64,000 bases of DNA from Mesostigma viride (taxonomy: Eukaryota > Streptophyta > Mesostigmatophyceae > Mesostigmatales > Mesostigmataceae): positions 8,201,241 to 8,265,240 of the forward strand of contig RPFO01000065.1 in NCBI GenBank assembly GCA_009746045.1. The letters are read 5' to 3'. The notes under the pieces are model-generated. The model ran no database searches. It was not told the DNA's origin and saw only the letters and a program-made list of their open reading frames with translations. Of the stretch, positions 1-64,000 are shown in pieces; within the stretch, counting starts at the first letter, position 1, and every line of letters starts with the position of its first letter. The position numbers and the translations under genes were made by a program.

Positions 1-664
1 ACGGCAAGTTCAGGTGAAGTTCAGGTGTTCAGGTGAAGCCGTGAAGACGTGAAGCCGTGAAGCCGTGAAGACGTGGTGAAGACAGGTGAAGACGCGGTGA
101 AGACGTGAAGACGTGAAGACGTGAAGACGTGAAGACACGATACGGCAAGTTCAGGTGAAGTTCAGGTGTTCAGGTGAAGCCGTGAAGACGTGAAGACGCG
201 AAGACGTGAAGACGTGGTGAAGACAGGTGAAGACGCGGTGAAGACGTGAAGACGTGAAGACGTGAAGACGTGAAGACGTGAAGACACGATACGGCAAGTT
301 CAGGTGAAGTTCAGGTGTTCAGGTGAAGCCGTGAAGACGTGAAGCCGTGAAGCCGTGAAGACGTGGTGAAGACAGGTGAAGACGCGGTGAAGACGTGAAG
401 ACGTGAAGACGTGAAGACGTGAAGACACGATACGGCAAGTTCAGGTGAAGTTCAGGTGTTCAGGTGAAGCCGTGAAGACGTGAAGACGCGAAGACGTGAA
501 GACGTGGTGAAGACAGGTGAAGACGCGGTGAAGACGTGAAGACGTGAAGACGTGCATGCAAGGTATCAAAGATACGATACGCCGCAAGTTCAGGTGAAGT
601 CGTGAAGACGTGAAGACGTGAAGACGTGAAGACGTGAAGACGTGAAGACGTGAAGACGTGAAGA
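1..664. repeat. GTGAAGAC satellite array, copy 1
   Basis: The array is built from the octamer GTGAAGAC and variants, organised into higher-order monomers of 141 or 149 bp. Each monomer starts with ACGGCAAGTTCAGG; starts are seen at 1, 142, 291 and 432. A second short run lies at 595-664, after a CATGCAAGGTATC break. The array runs off the left edge of the window. Open frames across it only reflect an 8-bp period and are not genes. Confidence 0.95.
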
Positions 665-771
665 CCAGGACTGACACGTGAAGACTGGGACGTGAAGGCA
701 AGTTGCAGCACTCGGCCGCTGCAGTCGCACGCAGGTAGAAACGAGTATTGCTGCTTGAATCTGTCAAGACC

Positions 772-1056
772 CCATCGAATGTAAAACAGGTTTTTCGTAA
801 AGAAATCCGATTTGTGGGCGGGCTTTACATATTGCTTCTGTCCAAGCACTACCGGATGTAAAACAGTATACTTCTTGAAGAAATAAGTTGGGGCTTTGTT
901 GGGCGTCACATTTGACCGGTGGGCGGAGTTTCCTGCTTCTGTGAAGGCGCCATCGAATGTAGATCAGTAGATTTTCTAAAGAAATCTGAGTTGTGGGCGG
1001 GGCCTTTATTGCTTGTGTCCATCCACCACCGGATGTAGAACAGTAGACTTATTGAA
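772..1056. repeat. Diverged direct repeat, period about 178 bp
   Basis: Two related units begin CCATCGAATGTA at 772 and 950. Each continues through AAAGAAATC, TTGTGGGCGGG and ACCGGATGTA(A/G)AACAGTA, and ends near TTGAAGAAAT/TTGAAGGTGA. They are clearly homologous but diverged. I see no coding function. Confidence 0.8.
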
Positions 1057-2149
1057 GGTGAATCACGATACAACAGCTGTAGTTGACAACATCATGACCG
1101 GCACATCTTTCCCCCACCGCTGCTCAACCCGGTCCCCCCCAAACTCCTCCACACTTGCCCACCTTTCCACCCTCCTCCACGGCCCGTTGTGTTTGCAGGC
1201 GTCGGCACAAAGGGAGGAGGCCGTGCGAGCCGGGAAACTCACGGTATGGTTTGATTTCTAGTTTTGTATTAGGACCCTAGGGTAGCTATGTTATATAGGC
1301 ATGTCTGACAGCATAGCTCACCATTTCATTACCATGGGATGCTGAGCATACCATTTCCAGAGAGGTAAGTCAGTCACTCTTCGCAGTTGACAAGTCAGAG
1401 AAAGCAATCAAGTGCAGCGTTCACAACTCTTGCCGCTCGTAACCTTTTGTCTGCCCTGTTTGGCAGCTCCCTGTCTTTGCTTTCTCTCGTATTTCTTTCT
1501 TTTGTCTCTTTTCTACATCTTTCTTTGCTAATTCTTGAATATATGATGCTATTGTAGCATCCTTCTAGCGCGGATCGCTCTTAATATCCTTCTCGCGCAC
1601 GTTTCCTCGCTTTTTCTCATGTAAGAGCGTCTTCCCTGCCCATGCAGCGTGTACCTGGTGTGTGTGGCTCTGCCTTGCCAATCACAACTGACCGACATGC
1701 TGGTCAGGCACTGCAGGTCGTTGCCCTTGCGTGTGTGAACCTGCTGTTTTGGCTGTTCCCATGGCCGCTGCGTGTGTCCGTGAATGATACCATGGGAGGG
1801 AGACTTCTCCCATGGGTCCCCTTCGCTGACACTCGTGATGTAGGTTCGCGTCGACTTGTTTCTCTCACTGTGCCCATATTGGCCTCGCACGGCTTTGTCT
1901 CTCATTCCTTGTTTGCATGCGGCGGCGTGTAGACCATCATCTTCATCCGAGACCGCAACAGCAAGGGCCAGGAGGTGAGTAATTGCTGAGGGCATGGCTC
2001 CTATCCCTTGATGAGTCTAGCGCCATGTACCACCCTCTATGCCTGCATATAGGTGACGCATTGAAAATGCAAGCATCTTACTAGAAGTAGCACGGGCCTC
2101 CGAGGTGAGATTCTGCGCAGGCCTCATGATCCCAATGGACCTGCGAAGC
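1057..2149. other. No supported gene; small hairpin
   Basis: I see no convincing coding frame here. There is a pyrimidine-rich tract at 1460-1530, a small perfect hairpin GATGCTA-TTG-TAGCATC at 1545-1561, and splice-donor-like GGTGAGT words near 1970. Untranslated or intronic sequence of the gene starting near 3164 could lie here, but nothing proves it. Confidence 0.4.
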
Positions 2150-3147
2150 GCATGGCGCGCATGGGCGGCCGGCCGGCGCAGCTGGCATGCGGCGGGGCGG
2201 GGCTGTCGACGGGCGGCGGGGCAGGGCCGTCGGCGCGCGGGGGCCAGCGGCGCTGCCGGTGCGCGCGGGCGGCGGGCCGGCGCACCTGGCATGCGGCGGG
2301 GCAGGGCTGTCGACGGGCGGCGGGGCGGGGCAGTCGACGGGCGGCGGGGCAGGGCCAGCGGCGCTGCCGGCGCGCGTGGGCAGCGGGCCGGCGCAGCTGG
2401 CATGCGGCGGGGCGGGGCTGTCGACGGGCGTCGGGGCAGGGCTGTTGACGGGCGGCGGGGCAGGGCCGTCGGCGCGCGGGGGGCCAGCGGCGCTGCCGGC
2501 GCGCGCGGGCGGCGGGCCGGCGCACCTGGCATGCGGTGGGTCGGGGCTGTCGACGGGCGGCGGGGCGGGGCAGTCGACGGGCGGCGGGGCAGGGCCGTCA
2601 GCGCGCGGGGGGCCAGCGGCGCTGCCGGCGCGCGTGGGCGGCGGGCCGGCGCAGCTGGCATGCGGCGGGGCGGGGCAGTCGACAGGCGGCGGGGCGGGGC
2701 AGCCGGTGCGCGGCGGGGCGGCGCCGTCGGCGGGCGGCGAGGTGGCGCAGCCAGCGCGCAGCGAGGTGGCAGCGGCGGCGCAGCCTGCATGCGGCGGGGC
2801 AGGGCTGTCGACGGGCGGCGGGGCGGGGCAGTCGACGGGCGGCGGGGCAGGGCCGTCGGCGCGCGGGGGGCCAGCGGCGCTGCCGGCGCGCATGGGCGGC
2901 GGGCCGGCGCAGCTGGCATGCGGCGGGGCGGGGCTGTCAACGGGCGGCGGGGCAGGGCCGTCGGCGCGCGGGGGGCCAACGGCGCTGCCGGCGCGCGTGG
3001 GCGGCGGGCCGGCGCAGCTGGCATGCGGCGGGGCGGGGCAGCCTGTCGACGGGCTACGGGGCGGGGCAGCCGGCGCGCGGCGGGCCGGCGGCGCAGCCGG
3101 CGGGCGGCGGAGCGGCGGAGCGGCGGAGCGGCACAGCCGGTGCCTGA
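2150..3147. repeat. GC-rich minisatellite, about 105-130 bp units
   Basis: About eight units are marked by the word GGCATGCGG or a variant at roughly 2184, 2288, 2399, 2528, 2657, 2787, 2915 and 3020, giving spacings of 104-130 bp. The units are made of GGCGGG, GTCGAC and GGCGCGC words. The array is open in several frames on both strands, as expected of extremely GC-rich repeats. It may be transcribed as part of the next gene, because the frame of that gene stays open back to 2105, but it encodes only R/G/A-rich repeats. Confidence 0.9.
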
Positions 3148-3163
3148 AAAACGCGGTCGCTCA

Positions 3164-4694
3164 ATGAAGGTGCACCACGCCGTCTTCTTCCAGGTACAGG
3201 GCAACACAGAGACCTGGTTGTCCTACCGGACCACGGAGTCCCAAAAGACGCCGTGGCAGCCCGCGGGGACTCGACAGGAAGGCGCGCCACGGTGCGGGAA
3301 GGCGATGACACAGCCATACAGGTTTGATGCGGAGGGGCGGCCGCTGTTTGGCGTCCGACTTGTGGATCCAGACCGCATTCCGATGTTGCAGGACACCCCA
3401 GCCTTCGCACCATTGAACATGGAGTTTCTGGGGAAGGAGCTGGAGTCGATCAAAACAAGGGTCGAGAAGTTGCCCCATGGCATCTGGCAGTGGTACTTTC
3501 CGCCCGACACCATCAAGCCAAACAAGGCCTTTTTTCGCAAGTCAAGTCCCACATGCCCCTGAGGAGGTGCCTGAGGAGTGGCGCCCTTTGCCGTGGCCAT
3601 CTCGCGCGGACATCTCCGCCCTGCGTGAGCACGATGCAGCGCCTGAACCACCACCGACGCAAGAAGAGCACTTCATGGCGTTGGTCGACGCAGAGGCGGT
3701 GCGCGTCACCCCGCTGGTAGACCGAGTTCGTCATGATGGCCACACACAGCAGGAATGGGCGGCAGAAGACAGGGCCATGGCAGCCAAGGTCGCTTACTTG
3801 AAGCGCATGCAAGGCGTTGAGAAAGGCTCCGCTGTTCTATACTGGCACCCTTCAGCTGGTATTCTCTGCAACTCGAAGCTCACGTGGACTCCAGTCCTCG
3901 TTGGCATCATCAAGGAGGTGGTTGCGAAGGAGGATGGCGGCCAACCTTCTATTGAGCTCTTTGTATACCGCGCTAAGCATTTGCATGACACGTGGCACCC
4001 GTGGAATACAGACATTGCGCAATGGCCCCATCCGCCAACCACTGCGGCGCACACGGTGATCATCACCGCCTCAGACCTCGTCTTGACACAAGTGGTGGGC
4101 AAGCGAGGTCAGCCGCCCCATGGAGTCTCCTTGGGTGCGAACGAAAAGCTCACCAAGGAGTGCCTAAAGGCGCTGAAGGAGGTGCCCTATGACGCGGAAC
4201 ACCCGGTCGTGAAGTGGCAAGATGCTGAATGCTCGAAGGGCATCGTCGGCATGGCGAAGGCATGCTGGGAAGGCGTAACGCTGCAGGTCAAGAGTGGCAG
4301 CCGCAACCTCGTAGGGCAAGTCGTGTGTCATTGGGCGTCGGAGCGTGTGACATCCGCGGACGGTCGCACCGAAAGCCGGGACGGCAGGTACCATGGTCGT
4401 GTCGCTGTTGTCGACACGCAAAACGACATGGTAGCCATGTACTGGGGTGCCCGTTGGGAGGAGGACGCGGTTTCTTGCGTGCCTCTCCACGAGCTGGAGG
4501 CACAGATCTGCGGGTGCCCCGGTGTGGTCGTCCCTGCGTTGCAAGCGCCGGATATCACCCTGGCCGAGGCTCGATTGCGCGAGATGGTTCCACCCAGCGA
4601 CGTTGTGGCGGAGAACAACAACGCAGGCGCCTCCCGGCGTCGGAAGCGAGCGCTCATCCTTGCCGATGACGATGACGACGACGACGACTGCTGA
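3164..4694 (+). CDS. Unrecognised mobile-element protein, frameshifted, copy 1
   Basis: I do not recognise this family. Reading from the ATG at 3164, the frame opens with MKVHHAVFFQVQ and stops at 3562. The rest of the protein lies one frame away, 3477-4694. The two join naturally if the T6 run at about 3533-3538 had five T. The product would be about 510 residues. Its middle part (VLYWHPSAG, then a W-P-V-L-V-G strand, DTWHPWNTD, then DLVLTQVVGKRG) looks like the small beta-rich chromatin or BAH-like modules found at the C-termini of some transposon proteins. It ends in a basic patch (RRRKR) followed by an eight-aspartate tail. It lies upstream of the element terminus at 5996, so it is probably mobile-element cargo. 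The same frameshift is present in the second copy, so it predates the duplication or is a systematic error. Confidence 0.5.
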
Positions 4695-5130
4695 AGCGCA
4701 AGCAGCGTTGTTGTCATTGAGCTGCTCATGTGCTGCTGCTGCTGCTGTGCTGCCATGCTATTGCTGCTGCATTGCTGCCGTACTGCTGCTGTGCTATTGT
4801 GCTGATGTGTTGCTGCATTGCTGCCGTGCCGCTGATGTATTGCTGTCGTGCTGCTGTGTTGATGCACTGCTGCATTGCTGCCGTGCTGCTGAGCTAGTAC
4901 TGCCTATTAGTGAATTTCCTATCAATGGACTATAGTCCACTGATAGGAAATTCAGGAATCGGCATACTAAGTTGCTGCTGCGCTGACTTGTGCTCCTGCT
5001 ATGCGGCCGTGTTGATGTGCTACAGTTGTGCTGCTGCTGTGCTACGGTCATGCTGCTGCTGTGTTGCTGGGCTGATGTGTTGTTGCATTGATGTAGTGGC
5101 TATTGTTCCGCTACTACAATTTGCTACTGA
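4695..5130. repeat. CTG-rich low-complexity tract
   Basis: Immediately after the stop codon the sequence is dominated by imperfect TGC/CTG words (TGCTGCTGC, GCTGTGTTGATG), probably within the 3' UTR. The tract is interrupted by the 75-bp palindrome described separately. No gene is supported. Confidence 0.8.
4895..4969. repeat. 75-bp near-perfect palindrome, copy 1
   Basis: The core at 4911-4954 reads TGAATTTCC...GGAAATTCA and is symmetric around GGACTATAGTCC with one mismatched pair. The symmetry continues outward imperfectly through TGCC(T/G)ATT to TAGTA/TACTA. DNA or RNA from here could fold into a single long hairpin. It interrupts the CTG tract like a tiny foldback insertion. Confidence 0.9.
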
Positions 5131-5945
5131 TGCCGCTGCTGGTGCTTTTTTGCATGTCAGTGCCCGCTATGTTCACACCACTGTTGCCGCGGTTGGTATC
5201 GCGTGATTTCCACCGGTTGTGCGTTGACATGTGTTACTCATGCATTTGCCCCTATATTTGGTAGCACGCGGTTTCGCGTTAGTTAGGTGCAGACAGCTGC
5301 ATGTAGACAAACATCTTGTTTAAGTCGGTCAATTAACTGTTCTTGACGCATCATGGTCCAAGTCGACCGACCTGTAGGGACCAGTAGAGCAATTGTCTAG
5401 GAGAAAGAGCGTGATCGCTGCAGAAGCCGCGTGGCAGCCGTGGCTGTACCTGTAGTACGACCTGCATATATATGGATACTGTATTTGGATACTGGGTTGT
5501 TTATCAATTCTGGTTTTAATTTATTTAGTGTACCTGGTGTTGGCATGCCAACTCAGTGCTAAACTACTTTATGCACAATGATGCAACTTGATGCTATAGT
5601 GACGTGCCACGATGTAACTTTATTAACTTCACCATTAGTCATGGGGTCAATAGGATTGCTCATTATGCCATGTTAACATGAACCATGGGTTACGTAATAG
5701 TGAAAACAGTAATCATGATGCTCCACTTGAAGTCTCCAACATGGTCATGTTTGGAATTTTATTGATCATATTCACAATATATGAAAAGAGACAACAAACG
5801 TGGAAGCATGGCACGCCGAGGCCGATAATATATGTGTGAAATATGAAAAGAGACAACATCTTTGGCAAGCATGATCATATTATGCTTGCCAAACATATTA
5901 ATGATATCGACCATGTCCAGAAACCATGTTTGCCAATGGTGCATT
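5131..5945. other. AT-rich spacer, no gene seen
   Basis: No coding frame is supported. A repeated word AAAAGAGACAACA occurs at about 5786 and 5847, and a perfect 12-bp hairpin (TTTGGCAAGCAT...ATGCTTGCCAAA) lies at 5861-5893. The stretch forms the subterminal region of the element that ends at 5996. Confidence 0.6.
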
Positions 5946-5996
5946 TAGGATACATTTGAAGCCGTGCAAATGTATCCTAATCCGGTAAAACCACCC
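5946..5996. mobile_element. Conserved right terminus of family-B element, copy 1
   Basis: A 13-bp perfect hairpin (TAGGATACATTTG at 5946-5958, CAAATGTATCCTA at 5967-5979) is followed by ATCCGGTAAAACCACCC, ending exactly at 5996. The same end occurs at 15702 and, without the hairpin, at 6785, each time next to a different flank, which is the behaviour of a transposon end. Read outward-in it starts GGGTGGTTTTACC, resembling the 19.7-kb element's terminus GGGTGGTCCCACG. Confidence 0.7.
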
Positions 5997-6785
5997 TGGG
6001 TGGGTGCGTCACTGCGTGGCTGGCTGGCTCTGTGGCTGCGTGGGCGGCTGGATGGCCGGGTCAGCGTGGCTTCGTGTTCAATGGGATGCTAATATGTTGT
6101 TGCCTTTGGATGCCACAGTTCATGGATTCTTTTGTTCACATGCAGGTGCTGCCGTCTTCCCCATCGACGTCGTCAAGACCGATGTCGCCAAGAAGGATGA
6201 TGCAATCACTCTCGGCCATGTTTAACTCATGTGGGCCTTCATGGCCATACGGGAAATATTATTGAATCAGTTCTTTGACACTGAGTTGGCACTACGCAAC
6301 ACCTTTGATGCACATGAGTGCAGGGCGCATGTGTTGAAACCATGCAACCATGGCGATCCCTCAAAAAGTTTGGTTATGTAATAAGTGACACAATTATTCC
6401 GGACGTATGATGGCCCAACGTCCTGTAAGGTTGAGTTGTCTTGGAGGAGGAGCGTGATGACCGCGGAAGCCGCGTGGGTGTCTGTAGTGCTATATCTTGA
6501 AGATGTACGGTCTTGGAAGAGTTATGGTCTTGGAATCATATAATAATGAACTTGGAATAAAGTTGCGGGCAGCCTTCAATTGGCATATGTTGTCTCATTG
6601 ATGTTGTCTCATTGCGTTAATGGGTCAATTGTCTTAGTTTATATAATGTATATCTTGGGAAACTCATTGCTTCAATAAAATGCATGCTAGGCGCAATCAA
6701 CCCCCACAAACACATCTGAAAACTGCACAGTGCATCAAATGTATCCTAGACAAAAAAATGTATCCTAATCCGGTAAAACCACCCC
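5997..6785. mobile_element. Diverged relative of the family-B element tail
   Basis: The segment 6400-6520 (GGAGCGTGATGACCGCGG, AGCCGCGTGG, CTGTAGTG) is a diverged copy of 5355-5460 in the duplicated unit. It ends at 6756-6785 with the same AATGTATCCTAATCCGG...ACCACCC terminus. This looks like the 3' part of an older element of the same family into which the 6-kb unit was inserted at 5996/5997. A short frame at 6004-6225 may be a remnant of its coding region. Confidence 0.55.
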
Positions 6786-6828
6786 CAGCCACACATCCAC
6801 GCATCCACGCACCCGGCACCCCCCCCCC

Positions 6829-7676
6829 CCCAGCCAGCCACGCAGCCACGCAGCCACGCAGCCACGCAGCAGCGCAGCCACGCAGCCACACAGCCACGCA
6901 CCCTCCTTTCCAGCCACGCAGCCACGCAGCCACGCAGCCACGCAGCCACGCAGCAGCGCAGCTACACGCAGCCACACAGCCACGCACCCTCCTTTCCAGC
7001 CAAGCAGCCACGCAGCCACGCAGCCACGCAGCCACGCAGCAGCGCAGCCACGCAGCCACACAGCCACGCACCCTCCTTTCCAGCCACGCAGCCACGCAGC
7101 CACGCAGCAGCGCAGCCACGCAGCCACACAGCCACGCACCCTCCTTTCCAGCCAAGCAGCCACGCAGCCACGCAGCCACGCAGCCACGCAGCAGCGCAGC
7201 CACGCAGCCACACAGCCACGCAGCCACGCAGCCACGCAGCAGCGCAGCCACGCAGCCACGCAGCCACGCAGCAGCGCAGCCACGCAGCCACACAGCCACG
7301 CACCCTCCTTTCCAGCCACGCAGCCACGCAGCCACGCAGCCACGCAGCCACGCAGCCACGCAGCCACGCAGCAGCGCAGCCACGCAGCCACACAGCCACG
7401 CACCCTCCTTTCCAGCCAAGCAGCCACGCAGCCACGCAGCAGCGCAGCCACGCAGCCACACAGCCACGCACCCTCCTTTCCAGCCACGCAGCCACGCAGC
7501 AGCGCAGCCACGCAGCCACGCAGCAGCGCAGCCACGCAGCCACACAGCCACGCAGCCACGCAGCCACGCAGCAGCGCAGCCACGCAGCCACGCAGCCACG
7601 CAGCCACGCAGCCACGCAGCAGCGCAGCCACGCAGCCACACAGCCACGCACCCTCCTTTCCAGCCAAGCAGCCACG
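6829..7676. repeat. CAGCCACG octamer minisatellite
   Basis: Tandem 8-mers CAGCCACG with variants CAGCAGCG and CAGCCACA are punctuated by the 12-mer CACCCTCCTTTC about ten times, giving a higher-order structure. Long open frames on both strands (SHAATQPR-like and CVAAWLRG-like) are by-products of the 8-bp period. It is preceded by a C11 run at about 6820. Confidence 0.95.
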
Positions 7677-7776
7677 CAGTCACACAGTCAAACCCCCCTA
7701 CACCCCCCCCCCCACACACCCCCCCACCCCACCCACTCAACACTACACGAATGACTCACAAAGAACTGCTGCACCA

Positions 7777-8076
7777 CCGATGATCCCTGCGGGAACTGCT
7801 CTGCTGCCGACGGTCCCTGCGAAAACTGCTGCAGTGCCGACAATGCCTGTGGAAACTGCGACATTGCCGACGCTGCCTGCGGGAACTGAAGCGCTGCTGC
7901 TGCTCACTACATTTCGCCACCGCGGAAACCCAATTTATGCGAGAATGTGGTTCCGTCAATACGGCGGGGGTTACAAATTCAATTTCGAAGTTCGGCACCG
8001 TCGGATACCAGTAAAGCAACACTTGTTATCTAGAATCGCGCCATTTGGCATCAATTGGCCAGTTCTGAAAATTTGA
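7777..8076 (+). CDS. Small ORF with four 10-residue repeats, unrecognised
   Basis: Four 30-bp direct repeats starting CCGA at 7777 encode diverged decapeptides of the type (M/T)xPAxTAxxP: the first reads MIPAGTALLP and the second TVPAKTAAVP. The frame then continues as a 58-residue non-repetitive tail ending at 8076. A coding function is not proven. The repeats differ mostly by substitution and keep the 30-bp length, so the open frame could be incidental. Confidence 0.3.
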   Translation, partial: PMIPAGTALLPTVPAKTAAVPTMPVETATLPTLPAGTEALLLLTTFRHRGNPIYARMWFRQYGGGYKFNFEVRHRRIPVKQHLLSRIAPFGINWPVLKI

Positions 8077-8457
8077 TGAAATCTCTAGTCCTTGGTCGAA
8101 GATTTCCCTCCGATTCCGATGACGAAATTTGAGTACGAATTTCTTAGTACAGTCCACCGTTTTGTTCAGTTCAGTATATTCCCACGCCGCTTGCTGACCT
8201 GACGGAGGCCGAATTCGTACTGAACACTAGCGCAAGTGCGCTCGATACTAAAAATTGCTACTTCCGAGATGTCTGACGGAATTTCTGCTAGGTCCATGCT
8301 TTGGTACTGGACGGATGCTGATATTCACTGTGGCTCTGTCCGAACGAGGAAAATTGTCAGAAATCTACTCTCGATACGAACGTAACGAAATTTCCAAGTA
8401 TCTGACGCTCGGAGACCTGCCACCGTTTTCCCCTACTTGACCGACCCACATTCCCCG
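8077..8457. other. Spacer with no gene seen
   Basis: Mixed-composition sequence without a supported coding frame, RNA gene or strong repeat. Confidence 0.5.
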
Positions 8458-8491
8458 CTAAAAAAGGTGTCCTAGGCGGCGAAATGTAGTG

Positions 8492-8554
<63 letters not shown>

Positions 8555-8603
8555 AGTTGTTGCTGCAGTTGCTGCTGCAGTTGCTGCTGCAGTTGCTGCT
8601 GCA

Positions 8604-8645
<42 letters not shown>

Positions 8646-8916
8646 GCTGGACCACTTGTTTCTGCACCTCTTGACGCAGCTGCAAACCAAGCTCTTCAAC
8701 CTTCTTGCTTTGGTTCTCCATAGCTCGTTGCATCTCTCTCATCGTCTGTTCCACGCCCACCAGTACGGGGGTCGGCGGCGGCAGCGGCTGGGTACGCTCT
8801 GGCTGGGTGCGCTCTGGCTGCCGTGCAGGACCTTGCCACATCGGCCGGCGCATTGGTGGTTTGCACCGGCCAAAAAATCTACTTTCATGGCACCAGATTT
8901 CTTTCCTAGCACCCAT
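8458..8916 (-). CDS. Coiled-coil/polyglutamine ORF, possibly a retroelement gag-like remnant
   Basis: The minus-strand frame encodes about 152 residues. A proline-rich segment (PERTQPERTQPLPPP) is followed by a heptad-like stretch (REMQRAMENQSKKVEELG) and then about 60 glutamines broken by leucines, written by a CAG/CTG array at 8491-8640 on the plus strand. An adjacent frame on the same strand, 8739-8993, opens MPDADSRSDDMDELIDL. Its sequence fits as the upstream part, implying one frame slip or an intron between them. No known domain is recognised; a gag-like origin is only a guess from the coiled coil and the mobile context. Confidence 0.4.
8491..8640. repeat. CTG/CAG trinucleotide array
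   Basis: (CTG)n is interrupted by regularly spaced CAGTTG words around 8554-8605. On the minus strand these give Gln runs separated by Leu every four residues. Confidence 0.95.
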
Positions 8917-9119
8917 TTTCTACAATCGTCCCCGGCATAACACAAATCAATCAATTCGTCCATGTCATCGCTTCGGCTATCAGCATCGGGCATAGTTCCC
9001 GTGGCTAGTGCCCATCATTCTTTCCACCTTGAGCGGGGCGAAGTCACGAATTCAAGCGCGAAGTGCATTTGAATCAAGCGGGAACTGGGTGACACTGCTT
9101 GAAGACGTGCAGCTCCAAG

Positions 9120-10370
9120 GCATGCAAATGATGCAATGTATGAAAGATACGATACGCAAAGTTCAGGTGTTCAGGTGAAGCCGTGAAGACGTGGTGAAGA
9201 CAGGTGAAGACGCGGTGAAGACGTGAAGACGTGAAGACGTGAAGACGTGAAGACACGATACGGCAAGTTCAGGTGAAGTTCAGGTGTTCAGGTGAAGCCG
9301 TGAAGACGTGAAGCCGTGAAGCCGTGAAGACGTGGTGAAGACAGGTGAAGACGCGGTGAAGACGTGAAGACGTGAAGACGTGAAGACGTGAAGACGTGAA
9401 GACACGATACGGCAAGTTCAGGTGAAGTTCAGGTGTTCAGGTGAAGCCGTGAAGACGTGAAGCCGTGAGGCCGTGAAGACGTGGTGAAGACAGGTGAAGA
9501 CGCGGTGAAGACGTGAAGACGTGAAGACGTGAAGACGTGAAGACGTGAAGACACGATACGGCAAGTTCAGGTGAAGTTCAGGTGTTCAGGTGAAGCCGTG
9601 AAGACGTGAAGCCGTGAAGCCGTGAAGACGTGGTGAAGACAGGTGAAGACGCGGTGAAGACGTGAAGACGTGAAGACGTGAAGACGTGAAGACGTGAAGA
9701 CACGATACGGCAAGTTCAGGTGAAGTTCAGGTGTTCAGGTGAAGCCGTGAAGACGTGAAGCCGTGAAGCCGTGAAGACGTGGTGAAGACAGGTGAAGACG
9801 CGGTGAAGACGTGAAGACGTGAAGACGTGAAGACGTGAAGACACGATACGGCAAGTTCAGGTGAAGTTCAGGTGTTCAGGTGAAGCCGTGAAGACGTGAA
9901 GACGCGAAGACGTGAAGACGTGGTGAAGACAGGTGAAGACGCGGTGAAGACGTGAAGACGTGAAGACGTGAAGACGTGAAGACGTGAAGACACGATACGG
10001 CAAGTTCAGGTGAAGTTCAGGTGTTCAGGTGAAGCCGTGAAGACGTGAAGCCGTGAAGCCGTGAAGACGTGGTGAAGACAGGTGAAGACGCGGTGAAGAC
10101 GTGAAGACGTGAAGACGTGAAGACGTGAAGACACGATACGGCAAGTTCAGGTGAAGTTCAGGTGTTCAGGTGAAGCCGTGAAGACGTGAAGACGCGAAGA
10201 CGTGAAGACGTGGTGAAGACAGGTGAAGACGCGGTGAAGACGTGAAGACGTGAAGACGTGCATGCAAGGTATCAAAGATACGATACGCCGCAAGTTCAGG
10301 TGAAGTCGTGAAGACGTGAAGACGTGAAGACGTGAAGACGTGAAGACGTGAAGACGTGAAGACGTGAAGA
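9120..10370. repeat. GTGAAGAC satellite array, copy 2
   Basis: Same octamer-based satellite as at the window start. Monomer starts (ACGGCAAG) are at 9260, 9409, 9558, 9707, 9848, 9997 and 10138, giving lengths of 149, 149, 149, 141, 149 and 141 bp. From 9707 rightward it is base-for-base the same as the copy at 1. The left part, 9120-9706, is extra sequence that in the first copy would lie outside the window. Confidence 0.95.
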
Positions 10371-11855
10371 CCAGGACTGACACGTGAAGACTGGGACGTG
10401 AAGGCAAGTTGCAGCACTCGGCCGCTGCAGTCGCACGCAGGTAGAAACGAGTATTGCTGCTTGAATCTGTCAAGACCCCATCGAATGTAAAACAGGTTTT
10501 TCGTAAAGAAATCCGATTTGTGGGCGGGCTTTACATATTGCTTCTGTCCAAGCACTACCGGATGTAAAACAGTATACTTCTTGAAGAAATAAGTTGGGGC
10601 TTTGTTGGGCGTCACATTTGACCGGTGGGCGGAGTTTCCTGCTTCTGTGAAGGCGCCATCGAATGTAGATCAGTAGATTTTCTAAAGAAATCTGAGTTGT
10701 GGGCGGGGCCTTTATTGCTTGTGTCCATCCACCACCGGATGTAGAACAGTAGACTTATTGAAGGTGAATCACGATACAACAGCTGTAGTTGACAACATCA
10801 TGACCGGCACATCTTTCCCCCACCGCTGCTCAACCCGGTCCCCCCCAAACTCCTCCACACTTGCCCACCTTTCCACCCTCCTCCACGGCCCGTTGTGTTT
10901 GCAGGCGTCGGCACAAAGGGAGGAGGCCGTGCGAGCCGGGAAACTCACGGTATGGTTTGATTTCTAGTTTTGTATTAGGACCCTAGGGTAGCTATGTTAT
11001 ATAGGCATGTCTGACAGCATAGCTCACCATTTCATTACCATGGGATGCTGAGCATACCATTTCCAGAGAGGTAAGTCAGTCACTCTTCGCAGTTGACAAG
11101 TCAGAGAAAGCAATCAAGTGCAGCGTTCACAACTCTTGCCGCTCGTAACCTTTTGTCTGCCCTGTTTGGCAGCTCCCTGTCTTTGCTTTCTCTCGTATTT
11201 CTTTCTTTTGTCTCTTTTCTACATCTTTCTTTGCTAATTCTTGAATATATGATGCTATTGTAGCATCCTTCTAGCGCGGATCGCTCTTAATATCCTTCTC
11301 GCGCACGTTTCCTCGCTTTTTCTCATGTAAGAGCGTCTTCCCTGCCCATGCAGCGTGTACCTGGTGTGTGTGGCTCTGCCTTGCCAATCACAACTGACCG
11401 ACATGCTGGTCAGGCACTGCAGGTCGTTGCCCTTGCGTGTGTGAACCTGCTGTTTTGGCTGTTCCCATGGCCGCTGCGTGTGTCCGTGAATGATACCATG
11501 GGAGGGAGACTTCTCCCATGGGTCCCCTTCGCTGACACTCGTGATGTAGGTTCGCGTCGACTTGTTTCTCTCACTGTGCCCATATTGGCCTCGCACGGCT
11601 TTGTCTCTCATTCCTTGTTTGCATGCGGCGGCGTGTAGACCATCATCTTCATCCGAGACCGCAACAGCAAGGGCCAGGAGGTGAGTAATTGCTGAGGGCA
11701 TGGCTCCTATCCCTTGATGAGTCTAGCGCCATGTACCACCCTCTATGCCTGCATATAGGTGACGCATTGAAAATGCAAGCATCTTACTAGAAGTAGCACG
11801 GGCCTCCGAGGTGAGATTCTGCGCAGGCCTCATGATCCCAATGGACCTGCGAAGC

Positions 11856-12853
11856 GCATGGCGCGCATGGGCGGCCGGCCGGCGCAGCTGGCATGCGGCG
11901 GGGCGGGGCTGTCGACGGGCGGCGGGGCAGGGCCGTCGGCGCGCGGGGGGCCAGCGGCGCTGCCGGTGCGCGCGGGCGGCGGGCCGGCGCACCTGGCATG
12001 CGGCGGGGCAGGGCTGTCGACGGGCGGCGGGGCGGGGCAGTCGACGGGCGGCGGGGCAGGGCCAGCGGCGCTGCCGGCGCGCGTGGGCAGCGGGCCGGCG
12101 CAGCTGGCATGCGGCGGGGCGGGGCTGTCGACGGGCGTCGGGGCAGGGCTGTTGACGGGCGGCGGGGCAGGGCCGTCGGCGCGCGGGGGGCCAGCGGCGC
12201 TGCCGGCGCGCGCGGGCGGCGGGCCGGCGCACCTGGCATGCGGTGGGTCGGGGCTGTCGACGGGCGGCGGGGCGGGGCAGTCGACGGGCGGCGGGGCAGG
12301 GCCGTCAGCGCGCGGGGGGCCAGCGGCGCTGCCGGCGCGCGTGGGCGGCGGGCCGGCGCAGCTGGCATGCGGCGGGGCGGGGCAGTCGACAGGCGGCGGG
12401 GCGGGGCAGCCGGTGCGCGGCGGGGCGGCGCCGTCGGCGGGCGGCGAGGTGGCGCAGCCAGCGCGCAGCGAGGTGGCAGCGGCGGCGCAGCCTGCATGCG
12501 GCGGGGCAGGGCTGTCGACGGGCGGCGGGGCGGGGCAGTCGACGGGCGGCGGGGCAGGGCCGTCGGCGCGCGGGGGCCAGCGGCGCTGCCGGCGCGCATG
12601 GGCGGCGGGCCGGCGCAGCTGGCATGCGGCGGGGCGGGGCTGTCAACGGGCGGCGGGGCAGGGCCGTCGGCGCGCGGGGGGCCAACGGCGCTGCCGGCGC
12701 GCGTGGGCGGCGGGCCGGCGCAGCTGGCATGCGGCGGGGCGGGGCAGCCTGTCGACGGGCTACGGGGCGGGGCAGCCGGCGCGCGGCGGGCCGGCGGCGC
12801 AGCCGGCGGGCGGCGGAGCGGCGGAGCGGCGGAGCGGCACAGCCGGTGCCTGA
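11856..12853. repeat. GC-rich minisatellite, copy 2
   Basis: Copy of the array at 2150-3147. It differs only by the two poly-G length changes (six G near 11945, five G near 12572), which shift the translated frames between the two copies without changing the rest. Confidence 0.9.
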
Positions 12854-12869
12854 AAAACGCGGTCGCTCA

Positions 12870-14400
12870 ATGAAGGTGCACCACGCCGTCTTCTTCCAGG
12901 TACAGGGCAACACAGAGACCTGGTTGTCCTACCGGACCACGGAGTCCCAAAAGACGCCGTGGCAGCCCGCGGGGACTCGACAGGAAGGCGCGCCACGGTG
13001 CGGGAAGGCGATGACACAGCCATACAGGTTTGATGCGGAGGGGCGGCCGCTGTTTGGCGTCCGACTTGTGGATCCAGACCGCATTCCGATGTTGCAGGAC
13101 ACCCCAGCCTTCGCACCATTGAACATGGAGTTTCTGGGGAAGGAGCTGGAGTCGATCAAAACAAGGGTCGAGAAGTTGCCCCATGGCATCTGGCAGTGGT
13201 ACTTTCCGCCCGACACCATCAAGCCAAACAAGGCCTTTTTTCGCAAGTCAAGTCCCACATGCCCCTGAGGAGGTGCCTGAGGAGTGGCGCCCTTTGCCGT
13301 GGCCATCTCGCGCGGACATCTCCGCCCTGCGTGAGCACGATGCAGCGCCTGAACCACCACCGACGCAAGAAGAGCACTTCATGGCGTTGGTCGACGCAGA
13401 GGCGGTGCGCGTCACCCCGCTGGTAGACCGAGTTCGTCATGATGGCCACACACAGCAGGAATGGGCGGCAGAAGACAGGGCCATGGCAGCCAAGGTCGCT
13501 TACTTGAAGCGCATGCAAGGCGTTGAGAAAGGCTCCGCTGTTCTATACTGGCACCCTTCAGCTGGTATTCTCTGCAACTCGAAGCTCACGTGGACTCCAG
13601 TCCTCGTTGGCATCATCAAGGAGGTGGTTGCGAAGGAGGATGGCGGCCAACCTTCTATTGAGCTCTTTGTATACCGCGCTAAGCATTTGCATGACACGTG
13701 GCACCCGTGGAATACAGACATTGCGCAATGGCCCCATCCGCCAACCACTGCGGCGCACACGGTGATCATCACCGCCTCAGACCTCGTCTTGACACAAGTG
13801 GTGGGCAAGCGAGGTCAGCCGCCCCATGGAGTCTCCTTGGGTGCGAACGAAAAGCTCACCAAGGAGTGCCTAAAGGCGCTGAAGGAGGTGCCCTATGACG
13901 CGGAACACCCGGTCGTGAAGTGGCAAGATGCTGAATGCTCGAAGGGCATCGTCGGCATGGCGAAGGCATGCTGGGAAGGCGTAACGCTGCAGGTCAAGAG
14001 TGGCAGCCGCAACCTCGTAGGGCAAGTCGTGTGTCATTGGGCGTCGGAGCGTGTGACATCCGCGGACGGTCGCACCGAAAGCCGGGACGGCAGGTACCAT
14101 GGTCGTGTCGCTGTTGTCGACACGCAAAACGACATGGTAGCCATGTACTGGGGTGCCCGTTGGGAGGAGGACGCGGTTTCTTGCGTGCCTCTCCACGAGC
14201 TGGAGGCACAGATCTGCGGGTGCCCCGGTGTGGTCGTCCCTGCGTTGCAAGCGCCGGATATCACCCTGGCCGAGGCTCGATTGCGCGAGATGGTTCCACC
14301 CAGCGACGTTGTGGCGGAGAACAACAACGCAGGCGCCTCCCGGCGTCGGAAGCGAGCGCTCATCCTTGCCGATGACGATGACGACGACGACGACTGCTGA
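12870..14400 (+). CDS. Unrecognised mobile-element protein, frameshifted, copy 2
   Basis: Sequence-identical copy of the gene at 3164-4694, including the T6 frameshift and the acidic tail. The first frame ends at 13268 and the main frame runs 13183-14400. See the first copy for the domain description. The gene stands about 1.3 kb inside the conserved terminus at 15702, at the same place relative to the end as copy 1. Confidence 0.5.
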
Positions 14401-14600
14401 AGCGCAAGCAGCGTTGTTGTCATTGAGCTGCTCATGTGCTGCTGCTGCTGCTGTGCTGCCATGCTATTGCTGCTGCATTGCTGCCGTACTGCTGCTGTGC
14501 TATTGTGCTGATGTGTTGCTGCATTGCTGCCGTGCCGCTGATGTATTGCTGTCGTGCTGCTGTGTTGATGCACTGCTGCATTGCTGCCGTGCTGCTGAGC

Positions 14601-14675
14601 TAGTACTGCCTATTAGTGAATTTCCTATCAATGGACTATAGTCCACTGATAGGAAATTCAGGAATCGGCATACTA
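14601..14675. repeat. 75-bp near-perfect palindrome, copy 2
   Basis: Identical to the palindrome at 4895-4969, again inside the CTG-rich tract downstream of the gene. Confidence 0.9.
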
Positions 14676-15651
14676 AGTTGCTGCTGCGCTGACTTGTGCT
14701 CCTGCTATGCGGCCGTGTTGATGTGCTACAGTTGTGCTGCTGCTGTGCTACGGTCATGCTGCTGCTGTGTTGCTGGGCTGATGTGTTGTTGCATTGATGT
14801 AGTGGCTATTGTTCCGCTACTACAATTTGCTACTGATGCCGCTGCTGGTGCTTTTTTGCATGTCAGTGCCCGCTATGTTCACACCACTGTTGCCGCGGTT
14901 GGTATCGCGTGATTTCCACCGGTTGTGCGTTGACATGTGTTACTCATGCATTTGCCCCTATATTTGGTAGCACGCGGTTTCGCGTTAGTTAGGTGCAGAC
15001 AGCTGCATGTAGACAAACATCTTGTTTAAGTCGGTCAATTAACTGTTCTTGACGCATCATGGTCCAAGTCGACCGACCTGTAGGGACCAGTAGAGCAATT
15101 GTCTAGGAGAAAGAGCGTGATCGCTGCAGAAGCCGCGTGGCAGCCGTGGCTGTACCTGTAGTACGACCTGCATATATATGGATACTGTATTTGGATACTG
15201 GGTTGTTTATCAATTCTGGTTTTAATTTATTTAGTGTACCTGGTGTTGGCATGCCAACTCAGTGCTAAACTACTTTATGCACAATGATGCAACTTGATGC
15301 TATAGTGACGTGCCACGATGTAACTTTATTAACTTCACCATTAGTCATGGGGTCAATAGGATTGCTCATTATGCCATGTTAACATGAACCATGGGTTACG
15401 TAATAGTGAAAACAGTAATCATGATGCTCCACTTGAAGTCTCCAACATGGTCATGTTTGGAATTTTATTGATCATATTCACAATATATGAAAAGAGACAA
15501 CAAACGTGGAAGCATGGCACGCCGAGGCCGATAATATATGTGTGAAATATGAAAAGAGACAACATCTTTGGCAAGCATGATCATATTATGCTTGCCAAAC
15601 ATATTAATGATATCGACCATGTCCAGAAACCATGTTTGCCAATGGTGCATT

Positions 15652-15702
15652 TAGGATACATTTGAAGCCGTGCAAATGTATCCTAATCCGGTAAAACCAC
15701 CC
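15652..15702. mobile_element. Conserved right terminus of family-B element, copy 2
   Basis: Same 13-bp hairpin and ACCACCC end as at 5946-5996. The base after 15702 is the first of gypsy-like coding sequence (RRDLMG..., the region just after RNase H in such polyproteins). This fits insertion of the family-B element into a gypsy element. No matching left end or left gypsy half is visible in the window. Confidence 0.7.
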
Positions 15703-16219
15703 AGAAGGGATCTGATGGGAACATTTCACGAGGATCTGGATATCTGTGCTGCCATGGTTTCTGTGGTAGAGTGTGGTGCTGTCACAAGGGCACAGGCAGC
15801 TAACCAGCAAACCTCCAAGCTGAGTCCACCCCCTGTAGAGGCTATAGCTTTAGACTGTCACGAGATGCTCATTGACCAGGGCTCTGTCCCAGGGGCCAGG
15901 GTCGACAGGCGTCCAGGGTGGGGATCAGTCACTGCAGGGCAGTCTTAGGGAGGGTCCTGCTGGTAGCCAGTCCACTCTCACAACACAATCAAGCACAGAG
16001 AATCCTAGGAGGGGGAGGGGACGGCCCAGGAAGTGGATACTGGAGCCAGGGATGCTGTCCAAATCTAGAGGATTGGCAGCTGAGATCAAGGGGAAGTCAC
16101 GTACTGACCTGTGGCTGATGTTCTGTCATCCAAGCATCTAGTCACTAGTCACCTGCAGGAGGGTGAGGTGCTGCAGCTGCAGCCTTTAGGACCTGGCAAA
16201 CAGCTAGTCCTGCCTAACC

Positions 16220-17244
16220 CTATGAGTATTGCCCTGCATGCTGGACGTGATTAAGGCCTTCACTAAAACTGAGGACCTGGCCACTAAGGCCATTCAGGAA
16301 GGAAGCTTTGGTAACAGGCCTGTGGAGTACTGGGAGGGAGTCCTTTATGTCCACACCCAGGATGCAGATCATGTAGTGACCAGGAAGGTCTATGTGCCAG
16401 AAATGGCCATTCCCACTGTGTTGCATTGCTTCCATGACGACGTGACTGCGTGTCATCCTGGGTATGCTAAGCTTCTCCATGAAGTACAAGAGAGGTTTTG
16501 GTGGCCCATGGCATGTTTCGTGATATCAAAGCCTATGTGGCTTCCTGTGACTCATGCCAAAGGAATAATAAGGTTAGGACTCAGGCAGTGCCTATCTTTC
16601 CTATGGCCATGCCTATTCCCCTTCGACCCTGGATCAGTGTGACCATGGACTTCATTTGTGGCTTGCCTGTTTCTGATGCTGGCAATGACAGGATACTGGT
16701 GGTGATGGACAGGCTGTCTAGAATGTGCCATCTCATCCCCTGCAATGCCCATCTCACAGCTGCCCAGTGTGTAGAGTTGTTCATGAAGGAGGTGTACAGA
16801 CTGCATGGCATATGCCACGTGTAATCATCACTGACCAGGATCCCTTGTGGATGTCTGGGTTCTGGAAGTCCTTCTTTGACATCCTGGACACTAAGTTGGC
16901 CTTTGGAGTAGCATACAGGTGTGCCAGCACGGGGGCTGTGGAGAGGCTGAACCGTATTGTACGGGAATGCCAGAAGCACTATTGTACCCATGATAACAAG
17001 GAATGGGACAAGAAACTTCCCTTCATAGAGTTTGCCATCAACAACTCACCCCTGGCTCCTCACCAAATGTCTCCATTTGTCATTTGCCATGGCCAGTGCC
17101 CCTTGACTCCATTTGACCTGGAGTTACCTGACAGGGATGCTGAAGGCCCCTTCAGAAGACGCCTAACCTCTATCCACCAGCTGATAGCATCCTTCCAGGA
17201 AGCTCACAGTATGGTTGCTGCTCAGATGTTGCATGCACAGGACA
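16220..17244 (+). pseudogene. Ty3/gypsy integrase, frameshifted and split by insertion
   Basis: The integrase is spread over three frames (16229-16642, 16498-16824, 16725-17303). The zinc-binding HHCC module is visible as HDDVTACHPGYAKL and, one frame on, CDSCQRNNK. The catalytic triad is present: D in TMDFICGLP, D in IITDQDPLW, and E in GAVERLNRIVRE. At least two frame slips separate these pieces, so as written it cannot make an active enzyme. Its C-terminal part is displaced to 36943-37496 by the giant transposon. Confidence 0.85.
17241..17244. other. Target site duplication GACA, left
   Basis: GACA lies immediately left of the terminal GGGTGG and is matched by GACA at 36943-36946. Keeping only one of the two copies and dropping the insert puts the flanking gypsy codons back in one frame, strong evidence that this 4-bp sequence is the target duplication. 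Confidence 0.9.
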
Positions 17245-17317
17245 GGGTGGTCCCACGCGGAATGGGGTCATTTTTGGCGCATTTTGCAAGAAAAAAACGC
17301 TAGTTTCAATCGTCCGA
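17245..17317 (+). repeat. Left terminal inverted repeat of family-A element
   Basis: The outer 24 bp are identical to the right end in inverted orientation. After a 9-bp length difference near 17269-17281 (the left has extra GGCGCAT-like bases), another block of about 35 bp through TTTCAATCGTCCGA matches with a single substitution. Confidence 0.92.
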
Positions 17318-17538
17318 TATCTTTTTTTCGCGCGAATTTGGCGTCCGATCGCGTATTTTCGAGCTAATTTGGTGTCATAATGCTTAATTCATGTCAATTT
17401 GAGCGTACATTCCACATCGAGAGGCTTGAAAGTTAGTAATTCATGTAAATTTTACGTGGAGAGACTCGACATCATCCTAACCTTTGTATTAACCATAGGA
17501 CGAGCATTGCCAGCGCATGTCCAAGTGCTAACTTTCCC

Positions 17539-20500
17539 TCACACTTTCGAGGGCCTCTTCCGTAATTTCGCTTCCGCGATCTGCTGTTCCGTTTTCGAGT
17601 TCCTCCTCTTCTTATCGATCTCCTTTGTAGGCGCCCAGACTTCCACATCCTTCCAGCTCTTGCCATCCGTCAGCTTTACCACCTTCATCGCGTAGTCCAG
17701 CGGCATCCACCACAACTTGTTCTTCAACTTCCCTCCCTTCTCCCCCTCAGCGAAAAACTTAAATGCGACGTCCCTCCACTTGGTGTCGTATCCAGACACC
17801 TGCCCATAAAGCATGACGTCTTCTAGCTTGGCATACATTCGCGTAGCCGTATCCTTGTTCCCTGCTTGCATAATGGCTAAAGTCCACCCATCACACCAAA
17901 AGGCCTCTGGTGCTCCGAACCCCATTTCCCCGTCCATAAGTCTCATTTCCAACGTGGGCTTGTCATCATCCTCATCGCCCGCCTGACTGTCTTCCGCCCC
18001 CTTAGGCTCCTCCCGTCCGGAAGTGTCAGCATGTACAGCCGCTGGTCCGAAGCCCACCGCCACATTAGCCAAGCGAAGTAACTGCTCCACATCCTCATTA
18101 CCTGCGAGCAAACCGATCATGCCATCAACGCATGACTAAAATCGAGTTAGTAGAAATCGGACTGCCAACCGTGAAAAATCAAAACACTCTACATACCAGA
18201 ATTCACTCGCAGATTTTTTCTTACCCTTTTTGGCCTTTTCCTTCGACCTCTGCTCGCAGGTAGACCCCGTCTGGGGGTGGGGGGCAGGCTCCGGGGCGGG
18301 TTTGGCGGGCTCGGCAACCTTGGCAGTCTTCGCGGTCTTGGGTAACTTCTTGGAAGCAACGCGCTCCTTTCCCCCGTCCTCCTCCTCTCCGCCGCCATCC
18401 TCCTCCTCCTTCTCCTCCTCATCGTCCGAATCTGAAAGCACAACTTCTTTTCGACGCCGTTTCTGAGGCAGGGCAGGCTTGGGAGGCTTCCCCACCTTGG
18501 CCGATTTCTTGGAAGCAACGTGCTCCGCAGCCTTCCCACCCTTGGCGGATTTCTTGGTAGCAACGTGCTGCTCCTCCTCCTCCTCCTCCTCCTCCTCCCC
18601 CTCCTCCTCCTCAGCATCGTCGTCCTCCTCCTCCTCCTCCTCCTCAGCATCGTCGTCCGAATCAGCCACTGCCACAACTGGCTTACGAAGCTGCTTCTTC
18701 GGTACCTGAGAAATGGCCAGAGTCGGCGGGGGAACCCGAAGCTGCTTCTTCGGTACCTGAGAACTGGGCAGAGGCGCCGGGGTGGGCAGAGTCGCCGGGG
18801 GAACCCGAAGCTGCTTCTTCGGAACCTGAAAAACGGGCTGCGACGCGGCAGGCTTGGAAGGCCCACCTCCATCATCCTCAACAAGTGACACGACTGCCCG
18901 TCGAGTCACTTGAGAAGCGGGCTTCTTCGCCGCAGGCGGATCCGAATCACCTTCAGGCCCCGTCCTCTGTTCGGCCTGCTGCGTTCTGACCTCGACGGGG
19001 GTCTCTCCGCGGTTAGACCCTCCTGCCGGACCTCCATCCCCTCCATCCCCTCCCTCCAACAACTGTTGGTCATCCCTCTCCACCACGGCGGACGATCCCC
19101 CAGCTTCGTGGGAAGCTTTTCGCTTCTTCGCCCTTCCGAGCCTAGGCCCCCCATCACCTTCCCCCTGTTCAAGCCGCTCCCACAATTCACTCCCTTTCCC
19201 GATCCTTTCCACTATCTCTTGAAACCCCTTAATCTCCGTCTTGGTACCAAACACGATCACCATCGGTTCGAACCTGGAGAAAAAGTCGTGGGCGCAAGCC
19301 TTCAGCACATTATCGTACATCCCGCCCGGTTGGGGAATGGACGAAGCTGTCGGGCAAGGACCGAACGCCCACCACCCTCTCTGAAAGTTACTCCACTTAT
19401 CACCCCAAATGTTCGCCAAGTTCAGCAGGCTCAGGCACGGAAGGGACCTGCCCAAGGGAAAGGGGCGGGCTGAAGCTGAGGCAACCTCGCCTGCCACCTG
19501 CTTGACGAGCGACTTGTCATCATCATCACCGTCTAGTTCCTGACAGCAAAACCAGACCCGGCGACGGCCCCAGTCCACACTCTGCCACTCATACTTCACG
19601 TCCCATTCCTCCTCCTCCTTCGCCTCCTCCTCCTTCTTCGCCTCCGTCTCCTTCCCCTTCCCCTTCCCCTTCCCCTTCTCCAGCCCCTTCACCGGCCCCT
19701 TCATCGCCGCCTCCTTCACCCCCCCTTCGAGTAATCCAACTTTTGGAGCGTACTTCCTGAACGCTTCCGGAGCCAAAAGTGCCAAACCCACCGTCTTGTC
19801 CTCGCTCTCTTTTAGCAGAATCTCCTGAAAGTCGATCTTGCCACTACTGAGATCCTTTCTCGGAATCCTCAGATGTGCGGCGTGTTTTTTGGCTTTAAGA
19901 AGGTAGGCGATGTTCCTCGTTATGATGACGGCCACATCCCAAAATTGCCGGTATCTGGCCACAATCTCCTGCCTGCCGACCGGCCGAAGGAGAGGATGGA
20001 GATTGAAGACGAGTTCGAAAATATGAGACGCCACAAACTCCTTGCCCTTTGCGTCCTTGCATTGCGCTTCCAGCGTCTCATCCTCCTTGAATCTGGCGCA
20101 AATGGTCAGCCGCAGGCACTCCAGCACATCCTTGGCGAACTCCACCAACTTGGTGAGCTTTTCCGGTCCAACCTGGCAGCTCATGATGCAATCGATCACG
20201 GCGTCCATCATAGGAAGGCTGGCCAAGTTCCTGAAAGCGGTCCAAGAGACCTTCTGGCCTTTCTTCTCCCCCTCTGCATTCGCGAATTTGCACCTTTGCA
20301 TCATCACCTCCTCAGGCGCGGGTTTCGTTGAGGCAGGATCATCAGTCTGCTCCTGTGTCAGACGGAGAAACGTGTTGGCCAGCGTGCGACTGTAAGCGGA
20401 ATGCACTGAAGCAATGCTGTGGGCCGGCTTTTTCTTTCCTTCTGCTTCCTCCTCGTGTACATCCACCGCTGCCGGCTCCACATTCCCTTCCCTTCCCCCC

Positions 20501-23500
20501 GCTTGCCGCATAGCCGGGAGGATGTACGTGAGCAGATTGGTGTAGTGGCCATCCGCAATATAGTGGCCCTTCCCACGCGTGACTTTGCCGTATAGATATA
20601 GCTTGTTGTAGTTCCACACGTCAAGCAACGCCTGGCCCAGCGTACGATCCGCCACGGCTAAGTCCTCCGAATTCGCCCCCTTGGCGATGTCGAACAGCTT
20701 CTCCAGCTTGCCGGTCAGCACCGCCTGCGACATCAATTAACATCGAGCGAGCAACGACAAAACTCAGTCATAAAAGGCGAGGGGTATAGCTGCGGATAGA
20801 CCCTAACAAAATTCGAAAAAGAAACGGCCGACAATACGCAACGAAAATTCCAACAAAAAAAAGGAGAGGGTCTAGCTGCAGCGAGACCCTCGCAAAAAAC
20901 TTGAAGCGCACACAAAAAACAACCACGAAAATTCCGAGGGTCTACCCGCAGCTAGACCCTGCCAAAATAGATAGCTTACATCTTCTTTTGCCTTAGGTAG
21001 ATTTCGAAGCTCACTCCACGACGGGAGCAGGTCGCCACCCTTGAGAAGAATGACGTTCGTACCCATGTAACCACCACGGAATTTCCGCAACAGGTCCTGG
21101 AAGGCGTGCTCCGCCTCCTTAGGAGTACTTTGCGAAATTGGACTCCGCCCCACCCTCGCACATCATTGCCCGAACCTCTCCCCACCCGCCATCCGGCCCC
21201 CTGAGAAACGACTTTAACCCCTTAAAGTAGTGGTTCCCATCCACCACCGCGTACCGGAGAACCAGATACGGTACCGGTACCCGTTCCTCAAAAAATTTCG
21301 GATCGTAGGACTTCATCGCAGTATTGCACAGCAGGTTGAAAACTTGCCGACTGCCCTCGATCTCCTGAGGCAAAACTGCGGCCACCTCGTCCACCTGGCG
21401 TAGGTACGCCACTCAAGTCCTCTCGCAGGAAAGAGGTGGTGGACTCCGTGTTAAGCCACACGTCGACTTCAGTATCCGAAAGGGGCCGGAAGTACCTGGA
21501 CCCCACATCCTCCGCGTCAATCTTGGCGCCGTGGTAATGCTTCAGCCACTTGACGAAATCCGGCATGCACAAGATTTGCTTGTCGAACAGGTCAGGTTGA
21601 GATTCGGCAAGCGCCTGGAAAGGGAACTGCCAGACCGGGACAACAACCTTGAAGTGCAAGGCGTTGTCCCGCGCATTGAGGAGAATGCGGGCCGTTCTCC
21701 TTAATGGTTTCAAGGTTTAAACGCCGCTGCCTCAAAGCCTCTGGCAAAATAAGCGCGTTGACCGTCTGGATCCGCATACTGAAACATCCGGTCTGCTGAA
21801 AATCGGCCGGCCGAATCCAACGCGTTTCCCTGAGAGAATTGGCCTTCCGGATGTTCTGGTCCCTGACCTCCTTGTTCGAGTCGACCTTTTTCGAAGGCTT
21901 CCAGCTTTCAATGATAGGGTCGGTGTCCGGGTTCCCACTGCTCGTGAGCACCCCCTCCTTAAAAAGCTTGTTGAGTGACCGGAGCAGCTCAAGAAAGGGG
22001 GAGAACTCGGGCCAGTTTGGCAGGTCATCGACGTCCGCCATCCGCCTACTCGAGCAGTACTTGAGCATATCCTTCACCAGCGCGAACACGGCGTCATGAC
22101 CAGGTAACTTCTTCTCCACCGTGGCGTCTTCGTCCCCCCCGTCATCCTGAAGTAAAAAATCGAAAAGGACCGCAGGATTTGCTCAAGTCAGTAATCTTTA
22201 GGCCGACCACGACATCCTGTTCAGGGACGAACAAAGTTCTGTTGGAATAGTACCTTACTGACACTAAACACCAAGTCCCGCAGCCGTCAGCGTCTACCCG
22301 CAGCGAGAGGTCTAAATTTTCACAACAATCGTACCTGTCCAGTTTTCTGCTGCTTCTTGGCCTCCTTAGCCTTCTCCTTCTCCGCCTTCTTCGCCTCCTT
22401 CTCCGCCGCCTTCGCCTCCGCGTTCTTCTTACTGTTGGCCTTTGCCACCGCATTCAGCGCCCTTTTTCCCTCAGCGGCCCGACGACGAAAATCAGCCTTC
22501 ATGAATTTCTCGATCTTGTCAACCTTTGCCTCTGAGTACTCCTTAGGCTGCCACTTGAAATTCTTGGTGGCTTTCGACTTCACCAGATTTGCGAATTCAT
22601 ATGCCAATTCACTCTTAAAGGTAGCGTCACCCAACACCTCCGTATCGAAATCGGCATCGACTTCCGCCTCAAGTCGTGTCAGGTACTTGCGAAACTCGGA
22701 CCCCGCAGGTCCCTCCGAATCGACGCCATCGGGCGGAGACTTAAGCATGATCAGGCCAACAGCAATAATATGATCCTTCGCAACCTTCTTGCGGGAATCC
22801 AGCTTTTCCCTTTCATGCTCAGTCAATGGGGCTTCGCCGCCTTCCCCCCCGCAGTACCCCCAGCGACAGCCCCCGCCTGCATGACAAAAAAAAACGAACA
22901 AGAAGGGACTTGACCTCAGTTCGATTGTTGCACCATCGTCTCTCTGCGGAGATACCCCTCAGCACGAAAAAAATCACACGAACTCGCGGCGGATGAACGT
23001 ACCTGCACAGCCACTTCTCCCTCAGCGTCTCCCCCATCCTCATCTCCTCCAGCGTTTTCATCCCCCCCATCCTCATCTCCTCCAGCGTTTTCTTCCTCTC
23101 CGGCAGCGCCTGCTGAGGCCAAACCCCCCGCCTGTCAACACCGAATACGACAGCTCATTGGAAATCAAAATTAGTCGACATTTGTATATTTCGCATAATG
23201 CGCTCACTAAAACTTCAGGCGAAATGCAGACATCCGGATATCGTTTAATGCTTACCATTTCCATCTCGAGTCCAGACCAAATACCAGCACTGTCAACAGC
23301 CATCGCCGCAGCCGCCCCCTGAAAAAAGACAACAGATTGGTTGGGGGCACCGTTGAAATTAGCCGAACATGTCAGTCTCAATAAAAGGGTGAGGGTCTAC
23401 CTGCAGCTAGACCCCATGTAAGATGCTCGTGGAAACTCGACGGACAAGCACCCACCTTATCAACCAAGTCTGACAAATTAGGTAAATCCTCCGATACGTC

Positions 23501-24668
23501 CCCTGGCATGGAGCCCCCCTGCATGATATGACAGGACAAACCATGAAGGTTGGTCAGCATATAGAGCCCTATTCAGGGAATGGAAACAACCCAAATCGAT
23601 AAACGATATCGGCAAGTTAACGTACCGAAACGTAGAACTTCCACCTCCTCAAAATCTTCCCCAAAGGCCATATCGGCACTTGATGGGCTCTCTCCTTTTC
23701 CAGTTGCCGCCTCAATTCCGCCTCGAAGAACAACTCGAGGGACTGCCAATGGCCTCCCGCCTCTAAATCAGACCACTCCGTGTCTGTCTTGGTTCGGATA
23801 CTCTGGAGACAATCAACCAACGAGATTTGATCCAACCATTCCTGGACGACTTCCCGGTATGGCTTATATGTCTGAATAACATGGAAGTCCTCCCGGTGCC
23901 GGAAACTTTGGATCACCTGTCCAGCCCAATCCAAAAAGAAAGCGACCGCTTCCCGCGAAAGGCTGGCGTCCGGGCTGACAAGAAAGTCAGTCCGCCACTT
24001 AACAAAAGATTGCAGTAAGTGGTCTCTTGCCATGTCCAAATGCGCGATCACTTCATGTGCGCGGCTCCTCCAATCCTCTACGTCATTCATTTCTTCCGGC
24101 ACAATTACGATATAGTCACTGTTGGACGTGTCAACAAATCCTTGCCTGACAATATCAAACACTTCATCTTCCGACAGTGAAGCCCTCGAATCCGCTCTCA
24201 TATCTCCAGTCATGAGTTTAAAGAGCTGATGCAACGCAGTGTTTTCAAGGTTTCCATATAGGAAGCCTCGATGCATGTGAAGCCAATGTGGACCTCGAAC
24301 TTTTCAACCTCATCAAAGAGCGTCGACCATATTAAAGGACGACGGAAAGTAACGTCCGACATCTCCTTCAGATTAAGGATGCACGACTGCGCGATCTTCA
24401 AACCTCATACATGTCGTCACCAACGACCCTCTTCCCATGAATGGCTCGCTGTGTGGCTTCGAACAATGCAAGACGGCCAGGCGCGTCGTTCTTCCAAATT
24501 ATGTGTGCCGACTCCGGACGGTCCACGACGACACCGGACTTCTCTGCAAACGTATCTCGCCGAAAGAAGCGGATCAAGCCTCTCAAGCCCTTTTCGGTTT
24601 TACGACTCACCCCAGCCTCCAGACTCAGTCTGAGCCAGGTACTGTTTCAGAATGGCCACCGTGGAGGG
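17539..24668 (-). CDS. Multi-exon gene of unknown function carried by the giant transposon
   Basis: I do not recognise this protein. Canonical GT-AG junctions define exons at 23626-24668, 23456-23518, 23256-23318, 23003-23131, 22335-22876, 20980-22146, 18193-20724 and 17539-18135. Where checked, the introns fall in phase 0, and two exons are exactly 63 nt. The product exceeds 1,800 residues. The N-terminal half is globular-looking, with W/F/L-rich segments (for example FVKWLKHYHGAKID). The 18193-20724 exon begins LTGKLEKLFDIAKGAN, carries a K/E-rich linker, then a nuclear-type tail with four Q(V/T)PKKQLR-like repeats, poly-E/D tracts and AT-hook-like basic patches. The last exon has a W-rich globular end (KLWWMPLDYAMKVVKL). 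Three to six frame slips occur inside exons, several in homopolymers. Several introns hold the element's palindrome. It could be a DNA- or chromatin-binding accessory protein; this is inferred from composition only. Confidence 0.6.
20725..20979 (-). repeat. Intron carrying three copies of the palindrome
   Basis: This 255-nt phase-0 intron has donor GTAAGC and acceptor GTCGCAG. It contains palindromic elements at 20782-20803, 20868-20889 and 20938-20959. Each is a variant of GGGTCTMGCTGCAGCKAGACCC-type sequence and each is preceded by AATTCC/AAAATTC-like spacer words. The tandem arrangement inside one intron suggests multiplication after intron formation. Confidence 0.8.
22280..23414. repeat. 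Intronic palindromes at three further introns
   Basis: Copies lie at about 22288-22312 (degenerate, CGTCTACCCGCAGCGAGAGG), 22938-22959 (GTCTCTCTGCGGAGATACCC) and 23393-23414 (GGGTCTACCTGCAGCTAGAC...). They fall in the introns 22147-22334, 22877-23002 and 23319-23455. The short introns 23132-23255 and 23519-23625 lack one. None lies in an exon. Confidence 0.75.
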
Positions 24669-24858
24669 CTGCAGACAACAAGAGTAAAAAAAAGGCCACA
24701 CATCGTCATCGTCGTCGTCAACAACCTTAACTCCTAGGTCAACGTCTCTCCGCAGCTAGACCCTTACGATCAATGTATGGCATAAAATCCCACCTTTCTA
24801 CGATACACACACGCCGTTCAAGCCATCTGAAAATGTACGTCTTACATTAAAAACATAC

Positions 24859-25420
24859 CTGATAATCGACTGAAAATCGTTCGTGAAGAAGGGGTGGGCT
24901 CCCGTTCTCGTCCTTCTCCCCCTCAACTGCCTTCGCAGCCTCCCCTCCTTCCTCGCAGCCTCCTCCATCTTCCTCGCGGCCTCTTCCGCCTTCATCCTCT
25001 CCTGTCCATCTGCAAAAAAGAGCGGCCTCCTCCGCAAGAATTCCCTTCGCTGCCGCCTCGTCTTCTTCTTCGCTCCTCCTTCTGCTTCGCCACCAGGTCC
25101 TGTGCTCCTTCTCCTGGGCAGCCTTTTTTCCTTTACTCCCTCTCCTCCTCCTCCCTCTCCGCCTTCTCCAGCCTCTCCTTCTCCTCCTCTCCACCCTCTC
25201 CCTCTCCGCCTTCTCGATGGCCTCCCTCTCCGCCTTCTCCTTCTCCTTGTCCTTTTGTCGAGAGCCGCGTATTCGTCAGCAAAGCTTGCGGCCATTAGCT
25301 AACAAATCGGACAACCGCTTCTTGACGCGATCCCGAACCGGCGATTCCGGGTCTTCAGGCCTCCCGTTAGTCTGATCGCGCTCGTCCTCCTCAACAAGCT
25401 CACTGATAGACTTCCTCAGC
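24859..25420 (-). CDS. E/K/R-rich coiled-coil exon(s), frame-broken
   Basis: A donor CAG/GTATGT at 24858/24859 ends the frame ...HERFSVDYQ in phase 0, joining it to the next exon across an intron (24669-24858) that carries a palindrome at 24743-24763. Upstream the codons spell charged helix-forming sequence (DKEKEKAEREAIEKAERER, later EEAARKMEEAARKEG), but at least three one-base slips scatter it over all frames. Further upstream, 25300-25420, another frame reads SISELVEEDERD and VRDRVKKRLSDLL. This is likely the N-terminal coiled-coil part of the same gene. Confidence 0.5.
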
Positions 25421-25990
25421 TTCTGAGCTCTTGGTGCGGTCGTCTTCCTCTACCCACTCGCCGCAGGCTTACGCTTAGACTGAATGCTTGGGGGACGGCG
25501 AGCGGGACGCAGCAGCGGGGACTTGCTGGTGGCGGCGAGCGGGACTTGGGGGAAAGCAGAGCGGGACGGCGAGCGGGTCGCAGTTGCGGGGTTCTTTGGT
25601 TGACGGCGAGGGGGACTTGCGAGAAGGAGAGCGGGACGCCAGGTAGCGGGGGAACTTTGGGCGGGAAGGGGGGACTTGCGGTTCGGCGAACGGGTCGCAG
25701 TTGCGGGGACTTTTGGGGACTTGCGGGGCGGCGCGGGACGCAGTAGCCTCCGGCCGACTTGGGGCGGCGATGGAGACTTACGGGGCGGAAACGGGACGGA
25801 GCGCGAGACGCAGCAGCGAGAGAGGTGGGGGGTATAATTCTGTCCAACTCGCTGGGGGCAAGTTGGACTTGGAGGGCGAGGGGGACTCGGTGGGGGGGAC
25901 CTCGCAAGACTTTTACGGGACCGAACTGCAACGAAGGAAACTCCTCCGTTGCGTTCGGCTCCGGCGAGGTGTTCGACGTCATCTTGGGTG
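25416..25990 (-). CDS. Proline/arginine-rich N-terminal region, hypothetical
   Basis: From an ATG near 25980 the minus frame begins MTSNTSPEPNATEEFPS and continues as a P-, R- and S-rich low-complexity chain with repeated (R)RPA, PQLRPxRR and PKSPP-like words, to 25416. The likely role is a disordered N-terminus of the multi-exon gene downstream. No domain is visible. The plus strand is also open here, so coding is not certain. Confidence 0.35.
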
Positions 25991-26107
25991 AAACGGAGTG
26001 GCCTTGACAGAATCGGAATAGGAGGACGACATCTGCAGAACTATCAAAAAAGCAAGTTTTCACAATGTCATTCAGAATCTGAATCGCCGGCAGAAAAACG
26101 ATGGGAG

Positions 26108-26570
26108 GGGTCTCGCTGCAGCTAGACCCTTTCGTGGATTCTAAAAGGACATTTAGTTTAATGCAAAACTTTGGCGTCTCGCTGCAGCGAGACCCTCACT
26201 TCAAGCAAAAACAAATCATTTTTAGGGTGAGCGTTAAACAAGCAACCTCCCATCATGCAAACATAAAAAAGTATACATTCCTTGGGGTCTCGCTTGCAGC
26301 GAGACCCTAACGTCAAACAAAAAACAAATAATTTTAGGGTGAGCGAAGGAAGCCCCTCCCATCTTGCAAAATTAAAAGTCGACATTCGTAGGGGTCTCGC
26401 TGCAGCGAGACCCTAACACCGATACAAAAACAAATCATTTAAGGGTGAGAAAAGAAAGACCCCCCATCATTGAAAAACATAAAAATTGACATTCCTTGGG
26501 GTCTCGACTGCAGCGAGACCCTAACGTCAATACAAAAACAAAATTCCGAGGGTTCTACCGCAGCGGACCC
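26108..26570. repeat. Tandem array of about 107-bp units each with the palindrome
   Basis: Palindrome copies lie at 26108-26129, 26174-26195, 26285-26307, 26392-26413, 26499-26521 and 26550-26570. The four middle ones are embedded in a repeated unit of about 107 bp: palindrome, CTAACGTCAA, ACAAAAACAAATCATTT, AGGGTGAG, CCCCTCCCATC, TTGACATTCCTTGG. The array sits just upstream of the minus-strand gene's presumed start and could include its promoter, although no promoter element is identified. Confidence 0.9.
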
Positions 26571-26579
26571 TTACGACCA

Positions 26580-27235
26580 CGTATAAATAATGTGGGGGGG
26601 GAAGCTACGTATAAATCATGTGGGGGGGGATGCTATGTATAAATGCATGTGGGGGGTGGCTGGCATTAATAATTAAATGTGGGGGTGTGATGGCATGAAT
26701 AAATAAATGGGGGGGGTGCTGCCATGAATAAAGAATGTGGGGGTGTGATGGCATGAATAATGAATGTTGGGGGTGCTGGCATTAATAATTAAATGTGGGG
26801 GGGTGATGGCATGAATAAATAAATGTGGGGGTGCTGCCAGAATAAAAGATGTGGGGGTGATGGCATGAATAAATAAATGTGGGGGGTGCTGCCATGAATA
26901 AAGAATGTGGGGGTGCTGCCATGATAAAAGAATGTGGGGTGTGATGGCATGAATAAATGAATGTTGGGGGTGCTGGCATTAATATAAATGTGGGGGGTGA
27001 TGGCATGAATAAATAAATGTGGGGGGGTGCTGCCATGAATAAAAGAATGTGGGGGTGTGATGGCATGAATAAATGAATGTTGGGGGGTGCTGGCTTAATA
27101 TTAAATGTGGGGGGTGATGGCATGAATAAATAAATTGTGGGGGTGTGCTGCCATGAATAAAAGATGTGGGGGGGTGATGCATTAATAATTAAATGTGGGG
27201 GGATGATGGCATGATAAATAAATGATACGTGCGAT
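26580..27235. repeat. Minisatellite with ATGTGGGGGGTG core, plus orientation
   Basis: About 22 units of about 30 bp, alternating two types: AATGTGGGGGGTGATGGCAT-GAATAAATA and AATGTGGGGGTGCTGCCAT-GAATAAA. G-run length varies between five and eight, giving frequent frame changes. No gene. Confidence 0.9.
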
Positions 27236-29710
27236 CACCCCCCCACATGTATTGATAACGTAGGCATCACCCCCCACGTGTATTAATACGTAGCATCCCC
27301 CCCACATGTATTGATACGTAGCAGCACCCCCCACATGTATTGATACGTAGCAGCACCCCCCACATGTATTGATACGTAGCAGCACCCCCCCACATGTATT
27401 GAATACCGTAGATCCCCCAACGACATGTATTTGATACCGTAGCAGGCAACCCCCCCACATGTAATTGATACGTAGCAGCACCCCCCACACTTATTGATAC
27501 GTAGCAGCACCCCCCACATGTTTGATACGTAAGCAGCACCCCCCCACATGTATTGATACGTCAGCAGCACCCCCCCACGCTGTATATACCGTAGCATCCC
27601 CCCAACTGTATTGATACGTAAGCAGACCCCCCCACAATGTATTGATACGTAGCACACCCCCCCACATGTAATTGATACGTAGCGCACCCCCCCACAATGT
27701 ATTGATACGAGCAGCACCCCACATGTATTGATACGTAGCAGCACCCCCCACGTGTATTGATACGTCAGCAGCACCCCCCACCGTGTATTGATACGTAGCA
27801 GCACCCCCCACTGTATTGATACGTAGCGCACCCCCCACATGTATTGATACGTAGCAGCACCCCCCACATGCTATTGATTACGTAGCATCCCCCCCCCACA
27901 TGTATATTGATACGTATGCAGCACCCCCCACATGTATTGATACGTTGCAGCACCCCCACATGTATTGATACGTAGCAGCACCCCCACGTGATTGATCGTG
28001 CAGCACCCCCACATGTATTGATACGTAGCAGCACCCCCACTGTATCTGATACGCAGCACCCCCCCACGTGTATTGAATACGTTGCAGCACCCCCCACATG
28101 TATTGATACGTAGCAGCACCCCCCACATGATTTGATACTCAGCAGCACCCCCCACATGTATTGATACGAGCAGCACCCCCCACATGTAATATACGTATGC
28201 AGCACCCGCCCCCACGTGCTATTGATACGTAGCAGCACCCCCCCGTGTATTGATACGTAGCAGCCCCCCCCACAATGTATTGCTACGTAGCAGCACCCCC
28301 CCACATGTATTGATTTACAGCAGCACCCCCCCCATGTATTGATACGTAGCATCCCCCCCACACATGTATTGTACGTAGCAGCACCCCCCAATGTATTGAC
28401 ACGTAGCAGGCCCCCCACCATGTATTGATACGTAGCAGCCACCCCCCACCTACATGTCATACGTAGCAGCACCCCCCACGTGTATTCGAACTAGCAGCAA
28501 CCCCCCGACATGTATTGATACGTAGCATCCCCCCACACAATGTATGATCGTAGCACACCCCCCCACATCGTATTGACAACGTTAGCCAGCACCCCCACAT
28601 GTTATTGATAGTAGCCAGCCCCCACCACATGTATTGATACGTAGCAGCACCCCCCGTGTATTGATACGTAGCAGCACCCCCCACATGTATTGATACGTTA
28701 GCATCCCCCCCACACTTGTATTGAACGTTAGCCAGCACCCCCCAACATGTAATTGAATACGTAGCAGACCCCCCCACATGTATTGATACGTTTAGCACAG
28801 CACCCCCCCATTGATTTGATAACGTTAGCAGCACCCCCCACGTGTATTGATACGTAGCAGCACACCCCCACGTGTCATTGATACGTAGCAAGCACCCCCA
28901 CATGTATTGATACGTAGCAGCACCCCCCCCATGTATTGATACGTAGCATCCCCCCCATGTATTTGATACGTAGCATCCCCCACCACAGTATTTGATACCG
29001 TAGCAGCACCCCCCCACATTGTTTGATACGTAGCGCACCCCCCAATGTATTGATACGTGCAGCACCCCCCCACATGTATTGATATCGTAGCAGCACCCCC
29101 CCACGTGTATTGTTACGTAGGCGAAGCACCCCCCACGTGTATTGATACGTAGCAGCACCCCCCACGTGTATTGATACGTAGCAGCACCCCCCCTTGTATG
29201 ACCATACGTAGCCAGACCCCCCCAGCACTGTTATTGATAGTAAGCAGCACCCCCCCACATGTATTGATACGTTAGCCAGCACCCCCCCACGTGTGATTGA
29301 TACGTACGCAAGCACCCCCCACTGTATTGATACTAGCAGCACCCCCCCCATGTATTGATACGTAGCAGCCACCCCCCAGTATGATACGTCGCGCCACATG
29401 ATGAATCACGTAGCAGCACCCCCCCACATGTATTGATACGTAGCGCACCCCCCACTGTATTTTACGTCTGCACCTGGCACCCCCCACGTAGTATTGATAC
29501 GTAGCAGCACCACCTGTTACTGATACGTACGGACCCCATTATTGATACAGTAGCAGCACCCCCCCACATGTATTGATACGTAGCAGCACCCCCCCGTGTC
29601 ATTGATACGTAGCAGCACCCCCCACATGTATTGATACGTAAGAGCACCCCCCACATGTATTGATACGTAGCAGCAACCCCCCCACATGTTATTTGATACG
29701 TAGCAGCACA
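27236..29710. repeat. Minisatellite with CACCCCCCACATG core, inverted relative to its neighbour
   Basis: Roughly 80 units of about 30 bp (CACCCCCCACATGTATTGATACGTAGCAG type) with many one-base length differences. Its core is the reverse complement of the core of the array at 26580-27235, so the two arrays face each other at about 27235. There are no spacers, so it is not a CRISPR array. Short W/G/Y/V-rich open frames on the minus strand are artefacts of the repeat. Confidence 0.93.
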
Positions 29711-29712
29711 AT

Positions 29713-30415
29713 TTTTAGTAGCTACCATCCACGTTGCGGCAAAAGATACCATTTTTTTGTTTCGGCAATAATGAAGATTTCTTGCAAACTATCGTCTATG
29801 CAGGAGGTAGCACGTCCGATGTTATAATCGGCAGGTAGCATGCAAACGTCGAAACGATATGAAGGGAAAAAAGCATCAAACAGGAGCACCGATTAGAAAC
29901 GCAGCAATGCGTATGTGCACATCTACACATTAACCTAACCCAGACCAACAGGCATAGCAAACCTGGAAGGGACCCAGAAACGCCAGCACACATGATCGAC
30001 AATGTGCGAGACCAAGAAACGCTCCTGGCAACAGACTTAAAGGATGGATGCCAGTGTGGATTAGGATCGGCTAAGCTGACTCTCCGAGATGCCTGCAGGT
30101 TTAGCTAGCAACGAAAGAGGAAGCAGATTTTTTATCACTCTTGCTGCTAACCATTAGAGTTCTCTGGATCGGCCAGCGGAACCATGTTGTCGCCAGTGGC
30201 TAATGCATGTTCGTCGGTCGTGCATAGCGTTTGTTTAGTTTGCCGGTTTTTTGATAGAACATTTTAGTTCAGCCTACCATCCAGATGCGGAAAGCATCAC
30301 TCTTTTTTTCGTTGTGCGGCTAAAGGCAGGACAGATTCAAACTTCCGGCACCAGGCAGGTATCAACGTAGGATTTTATAATCCAGCAGGTAGCATGCAAA
30401 CGTCGAAACGATATG
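29713..30415. repeat. Diverged 150-bp direct repeat
   Basis: Blocks at about 29713-29860 and 30264-30415 share CTACCATCCA(C/G), GCGGCAAA/GCGGAAAGCATC, a T-rich run, TTATAATC, and finally the identical 28-bp word that begins GGTAGCATGCAAACGTCG and ends at ATATG. The sequence between them has no supported gene. Confidence 0.75.
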
Positions 30416-30419
30416 GCAG

Positions 30420-30681
30420 CTCGTATCAGCTATGGGGTCTCTCTGCGGCTGCGCTTCTTTTTCGATGGGCGATGGGACGGTCGCAATTCGCAAACGGACG
30501 CGGCGTCACAGGGCTGAACGGTATTGAAAAAATTGGAAACGTGGCATCCTCGTTCCTCCCCACGGAACTGAAAACTGGAAGCGCGGCGCTGGTGCAAAAG
30601 CTCGATCCCATCTTTTGGAACCAAGCTAGCGGATTGGACGACATCCAATATGCCGTCACCCGTGCTTGTGGCCGCAGGTAT
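30420..30681 (+). CDS. Possible exon, unrecognised
   Basis: An open stretch (NGIEKIGNVASSFLPTE, later VQKLDPIFWNQASGLDD) is preceded by a degenerate palindrome (GGGGTCTCTCTGCGGCTGCG at about 30434) and followed by a plausible donor, CCGCAG/GTATAAAA. This is the same layout as the exons of the two main genes of the element. It might be an upstream exon of the transposase gene. Weak evidence. Confidence 0.3.
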
Positions 30682-30849
30682 AAAAAGAGACGACCTCCAG
30701 CCCATTTACCTGGGAACATTCGGATGTTTGGCTGACATCGTTACCATGCGTCAATGTACAATGAGGTTCTGGGTTCGATTCCTGGTGTGGTCATGGAAAT
30801 AAATTTTTTTCTGCACATCTACTGAAATCAGTCATAGCACCAAACAATC

Positions 30850-31508
30850 ACGCTGCAGCGAGACGCTATAGCCCTGGAGCCGCTGATAAACCTGACATCC
30901 GGTACGTCTTACTATCATAGATTGCCGAACTATATAATAATAATAGTCTATACCACTTTTTCTTGTAAATGATTTACTAAATAATGATTCTATATACTTT
31001 AACATACCATATTATTAAAGTATGTGGAATTTAACCATGCTATTCACAATATATTATAAAATCTTTTGCAAAATATACTGTAATTAGTATATATATTTTC
31101 TGATAAACAATTTTATCAATGCTACTGTGTTATTTTTGTTATTCTCGCCATGCAGGTATCTGAGTGTTCTGGGAGAACTAATAAGAGAATGAGCCGCGAA
31201 GGTGAGGAAAACCTGAAATCTTTTCGTCCTTATTGGGGTCTCTCTGCAGCTAGACCATTTATAACCACAAGCAATAGCTTAAATTCAAGGGTCTCGCTGC
31301 AGCTAGACCCTCTTTATGGTTGCTATAAAATTAATGAATCAGAAGTCTGTGATTTAACAATCGCACGCCGCAATGAAGGGTCTAGCTGCAGCGAGACCCC
31401 AATCTTGGTCGGGGTATGCTAAGTTCACCACATCAGGTAATCTTTTCGTCTAACGGAAAAAGCCCCTCTAAGGGTCTAGCTGCAGCTAGACCCCAATCGT
31501 GGTAAAAA
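30850..31508. repeat. AT-rich spacer followed by four palindromes upstream of the transposase
   Basis: The stretch 30900-31150 is strongly AT-rich with no gene. Palindromes follow at about 31237-31257, 31289-31310, 31378-31399 and 31472-31493, spaced about 52-94 bp apart, immediately before the first transposase exon. They may lie in a 5' intron or the promoter region. Confidence 0.75.
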
Positions 31509-34500
31509 ATGATACACTTTCGAACTTTGTCTGTAATTGTCGCTTTTCCCAACGATACTCGATTTGCATGGATTTCGTTGTGCCGGTCGTCATGGCATGC
31601 AGCACGCGAACGGGTGGGAGTTTTCGCCCTTGCGTCCGGTCGTCCAGGATTCAGTGCAATTAAGTTGAACACCGGGACGAAGCAGTCAACTGGCGCAAAA
31701 AGGGTTTTCGGAGATGAGAACCAGAATCCAGCGCAGCCTGAAGCCAAGGAAGTCAAGCGGCCGGGAGAATACTCGAAATCAAAGAGGGTTATTGGGGAAT
31801 ATTTCGCTGACCAGGCGTTTGAAGCGGCTCAGGCGATGACAAAACCCGAGGGGCGGGGGCCGGCTTTCGACCAGATGATTGCTGGCTTTAACTCTAGGGC
31901 CGCTGAACTAGGTCACGGGAAGTATCATGAGGAGGCGAAAAAGCTTTACAATCAGGAGCGGATGGCAGAACTGAACAGGTTCTGGGTGGCTCGGATTAAC
32001 GGCTTTTTTGATGGTCTGACCAAAAGCGACGCAGACAGAGACGTCAGGATGGTGCTGATGTCCACGCTTTACTGTGGTGACGACTTGGAGAAGGAGTTTT
32101 CGGCCGCGGAGTTGGAGAACCTGACGGGGATGGACGCCAAGAAGATTCGCGGAATTCGCGCGATACGAAGGCAGCAGAAGTTGGACTACCTCAGACACGC
32201 GCAGGCTCGCAAGGGGCGCCCTTTGCCGCAATTCGTGATTGACGCGATAGTGGACGCGTGGATGCACGATGATGAGTCGCGCGCCTCCTCCCAGATGAAG
32301 GATGTCAAGCGCACTTACAGCAGGGAGGGTCGTGGCAATCACGGGGTGCTCGTCGCCGTTGAGGGAGCGCGCTATTACATGACCTCCAAGGAGGACATGT
32401 ACAATCACTTTCTCGAAAAGCATGCGTACTGGAACAAAAGGAGTAACCAGTATGATAAGGACGTGGGCATTCACGTGGGCTACACGACCTTCTGCAAATA
32501 CGCGCCCGATTGCATCAAGGGCAAGTGGAAGGAGAGGAACCTGTGCGCGTGTGAGAAGCACGTCACCATGCAGTCGGCCATGGGGGCGTGGACCAAGCAC
32601 TCCAATGCGAACCACGGCAAGAACTGCAAGTGTGGCGCGGAGTGTGCGGGATGCTCCAAGTACAGAGAGCCGGACGGTACTTGCGGAATGTGGAAAGCCA
32701 TTCACTCGACGGACTGGATCAAGCACTTTCACTGCCCGGTGTCCGCCGAGACTGACGGCAGGGATAACGGGCTGCGTGAAGGGGGCGGAATGGGCGGGGG
32801 GATGGAAGAGGGGGAGGGGGAAGATGAATGGCGGGGACGGGACCTGGAAGACCTCGACATTTCTGAGAGGCTGGTGGAGGACGAAGATGGGGTGCCGAGG
32901 ACGGAGAGGGTTCACCGCATACTGAAGATGGCGTGTGTGGAGGGGTTCTGTCCTGAGGAATCATGCGGCATCCATAATAACTGGGTGCAGTGTGATCGGG
33001 ACAAGAATTCCACGGAGATTCTGAATTGGTTCAAGTTCGAGATGGTGGAGCAGACTGTGACCCGACGGGTGAATGTGAGTTGGTTTCGATTTTATTTCTC
33101 CGTTAATATGTTGTTGACTTTTTTTTTTGTGACCTATAGCTGCAGCGAGACCCTTTGTGAGTTGCAGTTATCTTATCGAAATGCGATTTTATTGCAAATC
33201 GAAACTGTCTGCGGACCTTTGCGAAACAGGGCGAGACCGATGGCAGGGCGGCGAAGAAGGTGAAGCGGCCCGAGCAAGTCCAAATGAGGTCCACCCCAGC
33301 TGAGCTGCGGGACGAGATTCTTAAGATGTGGGACAAGTTCACCGTGCACTGCTTTACGGCCTGGTCGCAGGCGGATACAATCAAGGATCGGGAGAAGAAT
33401 CTGAGAGAGGGGGACGTGCTCGTGCACGGCGACTGGGCCGAGAACTACGAGAACAGCAGCTACGTCCAACTGCAGTCGCAGTACTTCCACAAGCGCAGCC
33501 ACATCCTGATGCCCATGATCGTGCGTTATCGGCTCAACGGCGAGCTGGAAAAGCGCGTCTTCTTTTTCCTGGGGGATTCCAGTATCAAGCGGGGCGAGCG
33601 CGCACTCGTATACGCTCTTCGCAAGATTCTGGAAACCCTGCGGGTAGAAGTAGGGGTAGAGGTGCGAAACCTGTACATGTGCTCGGACAACTGCGCGGTG
33701 CAGTTTAAGTCCAGGTACGTGATTAACCAGATTAACGGTCTGCTCATGGGGGATCCCGACCTGCAGGCCTTTGAGTTCCACTACATGGGGGAGCAGCATG
33801 GGAAGGGGGAGGTGGATGGTCAAGGAGCGAAGTGCAAGTGCGTCTTGAGGGAAATGCAGAGGATTCCCGAAAACCAGCACATACTTGAGACCCACCAGCT
33901 AGTCGCCTACTTGAACCAGAACTGGCAGGGCGGCAAGACATCGAGCAGGGAGTCGGCCCGCGCGCGGGCCGAGAACGTCACTCGCCACTTCTTCCTTTTA
34001 CCCCCGGTACGGAATTGTGTGTTATTTCAGGTTTTAAGACGTCAACTGCCGCTGTTCTATAAAAATTCAAACCCAATAAAGGTATCTCTGCAGAGAGACC
34101 CTATATACTGTCAATGGGTTGCTTTTCTTTTAGGTATGAAATTTCGCTTGTTCTATCGGTATGAAGGGGTCTCTCTGCAGCTATACCCTGTGTCGAATTT
34201 CGATCACTTGATATCTTGTCGTACGTTGTTATTATGATTCGAATGGGGTCTCTCTGCAGCTATACCCTGTGTCGAATTTCGATCACTTAATATCTTGTCG
34301 TACGTTGTTATTATGATTCGAATGGGGTCTCTCTGCAGCTATACCCTGTGTCGAATTTTGATCACTTGATGTCTTGTCGTTATTTTTTTTTTTAAGGGGT
34401 CTCTCTGCAGCTATACCCTGTTTTATTGATTTTTGGTCAATTTTGCTAACTTGAACGGTATTCTTTTTGCCCTAACTATTTGATGACAGGACGTCGAGTC

Positions 34501-35235
34501 CGGCCGACGCGCGGAGGTGAGGAGGTGCCTGGCATCAAGAAGGCGCATTGGTGGCGACTGGACAAGTCCGACCCTGGCCTTTTGATGATTAGGCGCTATT
34601 CCTGCTACTGTCCGCCCTGTTTGGCTGGGCGGTTTGAGGGATGTCTAAGCGAGTGGTCGTTTATCATCGAGTTCAATGATGCAGGAAGCTCGATGAAAAC
34701 TGTCCGTTTGCTGCCACCGAGCCAGCCCAACCCTCCGGTTCGCATGGTGACGCGGGGGGAGCAGCTGAAGGACAAGCGGGAGGCGATGGGCCGGCAGATG
34801 AGACTCCACGACTATGTGGCAGTTCCATCGGACAAGGACACGGATCACGATCCCATCCACCCGTTCTGGTTGGCTGAGGTTGTAAGCGAAGCCGGGCCGA
34901 TCGTGTTAGACGAGAACTTCGAGAGGTGGGTCGAGGGCCGGAACGGACGGGAGAAGGAGCTGTTCCTCGCCGGGAACGGCATTCTTCCCGTTCGGATTTG
35001 GAAGCGGGATAAGCATGACCCCCTGCATTTCACGCTCAACGTTGAGGATTGGCCACCGTCACGCCAGCCCGAGCTTGTGAATTGCTATCTCTGCGTCGCT
35101 CCGGCTCTCCGGCTAGAAGCACGCGTGCGCAGCGACGGAATGTGTGCCGACATCAGGATGAGCAAGGAGCTCGACAAGTGGCTTACTGCGCTGGTGATCA
35201 AGGATGAAGCCCCGGAGGGGCCGGCACCGACTTAA
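31509..35235 (+). CDS. DDE-like transposase gene of the giant element, three exons
   Basis: Exon 1 runs 31509-33074. The true start may be later, because an acceptor-like CGTCCAG precedes 31650. The intron 33075-33229 is GT-AG and phase 0. Exon 2 is 33230-34006; the next intron ends at 34489 and exon 3 ends at the stop at 35235. Exon 1 has a helical N-terminal domain and a Cys/His cluster (CACEKH, CKCGAECAGC, later C-x4-SCGIHNN). Exon 2 has the presumed catalytic core: GDWAENY near 33431, CSDNCAVQFK near 33680 and HGKGEVDG near 33798. That matches the acid residues of a D-D-E/D fold in a family whose animal members carry DFAENY and GKGAVDG. Exon 3 has CYCPPC...GC and a BAH-like module (HPFWLAEV). 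The exon 2/3 join is out of phase by one base, next to a C5 run at 34001-34005. It probably mobilises the element, if the frame is intact. Confidence 0.72.
33136..33157. repeat. Palindrome copy in transposase intron 1
   Basis: A half-degenerate copy (TATAGCTGCAGCGAGACCC) inside the 155-nt phase-0 intron between exons 1 and 2. Confidence 0.75.
34081..34418. repeat. Five palindromes in transposase intron 2
   Basis: Copies lie at about 34081-34102, 34165-34188, 34245-34267, 34325-34347 and 34396-34418. The middle ones belong to an 80-bp tandem unit (palindrome, TGTCGAATTTCGATCACTT, TATCTTGTCGTACGTTG, TTATGATTCGAAT). Most carry the variant right arm CAGCTATACCC. Confidence 0.88.
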
Positions 35236-35520
35236 ACAAGAAATTGGGGTCTCGCTGCGGGTAGACGACGCCCTAGTTTCGGCTCGTATTATATCTTTAG
35301 AGTGGGGCTTCAGTAGGGTGTAAAAAGGTGGCCGCATATATTGTATATATTTTTCGAGATCTTTCTGAGGTCAAGTTTAAGGGTAGTTGATAATTTTTTG
35401 CGGCCTTCAATTAACAGTTATTTTTTACTGCAACATAATTTTATGCTGTATATTTAAATAATGATAAGGATTTCGATATTTTTTTGCACAATCTATTCGA
35501 CATTTGTTTCTGCATGTCGA

Positions 35521-35737
35521 GAATTTATTGCTCCACCCCCACAAAAAAAATCGTTCCGGAACTGTTCGAAGCGAATAGCACTGACAGGATTCGAACCCGG
35601 GTCCACCTTAATGTTCGGAGTGAGGTAGGCCAGCCATCATGTTCCGCACTCAAATCTGGCTCGGGTCCGATCCCTCCATTGCTCTTCGCTTCGAACAGCT
35701 CCGGAACAAGTTAGGTGTGGGGTTGGAGCAATAAATA
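35521..35737. repeat. Foldback element built from two opposed tRNA-like sequences
   Basis: The left arm (35521-35579, TTTATTGCTCCA...GTTCGAAGCGAATAGC) and right arm (about 35680-35737) are inverted copies of about 55 bp. Just inside, GGATTCGAACCCGGGTCC at 35587-35604 is the reverse complement of a tRNA T-arm (GGGTTCGAATCC), and an opposed, degenerate copy (GGGTCCGATCCC) lies near 35662. The whole 217 bp can fold into one hairpin. No intact tRNA cloverleaf with paired acceptor arms was found. Confidence 0.6.
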
Positions 35738-36056
35738 CTTATTTGCCGGGCGCAGTTGTCATTCCGCCTAGTACAATTGCGTCACTAGTACAATTTTTGT
35801 CTGGGTACGGTACGAACCAATAACGCAATATTTAGTATCTAATCGCCGCTGCTCTTGCTGAATTTTATCCGGAAGCTGAAAAAGGTGTCCGGTGAAGCGA
35901 ATACTAGTGACTGGTGGTCGTGCCCTTCCATTACTCCTTATCGACAAATTTTGGGTTCTACCTGCAGTTATAACCCTTGCGCGTCTGGCTGTCGGGGTCA
36001 CCAATTTCCTGTCGATTGCAAGCAGCCAACCTTGCCGAAATTTAACACTGTCACAA

Positions 36057-36494
36057 ATGGAGCAGAGCAATATTTTCGGTTCTCAGCATACCTATGTGAT
36101 GGTCGACAAAAATGAGCACGCTGCAAACATCAGAATTGATGTAGAGTTGCTCGGACCTTCTGCACAGTGGGGTGCAGGTGTCATTGCGTTCGGCAATGGC
36201 ATGATCGATCTGGTGCCACCCGATTCAGATTTGAACCCTGCTTACCAATGCGTGCCTGACAATCAGGCGAGAGTGGTGGTGGAGAGCACGGAAATTCCGG
36301 GCTCTCCCAATGTATCAATGATGCGCCTGAGGGCCGAGGCCCAGCAGGAGTTCCTGGCTGCTGCGGAGAACGGCGGGGCCAAGTGGAACACCAAAATGTA
36401 TACAGGCGAGCCTCCCAACTACAGGGGAGACCAGTACCAGGGAGTGTACTCCTTCGGCGATTTTGACATCGACGGATGGGGCACCTTTTTCTAG
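36057..36494 (+). CDS. Small hypothetical protein gene near the right end of the giant element
   Basis: From MEQSNIFGSQHTYVM at 36057 the frame encodes about 145 residues ending GDFDIDGWGTFF. It has mixed hydrophobic/charged composition and looks like a compact folded protein. The frame stays open upstream to 35892, but that part overlaps a degenerate palindrome at about 35953-35977, which suggests intron. A poly(A) signal AATAAA lies at 36583, 89 bp after the stop. No family is recognised. Its place 450 bp inside the right terminus suggests an element-encoded accessory protein. Confidence 0.5.
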   Translation: MEQSNIFGSQHTYVMVDKNEHAANIRIDVELLGPSAQWGAGVIAFGNGMIDLVPPDSDLNPAYQCVPDNQARVVVESTEIPGSPNVSMMRLRAEAQQEFLAAAENGGAKWNTKMYTGEPPNYRGDQYQGVYSFGDFDIDGWGTFF

Positions 36495-36582
36495 GCGCAA
36501 TGCCTAAGTTGTCAAATACTCCGACAATGTCAAAATTGCGAATGATAAAATTACGGACATGTGCACATATATGTACTGATTC

Positions 36583-36588
36583 AATAAA
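36583..36588 (+). promoter_or_regulatory. Poly(A) signal AATAAA
   Basis: The consensus hexamer is 89 bp downstream of the small gene ending at 36494. It fits as that gene's 3'-end signal. Confidence 0.5.
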
Positions 36589-36878
36589 AACTTTCGGCAA
36601 TTTTGTTCCCGGCATTGATAATCAATAGCTGCTAGCAAGCCAAGGACTTCAAAAGTGGCAATAGATCGATGTAGGTCGTCGATAAACTTGTCTAGTCGTC
36701 ATATTTCGGTCGCAAAATTCGTGCGTGGCCTGCAGGCATCGGACAAAGTGCACGCAACAGCAGGAGTCGGTTGAGTTCGAAGCACGGCAGACACAAAATT
36801 TCGGCGCAAAGTCCGTCGGGCGAAAAATTCGCTCGGCTGCCAAATTTTCGGCAAGAATTTCGGCGCAATGTCCGGTTT

Positions 36879-36942
36879 TCGGACGATTGAAATTAGCGTT
36901 TTTTTCTTGCAAAAATCTACCCCATTCCGCGTGGGACCACCC
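36879..36942 (-). repeat. Right terminal inverted repeat of family-A element
   Basis: Inverted match to 17245-17317, with the outer 24 bp identical. The adjacent subterminal DNA contains two copies of ATTTCGGCGCAA(A/T)GTCCG at about 36788-36806 and 36848-36865, possible transposase-binding sites. Confidence 0.92.
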
Positions 36943-36946
36943 GACA
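36943..36946. other. Target site duplication GACA, right
   Basis: Second copy of the 4-bp target sequence. See 17241-17244. Confidence 0.9.
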
Positions 36947-37496
36947 AGTATTTAAACAATGCTTGGCAACAGATGTTGGCTACACACACCTTTGTGGCTC
37001 CTGGTGACCTGGTGCTCTTGGAGGCTAATCGTGTGCTACCTGAAAAGGAGCAATGCAGGAAACTGCAACCCTTGTGGAATTGGGACCTTACCCTGTCCTG
37101 GACACCTTCCACTATGGGACTGTAGTTCAAGTCCAGGTGCCTTCCCACTGGAGGCTTAAGACTAATGTGTTTCACCTGGCCCAGCTCAAGCTGTATAAAC
37201 GCAACACCTTGCAGGGACGCCTTTCTGCTCCATTACCATTTGAGCTGGATACTGAGGGGGAGAGGATATATGAAGTGGAGCAGCTGGTGGCTCACAGAGT
37301 CAAAGGAAAGGGTAGGACCAAGCAGCTGCACTGGAAAGGAGAGTTAGAGTCTACTGCCACATGGCTGTGGTTGTCTGACTTGACTCACTGCCATGAGGTG
37401 GTCCAGGAGTATTGCCAAAAGAAGGGGCTCACTCTTCCTTCTTGGTATACTGAGTTGGTGAAAACCACTGCTCCCCTTCCTATATCCCAGGACTAA
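36943..37496 (+). pseudogene. Ty3/gypsy integrase C-terminal region with chromodomain
   Basis: This continues the integrase gene broken at 17244. GDLVLL lies in the GPY/F-like linker. Then come HWRLKTNVFHLAQLKLYK (the VFHVSxLK-type motif of these elements) and a chromodomain-like end: EVEQLVAHRV, QLHWKG, TWLWLSDL. It ends at the stop at 37496. One frame slip separates the first 36950-37125 frame from the main 37053-37496 frame. The chromodomain places the element among chromoviruses. Confidence 0.85.
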
Positions 37497-37510
37497 CGAA
37501 TGGTTTCTTC

Positions 37511-38712
37511 GTGCATGCTGTGTGGTCCCAGATGGAGGAGGAGTTCACGTACCCCAACTTGGGCCTGGGCGCCACCACGGAGGAAGGGGTCACGGGTATG
37601 CATCCAGAGACCCCCAACCCCATGAGTTATGTGGAATCCCTGTTTGACTCTATTGTCAGGCGTGACCTTAGGAGGGGTCAGCAGATGGATACCATTAACA
37701 AGCTCTTGCATTCAGTGATCTCCAAGCAGGATAAGCTACAGGAGCTTCTTCAGGGGTTGTCCTTGTCCCAGCCCCAGATGGGGAGTGGTGTTAACATAGC
37801 TCTCAGCTCCAGCAGCACTCCCATCATTCAGATTCCTCGTCATGTGGTACCTGTCAAGAATGTGGTGGCCTATGTGGATCACAGGAAGTGCACGGGACCT
37901 TGTGAGCATTGTGAGACGCTGGCCAAGGCAGTGGCTGCCCTGCAGGGAGGAGGGGGAAGTGAGCCCTGAGGGTTATGTGGAGGAGGTCTTGTCTCAGTTG
38001 CACACCAGCCTGTATGAGATTGGCTCTCCTTTTATGGGCCACCTGTTGCACAGGATGTTTGCCTTGACTCCAGGACCTGAGATTGACATGAGACCTGCAG
38101 AGGGGCAGGATATGTTGACCACCTTGCCTGAGGCTTTGAAAGGAGCCTTCATGCAGTTCCAGCCAGCCAGTGAGCATGGGTGAGGCCTCCTACATGGAGT
38201 TGTTGGAGTTTTCAGTTCAGCAGGGAGACTTTGACTTGGCTCCTTCTTCTTCCAGCTCGGTCAAGGGGTGCTTCCCTTTGGAGACATCCAACCTTTTCTG
38301 CAGCCCAGGGTTGCCTAAGTACACCATGGAGCTCAAGGTTCGTCTGACCCCATTGAGGGCCCCTCAATGGGGTCACGGTGTTGGCAACACGGTGTTGGTG
38401 CCTTTGATAGGTGCTAAGTGGTCAGTGGTCAAGACCTTTCTCCAGTTCTGGTGGGCGTACAGGTCATGGGTGAGCAGGCACAAGACGTCTTCTACTTGGG
38501 TGATGGATCCTGAAAGCCAGTCTGTGGTGCTTCTCTCCTACCCAGGGACATGCCTGCGTTATGTTGCCCAGATGGCAGCAGGGGCTGCAGAGACGTGCAT
38601 GGTGCTGCAGGTCAGCAGGAACTTGCCAGACTTGGTTCACATGGTGGAGCAGTTTCCCTTGTTTGGGACCAAGGGCAAGGATGGCGTGAATGGGGATTGG
38701 TATAGCCTGTGA
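37511..38712 (+). pseudogene. Additional 3' ORF of the gypsy element, unrecognised, two frame slips
   Basis: About 400 residues are spread over three frames (37511-37969, then about 37940-38183, then 38170-38712). A slip near the GGAGGAGGGGG run at 37945 and another at about 38175 separate them. The first part has a coiled-coil-like helix (QMDTINKLLHSVISKQDKL) and a CTGPCEHC cysteine cluster. The last part is globular, with W-rich strands. An extra ORF between pol and the 3' LTR is known in some Ty3/gypsy lineages, but this protein matches nothing I know. Confidence 0.5.
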
Positions 38713-39089
38713 AGAACAGAGCTGAGCAGGAAGAGGATGGGGAAGGATGAGGGAAGAGCATGGAAGGTGCTTTGGATTGTGGTGTGAGGGGGGATTCCAG
38801 GATGGATGATGGGGGGGGGCTCCAGTCCAGTTCTGATGTTCCAGTCCAGAGTTCCAGGTTCCAGGATGCTGAATGGAAGACCTTGTATTATGAGATGTGT
38901 TTATCTGGATTTATAGTAGATAAGGTAGAGACTTGTCTGCTGTAGAAACCTGTGACTAGATGTTTATGAGATAGGAGGCCCTGTTTCCAGGGATGTAAAA
39001 ACCCATCTGCTTTTCCCAAGAGATGGTGGATTTCTGTTCAATGTTCCTCTGCCTTCAAGAGTTGGCTATTGGACCTGGGAGGTCCAGTT

Positions 39090-39103
39090 TTGAGGGGGAG
39101 ATA
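39090..39103 (+). other. Polypurine tract of the gypsy element
   Basis: A purine run GAGGGGGAGA directly precedes the TGTAAC start of the LTR. It is the expected plus-strand primer site. Confidence 0.75.
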
Positions 39104-39882
39104 TGTAACAAGCAAAAATGACTTTGTTGTTACATCCTTTGTTTTGTGAATGTTTGGCTTTTATTCGAGGACTTTTGGATCAGTATTGAGAAAGTTATGA
39201 GGTTTCTAAGACGACGGTACTTGGAGCTGATACTTTGTCAACCAACTGATAGGAACCCTCATTGGTCGTGGCCTGATCCACGTAGGGTTGTAGTTTGTTG
39301 GCTGATACTACTGATAGGAGCCCTCATTGGTCGTGGCCTGATCCACGTGGGGTTGTAGTTTGTTAGTTGGTACTATTGAGTCTTAAATGCTCCTTTGGGA
39401 CTTCAGTGCTTACGACAGATTTAGGATCTCATGGAAAGATTCTGCCAGGCTGTGTGTGGTGTTGTTCTGTTTTGTGTGACTAGGATGGATACGAAGATCT
39501 TGTATAGAATTCCATGGTTCTGATTGGTTCTCTTCAGGCTAAGGTTGGAGCAAGTTCGACAAGCACGTCGATATCAAGGACGTGGGGTCGCCATTGTTGC
39601 TACGTTGGTTTTGATTCACCATGGTATAATAAAGCTTGTCTTTGTTGTCCATTCATAAGAGCCCCTTGGCTATAGACGTCCTTCAGTTCCACAGAGGTCG
39701 TCTATACACGAGCTTGTCTTTGTGTCTACAAGGGGTTGTGATTCCCTAAATCACGTGTTGTGGAATTTCCATCTCAACGTTGCTCGGATACTTGAAGTTC
39801 TGCAACTCAAGAAAGCAACCCAGGTAAAAGATCTTTCATATTGGACTGTAGATGATGCTGATGATCATTTTTAGTCGTTACA
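39104..39882 (+). repeat. 3' LTR of the gypsy element
   Basis: The LTR is 779 bp, starting TGTAAC and ending GTTACA (short inverted ends with TG...CA). It contains a 65-bp internal tandem duplication (CTGATAGGA(A/G)CCCTCATTGG at 39246 and 39311) and AATAAA at 39628-39633. The 5' LTR is not in the window, so insertion age cannot be read from LTR divergence. The following GATAA is the candidate 5-bp target copy. Confidence 0.75.
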
Positions 39883-39949
39883 GATAAACAACTTGCCACG
39901 AGCCATGAGGTAGCCATGGCTGACGGCGGAGCTCATAAAGTTTTGGCAC

Positions 39950-40530
39950 CAAAAGGGGGGGGGGGGCGGGGGGGGGGGACCTCCAGGTGGCGGGGGGGGG
40001 GGGCGCGGGGGCCTTGCGACCTCCGACGCCGTCTCACTCAGACGGGGAGGCATCCTGTGGCGGATCTTCGTACTTTTCCGGTCTTTTTCGGGGGTCCTCA
40101 TGGTCGACGCCTGTCCTTCGCGCCACGCCTTTTCGCGGGGGGGCGGGGGGCTGCATCATGGCCGGCTGAGGGGGGACGGAGGGGGGGGGGGGGGGGGAAC
40201 CTCCGGGTGGGTGGGGGAGCGGGGGGCCGGGGGCGGGGGATCCCGCAGACCCTGGCGTCTCGCTGAGGCGGGGGCCGGGGAGCCTTGCGACCTCCCCGTC
40301 TCACTCAGGCGGGGAGGCATCCTGTGTCGGATCTTCTTACTTTTCCGGTCGGCGGGGGGGCGCCGGCATTGCCGGCTGAGGGGGGGGGGGGGGGGGAACC
40401 TCCGGGTGGGTGGGGGGGCGGGGGGGGCGGGGGATCCCGCAGACTCTGGCGTCTCGCTGAGGGGGGAGGGGGTTGCGACCTCGCCTGGGGCGGGGCGTCT
40501 CATTGAGGCGGCGAATGCCCTCCGGGTGGG
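39950..40530. repeat. Poly-G-rich tandem repeat
   Basis: Runs of 8-13 G (for example 39955-39966 and 39968-39978) alternate with a repeated unit of about 275 bp containing CTTGCGACCTCC, CGTCTCACTCAG, GGGGAGGCATCCTGTG and TACTTTTCCGGTC. No gene. The G-strand has strong quadruplex potential. Confidence 0.85.
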
Positions 40531-40639
40531 TGGGAACCGACTGGTAAGGGCGGACGGACTGCGGTGTTTCATGCCCACACAGCTTGTCGTCATTTGTCTC
40601 CCGACTTTTTCCTTTTTTCAGCCCCCTTCATAAGCTTCA

Positions 40640-41959
40640 GTTGACCTTAATCGAGTTGCCATCTGTCGGCGGACAGATCGAATCTCGACTACTAGAGTTA
40701 CGGTCGGCTTTGCGCCTTCTTTTTGGGGGGGATGCGAAGCTTGTTTATCCTAACAAACTGGCGATCGTACCACACATACGTAACGTACACGTGTAGAATC
40801 TGGTAAACTGGGAATCAACAACAACAATAATTACTGCTTATTTACTACTGCTGACCATACATCTCAATGATTCTGCGGCGTGGGACACCCCCCCCCCAAC
40901 AACATTATTATTAACACAATAAAGAAATTGCTCATGATGTACTTTTGTTCCACCGCGCCACAGGCACTAAGCCGCCCCCGCCCACCTCCGGTGGCTTGCG
41001 CCACCTTTACCCCAGTCAACCCGTCGCCCCTCGGGTTGGGGACAACGCCTCCACCATCCGACGGCCCCAATCCCTCGCGTCGCGTCTATGTGGTTTTTCG
41101 GATACATCTTTGCGGTTTTCGGATACATCTTTGCGGTTTTCGGTTGTACCTGTCCGTCGGTCCGTTGGATTCACACATCTGACGGTCGTACATCGGTGGG
41201 AGAGTAATCGGTCGGGAGAGAAGAGCATTCTCATACTAAGAAGAAGTTCCACTTCGAGTCTCGAGTTGTCGAGTTGACTTGCAATATTATTAATTAATTC
41301 CATAATTAATACTGTTTTGCCAACAGAGTTTATTCCCGCGCCGGTGGTCCGACAGCGTGTCTGGAGGTGGCATAGGATCCGGGATCTAACGTCTGGTCGA
41401 GGAGGGGTGACATTGAGCCAAGCTAAATAGGGGCCGGATCCTGCAGCCGCCGGTCCAGAATGTCCGCCCCTATTCCCATACTAGGGGCCCGTGCAGCTAC
41501 CGGCACCAATTCTAGCTAGCCCCCATCTTTTCGGCCCCTATAGGGGAGATTCCAGGGGCCGAATTTTTATGCAGCCGCCAGCCCTAGATTTCGGGCCCCC
41601 ATATTGTACAGCAGGCGCGGCATGCCGCATCATGCCACGTGGCGTCCCATCTTGCCATGCCCCGGATGCCAGCTATGTACGGGCCTACGGATGCCTACAC
41701 AAAAAAACTGTGTCGGCATCCGTCCTCACGCCGCGCCGCGCTATACTGTCATGCAGTCTGCAGATGTCTTGCCCAGTTCAGTTCAGTTCAGTTTAGTTGG
41801 AATCCCACGCCGGTCATATCCAACAGAGATAGTTTGGCGACGTAAGTAGCTCGGATGGTAACCTTACTAGGGTACTGTGATATGTCTTGCCCAGTAATTG
41901 CCTGTCGCCTCCTTCTGGTCGTCTGGTATGGCCGGCTGGCCTGGTTACAGGTCAACGTG
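40640..41959. other. Intergenic, no gene seen
   Basis: It holds a C10 run near 40890, a 21-bp tandem repeat GTTTTCGGATACATCTTTGCG at about 41094-41140, scattered inverted AGGGGCC/GGCCCCT words at 41420-41560 and a short GTTCA microsatellite at 41776. No supported gene. Confidence 0.5.
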
Positions 41960-42440
41960 ATTTCGTAAAGGTCATTTAGGCAAAACTAGGCATTTCAGGC
42001 TATTTTTGGCATACCTGGGTCACCTTAACTGTTATATGGAAATAAACTAACACCCATTTCACCGGAAAATTTCGTAAAGGTCAAAACTAGGCAAAACTAG
42101 GCATTTCAGGCTATTTTTGGCATACCTGGGTCACCGTAACTGTTATCTGGCGGAGCCAATTTTCGGAAGAACCGTTAGGTTCGCCAGAATTGGCGAAGCT
42201 TATAAGGCCGTACACGTGAGAAAACATAGGAATAGGGGATGAAAATCCGTCAATCCATCCATCCATACATACATACATCCACCGAATTTGTCCCGAATTT
42301 GCAAGCATAAGGGTGAGGTTCTTCCGAAAATTGGCTCCGCCGTAGAGTTTCAACGGGCAAGTTGCAAACACGCACGTTACTTGATATGGAAATAAACTAA
42401 TAACACCCATTTCACCGGAAATTTCGTAAAGGTCACGTGA
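41960..42440. repeat. About 110-bp tandem repeat interrupted by a foldback element
   Basis: Units starting TTTCGTAAAGGTCA at 41961 and 42070 share GGCATTTCAGGCTATTTTTG and ACCTGGGTCACC. The interval ATGGAAATAAACTAA...CACCCATTTCACCGG after unit 1 reappears at about 42388-42420, so a third unit was split by the foldback at 42149-42341. Confidence 0.85.
42149..42341. mobile_element. 193-bp MITE-like foldback with 25-bp perfect inverted ends
   Basis: GGCGGAGCCAATTTTCGG... at 42149-42173 is the exact reverse complement of 42317-42341. The interior contains an 18-bp inverted word (TTCGCCAGAATTGGCGAA) and a CATC/CATA microsatellite. It carries no coding. Termini differ from the GGGTGG families. Confidence 0.85.
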
Positions 42441-42631
42441 TTTATAAGTAATATTTCCCCGTCGAGGTGCTGATTATGCCGCTTGCGATGGGGGCCCGTC
42501 GATGGGGGGGTCAACGCACTTTATTACCTGCTAATGCTATCTAGGGTAAGCCATTGACAGGGCTGGTCCTCTGCAGGAATATTTACTTTGGGACATTGCA
42601 AAGTCTATTACTTTTGGCTCTACGGAGTTGA

Positions 42632-45600
42632 ATGGCTGCCGAAAAGCCGCGAACTCTGAAAAGTCTAGTTGCGAGTGGTCCTAATCGCCCCATACCAGCT
42701 GCTGGCCTGAGTAAACGTGCCGAGAAAGTGACTTGCGCAGATGGTTCCCTCGGCGGTGCCCGTCGCGGCAATTCCGAGCCTGGTGGACAACCTGTACTCG
42801 GCTCGCCTCCTTCTGGCGTAGAAAACTACGGGCTATGTGACGAGCGGCCGCTGCTGTTAGCGTATTCCAGCCGTGCATATTATCGGGCCTTCGGTGACAA
42901 TCCTGCGCGCGAGCATGGAACTCACAACGATAAGTCGTTAAGAGGTGCTTCTGAGGGGGTCGGGGACAACTTGGTGCCAGTCAGCTTGTGTCGGCTGGAC
43001 CTGCTGGAGCTTGGGAACCAGTTCGCTCGGCGCCTGCGCGCCATGGGCATCAACCGCGGCAACTTTGTCACCGTCGTCATGGGCAGCGTGCTGGAGACCC
43101 TGCCCGTGTTGTTTGGGACAACGTTTGCGTGCGCCGCTGCGTCCCCCTTGGACCCCTCCCTCACCTCCACCGAAATCAAGCGATATTTAAAGGACAGCGG
43201 CTCCCGATTGGCGGTTGTCTCGGAAGAACCGGGCTACGAGCACGCCAGGATGGCAGTCCTGGACGCCTGCAGGGAGGTCGGTGTCTCGGTCTGGTGCGTT
43301 TCCATCCGCAATACCGACCAGGGGCAGCACAAGGACGCTCCTCGTGATGCGGCACATCCGGAGTCGTCGTATAACGATGAGTCGTCCTACAACGATGACA
43401 TTTTGTTCTCTGGGTGCGCAACAGTACCAAACACCAACCTGTTTCTAGGCGTGGTTGCCTCACAAACCCCTATCGGCGGCCATGACTCCCAGTGTACGTC
43501 ACGGTCCCGTTTCGGTTGGGTTATCCAGCCCTTACTCAGCAGCTGTGGAGATGCGATCAGCCTCCCGGATGGCGACAATCCCCAAGTCTTTAATGCTGGT
43601 CACCCGTGCGGCGATCGGACCACCCGCGGTGAGGACATCATCGATGATGATGTCACCGCCCTGGGGGATGACCCCTCCCCCGATGACATCGCCGTCATAG
43701 TCTACACATCAGGCACTACAGGGAGCGACCCAAAGGGCGTCCCGATGCGCCACCACCAGATGTGCGCGTATGCCACCTCCATGACTCGCTTCTTGTCTCT
43801 GTCACCCTCAGATGCCATCGTGATGACCATGCCGCTGTTCCACGCTCACGGTCTCCACTCCGCCATGATGTCACTCTGTTCCGGCGGGCGGCTCATCTTG
43901 CTGCCCATGAGTCCCGCCGATCCCCACGCCGTGTTCGCGGCCGCGCGACGGCACGGCACCACCTGGCACACGGGCTCCCCCACGCAGTACTCCCTCCTGG
44001 TCGACCTGGCCGAGGCCGACCCGGGGGCTGTGTGGCCTGTGGGTCAGCTGCGGTTCCTCCGCGTGGGCAGCCAGCTGCTACAGGAGGCGTTTGCAAGGAA
44101 GATCGAAGGGTTGTTGCGGGCGCCAGTGGTTAATGGGTATGCTCAGACGGAGACAGCATATATCTCCGTGAATCCACCGTCGTTGAGTCGCCGACGGCTG
44201 GACACGGTGGGCATTCCTGTGGGCATCTCAGACGTTGCGATCCTGGTGGAGAAGCCCCGGGCCATGTTTCCTTCCCTTTCCTCTGCTGCTGCTGTTGGCC
44301 ATGGTGGTGGCAGTGGCAGCAGTAATAGTGGTGGTGGTGGTGGTGGTGGTGGTGGTGGTGGTGGTGGTGGTGGTGGTGGTGGTGGTGGTGGTGGTGGTGG
44401 TGGTGGTGGTGGTGGTGGTGGTGGTGGTGGTGGTGGTGGTGGTGGTGGTGGTGGTGGTGGTGGTGGTGGTGGTGGTGGTGGTGGTGGTGGTGGTGGTGGT
44501 GGTGGTGGTGGTGGTGGTGGTGGTGGTGGTGGTGGTGGTGGTGGTGGTGGTGGTGGTGGTGGTGGTGGTGGTGGTGGTGGTGGTGGTGGTGGTGGTGGTG
44601 GTGGTGGTGGTGGTGGCGGGGGCGGGGGCGGGGGCGGGGCCAGCATGTGGGAGATCACGGGAAAGGCCGGCGTGGAGGGTGAGGTCATCGTGTCGGGGCC
44701 CGAGGTCATGGTCTCATATTGGAACAAGCCAGCAGCAACGGACGCGTTGTTTTTTTATCCGACGGATGAGACTGTCATAACTGGCACGATGGAGGCCAAG
44801 GAAAGGGCGATCGAAACAGACAAGGCAGTCGGAGGCGATGGTCATTGGGAGGAGGAGGACGGGCGACAGTGCGGGGGTCAGACCCTTATCCTTGCAACGG
44901 GGGACATGGGCCGGCAGAGCGGGGGTCAAGTTCATGAACAGGGGGAGGAGGGTGAGAAACGGCAAGCTGGGGGTCAGGTTTGTTACAAGGGGGGCGAGGA
45001 GGGGATGAAGGAGGAAGACGTGGGGGCGGAGAAGGAGAAGAACCAGGAGCAGGTGGCAGTGCGGGAACTGGAGAGTTTGGCAGCCGCATGGCGCAGTCGC
45101 CGCTGGCTGCGCACGGGCGACCTGGGCTCCTTCTCCCCCGACGGCCACCTGTCGCTCTCGGGCCGCCTCAAGGACGTGATCCACCGCGGCGGCGACAAGG
45201 TGCTCCCCGCCGAGGTGGAGGCGGCGCTCGAGGCGCACCCGCGCGTGGCGCGCGCCGCCGTGGTGGGCGGGGCGGACGCCATATACAACGAGCGAGTGCT
45301 CGCGGCGCTGGTGCTGCGGCCGGGCGGGGGTAGGAAGGGACAGCCGAACGGGAATAGGGGCCAGGCAAGCGCCGTAAAGGGGGCACGAGAGATGGTGAAC
45401 GAGAGTGGTGGAGGGCAGTCAAGAACCGCAGAGGGGCAGCGAGAGGATGGGAAAGGGCAGAACCCGATGGCGACAGCGGCTCATGGGAGGGAAGGGGAAG
45501 GGGCCTCAGGGGAGGGTGTAATGATCACCGATGGACAGGGAAAGGGAAAGGGAGAGGGAGAGAAAGCGGACGGAGAGACAATAATTAACGGGGTTGATGG

Positions 45601-48600
45601 CGCCGCGTCATCATGTGAGGCGGATGGCGGTGATGCCGGTGACCTCCCCCTGACCCACGAGGCGCTGGTCGCGTGGTGCCTCTCTTACCTGGCCCCCCAC
45701 AAGGTGCCCTCCGCCTTCTACCTGCTTGACATGCTGCCTACCACCGCCATCGGCAAGACGCAGCGGCACCAGCTGGCCACCTTGCTGGAGGCGTGCGCCC
45801 CACTGCCGCGGCGGCACGCGCGCGCGGGCGCTGACCATCAGTTGGTGGGGGGCGTGGAGGCGGCGGTCGAGCGTGTGTGGAGGCAGGAGCTGGCGACGTC
45901 ACAACACCAAGGGGGGGTGGGGGTGGCGCTGCCTACCATGGGGGGGGTTCAACCAGCGTTTTCTGACAACGTGCAAGGCAGCCTCCAAGGCACTGACCTT
46001 CCACCACATGCTGCGCAGAGTGGCATTGCGCCTGGGGCTGCCATGGCAAGCGAAAGGGCAAACGAAAGGGCAAGTCTAGGCATCCATCAAAGAATGGAGC
46101 GAAACGGGGTTATGACGGGTGCGGGCGCTGCTGCCTGCGGTGGTGGCGGCGGTCAGGATAACCCGGTGTTCTCACGGGACGACAACTTTTTGGCGGTGGG
46201 CGGCACCTCGCTGAGTGCCATTGCAGTCACACGCGGGCTGAATCAGCTCTTCCCCCGCGCGGGCGTGTCGGTGGCGGACGTGTTGATGGCGGGCAGTTTG
46301 AAGGAACTGGCCGCGCTGATAGAATCGCGGGGAGGCAGCGGTGGGGGCGGTGACAGTGGTAGTTTCAATGGCTCATTGCCTCTGGGCCCAAACTGCTCAG
46401 ACCCCGTGGGTTCAATACCCAGCAGTGTGCCCTCTGCAGGTCTGCCCCAGGCCACAGGCACCGTCCACGCTGCACCCATCATGGCTGGGGAAGTGGCTGC
46501 GGTGCCGGATCGGCAGTCCCTGCCGCCCTACGTTACTGCCGGCAGATCCTCAGCCACACCTCCTTTTGCTTCAGGGGAGGGAAAGGCTATTGGGTGGATA
46601 CCGGCAAATGCGAGCCCCGCCGGCATGCCTGCATCCGGTACTGACACATCTTCGGGTTTGGCCTCTCATGAGGGTGCGGCTGCCGGCATTACCCGCGGGG
46701 AGTTGGTGGGTCCTGCCTCGTTCGGCCAGGAAGGCCTGCTGGCGATTGCGGGCCTGGCGCCGACCAGCCCCGTGTATCACCTTCCCTTGCTGTGGGAGCT
46801 GGCGGGCCCCTTGGATGCAGCGTGCCTGCGGGCCAGCGTGGCTATGCTGGCGGCACGCCATGATGTGCTGCGCAGCCACTTTCGGTTGGCGGCTGGGGAA
46901 GGAAGGGGAAAAGGGGGGGTAGGGGCGGGCAAGGGCGTTGATAGAGGGGAGTTGCCGCTGGCATACTCCGTGGCGGTTCCGTTGGAGGAGTTTGAGTTTG
47001 ATTTTACGGTGGTGGACTTGGAGGGGTTTGGGGCCGGGGACGGCTCTGGTGGGGATGTGGGTGGACGAGATCAGCATGGCCATGGTCATAGTAGAAGAAG
47101 GGAGAGGCAGACGGCGTTGGGGACTTGGAAATTTGATGATGGGCAGGGGGCCGTTGTCGTGGGTTGCAATGGTGGCCGTGAGAAGGAATGGGAAGGCGTG
47201 CCGGACGTGGTTGCTGATGAATGCCGGCGACTGCTGCGTGCCACAGCAGATGCTCCCTTTGACCTGTACCGCGGCCCACTCATGCGCGCACTGGTAGTGA
47301 CGCTGAGCCGCAACCGCCACCTTTTCCTGCTCACCCGCCACCATGCCATCAGTGACGCGACGTCGGTGGGCATCCTGCAGCGAGAGCTGTGCATGTGCTA
47401 CGATGCGTGCCGGGGAGCAGCACGGGATGCTGATGACGCTGGGCAGATTGGCGGGGAGTCAGCAGGCAGTGAGGGTCATGCTGGGCACTGGTGGGGAAGC
47501 CGCGTGAGTGCATCCGAGGCGTCTCGCCTGCGCATGCTAGTGTCGTCGCTGCTGCCGCCTCTGCCCCTCACGTACCAGGACTACGCGGCCTGGCAGCGGA
47601 GCTGGCTGGCCAAGAGCGGGGAAGCCGAGCGGCAACTCAAATACTGGCGAACGGCACTCGCCGGCGCGCCCCCTCTGCTGACCCTGCCCACCGATCGCCC
47701 ACGCCCCGTGCTGCAGAGCTTCCGAGGCGAGGCCGTCCCCCTCGACGTGCCCGCACACGTTATGTCCGGCCTGCAGCGCCTGGCGCGGTCGTGCGGGTGC
47801 ACGCTGGTCACCGTCCTGCTGGCGTGCTGGGCGCTCACACTGGCGCGGTACAGCGGCCAGCGCAAGGTCGTCCTGGGCACACCCTGGAGCGGCCGGGGCC
47901 GCGGGCAGCTGCAGGGCGTGGTCGGGTACTTTGTTAACCCGCTCGCCATTTGTGTGGAGGTGGACCCTGACAATGTTGACAATTTCACGAGCAGCAGCAG
48001 CAGCGGGGGAAAGGTCACCAGTGGTGGTGGCCCTATGGATGGCCATGATAGCGGCAAGAGTGGCGGCGGCCCTAACGGTGGCGATCATGGTGGTGGGGGC
48101 AACAGCGGCGCCCCCTCTCCTGCTGTTGCCCGCAACACGTTCCGCGACCTGGTCTCCCGCGTGCGCGCGTCCCTGCTGGGTGCGATCGACCACGCCGACG
48201 TGCCCTTCCACCATGTGGTGGCCGCGGTGGGCACGGCGCCCTGCCCGGGCGCCAACCCGCTCTTTCAGTTGCTGCTCATGTGGGGGGAAGGGGCCGAGAT
48301 GGTGGGCCAACTTGGGCCGGATGGCGCGCGGTTGACCCGCGAGGGGGACCTGTCGCTCCGCACCGCGTCGCCCGCATGGCTGCCCCCCACCACGTCCAAA
48401 GTGGACCTGGAGGTGTACATGGACAAGGGGGAAGGTGGCGGCATACAGGGCACCGTGCAGTACGCACGCGATCTGTGGGAGAGGGAGAGCGTGGCCGCGA
48501 TCGTGCGCGCGCTGGGGGTGGTCATGGCGCACGCGGCGGCGGCAGCTAGTGCGGGTGGTCTGGCGGAGGAGGGGGAAACGGGGGAGCGTGGCAAGGTGGG

Positions 48601-51600
48601 TTTGGCCGCGAGTCAACGTCCAGACCAGGTGGAAAGAAGCGGGGAGGAGGGCAGTCATTCAGCAGGAAAGCATGATAACGTGGGTGATGGGAAGGTGGGA
48701 ATGGCGAAGGGAGCGGACGACCGGGATCGCGGGGGCAGTGGAGGTGGGGAAGGTAAGGACAAGGGGAATCATGGAATCTGCCGCCCATCAGGTATGCATG
48801 CTATCCCGTCGCCCCTTTCCCCCCGCTCAGCTGCCACCGCTGATGTGATGTCGCTTCCGCTGATGAGCGACGCGCAGCAGCGAGCGATGCTGCGCCGCGT
48901 CTGCCACGGGCCACAGGGATCGTTCGACCCGCCAGCGCACCCCACACTGGCTGCCATGTGGCGCGCAGCCCTGGCGCGCCTGGACGAGGGCCCTTACCCG
49001 GGTCGGCGCGCGGTGGCAGTGCGTTGCGGGCGCCAGGCGGTGACGTTTGATCAGCTGGATGCCTACGCGCGATCGCTGGCAGCCGAGTTCCGGCGCCTGG
49101 GCGTGGGCGCGGGCGTCCCGGTGGCCCTCGCGCTGCCCCGCTCCCCCGCGGCGCTCGTTGCCATGCTGGCGTGCGTCACTGCGGGGGCGGCGTATGTGCC
49201 CGTGGACCCGCGGCAACCGCCCGGCTGGTCGCTACCGCTGCTGGCGCAGGTGGCCCCGCGCCTCGTGGTGGTGGGCGCGGGGGCGGCAGGTGATGCGGTC
49301 GCGCGAGGGTGCGCGGACATGGGCGCGGGCGTGGTGGTGGCGGAGGGCATGCGTGGCGCTCGGTTCCGGCTGGCGGTGGCGCCGAGAGAGGGGGCTGCAA
49401 CGCCGCTGGCCTTTCCTGCCAGCGGCGCTGAGAGGGACAGTGCATGGGGGGCAAGGGATGGCCAAACTGCTGCTGCAGGTGCGGTGGACGCCCATGCCTC
49501 GCCTTCAGATCCGGACACAAGCAATCCGTGTGAGCCGTGCCCCCCACACCCGGCACTGCTCATCTTCACGTCCGGCAGCTCAGGGCCGCCCAAGCCGGTG
49601 GTGCTGTCGAATGCGGCGCTGGCGTGGAAGCTGCTCATCTATTGGGACGCCTTCCCGCTGGCAAGGGGGAAGGAGGGGGAGGGGGAGGGTCAGCGGGGGA
49701 GTGATGACGATGGGGATGATGAAGGCAGTGAAGATGTTAGCGAGAATGAGGATGAAGAGCAGGATCGAGAGGACGAAGAGGAAGGTGTTGGTGATGGCAA
49801 GGGGCGTTCTTTTTCGGGTGGTGGTCAGCCTGGTTTCCCTTTTGGTCAAAAAATGAGTCCTAAAATGAGCCAACTTCGTAATGGCGGTGGTAGTGAGAAC
49901 CTTTGCTTTCAGAATGGCAGAGATAGGGGTCACGAGCTGTTCCTGGCGCGCACCACGTTCACGTTCATCGACCACGTGCTGGAGGTTTGGGGCGCGCTGC
50001 TGGCCCCAGCGCCGCTGCTGCTGGCCACGCGCGCGCAGGAGGCGGCCCCCGGGCTGCTCCTGCGCGCGCTCACGCGGTTTCCCGTCACGCGGCTCGTGGC
50101 GGTGCCCGCGCTCCTCAACGCGATGCTGGCGCACGCACACGAGGGGGGGGAGGATGAGGAGGGCGAGGAGGAGGAAGAGGAAGAGGAAGAGGAGGAAGAA
50201 GAAGGGGATGAGGCGGCAGTGGAGGAAGGAGGGAAAGAGGAAGGTTGTTGGACATATGATGGGGAAAGGGAGGGGAGAGGTGGCGTTGTAAACGGCACCA
50301 TGCCTGCGTGGTTGCCAGCAAAGAACGCCAGTGGTTATGTAAATAATGCACCCTCTTCGTCGCCAGCCCCCGCTCTCAACTGGGGCTCCCCCTACCCCAG
50401 GGTGCGGCCGCGCGACTGGCTGACGCGCCGCTCGTCCCTGCGCGTGTGCATCTGCAGCGGGGAGCCCTTGCCGCTGGCCCTCGCCACGCGCTTCCTGGCC
50501 GCCGCGGGCCGCCGTGGGTGCCAGCTGTACAACCTGTTTGGGGCGAGCGAGACGGGAGGGGACGGTGTGCTGGCGAGGGTCACCGCCCGCGTCCTCTCCC
50601 GCGCACGCGCCGCCTCCTGCCGCGTCCCCATCGGCACGCCCCTGGCGCGCATGGCCGCCTACGTGGTCGGGCCGCCGCCGGTGCACGCGCTCCTGCCACC
50701 TGGCGCGCAGGGGGAGCTGTGGGTGGGCGGGCCCGCGCTCGCGGACGGTTACGTGGGCCAGCCGCAACTCAGCGCGGCACGATTCGCGCCCAACCCGTTT
50801 CGCGACCTGTTCGGGGACGCGGCAGGGGTTTCAGACCCCCCTCCCCCCCCCCGGGTGTACTGCACGGGGGATATCGCGCGGGTGGTCCCGTCGACAGGGC
50901 AGGTGGAGGTGGTCGGGCGCGCGGACGCGCAGGCCAAGGTCCGGGGGTTCCGCGTCTCGCTCGGGTTTGTGGAGGAGGCGCTCGCGTCGCTGCCCGGCGT
51001 GAAGGAGTGCGGCGTGGCCGTGGCCATGGACCGGGGCCCTGTATCTAGCAATACTAACAACAATAATACTGGTATTGAAGACAGTGCTAATAATGCTACT
51101 CCCGGTGCCCCCGTGGAGCTGTCCTCCCACTTGGTGGCGGTGGTGGCACCTGCCCACCTGGACGTGCCCCTCCTGCGGCGGCAGCTGGTCGAATGCCTCC
51201 CCCACTATGCACTGCCCGCGGTGCTCCTCCCCGCGGCGTTTGTCCCGCGCCTCAGCAACGGCAAGGTGGACCGCGCCGCCGTGCTGGCGATGGGCACGCA
51301 CGAGGGGGGTGGGGAGGCACGAGGTAATTGTGGCGGTGGAGGAGCAGGGCGTGGAGGGGTACATGGGGGTGATGGGGTAAGCCAGCGAGGAGAGGCTGGT
51401 ACGTTAAATGTAGAGAAGAATAAAGCGGGCGCAGGCGTAGAGAATATGAGTGATGCGGGCAAAGGGCAGGGGTTGACAGCGCCCCAGGCCCCCCGCGGCG
51501 CGCTCGAGGCCCGCCTTGCCGCCATCTGGCGCGACGCGCTGGGCCTGGCGTCCGTCTCAGTGCTGGACGACTTCTTTGCGCTCGGGGGGCACTCGCTCAA

Positions 51601-51895
51601 CGCGATGCGCCTGCAGAGGGGGCTGACGGCGGCGGCGGCCGAGGCGGGAGCGGCGCCCGAGGTGGCAGCGCTGGGCCGGTTGGGGGCGGCATCGCTCGCG
51701 CGTTTCCGAACCATTGAGGAGATGGCACAGGCGGCAAGGAAGGTGGCCGCGGTGGAGGCAGGCAAGGGGGGCGGGGGGTGGGGGCGGGGACGGGGGCGAA
51801 GACAGGGACAGGAGGGGGGAAAGGAAAGAAGAAGGGATCTGCGAAGCTTGCTTCGTGGGATGCTGGACATGTGGTTACGGATGAGAGCAGAGTGA
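42632..51895 (+). CDS. NRPS-like multidomain enzyme, A-PCP-C-A-PCP
   Basis: A 3,087-residue frame with no visible intron. Domain 1 (about residues 60-1050) is an adenylation/acyl-CoA-ligase domain most like the AAE3/oxalyl-CoA-ligase type: YTSGTTGSDPKGV (~356), PLFHAHGL, NGYAQTE (~500), RTGDLG, GRLKDVIHRGGDK (~843) and catalytic Lys in IGKTQR (~1039). PCP1 has the attachment serine 1193 in GGTSLSA. The condensation domain (about 1380-1960) has HHAISDAT (~1570), GYFVNP, DVPFHH and NPLFQLL. Adenylation domain 2 (about 2110-2880) has FTSGSSGPPKP (Pro replaces the usual Gly after the Lys), FIDHVLEVWG, LFGASE, CTGDIA, RGFRVSLG and NGKVDR (~2877). PCP2 has serine 2988 in GGHSLNA. Many low-complexity inserts (poly-Gly, E-rich, K/G/E-rich) lie between motifs. 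It probably joins an activated acid to an amino acid on carrier proteins. The start ATG is the first in the frame; upstream DNA is AT-rich. Confidence 0.85.
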   Translation: MAAEKPRTLKSLVASGPNRPIPAAGLSKRAEKVTCADGSLGGARRGNSEPGGQPVLGSPPSGVENYGLCDERPLLLAYSSRAYYRAFGDNPAREHGTHNDKSLRGASEGVGDNLVPVSLCRLDLLELGNQFARRLRAMGINRGNFVTVVMGSVLETLPVLFGTTFACAAASPLDPSLTSTEIKRYLKDSGSRLAVVSEEPGYEHARMAVLDACREVGVSVWCVSIRNTDQGQHKDAPRDAAHPESSYNDESSYNDDILFSGCATVPNTNLFLGVVASQTPIGGHDSQCTSRSRFGWVIQPLLSSCGDAISLPDGDNPQVFNAGHPCGDRTTRGEDIIDDDVTALGDDPSPDDIAVIVYTSGTTGSDPKGVPMRHHQMCAYATSMTRFLSLSPSDAIVMTMPLFHAHGLHSAMMSLCSGGRLILLPMSPADPHAVFAAARRHGTTWHTGSPTQYSLLVDLAEADPGAVWPVGQLRFLRVGSQLLQEAFARKIEGLLRAPVVNGYAQTETAYISVNPPSLSRRRLDTVGIPVGISDVAILVEKPRAMFPSLSSAAAVGHGGGSGSSNSGGGGGGGGGGGGGGGGGGGGGGGGGGGGGGGGGGGGGGGGGGGGGGGGGGGGGGGGGGGGGGGGGGGGGGGGGGGGGGGGGGGGGGGGGGGGGGGGGGGGGGGASMWEITGKAGVEGEVIVSGPEVMVSYWNKPAATDALFFYPTDETVITGTMEAKERAIETDKAVGGDGHWEEEDGRQCGGQTLILATGDMGRQSGGQVHEQGEEGEKRQAGGQVCYKGGEEGMKEEDVGAEKEKNQEQVAVRELESLAAAWRSRRWLRTGDLGSFSPDGHLSLSGRLKDVIHRGGDKVLPAEVEAALEAHPRVARAAVVGGADAIYNERVLAALVLRPGGGRKGQPNGNRGQASAVKGAREMVNESGGGQSRTAEGQREDGKGQNPMATAAHGREGEGASGEGVMITDGQGKGKGEGEKADGETIINGVDGAASSCEADGGDAGDLPLTHEALVAWCLSYLAPHKVPSAFYLLDMLPTTAIGKTQRHQLATLLEACAPLPRRHARAGADHQLVGGVEAAVERVWRQELATSQHQGGVGVALPTMGGVQPAFSDNVQGSLQGTDLPPHAAQSGIAPGAAMASERANERASLGIHQRMERNGVMTGAGAAACGGGGGQDNPVFSRDDNFLAVGGTSLSAIAVTRGLNQLFPRAGVSVADVLMAGSLKELAALIESRGGSGGGGDSGSFNGSLPLGPNCSDPVGSIPSSVPSAGLPQATGTVHAAPIMAGEVAAVPDRQSLPPYVTAGRSSATPPFASGEGKAIGWIPANASPAGMPASGTDTSSGLASHEGAAAGITRGELVGPASFGQEGLLAIAGLAPTSPVYHLPLLWELAGPLDAACLRASVAMLAARHDVLRSHFRLAAGEGRGKGGVGAGKGVDRGELPLAYSVAVPLEEFEFDFTVVDLEGFGAGDGSGGDVGGRDQHGHGHSRRRERQTALGTWKFDDGQGAVVVGCNGGREKEWEGVPDVVADECRRLLRATADAPFDLYRGPLMRALVVTLSRNRHLFLLTRHHAISDATSVGILQRELCMCYDACRGAARDADDAGQIGGESAGSEGHAGHWWGSRVSASEASRLRMLVSSLLPPLPLTYQDYAAWQRSWLAKSGEAERQLKYWRTALAGAPPLLTLPTDRPRPVLQSFRGEAVPLDVPAHVMSGLQRLARSCGCTLVTVLLACWALTLARYSGQRKVVLGTPWSGRGRGQLQGVVGYFVNPLAICVEVDPDNVDNFTSSSSSGGKVTSGGGPMDGHDSGKSGGGPNGGDHGGGGNSGAPSPAVARNTFRDLVSRVRASLLGAIDHADVPFHHVVAAVGTAPCPGANPLFQLLLMWGEGAEMVGQLGPDGARLTREGDLSLRTASPAWLPPTTSKVDLEVYMDKGEGGGIQGTVQYARDLWERESVAAIVRALGVVMAHAAAAASAGGLAEEGETGERGKVGLAASQRPDQVERSGEEGSHSAGKHDNVGDGKVGMAKGADDRDRGGSGGGEGKDKGNHGICRPSGMHAIPSPLSPRSAATADVMSLPLMSDAQQRAMLRRVCHGPQGSFDPPAHPTLAAMWRAALARLDEGPYPGRRAVAVRCGRQAVTFDQLDAYARSLAAEFRRLGVGAGVPVALALPRSPAALVAMLACVTAGAAYVPVDPRQPPGWSLPLLAQVAPRLVVVGAGAAGDAVARGCADMGAGVVVAEGMRGARFRLAVAPREGAATPLAFPASGAERDSAWGARDGQTAAAGAVDAHASPSDPDTSNPCEPCPPHPALLIFTSGSSGPPKPVVLSNAALAWKLLIYWDAFPLARGKEGEGEGQRGSDDDGDDEGSEDVSENEDEEQDREDEEEGVGDGKGRSFSGGGQPGFPFGQKMSPKMSQLRNGGGSENLCFQNGRDRGHELFLARTTFTFIDHVLEVWGALLAPAPLLLATRAQEAAPGLLLRALTRFPVTRLVAVPALLNAMLAHAHEGGEDEEGEEEEEEEEEEEEEGDEAAVEEGGKEEGCWTYDGEREGRGGVVNGTMPAWLPAKNASGYVNNAPSSSPAPALNWGSPYPRVRPRDWLTRRSSLRVCICSGEPLPLALATRFLAAAGRRGCQLYNLFGASETGGDGVLARVTARVLSRARAASCRVPIGTPLARMAAYVVGPPPVHALLPPGAQGELWVGGPALADGYVGQPQLSAARFAPNPFRDLFGDAAGVSDPPPPPRVYCTGDIARVVPSTGQVEVVGRADAQAKVRGFRVSLGFVEEALASLPGVKECGVAVAMDRGPVSSNTNNNNTGIEDSANNATPGAPVELSSHLVAVVAPAHLDVPLLRRQLVECLPHYALPAVLLPAAFVPRLSNGKVDRAAVLAMGTHEGGGEARGNCGGGGAGRGGVHGGDGVSQRGEAGTLNVEKNKAGAGVENMSDAGKGQGLTAPQAPRGALEARLAAIWRDALGLASVSVLDDFFALGGHSLNAMRLQRGLTAAAAEAGAAPEVAALGRLGAASLARFRTIEEMAQAARKVAAVEAGKGGGGWGRGRGRRQGQEGGKERRRDLRSLLRGMLDMWLRMRAE
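44330..44638 (+). repeat. (GGT)95 array encoding a 103-glycine run
   Basis: Ninety-five uninterrupted GGT codons (44330-44614) are followed by alternating GGC/GGG, giving Gly567-Gly669. It lies between the NGYAQTE motif and the EGEVIVSGPEVM motif of adenylation domain 1, a surface-loop position. It is in frame, so the domain on both sides reads through. The length may be unstable or mis-assembled. Confidence 0.95.
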
Positions 51896-53724
51896 GGGGA
51901 GAGAGCGTGCTGGATGGGGTAGCATTTACAAGTGGGCAGGCAGACAAGAAGGACGACGATGACTGGGGGAACCATGCTCATGCGCCCACGGGGCTGCATG
52001 GCAGGAGAGCGCAAGGGGCAGCCGTCAGCACTCCGCATCCCTCATACCCTAGCGCACCCGAAGCCAGCGAGGGTACCTACCAACTCAGGTCGGCCCGACC
52101 CCACACGTCGCAGGCCCACCCCTTTGGCACCACCAGGAACCCGGGCGGAGGCAAAGGGAAGGAAACCGGTACCACCCAGCTGCACGATCAGGCCGGCAGC
52201 AAGCCCCAGGATCCCCTTCCGCGCACCTGGGACATCACGGTGGACTCTCCGGGGCCAGCCGTAGGAGCGGGTGATGAGGGCGACATGGGGGTACAGGAAG
52301 CGGAACTCCTTCACGCCTTCAACGTCTCCCGCTTCCTCTGGTCCTACTACGTCGTGGCCGTCCACTTTGGCCACTGCGCGGGGCAGAACCTGCGCTGCTT
52401 CCAGAGCACGTCTCTGTCCGGTCTGTGGCCGCCCCACGACAACACGTCCCTGCTCAACTTCCTGCCCAAGATGGCCGGACGGGGGGGCCTCTCAGGGCTC
52501 GGGCTGAGCACCGGGATCGGCCTCGCGCAGTCGGCGGGGGGGGCGCAGCTGCGCCACGTCACGCTGCTGGTCCTGCTGGCGGTCGTCATGGGCCAGATTT
52601 CCCACCTGTTTGATTCCCTCATGATGCCGCCGGACGTCACCCTCCCAGCGCCCATGAATCTGCCCGTCGGCGCCTCTGCATTAGAACCCCTATCCGAGGC
52701 GTCGAGTTCTGCCTTCTCAACCCCAAGCCTGGGGGGCATATTGACCACCGTCACGGGTTCCAACGTGGGAAGCTCTGCACACGCACGGCCCCACATCGTC
52801 TCCACGACCTCCCACCTGTGGGGCCTCTACTCCATCGCGCTCAACTACGCGCTCGCCTACCTGTGCGTGGGCGCGGGGCAGGGACACCTGTCGCGCGCGC
52901 GGCGGCTCCGCTGGCCCTTGCTCGCGTGCGCGGTGGCCGCCCACTTTCTCCTCCCCGTGGCGCTCGCGTACATCGACCCGCCCGAGCCCGCCGCGCGCGC
53001 CCACGGGACCTGGTTCTGGGGCCCCTGGGGCCTCCACCAGCCGGGGTGGGCCCCGTTCGGCCCCCGCCTGCTCATCCTCCTGCTCCCCTTTGCGGCCGGG
53101 TACCTCTTCTCGCGCCAAGTCCTGGCCGCGCTGGGCGCCGCGCGGCGCGTCCCGTGGCTGGCGCGGGCCTGCGGGGCCGCGTACGTGGCCGCGTGCGTCG
53201 TCGGCGCGCTCTACGTGGTCGCCCCCGACGGAACCCTGATCGACCTGCGCAGCCACGACACGGCGCCACACGTGCGCACCGTGGCGGACCTCATGGTTGG
53301 GTGGGTGCGCGGCGAGCTGTGGGCGCAGTGGCCCGCCCGCTTGGGGGAGCAGCTGCGCGAGCTGGCCGTCTCCGCGGCGATGATTATGCTGCCGCTCGTG
53401 GCGGCCCCCGCGCGGGGATGTCGGCTGCTGGCGCGCGTGGGGGAGGCCAGCCTACCCACCTACCTCTTCCACCCCTACGTGCTGCGGCTGGCCGAGCCGC
53501 TCACCTATGGCGCGTTGCGGGCGGCAGCGCCGTCGCCGCTCCTGAGTGGTCTGCTCACGCTGTGCCTGCCGCTGTGCTGCCAGCTTGCCATCTTTGCGGC
53601 GTTTGAGGTGCTGCGCGGGCGGCGCGTGAGCGTGGGCAAGGCCATCGTGTCGCTGTGGGTCGCGTTGCTGCTGCTGGTCGGCACGCGCTCGATGCTGGCC
53701 AGGATCGGCGATGCAGCCACGTGA
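51778..53724 (+). CDS. Membrane acyltransferase-3-like domain, probably the C-terminus of the NRPS
   Basis: This frame overlaps the end of the NRPS frame by 118 bp in another phase. A one-base slip in the G runs at about 51765-51800, or a small intron, would fuse them into one protein of about 3,700 residues. After a disordered linker of about 175 residues, SRFLWSYYVVAVHFGHC resembles the first helix of acyltransferase-3 (OafA/fucose O-acetylase-type) proteins, including its helix histidine. About nine further hydrophobic helices follow, for example LLVLLAVVMG, LLACAVAAHFLLPVAL, LLILLLPFAAGYLF and AIVSLWVALLLLVG, with the late signature GEASLPTYLFHPYVL. It stops at 53724. The likely role is transferring the carrier-bound product, or an acyl group onto it, at a membrane. 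The family call is by helix pattern and motifs only. Confidence 0.6.
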   Translation: MGAGTGAKTGTGGGKGKKKGSAKLASWDAGHVVTDESRVRGESVLDGVAFTSGQADKKDDDDWGNHAHAPTGLHGRRAQGAAVSTPHPSYPSAPEASEGTYQLRSARPHTSQAHPFGTTRNPGGGKGKETGTTQLHDQAGSKPQDPLPRTWDITVDSPGPAVGAGDEGDMGVQEAELLHAFNVSRFLWSYYVVAVHFGHCAGQNLRCFQSTSLSGLWPPHDNTSLLNFLPKMAGRGGLSGLGLSTGIGLAQSAGGAQLRHVTLLVLLAVVMGQISHLFDSLMMPPDVTLPAPMNLPVGASALEPLSEASSSAFSTPSLGGILTTVTGSNVGSSAHARPHIVSTTSHLWGLYSIALNYALAYLCVGAGQGHLSRARRLRWPLLACAVAAHFLLPVALAYIDPPEPAARAHGTWFWGPWGLHQPGWAPFGPRLLILLLPFAAGYLFSRQVLAALGAARRVPWLARACGAAYVAACVVGALYVVAPDGTLIDLRSHDTAPHVRTVADLMVGWVRGELWAQWPARLGEQLRELAVSAAMIMLPLVAAPARGCRLLARVGEASLPTYLFHPYVLRLAEPLTYGALRAAAPSPLLSGLLTLCLPLCCQLAIFAAFEVLRGRRVSVGKAIVSLWVALLLLVGTRSMLARIGDAAT

Positions 53725-56630
53725 GGAGGCAATGCTCAACGGCTACTATCAGCAGTGCGACCGTGTGAGGCGGCGTGTTGAACGGCTCATTTATCGGCGA
53801 TGTGAGCGCTTGAAGCCGTGACGCTTCACGCCTTGAGCAGCAAAACTCAACGGCTCTAGCGGCAACACATAATTGCTTGAACCCGCACATGCTTTACAGC
53901 TTGATTACTCCCGGTGATTGCCAGGGGCAAGCAACTGGTTGATGGCCAGGCCCTCATGATCGCAGGATGCTGACAGTGGGCGAGGGATTGGATGGCCAGT
54001 CTGACCCTCTTGCATGCACCCATTGATATCTTTGATATCGTGCATGCAGGTTTTCCCCCAATTTTTTGAAATTGGCATCCAAGTTTATGTTTTTTTCAAA
54101 CTGCATGGTATAACCCATTGCCGGCCTTGTCGGGTGTTTTTTTGCTCGCACTTGGAATATATGAGGAATTCAGTTGCACCCCACGAAGGGGCGCTACACC
54201 CTTCATGGAGGGGCGTCACAGACGTGACCTTCTATATGCAGTTTTACAGTAGCTGTGACCCTCAGTCACACAGCTATCTGCCAGTCTGGATGTCAGACCC
54301 ATTTGCGTTACAAATATGTATTTGTGTATGAACGCGATGGGAGAAACCCAGTCGAAATCGTGAAACCATTTGTTGACCACATCAAATATTTTTTAGGCCA
54401 GCGATGGGTTGGGTGGCTGGCAGATTTTCACGAGCAAAGTTTGCTACCTGTTCTTGAGACAGATTTAGGGAAACCTGTGACCAGGCAGTTTTTCTCTCCG
54501 CATTTTGCGCGTTAGTAACTAGGAACTAGATAGCTAGCATCATCCATGCATTCCATCGATCCCATGTTCCCCTACGTAAGTAAGTAAGTACTTGCGTGTC
54601 ATGCGCAAAAGGCATGCCACGGAGTACTATGCTAATCTCATTTAATTACACAAAAGTTTAAACAAATATGGTCTGCATCATCCCCCAACCGTTAAGCACT
54701 AGATGGGGATGTAATCCTCATCCGAGCTGTCCTCTACTGTAATGGCAGACGAGGCGGTAGTGTAGCGGCTATCCTCAGGACCAATAACCTCCACCTGCGG
54801 ACTTCTACCCTGGCTAGCAACGGGCCGCGGGGCCCGTGGGGAGAAAACAGGAGCATACCCCTCGGGAAGGTGCTTATCGCAGATGGCAGCCCATTTCTCC
54901 TTGTCAATCATGCGGGCGCGGAGTACGGATAGTCCCAGAAGCCCTGCATCTTCAAGCAGTTGTGTCACATAGGTCCCCTACGTGCTCCGTGACTCCCCAA
55001 CGTTCATTAATTAATTAATCCCATGTTCCCCTCCCACTGAGGACTTATGCTCACGTGTACATAAACATTAATTTATTAATCAATTTTGCACGTTGTTCTA
55101 ATTTTTTTTTTCTCAGGGATAATGTAATGTGCCAAGTTTATCGATCAGCCAGGCACGTGCGAAAGATTGTCTCCTAATTAATTAATATCTGCGACACGCG
55201 GGTACCGATATAAAGGAACCTTCAACCCCGGCCTATTATACACAACGAGAAGGAGGGAGGGCGCCCAAGCTTCTCTCGCTGAGCCTCAAATGGGCAGGCC
55301 ACATGCAGAGGGCTCTTTTCTGCATCAAGGCGCACTAGGCCCAACTGTGGGTGCAATAAAAGCTTTGACATAGCAAAAGCATAGCAGACAGCCATGTTAC
55401 GTCCTTGCTACTATACTTCACAAGCTTGTCCACGCTATTTGGCCATAGCCTCACCCTGTTTCAAACTCACCTGTAGAACAGCCACAGCTTGCCGTCCTCG
55501 TCGCAGTGGAGCACAGGGCCCCATATCGGAAGCAGCCCCCACTGTGATATGTCATGGTGGGCAACCGGGCGAAGACATTGATATTGATGTTGATATTGAT
55601 TGACTGAGTAATCATGGCTTGCTGTGGTTTAGGTGCTGGTGCTAATTGATGCCCTCAACCCTAGTGCAATCAGGTGGCATAAAACTTTGTGCTATGAGAT
55701 GCCCTGGACCCTCTGGCTATGGAATGTCCCTTATTTCTATTTGTGCTATGTTGAACCCGTGGCATCAACCCTCTTGCTGTCCAATGGACGCTTACGCTAT
55801 CCGATGTCCCAAGCCCTTGTGCTGATAATTCGATGTCCCCAACCCTCGGTACTTTATCAGACATCCTGAACCCTTGTGTAATAAAATGTGCTGAGCCCTT
55901 TCCGATTCCTGCATGGCATGAACACTCGGGCTGTCGGATGCCACGAACCCTTGCTACTTGCTGCCATCCTAGGGAGCCTCAACTCCACCAGGGTGACAAT
56001 GGTACACCAGGGAGGGACCAAACTCGGCCGTGAATATCACAATCGCTTCGTCTTTCAAAGACGCACACGCGGATATACTTCCCCGAAGCTATCACGCAAT
56101 ATTATGACGACCAAACGCCCCTCGTCGCATTGAACGCAGCCTGGCGCCCGGCTGCGCTAAGCCCTGAAAATCCGTCTGCAGCTCCGTCTGCAGCTCAGCC
56201 CTCCGGCATTGACGGCAACGTTCGGCGTCGATCACTAGTACGTCAAGAACTAACTAGTGGCCGCCTCGGCTCTCCCGGCCTGCCGGGCCGGCTCGCCTCG
56301 CCATCGGCCTCATGCACCCGAGCCCAAATTACGCAGTCGCCCTGCATGATTAACCCCGATGGATGGACACATGGATGGGTGCACACAATCAGGACTACCC
56401 GCCGGGTCTATTCTATCTATATAGGGTGAGCCATCTGGCCCCTAGGTACTAGAGGTCTTGCCTAGCATGCTTCGCGCGCTTGCAAACACGCAGCTGATCC
56501 CTATTGCATGCCATGCAGAGACGGCTATGTTGATGCACATTAAATTAAATGTAATTAATTAAATTATAGCATGACTCAATTGGGAGTTTATGTAGCCGAC
56601 GTATTCCCTTGCTCGGCCAGCGCCAGGGCG
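53725..56630. other. Intergenic; no confident gene
   Basis: Mostly AT-rich. A short frame at 54255-54515 (+) reads FVYERDGRNPVEIVKPFV and another at 54699-54968 (-) is listed separately. Microsatellites occur (GTAA at about 54577, TTAA words at 55008-55080). The frame near 55850 and others have no supporting context. Confidence 0.4.
54699..54968 (-). CDS. Small ORF with acidic tail, hypothetical
   Basis: An 89-residue frame begins MTQLLEDAGLLGLSVLRA and ends in EDSSDEDYIPI. The codons give a plausible protein fragment, with a helical leucine-rich start, a P/R-rich middle and an acidic tail. It may be the last exon of a gene or a transposon-protein remnant. No start context or family is recognised. 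Confidence 0.3.
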   Translation of the reverse strand: MTQLLEDAGLLGLSVLRARMIDKEKWAAICDKHLPEGYAPVFSPRAPRPVASQGRSPQVEVIGPEDSRYTTASSAITVEDSSDEDYIPI

Positions 56631-57216
56631 GCATATTCTGACCTGGCCTGGCCCCAAGGACATTCCTTAAAGGGTAGGGAAACACGCCACGAACTACACC
56701 CAGATGTTGCTGGCCGACCTAGTGGTCCCAGCTAGCCCAGTTTGAACACCGCATCCACTCTCTCTCCCTTCTTGGGACTGCCATGCAGAACCAGCCAGGG
56801 CGGCATATCCTGACCTGGCCTGGCCCCAAGGACATTCCTAAGAAGGTAGGCAAACATGTCATGACCTACTCACAGCAGTTGCTGGCTGACCTAGTGGTCC
56901 CAGCTCAGTTTGAACATCGCATTCACTCCCTCTCTCTTGCTTGGACTGCTATGCAGCACAAGAAGAGGTGGAAGACCATTTAATTCCAGGGCTCATACGC
57001 CCGCCCCTGTGGGCAAGCCCCCTCCCCCCAAGCGGAAGAGGCGCTTTGCTGAGTAGAATAGGTAGGGTTTTCTAGATTAGATTAGCTTAGAGTTAGAGTA
57101 TTTCGGTTTCGCAGCTTTGTCCCCCCCCCATCCATCCACGGGAATATGTGCTACATGATCTCCCAAGTTACGGAGTCATGTTATAATTTAATTTAATTTA
57201 ATTTAATTTAATTTAA
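56600..57216 (+). mobile_element. LINE 3'-end fragments, plus strand
   Basis: Two tandem copies (56610-56790 and 56783-57055) encode the same C-terminal segment: WPGPKDIPKKVGKH, QQLLADLVV, SLAWTAMQ, KRWKTI, then PAPVGKPPPPKRKRRF and a stop. They are followed by a 3' UTR (TAGATTAGCTTAGAGTTAGAG, ATGTGCTACATGATCTCCCAA) that ends in a (TTTAA)n tail at about 57182-57216. A simple-repeat tail after a conserved 3' UTR is typical of LINE-like elements. The same protein segment follows reverse-transcriptase-type sequence at 58189-58640. Confidence 0.65.
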
Positions 57217-57470
57217 TGCAGAACAAGACGCGGTGGCAGAAGATATTGTCAAGGCTCACACGCCAGCCCCTGTGGGCAAGCCACCTGATCCCCCCAAGAG
57301 GAGGAGGCGTTTTGATGAGTAGTGTAGTTAGGATTTTCTAGACTAGATAGCTTAGAGTTAGGTTAGTTGGATTACGCGGCTTCCTCCACTCCACCCATCC
57401 ATCAAGGAACATGTGCTACATGATCTCCCAACGGAGGCATGTTATCATTTTATTTAATTTTTAAAGTCCC
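57217..57470 (+). mobile_element. Third LINE 3'-end fragment, plus strand
   Basis: A shorter copy starts within the same C-terminal segment (MQNKTRWQKI, then PAPVGKPPDPPKRRRRF by one frame change). It keeps the 3' UTR words TAGCTTAGAGTTAGG and ATGTGCTACATGATCTCCCAA and ends near TTTATTTAATTTTTAAAG at about 57468. It starts directly after the (TTTAA)n tail of the previous copy. Confidence 0.6.
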
Positions 57471-58188
57471 TTGCTGGGTGGATGGCTGGATGCAGGTGGG
57501 CGAATTAAGCCGCGAAAACCGAACTAAGCTAACTCTAACTAAGCTAATATAGAGAACCCTAATGTTACGAGCCGCACCAGCGACTTCGAAAGATCCTAGT
57601 CTAGCGTGAGTCAGTTACGCCTGAGTGGACCTGGAATCTGCATAGTTCTAGATAATTATGCCATTGCATGGAATGCACAAAGGGCGTTAGTGCAGCCCAG
57701 ATGTGACCCCTGCTTAATTTGGCAGAGTCACGAGTTTTACTCAAGTCGATTTCATTCCAAAGGTCAAAGATGCGGAAGCCAATGATTGCCACCTACAACT
57801 ATTTGTCCTATAGGCTGTGCGACGCCAGCGGGCCAGCTGTGGGCCGGACCTCTAGCTAGCGCCGCAATCCCGCCTACACAATATTAGCCGTAGATTTACA
57901 GATGCATCCATGGCATTCTCCAGTCTGGCATTCCGGTACCTGGTAGTCCCGGGTACATGCAGACCAGTAACACACCAAACCGAAAGCAAAGCCACGGGTA
58001 CATGATGGGCCGACTGTTGGAATAACTCGGCCAAGTCCCCGAGGCCCGAATCTAACATAATAATTATCAAAAGTCTCAAACAACAATATCAAAATGACTT
58101 TCGACTGACCAAACTAATTCAGTATTTTAGAAATATTTCTACGCCCAAACACGGGTTAGGGGGCCGTAACGCCTATATAACTAGTACT

Positions 58189-59290
58189 CTACTCAGCAAA
58201 GCGCCTCTTCCTCCTTGGGGGAGGGGGCTTGCCCGCAGGGGCCGGCGTGTGAGCCTGGACAATCGTCTTCCACCTCTTCTTGTCCTGCATAATAGCAGTC
58301 CAAGCAAGAGAGAGGCAGTGAATGCAGTGCTCAAGCTGAGCTGAGACCACTAGGTCGGCCAGCAACTGCTGTGTGTAGTTCATGGCAGGTTTACCCAGCT
58401 TTCTAGGAATGTCCCGCTGGGGGGCGCCCAGACCGAGGGCGGTGTCCATGCACCTGGCTGGTGCGAGCAAGATGTCCTACGAATGCTATCCTGCGCTGCC
58501 TAATCTCGTCCGAAATGCGAGGTGCATGCATACCCTGATACAAAGACTCTAATGGCCTATGTGTGGAAAACCGTAGGACCTGTCGAAGCATCCTGTAAAC
58601 CGTGCCGTCCAGCCGGGCGGCCATGGCGAGCAAGGGCGCCGTCCAGTTCCTCCAAAGTGAAGGGGTGGACTACGTCGTTGGTGGCAAGGCAGCCCTCCTT
58701 CAAGGCGGGGACTTGGTAGTCCGCAGCCGAGGAGGGCGGCGCAAGCGGCGGGGGGCTTCCGGCAACAACGAGACGGGCGGCCGTCTCGGGGTGAAGCGGC
58801 GGGGGGGGGGCGCGAGCCCCACCTGTCAAGCTAGGAAACATTGTGGGCCAACCAGCGGTCAAGGCTGACCGGCGCTGCGCCATCCCCCGTGTGCTCCACC
58901 GGGGTGCGCTGCCGCCGGCCGGCCGCCGAGCCGGTCGAGGTGGTACCACATTTCCTTTCCGTCGCGAGCTTGGCAGGCCTTGGCATCCGCGATTCACTGG
59001 GCCGCCTCTGCGTCCTGAGCATGTGCGTTGGCCTCCACAAGGGCGGCCTTGAGCACCGGTTTCAGCAACGGGTTCCGGTTAATTACGCTTGAGGCGGTGC
59101 CGGGCGGCCAAGTCCTTGGGGTCCTGGCGGTAGAGCGAGCCGGGGCGTCGGCGCCCGGGGCATGGCCGGCAGGTGCCGGGCCGCCAGCAACGGGGTGCGG
59201 GCCGCAAAGCCCGCAAAAATGGCAGCGTTGGGAGCACCCTAGGCCAGCGCGTCGACGTCCACCTGGGCGTCCAGGGCTGATGCACACTTA
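58189..59290 (-). pseudogene. LINE reverse transcriptase remnant with internal deletion
   Basis: Reading the minus strand, the region before the reverse transcriptase appears first (VLKAALVEANAHAQDAEAAQ, then EMWYHLDRLGG in other frames). It continues to VVHPFTLEELDGALARHG, the usual lead-in to the RT domain. It then jumps to the post-RT region (YRMLRQVLRFSTHRP, ISDEIRQRRIAFVGHLAR) and the C-terminal segment ending RRKRRFAE at 58189. The catalytic RT core is missing and several frames are used, so it is dead. Confidence 0.6.
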
Positions 59291-59294
59291 AGCT

Positions 59295-59385
59295 GTTAAA
59301 TTAAATTGAATTAAATTATAACATTCATGACTCCGTGGAGAGATCATGTAGCACATGTTCCCTTGCTGGATGGATGGAGATGTAA
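59295..59385 (-). mobile_element. Orphan LINE 3' tail, minus strand
   Basis: In reverse complement this reads CCATCCATCCAGCAAGGG, ACATGTGCTACATGATCTC, CGGAGTCATG...TTATAATTTAATTC, the same 3' UTR and TTTAA-type tail as the copies near 57170. It abuts the 5' side of the remnant at 58189-59290. Confidence 0.6.
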
Positions 59386-62040
59386 GCTATGGGATTGGAT
59401 GGATGGATCGATGGATGGATGGAGATGTAAGCTATGGATCGATGCATACCTTATTGGCTGGATCATCATAATCATACAGCACATGTGCACAGGTTCTACA
59501 AAGTTTCCACATTCAATATGATGATTCATTCAATTTAATAATACTTAACCACAAACTACTATGATAACATGTGTCCTATGTACATCTGATCCAGAAGATG
59601 CTTGGCTTCCTTTCACATGCATGTTGATATCACAGGGCACAAAAAAAGTAGTGTCGGTGCCATCTAGTGACAAACTATGAACACCAGTGGCGACCCAACT
59701 ATTACGCCGTCGCCAATCCTGTCTTGTCTCCACCTGTGATATCACACGCTAAAATGAAGACATGACGTTCCCAGGCCCACGTCTGTGTATTGACCACAGT
59801 TGTCTCAGTTGATAGTCAAGCAATGATCACGACCCATGAAATCACCTCCATGGCCGCGTCGAGACATTGTCATAACGATCAGCTTCACTATGAACATGCT
59901 CTCGCAGGCAGCAGGGGGATCCACAGAGCCGCCAAACAGATAGACACGCGTGATGACTAGACTGCTGCAATGGGAGCTCGTGAACCAATGGCAAAGCATG
60001 CATCAGCAGCACATACTGCTTGTCCTGAAAGACATGGTTGCACATGCGCCGCCCGTATAAGCGCACCCCGTAAAAACAACCTAGGCATAACATCAGTAAA
60101 CATTTGGCATCCTCACGAACCATAAGGCTCCAAGCAGGCCAGGTCCTATCCGCCACTGCTGCATGTACCGCCACATGCCATACCCTGGGTGCCCCTGCAG
60201 GCTCACCCCAGATGTGTTGGTGGGCAGGTGCCCCTCACCGCTGGACATGTGCAGTGCGGTGAGGGGGGCACCGCCCGCCCCACCACCAACATCTAGAGTG
60301 TAGCGATACAATTGCATGGCAGCATCTTTGGTACACTGGCACGCTGACGTCCATCACGCAGGCCATCACCCACGGCACCTGTCGAGCACGATGCGCACGA
60401 GCACCAGCCGCCTCCGGTCATAAGCAAGGAGCGAATCGAGGCACTTGGGAGGAATATTTTGGGGGGTTCCACCATAAGCAGTAAGACCTGGCACCTCGCA
60501 CGTGGTGCGGTGAGGGCAGCCAATCACCGCGCCTGGCGTACCCTTGCAAAACAGGCAGCCGTGCAGCCAGCTTGTTCGTCAGATAGGTCTAACCGACGCC
60601 CCCGCGTCACAAGGTCGCCAGCACTACGCTCCCCCCTGCTTTGAACCACGGGGCATCCTTGCCCAGCACCAGGCAACCATCGCAAGAGCCTCCGGTCGGC
60701 TGCACTGACTGAAAGCGTGACGTGAAGACATGGGCCGGGGGGACGGGCATGCCCATCAGCACAGGTGTTGGCTGGCAGGAGGGCGTGCGGCACGTTACCT
60801 GCATGACCTTTCTTTCCCTGTCCTCATGCCACAGCCAGCTACCCCTCAAACAAGGTAGAAAGCCTCCCCCCGTCACATCCAACAGGACGAACACACCCCA
60901 AACACACGCACTTCCTGGGGTTTAGAGGCCAAGAGCCAGCAGACCGTGGCGGCTGAAAGATATAACCAAGTTGCCTCTCAGGGCCCACATGGTGGCTGTC
61001 CCAGTGCATAACCCTGCCATCCCTAGGCATGCCCCCCAAGTCAGTGAGACAAACCCCAAGATCCATGCGACAACAACCAGACCGACTGCCCCCATGGGAA
61101 CATGCCCGTTGGAACATGCCACATCGGATGGACCCCGACCAGAGCAGCGGCCTCCCATCCCAGACAGGGCACCTGCGAAAGGGCACCTACAGTCCACCAG
61201 GTGTACGACCCACACCTCCTATCTGCGGGGAGCCAACACCTGCTTGGCCATAAGTGCCTTTTGTCCCCCCTCTCCCATCGCCCCCTCCCTTGCTGCAGGG
61301 CAGCAGCGTGCGCGTCTCGATGCGCATTCCTCCCACTCCTGACCCCCTCTTCCTCTGCAGGGCTGCGGCTGGTGTTCCGTGCCCCTGCCGCTGGCCCCCG
61401 GATCACCGGCGCTGCGACTCCACGCCCTTCCATGCCACCGCGGCGCGTGAGCACCTGCTGCGAGTTTTTTCCCCCCTGCGCACGTGCCTTCCCCCGTATG
61501 TATAATACCATACATAGGGAAAATACACGAATTGCCGTGTATTCCCCGGTGTACAGTTTGAACCCCCCTCACCCTTGCTGCCACTTAGGCGGCGCGCCTT
61601 TTCCCTTTTGTGCCCCCCTCACGCACGTGTGCGCCTTGCACGCTCCAAGACACAGGGAGACGCACGCGCACCGTCCCAAACCTCCCTTCCCTCCCCTCCC
61701 TTCCCTCCTTTCCCTCCCTTCCCTCCCTGCTTGTGCTTGGAGCGCACCCAGTCCCTGTTTCGCCCCCTGCCTGGCCCGCTACATTTAGGGGGTTGCCTTG
61801 CTAAGCCATAGCCCCCTAACAAGCGCAGCCTCGTTCAACAACCCCCACCCACCCCACCCCACCCCACCCTACCCCCACCCCACCACCACCAAATCCTCAT
61901 GCATGAGGGCTTGCAGAGATCTTCTCCTGTAGCCCTCCATCACGATCGTCAACCAAGGAACAACAACTGTCACGTGCACTTGTCCGTGCCCCGAGGCATT
62001 CCCTCATCCCCCCGTCCCATGCACTCATGTCTCAGGTGTC
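59386..62040. other. Intergenic or poorly resolved gene region
   Basis: It includes GGAT-type microsatellites (59365-59425). On the minus strand, around 59800-61200, there are short protein-like stretches in changing frames (SLVITRVYLFGGSVDP near 59940 recalls a kelch blade; MQLYRYTLDVGGGAGG near 60310), which could be exons of an unresolved gene. I could not build a gene model. A pyrimidine-rich stretch at 61680-61730 is repetitive. Confidence 0.25.
61839..61890. repeat. (CCCCA)n simple repeat
   Basis: Imperfect CCCCA/CCACC tandem words. Confidence 0.85.
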
Positions 62041-62046
62041 CTGCCT

Positions 62047-62067
62047 CCCCCCCCCCCCCCCCCCCCC
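62047..62067. repeat. C21 homopolymer
   Basis: Twenty-one consecutive C, about 10 bp before the stop side of the next gene, likely in its 3' UTR. The length is unreliable in most sequencing data. Confidence 0.9.
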
Positions 62068-62077
62068 GCCCCTTCCT

Positions 62078-64000
62078 TCAAGTGCGCGGGCTAGCGTTGA
62101 TCTTCTCGCGCAGCTTGTCATTATCCGCCCGGATCTTCATGAACACGTCCCCCACGCGCCGCATGATGCGCTTACGCTCGTCCGCCACCACCAGCCGACC
62201 AAAGCGCTGCTGGAACTTGTCCGGGTGCCACCGCAACAGGCTCGCCTTGATACGGTCCAGGACCACCGACAGCTCCTCCCGCCCTGTGATGCTCATCGGG
62301 TTATTCACGCTGACCGGCCAGGGGACGTTCGCGTACGTGACCTCCGCGGGCGGGTTGGCGAGGAACGCGTTCCACCGCTTCTCAAAGCTCGAGTACTCCT
62401 CCCACCGGAACTTGGCCTTTTGCTTCTTCATCTTCTCTGCCTCTGCCTTGCCCGGGCTGACCCCCCGCGCCTTCTCTCTCTTCTCGTCGGCCATCCGCTT
62501 CTTCCGCTCCTCGTTCCGATGCTTGCGCTCGTACGCCTCCCGCTTGGCCTCCTCCTTTCTCCTGGCGGCCGCCGCCTCCATCTCGCGGCGGATCTCGTCA
62601 CGCCGCGCCGCCAGCCGCTCCGCCAGCTTGGCCACCTTGGCCTGCATCTCCGCCTTGATCGCCTCGGCGCGCTTGGCCTTGTTACTCTCCCGGTCGGCGC
62701 CCTGCTGCGCCATGTCCCGCAGCTTGGAGCGCAGCAGCTCGTTCACACGCGCCTCGGACGCCATGCGGGACTTGCGGCGCGCCTCCGACAGCGCCTCCTT
62801 GCGCGCCGCCAGATCTGCTTGCATCTGCGCGAAACGGGCCTTGGTGGCCTCGGCGGACACGGACCCGCCAGGTGGTGCCGACGTGTGATGCCCATGATGG
62901 TGATGCCCCCGCCCGGCATGATGGCCCCCCCAATTGCTGGTAGCCCCCGCCGAGACGCTCGCCCGGCGCCCGTCGGTTGGCCGGGGGGCTGATTCCGACC
63001 GCAGCGGGACCTCAGCCACCGGCGGGGCGCGCCGCCTGGGCACGCTGGGCCCCCGTGGGGGTTCATACGATGAAGCCTCTGCCGCCCCCGGCTTGTGGTC
63101 CGGTTCCGCCCCATTTGCCCACGCGGCCTTGCGCAGGTTGCTCAGCCCGCTGGCTCCCCTGCTCGCACGGGGCGTACCCTGGGGGGACACGGCCGTGGCG
63201 GGCCGCGCGCGGCTCACGGAGCGCAGCACCGCCTCGCGCTTCTGGCGGAACTCCTCCAGTAGCTTGTCCGCCTTGAGCTTCTTGAGGTCCGCCTCGCGCT
63301 CTTGGATGGCCGCCTTAGTGCGCTCGGCGGCCTCCTCGGCCGAAGGGTCTCCCGACTGGGCCTCGGCGGCGGCACGGGCCTCGGCGGCCAGCCGCTTCTT
63401 CATGTCCTTGACCTCCTGCTTGAGCCGCTCCGCCTCCTCCTCCATGCGCCGGATCTCCTCCTTGTCCCGCTTCTCCTGCGCGAGGATCTCCTCCAGATCC
63501 TCGTCCTCCTTGGGGTCGAGACCGCCGTCAGCGCAAGTGCGGAGGCGAGAGAACGGCCGGCTCCCAGGCTGCGGCTTCTTCCGCGGCTCCGCCTTGGGGC
63601 TCTTGGGCGCCTTGGCGTTCTTTTTAGGAGAGCCTGCGTCGTCATCTCCCCATGCGTGCCACGACTTGCCCCAGGCCTTCCACTGCGTCCGCTGCGCCGG
63701 CGATGGCAGGGTCATCGGGGACGCAATGTCCACCTCGTCCTCGCCATCCCCAAACTTTATGGTAAGCCTGGGGTATTTAGAGAACATCGGGTTGTCGTGA
63801 CCTTCAGTGAAGCCACTTTTCTCTAAGACGGTGTCGATCGACGTCATGGAGGACCTGTCGTCATCGTCGTCTTCAGTACCGTCTTCAGTACCGTGGCTAC
63901 CGTATTCCTCGTCTTCCTCCACGCCACGCCTTGGCAGCAATGCCTGTAACTTTGCGAGCAAACTCCGTCGCAGATCCGGGTTCGTCGTCAGCGTGGCCAC
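62078..64000 (-). CDS. Coiled-coil protein with C-terminal degenerate J-like (HPD) domain, 5'-partial
   Basis: The frame is open from the window edge, so the true start lies beyond 64000. It gives 640 residues. Order: an acidic N-terminal part (DDDDDRSSMTSID), a K/P-rich linker, a long charged coiled coil (EEEAERLKQEVKDMKKRL), an Arg/Ser/Pro-rich disordered part with a His cluster (GRGHHHHGHH), and a second long coiled coil (about 415-545). The C-terminus has FEKRWNAFL, YANVPWP and KASLLRWHPDKFQQRFG followed by helices to the stop. The HPD sits in a short J-like fold similar to that at the end of NFKBIL1-like proteins rather than in a full DnaJ domain. The function is unknown; a co-chaperone-like or RNA-processing-associated role is a guess. 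It is GC-rich like the NRPS gene and convergent with it. Confidence 0.65.
   Translation of the reverse strand: MATLTTNPDLRRSLLAKLQALLPRRGVEEDEEYGSHGTEDGTEDDDDDRSSMTSIDTVLEKSGFTEGHDNPMFSKYPRLTIKFGDGEDEVDIASPMTLPSPAQRTQWKAWGKSWHAWGDDDAGSPKKNAKAPKSPKAEPRKKPQPGSRPFSRLRTCADGGLDPKEDEDLEEILAQEKRDKEEIRRMEEEAERLKQEVKDMKKRLAAEARAAAEAQSGDPSAEEAAERTKAAIQEREADLKKLKADKLLEEFRQKREAVLRSVSRARPATAVSPQGTPRASRGASGLSNLRKAAWANGAEPDHKPGAAEASSYEPPRGPSVPRRRAPPVAEVPLRSESAPRPTDGRRASVSAGATSNWGGHHAGRGHHHHGHHTSAPPGGSVSAEATKARFAQMQADLAARKEALSEARRKSRMASEARVNELLRSKLRDMAQQGADRESNKAKRAEAIKAEMQAKVAKLAERLAARRDEIRREMEAAAARRKEEAKREAYERKHRNEERKKRMADEKREKARGVSPGKAEAEKMKKQKAKFRWEEYSSFEKRWNAFLANPPAEVTYANVPWPVSVNNPMSITGREELSVVLDRIKASLLRWHPDKFQQRFGRLVVADERKRIMRRVGDVFMKIRADNDKLREKINASPRT

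What the first reader, a model, noticed from the sequence alone, without database searches (positions are those of the whole stretch)
17245..36942. A 19.7-kb DNA transposon caught inside a retroelement, with its target site intact
Seen: inverted ends of 73/64 bp (outer 24 bp identical, starting GGGTGGTCCC), GACA on both sides, and gypsy integrase codons on the left (to 17244) that continue in frame on the right (from 36947) once the insert and one GACA are removed. Known: 4-bp target duplications occur in several cut-and-paste superfamilies (for example Sola and Ginger; piggyBac and Kolobok need TTAA). Inference: an unusually large TIR element carrying its own transposase plus at least two other genes, possibly an undescribed family. 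Such size is exceptional outside Mavericks, Starships and piggyBac-virus fusions.
Basis: partly seen in the sequence, partly recalled or inferred. Interest (0 to 1): 0.95.

Follow-up and report, generated by a model that had tools for sequence, protein, structure and literature searches.

The report
Giant algal cut-and-paste transposon family
A 20,000-letter jumping DNA element, one of many near-identical copies in what is most likely the green alga Mesostigma viride, carries its own probable transposase and a repeated palindromic signal that also occurs in the shorter relatives examined.

Summary
Window 17245-36942 has inverted ends with 24 identical outer bases, GACA on both sides, and interrupts a Gypsy integrase frame. 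The 440-Mb genome has 438 matches to the 24-bp end, reversed control 0. Exact 4-bp duplications flank 16 of 20 other large end pairs, 7 of 7 pairs of a 10-kb class and 10 of 11 short copies. Eight of eight left ends differ by 2-12 substitutions in 1,500 bases, so transposition was recent.

The element encodes a protein with an RNase-H-like core, matched only by proteins labelled Mesvir1, plus a long opposite-strand gene and a 145-aa gene.

New here: the dyad GGGTCTNNCTGCAGNNAGACCC occurs 23 times inside and once in the rest of the window, in all three size classes read, and mostly outside predicted exons. It is probably a protein-binding cis site.

Giant algal DNA transposons are published (PMC12477816), so size alone is not new. 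The superfamily is unassigned; Sola1 is one candidate. The empty-site search did not complete.

The parts
17241..17244 (.). Left target-site copy, GACA
   Evidence: Sequence; 4-bp duplications in other copies
17245..17317 (+). Left terminal inverted repeat, about 73 bp, outer 24 bp identical to the right end
   Evidence: 86-bp left end at 100% in 40 of 40 scored genome places, out of 467 candidates
17539..25982 (-). Long multi-exon gene of unknown function, model about 2,056 aa; largest exon in the 866-aa ORF 18136-20736; no Pfam match above cut-off
   Evidence: Gene model score 524 against 11.6 (other strand, left part) and 3.5 (minus strand, right part); training used parts of these genes; Pfam (residues 1-1576). 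Exon borders are my model, not transcript evidence
20782..20959 (.). Three palindromic sites GGGTCTNNCTGCAGNNAGACCC (2, 0 and 1 mismatches) in a predicted intron of the long gene
26108..26521 (.). Four palindromic sites (0, 1, 0 and 4 mismatches) at or in an array of about 106-bp tandem units
26583..27224 (+). G-rich 29-bp minisatellite array
   Evidence: also in the C887 copy
27223..29709 (-). Similar 29-bp array in the opposite orientation (C-rich on +), meeting the first at 27223
   Evidence: also in the C887 copy
31189..31201 (+). Probable first transposase exon (MSREA...), following the annotated protein P0001
   Evidence: Read by eye; the annotated protein starts 12 residues earlier
31236..31493 (.). 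Four palindromic sites (1, 0, 0, 0 mismatches) in the first transposase intron
31603..33074 (+). Transposase exon: cysteine/histidine-rich N-terminal part
33230..34006 (+). Transposase exon with RNase-H-like core; invariant D68 and D153, third acidic residue probably in EQHGKGEVDG (exon numbering)
34080..34418 (.). Five palindromic sites (2, 1, 1, 1, 1 mismatches), four at about 79-bp spacing, in the third transposase intron
34490..35235 (+). Transposase C-terminal exon; a one-base length difference from the C887 copy changes the frame here
36057..36494 (+). Small gene, 145 aa, protein identical in the C887 copy
36879..36942 (-). Right terminal inverted repeat, about 64 bp
36943..36946 (.). 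Right target-site copy, GACA

Best explanation
This is one copy of a recently active family of giant TIR DNA transposons in (very probably) Mesostigma viride. SHOWN: shared 24-bp ends, exact 4-bp target duplications with no motif apparent by eye, near-identical copies, and three size classes: about 20 kb with genes, about 10.3 kb (one copy read) with no transposase-like ORF, and about 586 bp. INFERRED: the plus-strand protein with the RNase-H-like core is the transposase; it binds the ends, cuts the element out, and inserts it at cuts staggered by 4 bp. The 10.3-kb and 586-bp classes move in trans. The repeated palindrome is the binding site of a dimeric element-encoded protein (transposase or the long minus-strand protein) that helps assemble the complex or controls expression. 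Its half-sites are fixed while the 2-bp spacers do not pair beyond shuffled expectation, which fits protein-DNA contact better than a hairpin.
Against: No activity shown. Core model has mean pLDDT only 55.6 and the full-length model 31. No known transposase family matched; DUF7869 reached only E 0.12 in P0002. 5 of 38 tested other pairs lack an exact 4-bp duplication: C100, C310 and C382 have none, one has 5 bp, one short copy differs. Of 17 left ends followed to the expected distance, 14 showed no right end there; 7 of these were later paired at other distances and 7 stay unpaired. The two C224 copies of 34.6 and 58 kb checked are internally rearranged. Some contigs share flanks with others, so copy numbers are inflated. 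6 of the 50 listed palindromes are not near a listed end. Which protein binds the palindrome is unknown.
Confidence: 0.88

Rival explanations
1. It is a giant member of the known Sola1 superfamily, like the 21.5-kb Sola1-1_Ec32 of Ectocarpus: 4-bp duplications, similar size, transposase on one strand and a large accessory gene on the other.
Against: No Sola transposase sequence was at hand, so homology is untested; the accessory gene shows no ParB or methyltransferase domain in Pfam.
Confidence: 0.35
2. It is a new transposase superfamily, or a deep branch of the DUF7869-like RNase-H group, that so far is known only from Mesostigma.
For: Only three proteins, all labelled Mesvir1, were returned from 5.8 billion (E up to 1, up to 10); no Pfam match above cut-off, no NCBIfam or PDB sequence match.
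Against: The protein search needs shared 5-residue words and scored only the 7,997 best candidates, so distant relatives are missed; Repbase is not available here.
Confidence: 0.45
3. The encoded proteins are passengers and the family is mobilised by another element, for instance the P0002 or P0003 relatives.
For: P0003 belongs to a high-copy family of its own (at least 60 near-identical places); the reading frame of the last transposase exon differs between copies.
Against: The two copies read in full keep the transposase exons between their own ends with few differences.
Confidence: 0.12
4. It is an integrated virus or Maverick-like element.
For: Size and several genes.
Against: No Pfam virus domains in the ORFs and models tested; no relative in 2.9 million viral contigs by two protein scans; 586-bp derivatives with 4-bp duplications are typical of cut-and-paste elements.
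Confidence: 0.02

Closest known systems
Sola1-1_Ec32 (Sola-1 superfamily, Ectocarpus, PMC12477816, passages)
   Same: About 21 kb, algal host, transposase plus a large accessory gene on the opposite strand; 4-bp duplication (recalled for Sola)
   Different: Accessory gene there has ParB and methyltransferase domains; none detected here. Transposase homology untested
Giant KDZ and EnSpm elements of algae (PMC12477816, PMC6431247, passages)
   Same: TIR elements of 10-30 kb with extra genes; non-autonomous relatives
   Different: Zisupton of KDZ makes 8-bp and EnSpm 3-bp duplications with CAC ends (PMC12730594, passages); here 4 bp and GGG ends
DUF7869 (PF25273) proteins
   Same: Weak match over the core (P0002 residues 658-748)
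   Different: E 0.12, 12.3 bits against a cut-off of 26
Elements with subterminal or internal transposase sites (Ac/Ds, P element, phage Mu; recalled)
   Same: Repeated internal protein-binding motifs besides the TIR
   Different: Here a 22-bp dyad in 20 or more copies, mainly in introns and tandem arrays, kept as 2 copies in a 586-bp derivative; binding is not shown

Membership tests
Cut-and-paste DDE-type DNA transposon (general) | Terminal inverted repeats shared by many copies | tested here: met
   438 end matches, control 0
Cut-and-paste DDE-type DNA transposon (general) | Target-site duplication of fixed length | tested here: met
   4 bp in 33 of 38 other pairs and the window copy
Cut-and-paste DDE-type DNA transposon (general) | RNase-H-like core with D, D, D/E | tested here: inconclusive
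   Fold supported; two aspartates in place; third residue not settled; low-confidence model
Sola1 | 4-bp target duplication (recalled) | tested here: met
Sola1 | Homology to Sola1 transposase | not testable with these tools
   No Sola reference sequence found; original paper not held
KDZ (Zisupton) | 8-bp target duplication | tested here: not met
   4 bp
EnSpm/CACTA | CAC termini and 3-bp duplication | tested here: not met
   GGG termini, 4 bp
   Duplications GACA, TAGG, CTAA, GCCA and others
Ginger | Gypsy-integrase-like transposase | tested here: inconclusive
   No integrase family in Pfam for the proteins tested; distant homology not excluded
Maverick/Polinton | Family-B polymerase, retroviral-type integrase and capsid genes (recalled) | tested here: inconclusive
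   No such Pfam match in the ORFs and models tested
Starship | DUF3435 tyrosine recombinase at one end (recalled) | tested here: inconclusive
   No such Pfam match in the ORFs and models tested; TIRs with 4-bp duplications argue against
Academ | Academ transposase and nuclease domains (recalled) | not tested
   No reference sequence at hand

The most novel reading that the evidence does not exclude
A new transposase superfamily, seen so far only in an early-branching streptophyte alga, whose giant elements use iterated 22-bp dyad sites as a second cis requirement besides the TIRs. A dimeric element protein binding these sites would bring together ends 20 kb apart, which would explain why even a 586-bp derivative keeps two of them and why large elements collect tandem arrays of them.
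Probability: 0.3. Interest if true: 0.8.

Novelty: new variant of a known kind. Interest (0 to 1): 0.62.

Why it matters
Large cut-and-paste elements must pair ends many kilobases apart, and the growth of giant elements is thought to be limited by ectopic recombination between copies (PMC12477816, passage). This family has nearly identical copies of about 20 kb plus 10-kb and 586-bp relatives that share the same ends and the same repeated palindrome. That makes the question of how large elements are synapsed directly testable, and it adds an unplaced transposase family from an alga near the base of the streptophytes.

Tried and rejected
Virus or Maverick origin: no support. A first impression of ParB-like and methyltransferase-like stretches in the long minus-strand protein, prompted by the Ectocarpus paper, was not supported by Pfam and is withdrawn. 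Intrinsic sizes up to 58 kb: not claimed, because the C224 pairs of 58 kb and 34.6 kb jump between element positions at the stretch read. Hairpin function of the palindrome: not supported by spacer pairing. Rfam found nothing in the element at its gathering scores; ARAGORN found no tRNA in the window. Exact 24-mer in viral contigs: 0. Structure comparison lists no transposase among the 50 rows shown, which neither supports nor excludes membership in any family. Not in print: the listings of searches (titles and starts of abstracts) showed nothing that describes this element. Only open-licence papers are held. I saw passages of PMC6947507, PMC7027972, PMC12477816, PMC12730594 and PMC4455052, and the abstract, section list and passages of PMC6431247; none in full.

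Full report
CHECK. The two ends and the flanking GACA are as described. The 24-bp end occurs twice within 3 mismatches in 64 kb, and 0 of 100 shuffles reach that. The left and right flanks join into one open Gypsy integrase frame once one GACA is dropped, with a chromodomain downstream.

OTHER COPIES. The window lies in a held 439.9-Mb assembly of 2,243 contigs. An 86-base left end gave 467 candidates; all 40 scored were 100% identical. The 24-mer with at most 1 mismatch has 222 + 216 matches, control 0. Eight of eight fetched left ends differ from the window copy by 2-12 substitutions and 0-8 gap columns in 1,500 bases. A second full copy, C887:3911413-3931050, is 19,638 bp and 98.8% identical over the first 4.2 kb; it lacks about 0.5 kb within the long gene.

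TARGET DUPLICATIONS. I paired ends facing each other on one contig. For 20 pairs of roughly 16-58 kb other than the window, 16 have exactly 4 matching bases at the junction; C100, C310 and C382 have none and one C224 pair has 5. C323 repeats the flanks of C224:2489380, so these are 15 of 19 distinct loci. For pairs with 10.3-kb-type ends, 7 of 7 match: six of 10.3-10.7 kb, and one 48.5-kb span that holds a P0003-family match. For short copies, 10 of 11 match (585-588 bp, one of 1,340 bp). By eye the duplicated bases share no motif. These pairs come from the first 100 places listed and, not from all 438. In one search, 14 of 17 left ends had no right end at the expected distance; 7 of those were later paired at other distances (one with the 5-bp match), and 7 stay unpaired, so length varies or copies are broken.

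SIZE CLASSES. Seven pairs with duplications, the window included, span 19.5-21.6 kb; only the window and C887 copies were read in full. Larger spans exist (23.9-28 kb and above), but where internal stretches were compared some hold insertions or rearrangements, so only the ~20-kb size is established. One ~10.3-kb copy (C80) was read over 10,000 bases: no transposase-like ORF of 130 aa or more, two inverted palindrome arrays, a G-rich 30-bp array, and, read by eye from the translations because the repeat listing was cut, a C-rich counterpart. Its ORFs were not run against Pfam. The shortest class is about 586 bp.

GENES. A simple codon-and-splice model gives a long minus-strand gene (score 524), a transposase and a small gene (240 together), and little on the opposite strands (11.6, 3.5). 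The model was trained partly on these same genes, so the scores are not independent, and its transposase exon borders differ slightly from the annotated P0001, which I follow. P0001 is 100% identical to the query; against P0002, P0001 is 58% and P0003 43% identical, P0003 49% in the core. No other protein appeared at E up to 10 in the two core searches. By P0001, the first intron, with four palindromes, separates MSREA from RERV; P0002 has the same residues there, its own introns were not seen. The last exon differs in frame between the window and C887 copies by one base of length; sequencing error is possible.

PALINDROME. GGGTCTNNCTGCAGNNAGACCC within 4 mismatches: 23 in the element, 1 in the other 44 kb, 0 in each of 10 block-shuffled elements. 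The 10.3-kb copy has 22, and each of 11 distinct short copies has 2 perfect sites. Genome-wide there are 1,837 exact sites, control 0; of the 50 listed for C1 and C2 (the list was cut within C2), 44 lie within 22 kb of an end listed, and six do not. The sites sit inside different tandem units of about 106, 79 and 120 bp. Of 17 sites with at most 2 mismatches in the window element, 16 are outside my predicted exons. Spacer bases do not pair more than in shuffles (22 against 24.0; 27 distinct sites). My reading, a dimer-binding site, is inference.

ARRAYS. The central 29-30 bp G-rich array flips orientation in both full copies. A similar minisatellite is also the target of the C887 insertion, so such arrays occur outside the element too.

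PLACEMENT. 4-bp duplications and GGG ends do not fit KDZ/Zisupton (8 bp), EnSpm (3 bp, CAC) or TTAA-targeting groups. Sola1 fits by duplication length (recalled) and by the published 21.5-kb algal element (PMC12477816), but the transposases could not be compared. I therefore file it as a giant 4-bp-TSD TIR transposon family, superfamily open.

Noticed in passing
window 1-5996 and 9707-15702: Direct repeat of at least 5,996 bp at 99.97% identity, cut by the window edge: very long LTRs, a tandem duplication or an assembly artefact.
   Followed up: partly
window 42632-51895: A 3,087-codon open frame with AMP-binding, condensation and carrier domains (NRPS-like) and a 289-bp perfect GTG run; next to it a weak acyltransferase match in 51718-53724.
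   Followed up: no
G000, at least 60 places such as C1:1364643-1365401: P0003-type proteins form a family with many 98-99% identical open matches (63 of 1,485 candidates scored), probably another transposon.
   Followed up: partly
window 35548-35712: Inverted repeat (50 nt, 78%) that includes a GGATTCGAACC motif like a degenerate tRNA arm (recalled); ARAGORN and Rfam are silent.
   Followed up: no
C224:638694-697078 and C224:1407445-1442026: Composite copies in which the element sequence jumps from about 35653 to 20224, or from 33648 to 22878, in window coordinates: recombination or misassembly.
   Followed up: partly
C323/C224, C962/C110, C382/C887, C100/window: Small contigs that share element flanks with larger contigs or with each other: probably redundant haplotype contigs.
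   Followed up: partly
C580:155655 and C887:2091989: The same 14 bases (CTCGGCGGCCGGCG) flank a right-type end in C580 and a left-type end in C887: a repeated host sequence, or one site in two orientations.
   Followed up: no
L010 (C962) and C110: Another copy of the family seems to sit in a Gypsy-like reverse-transcriptase frame (read by eye).
   Followed up: no
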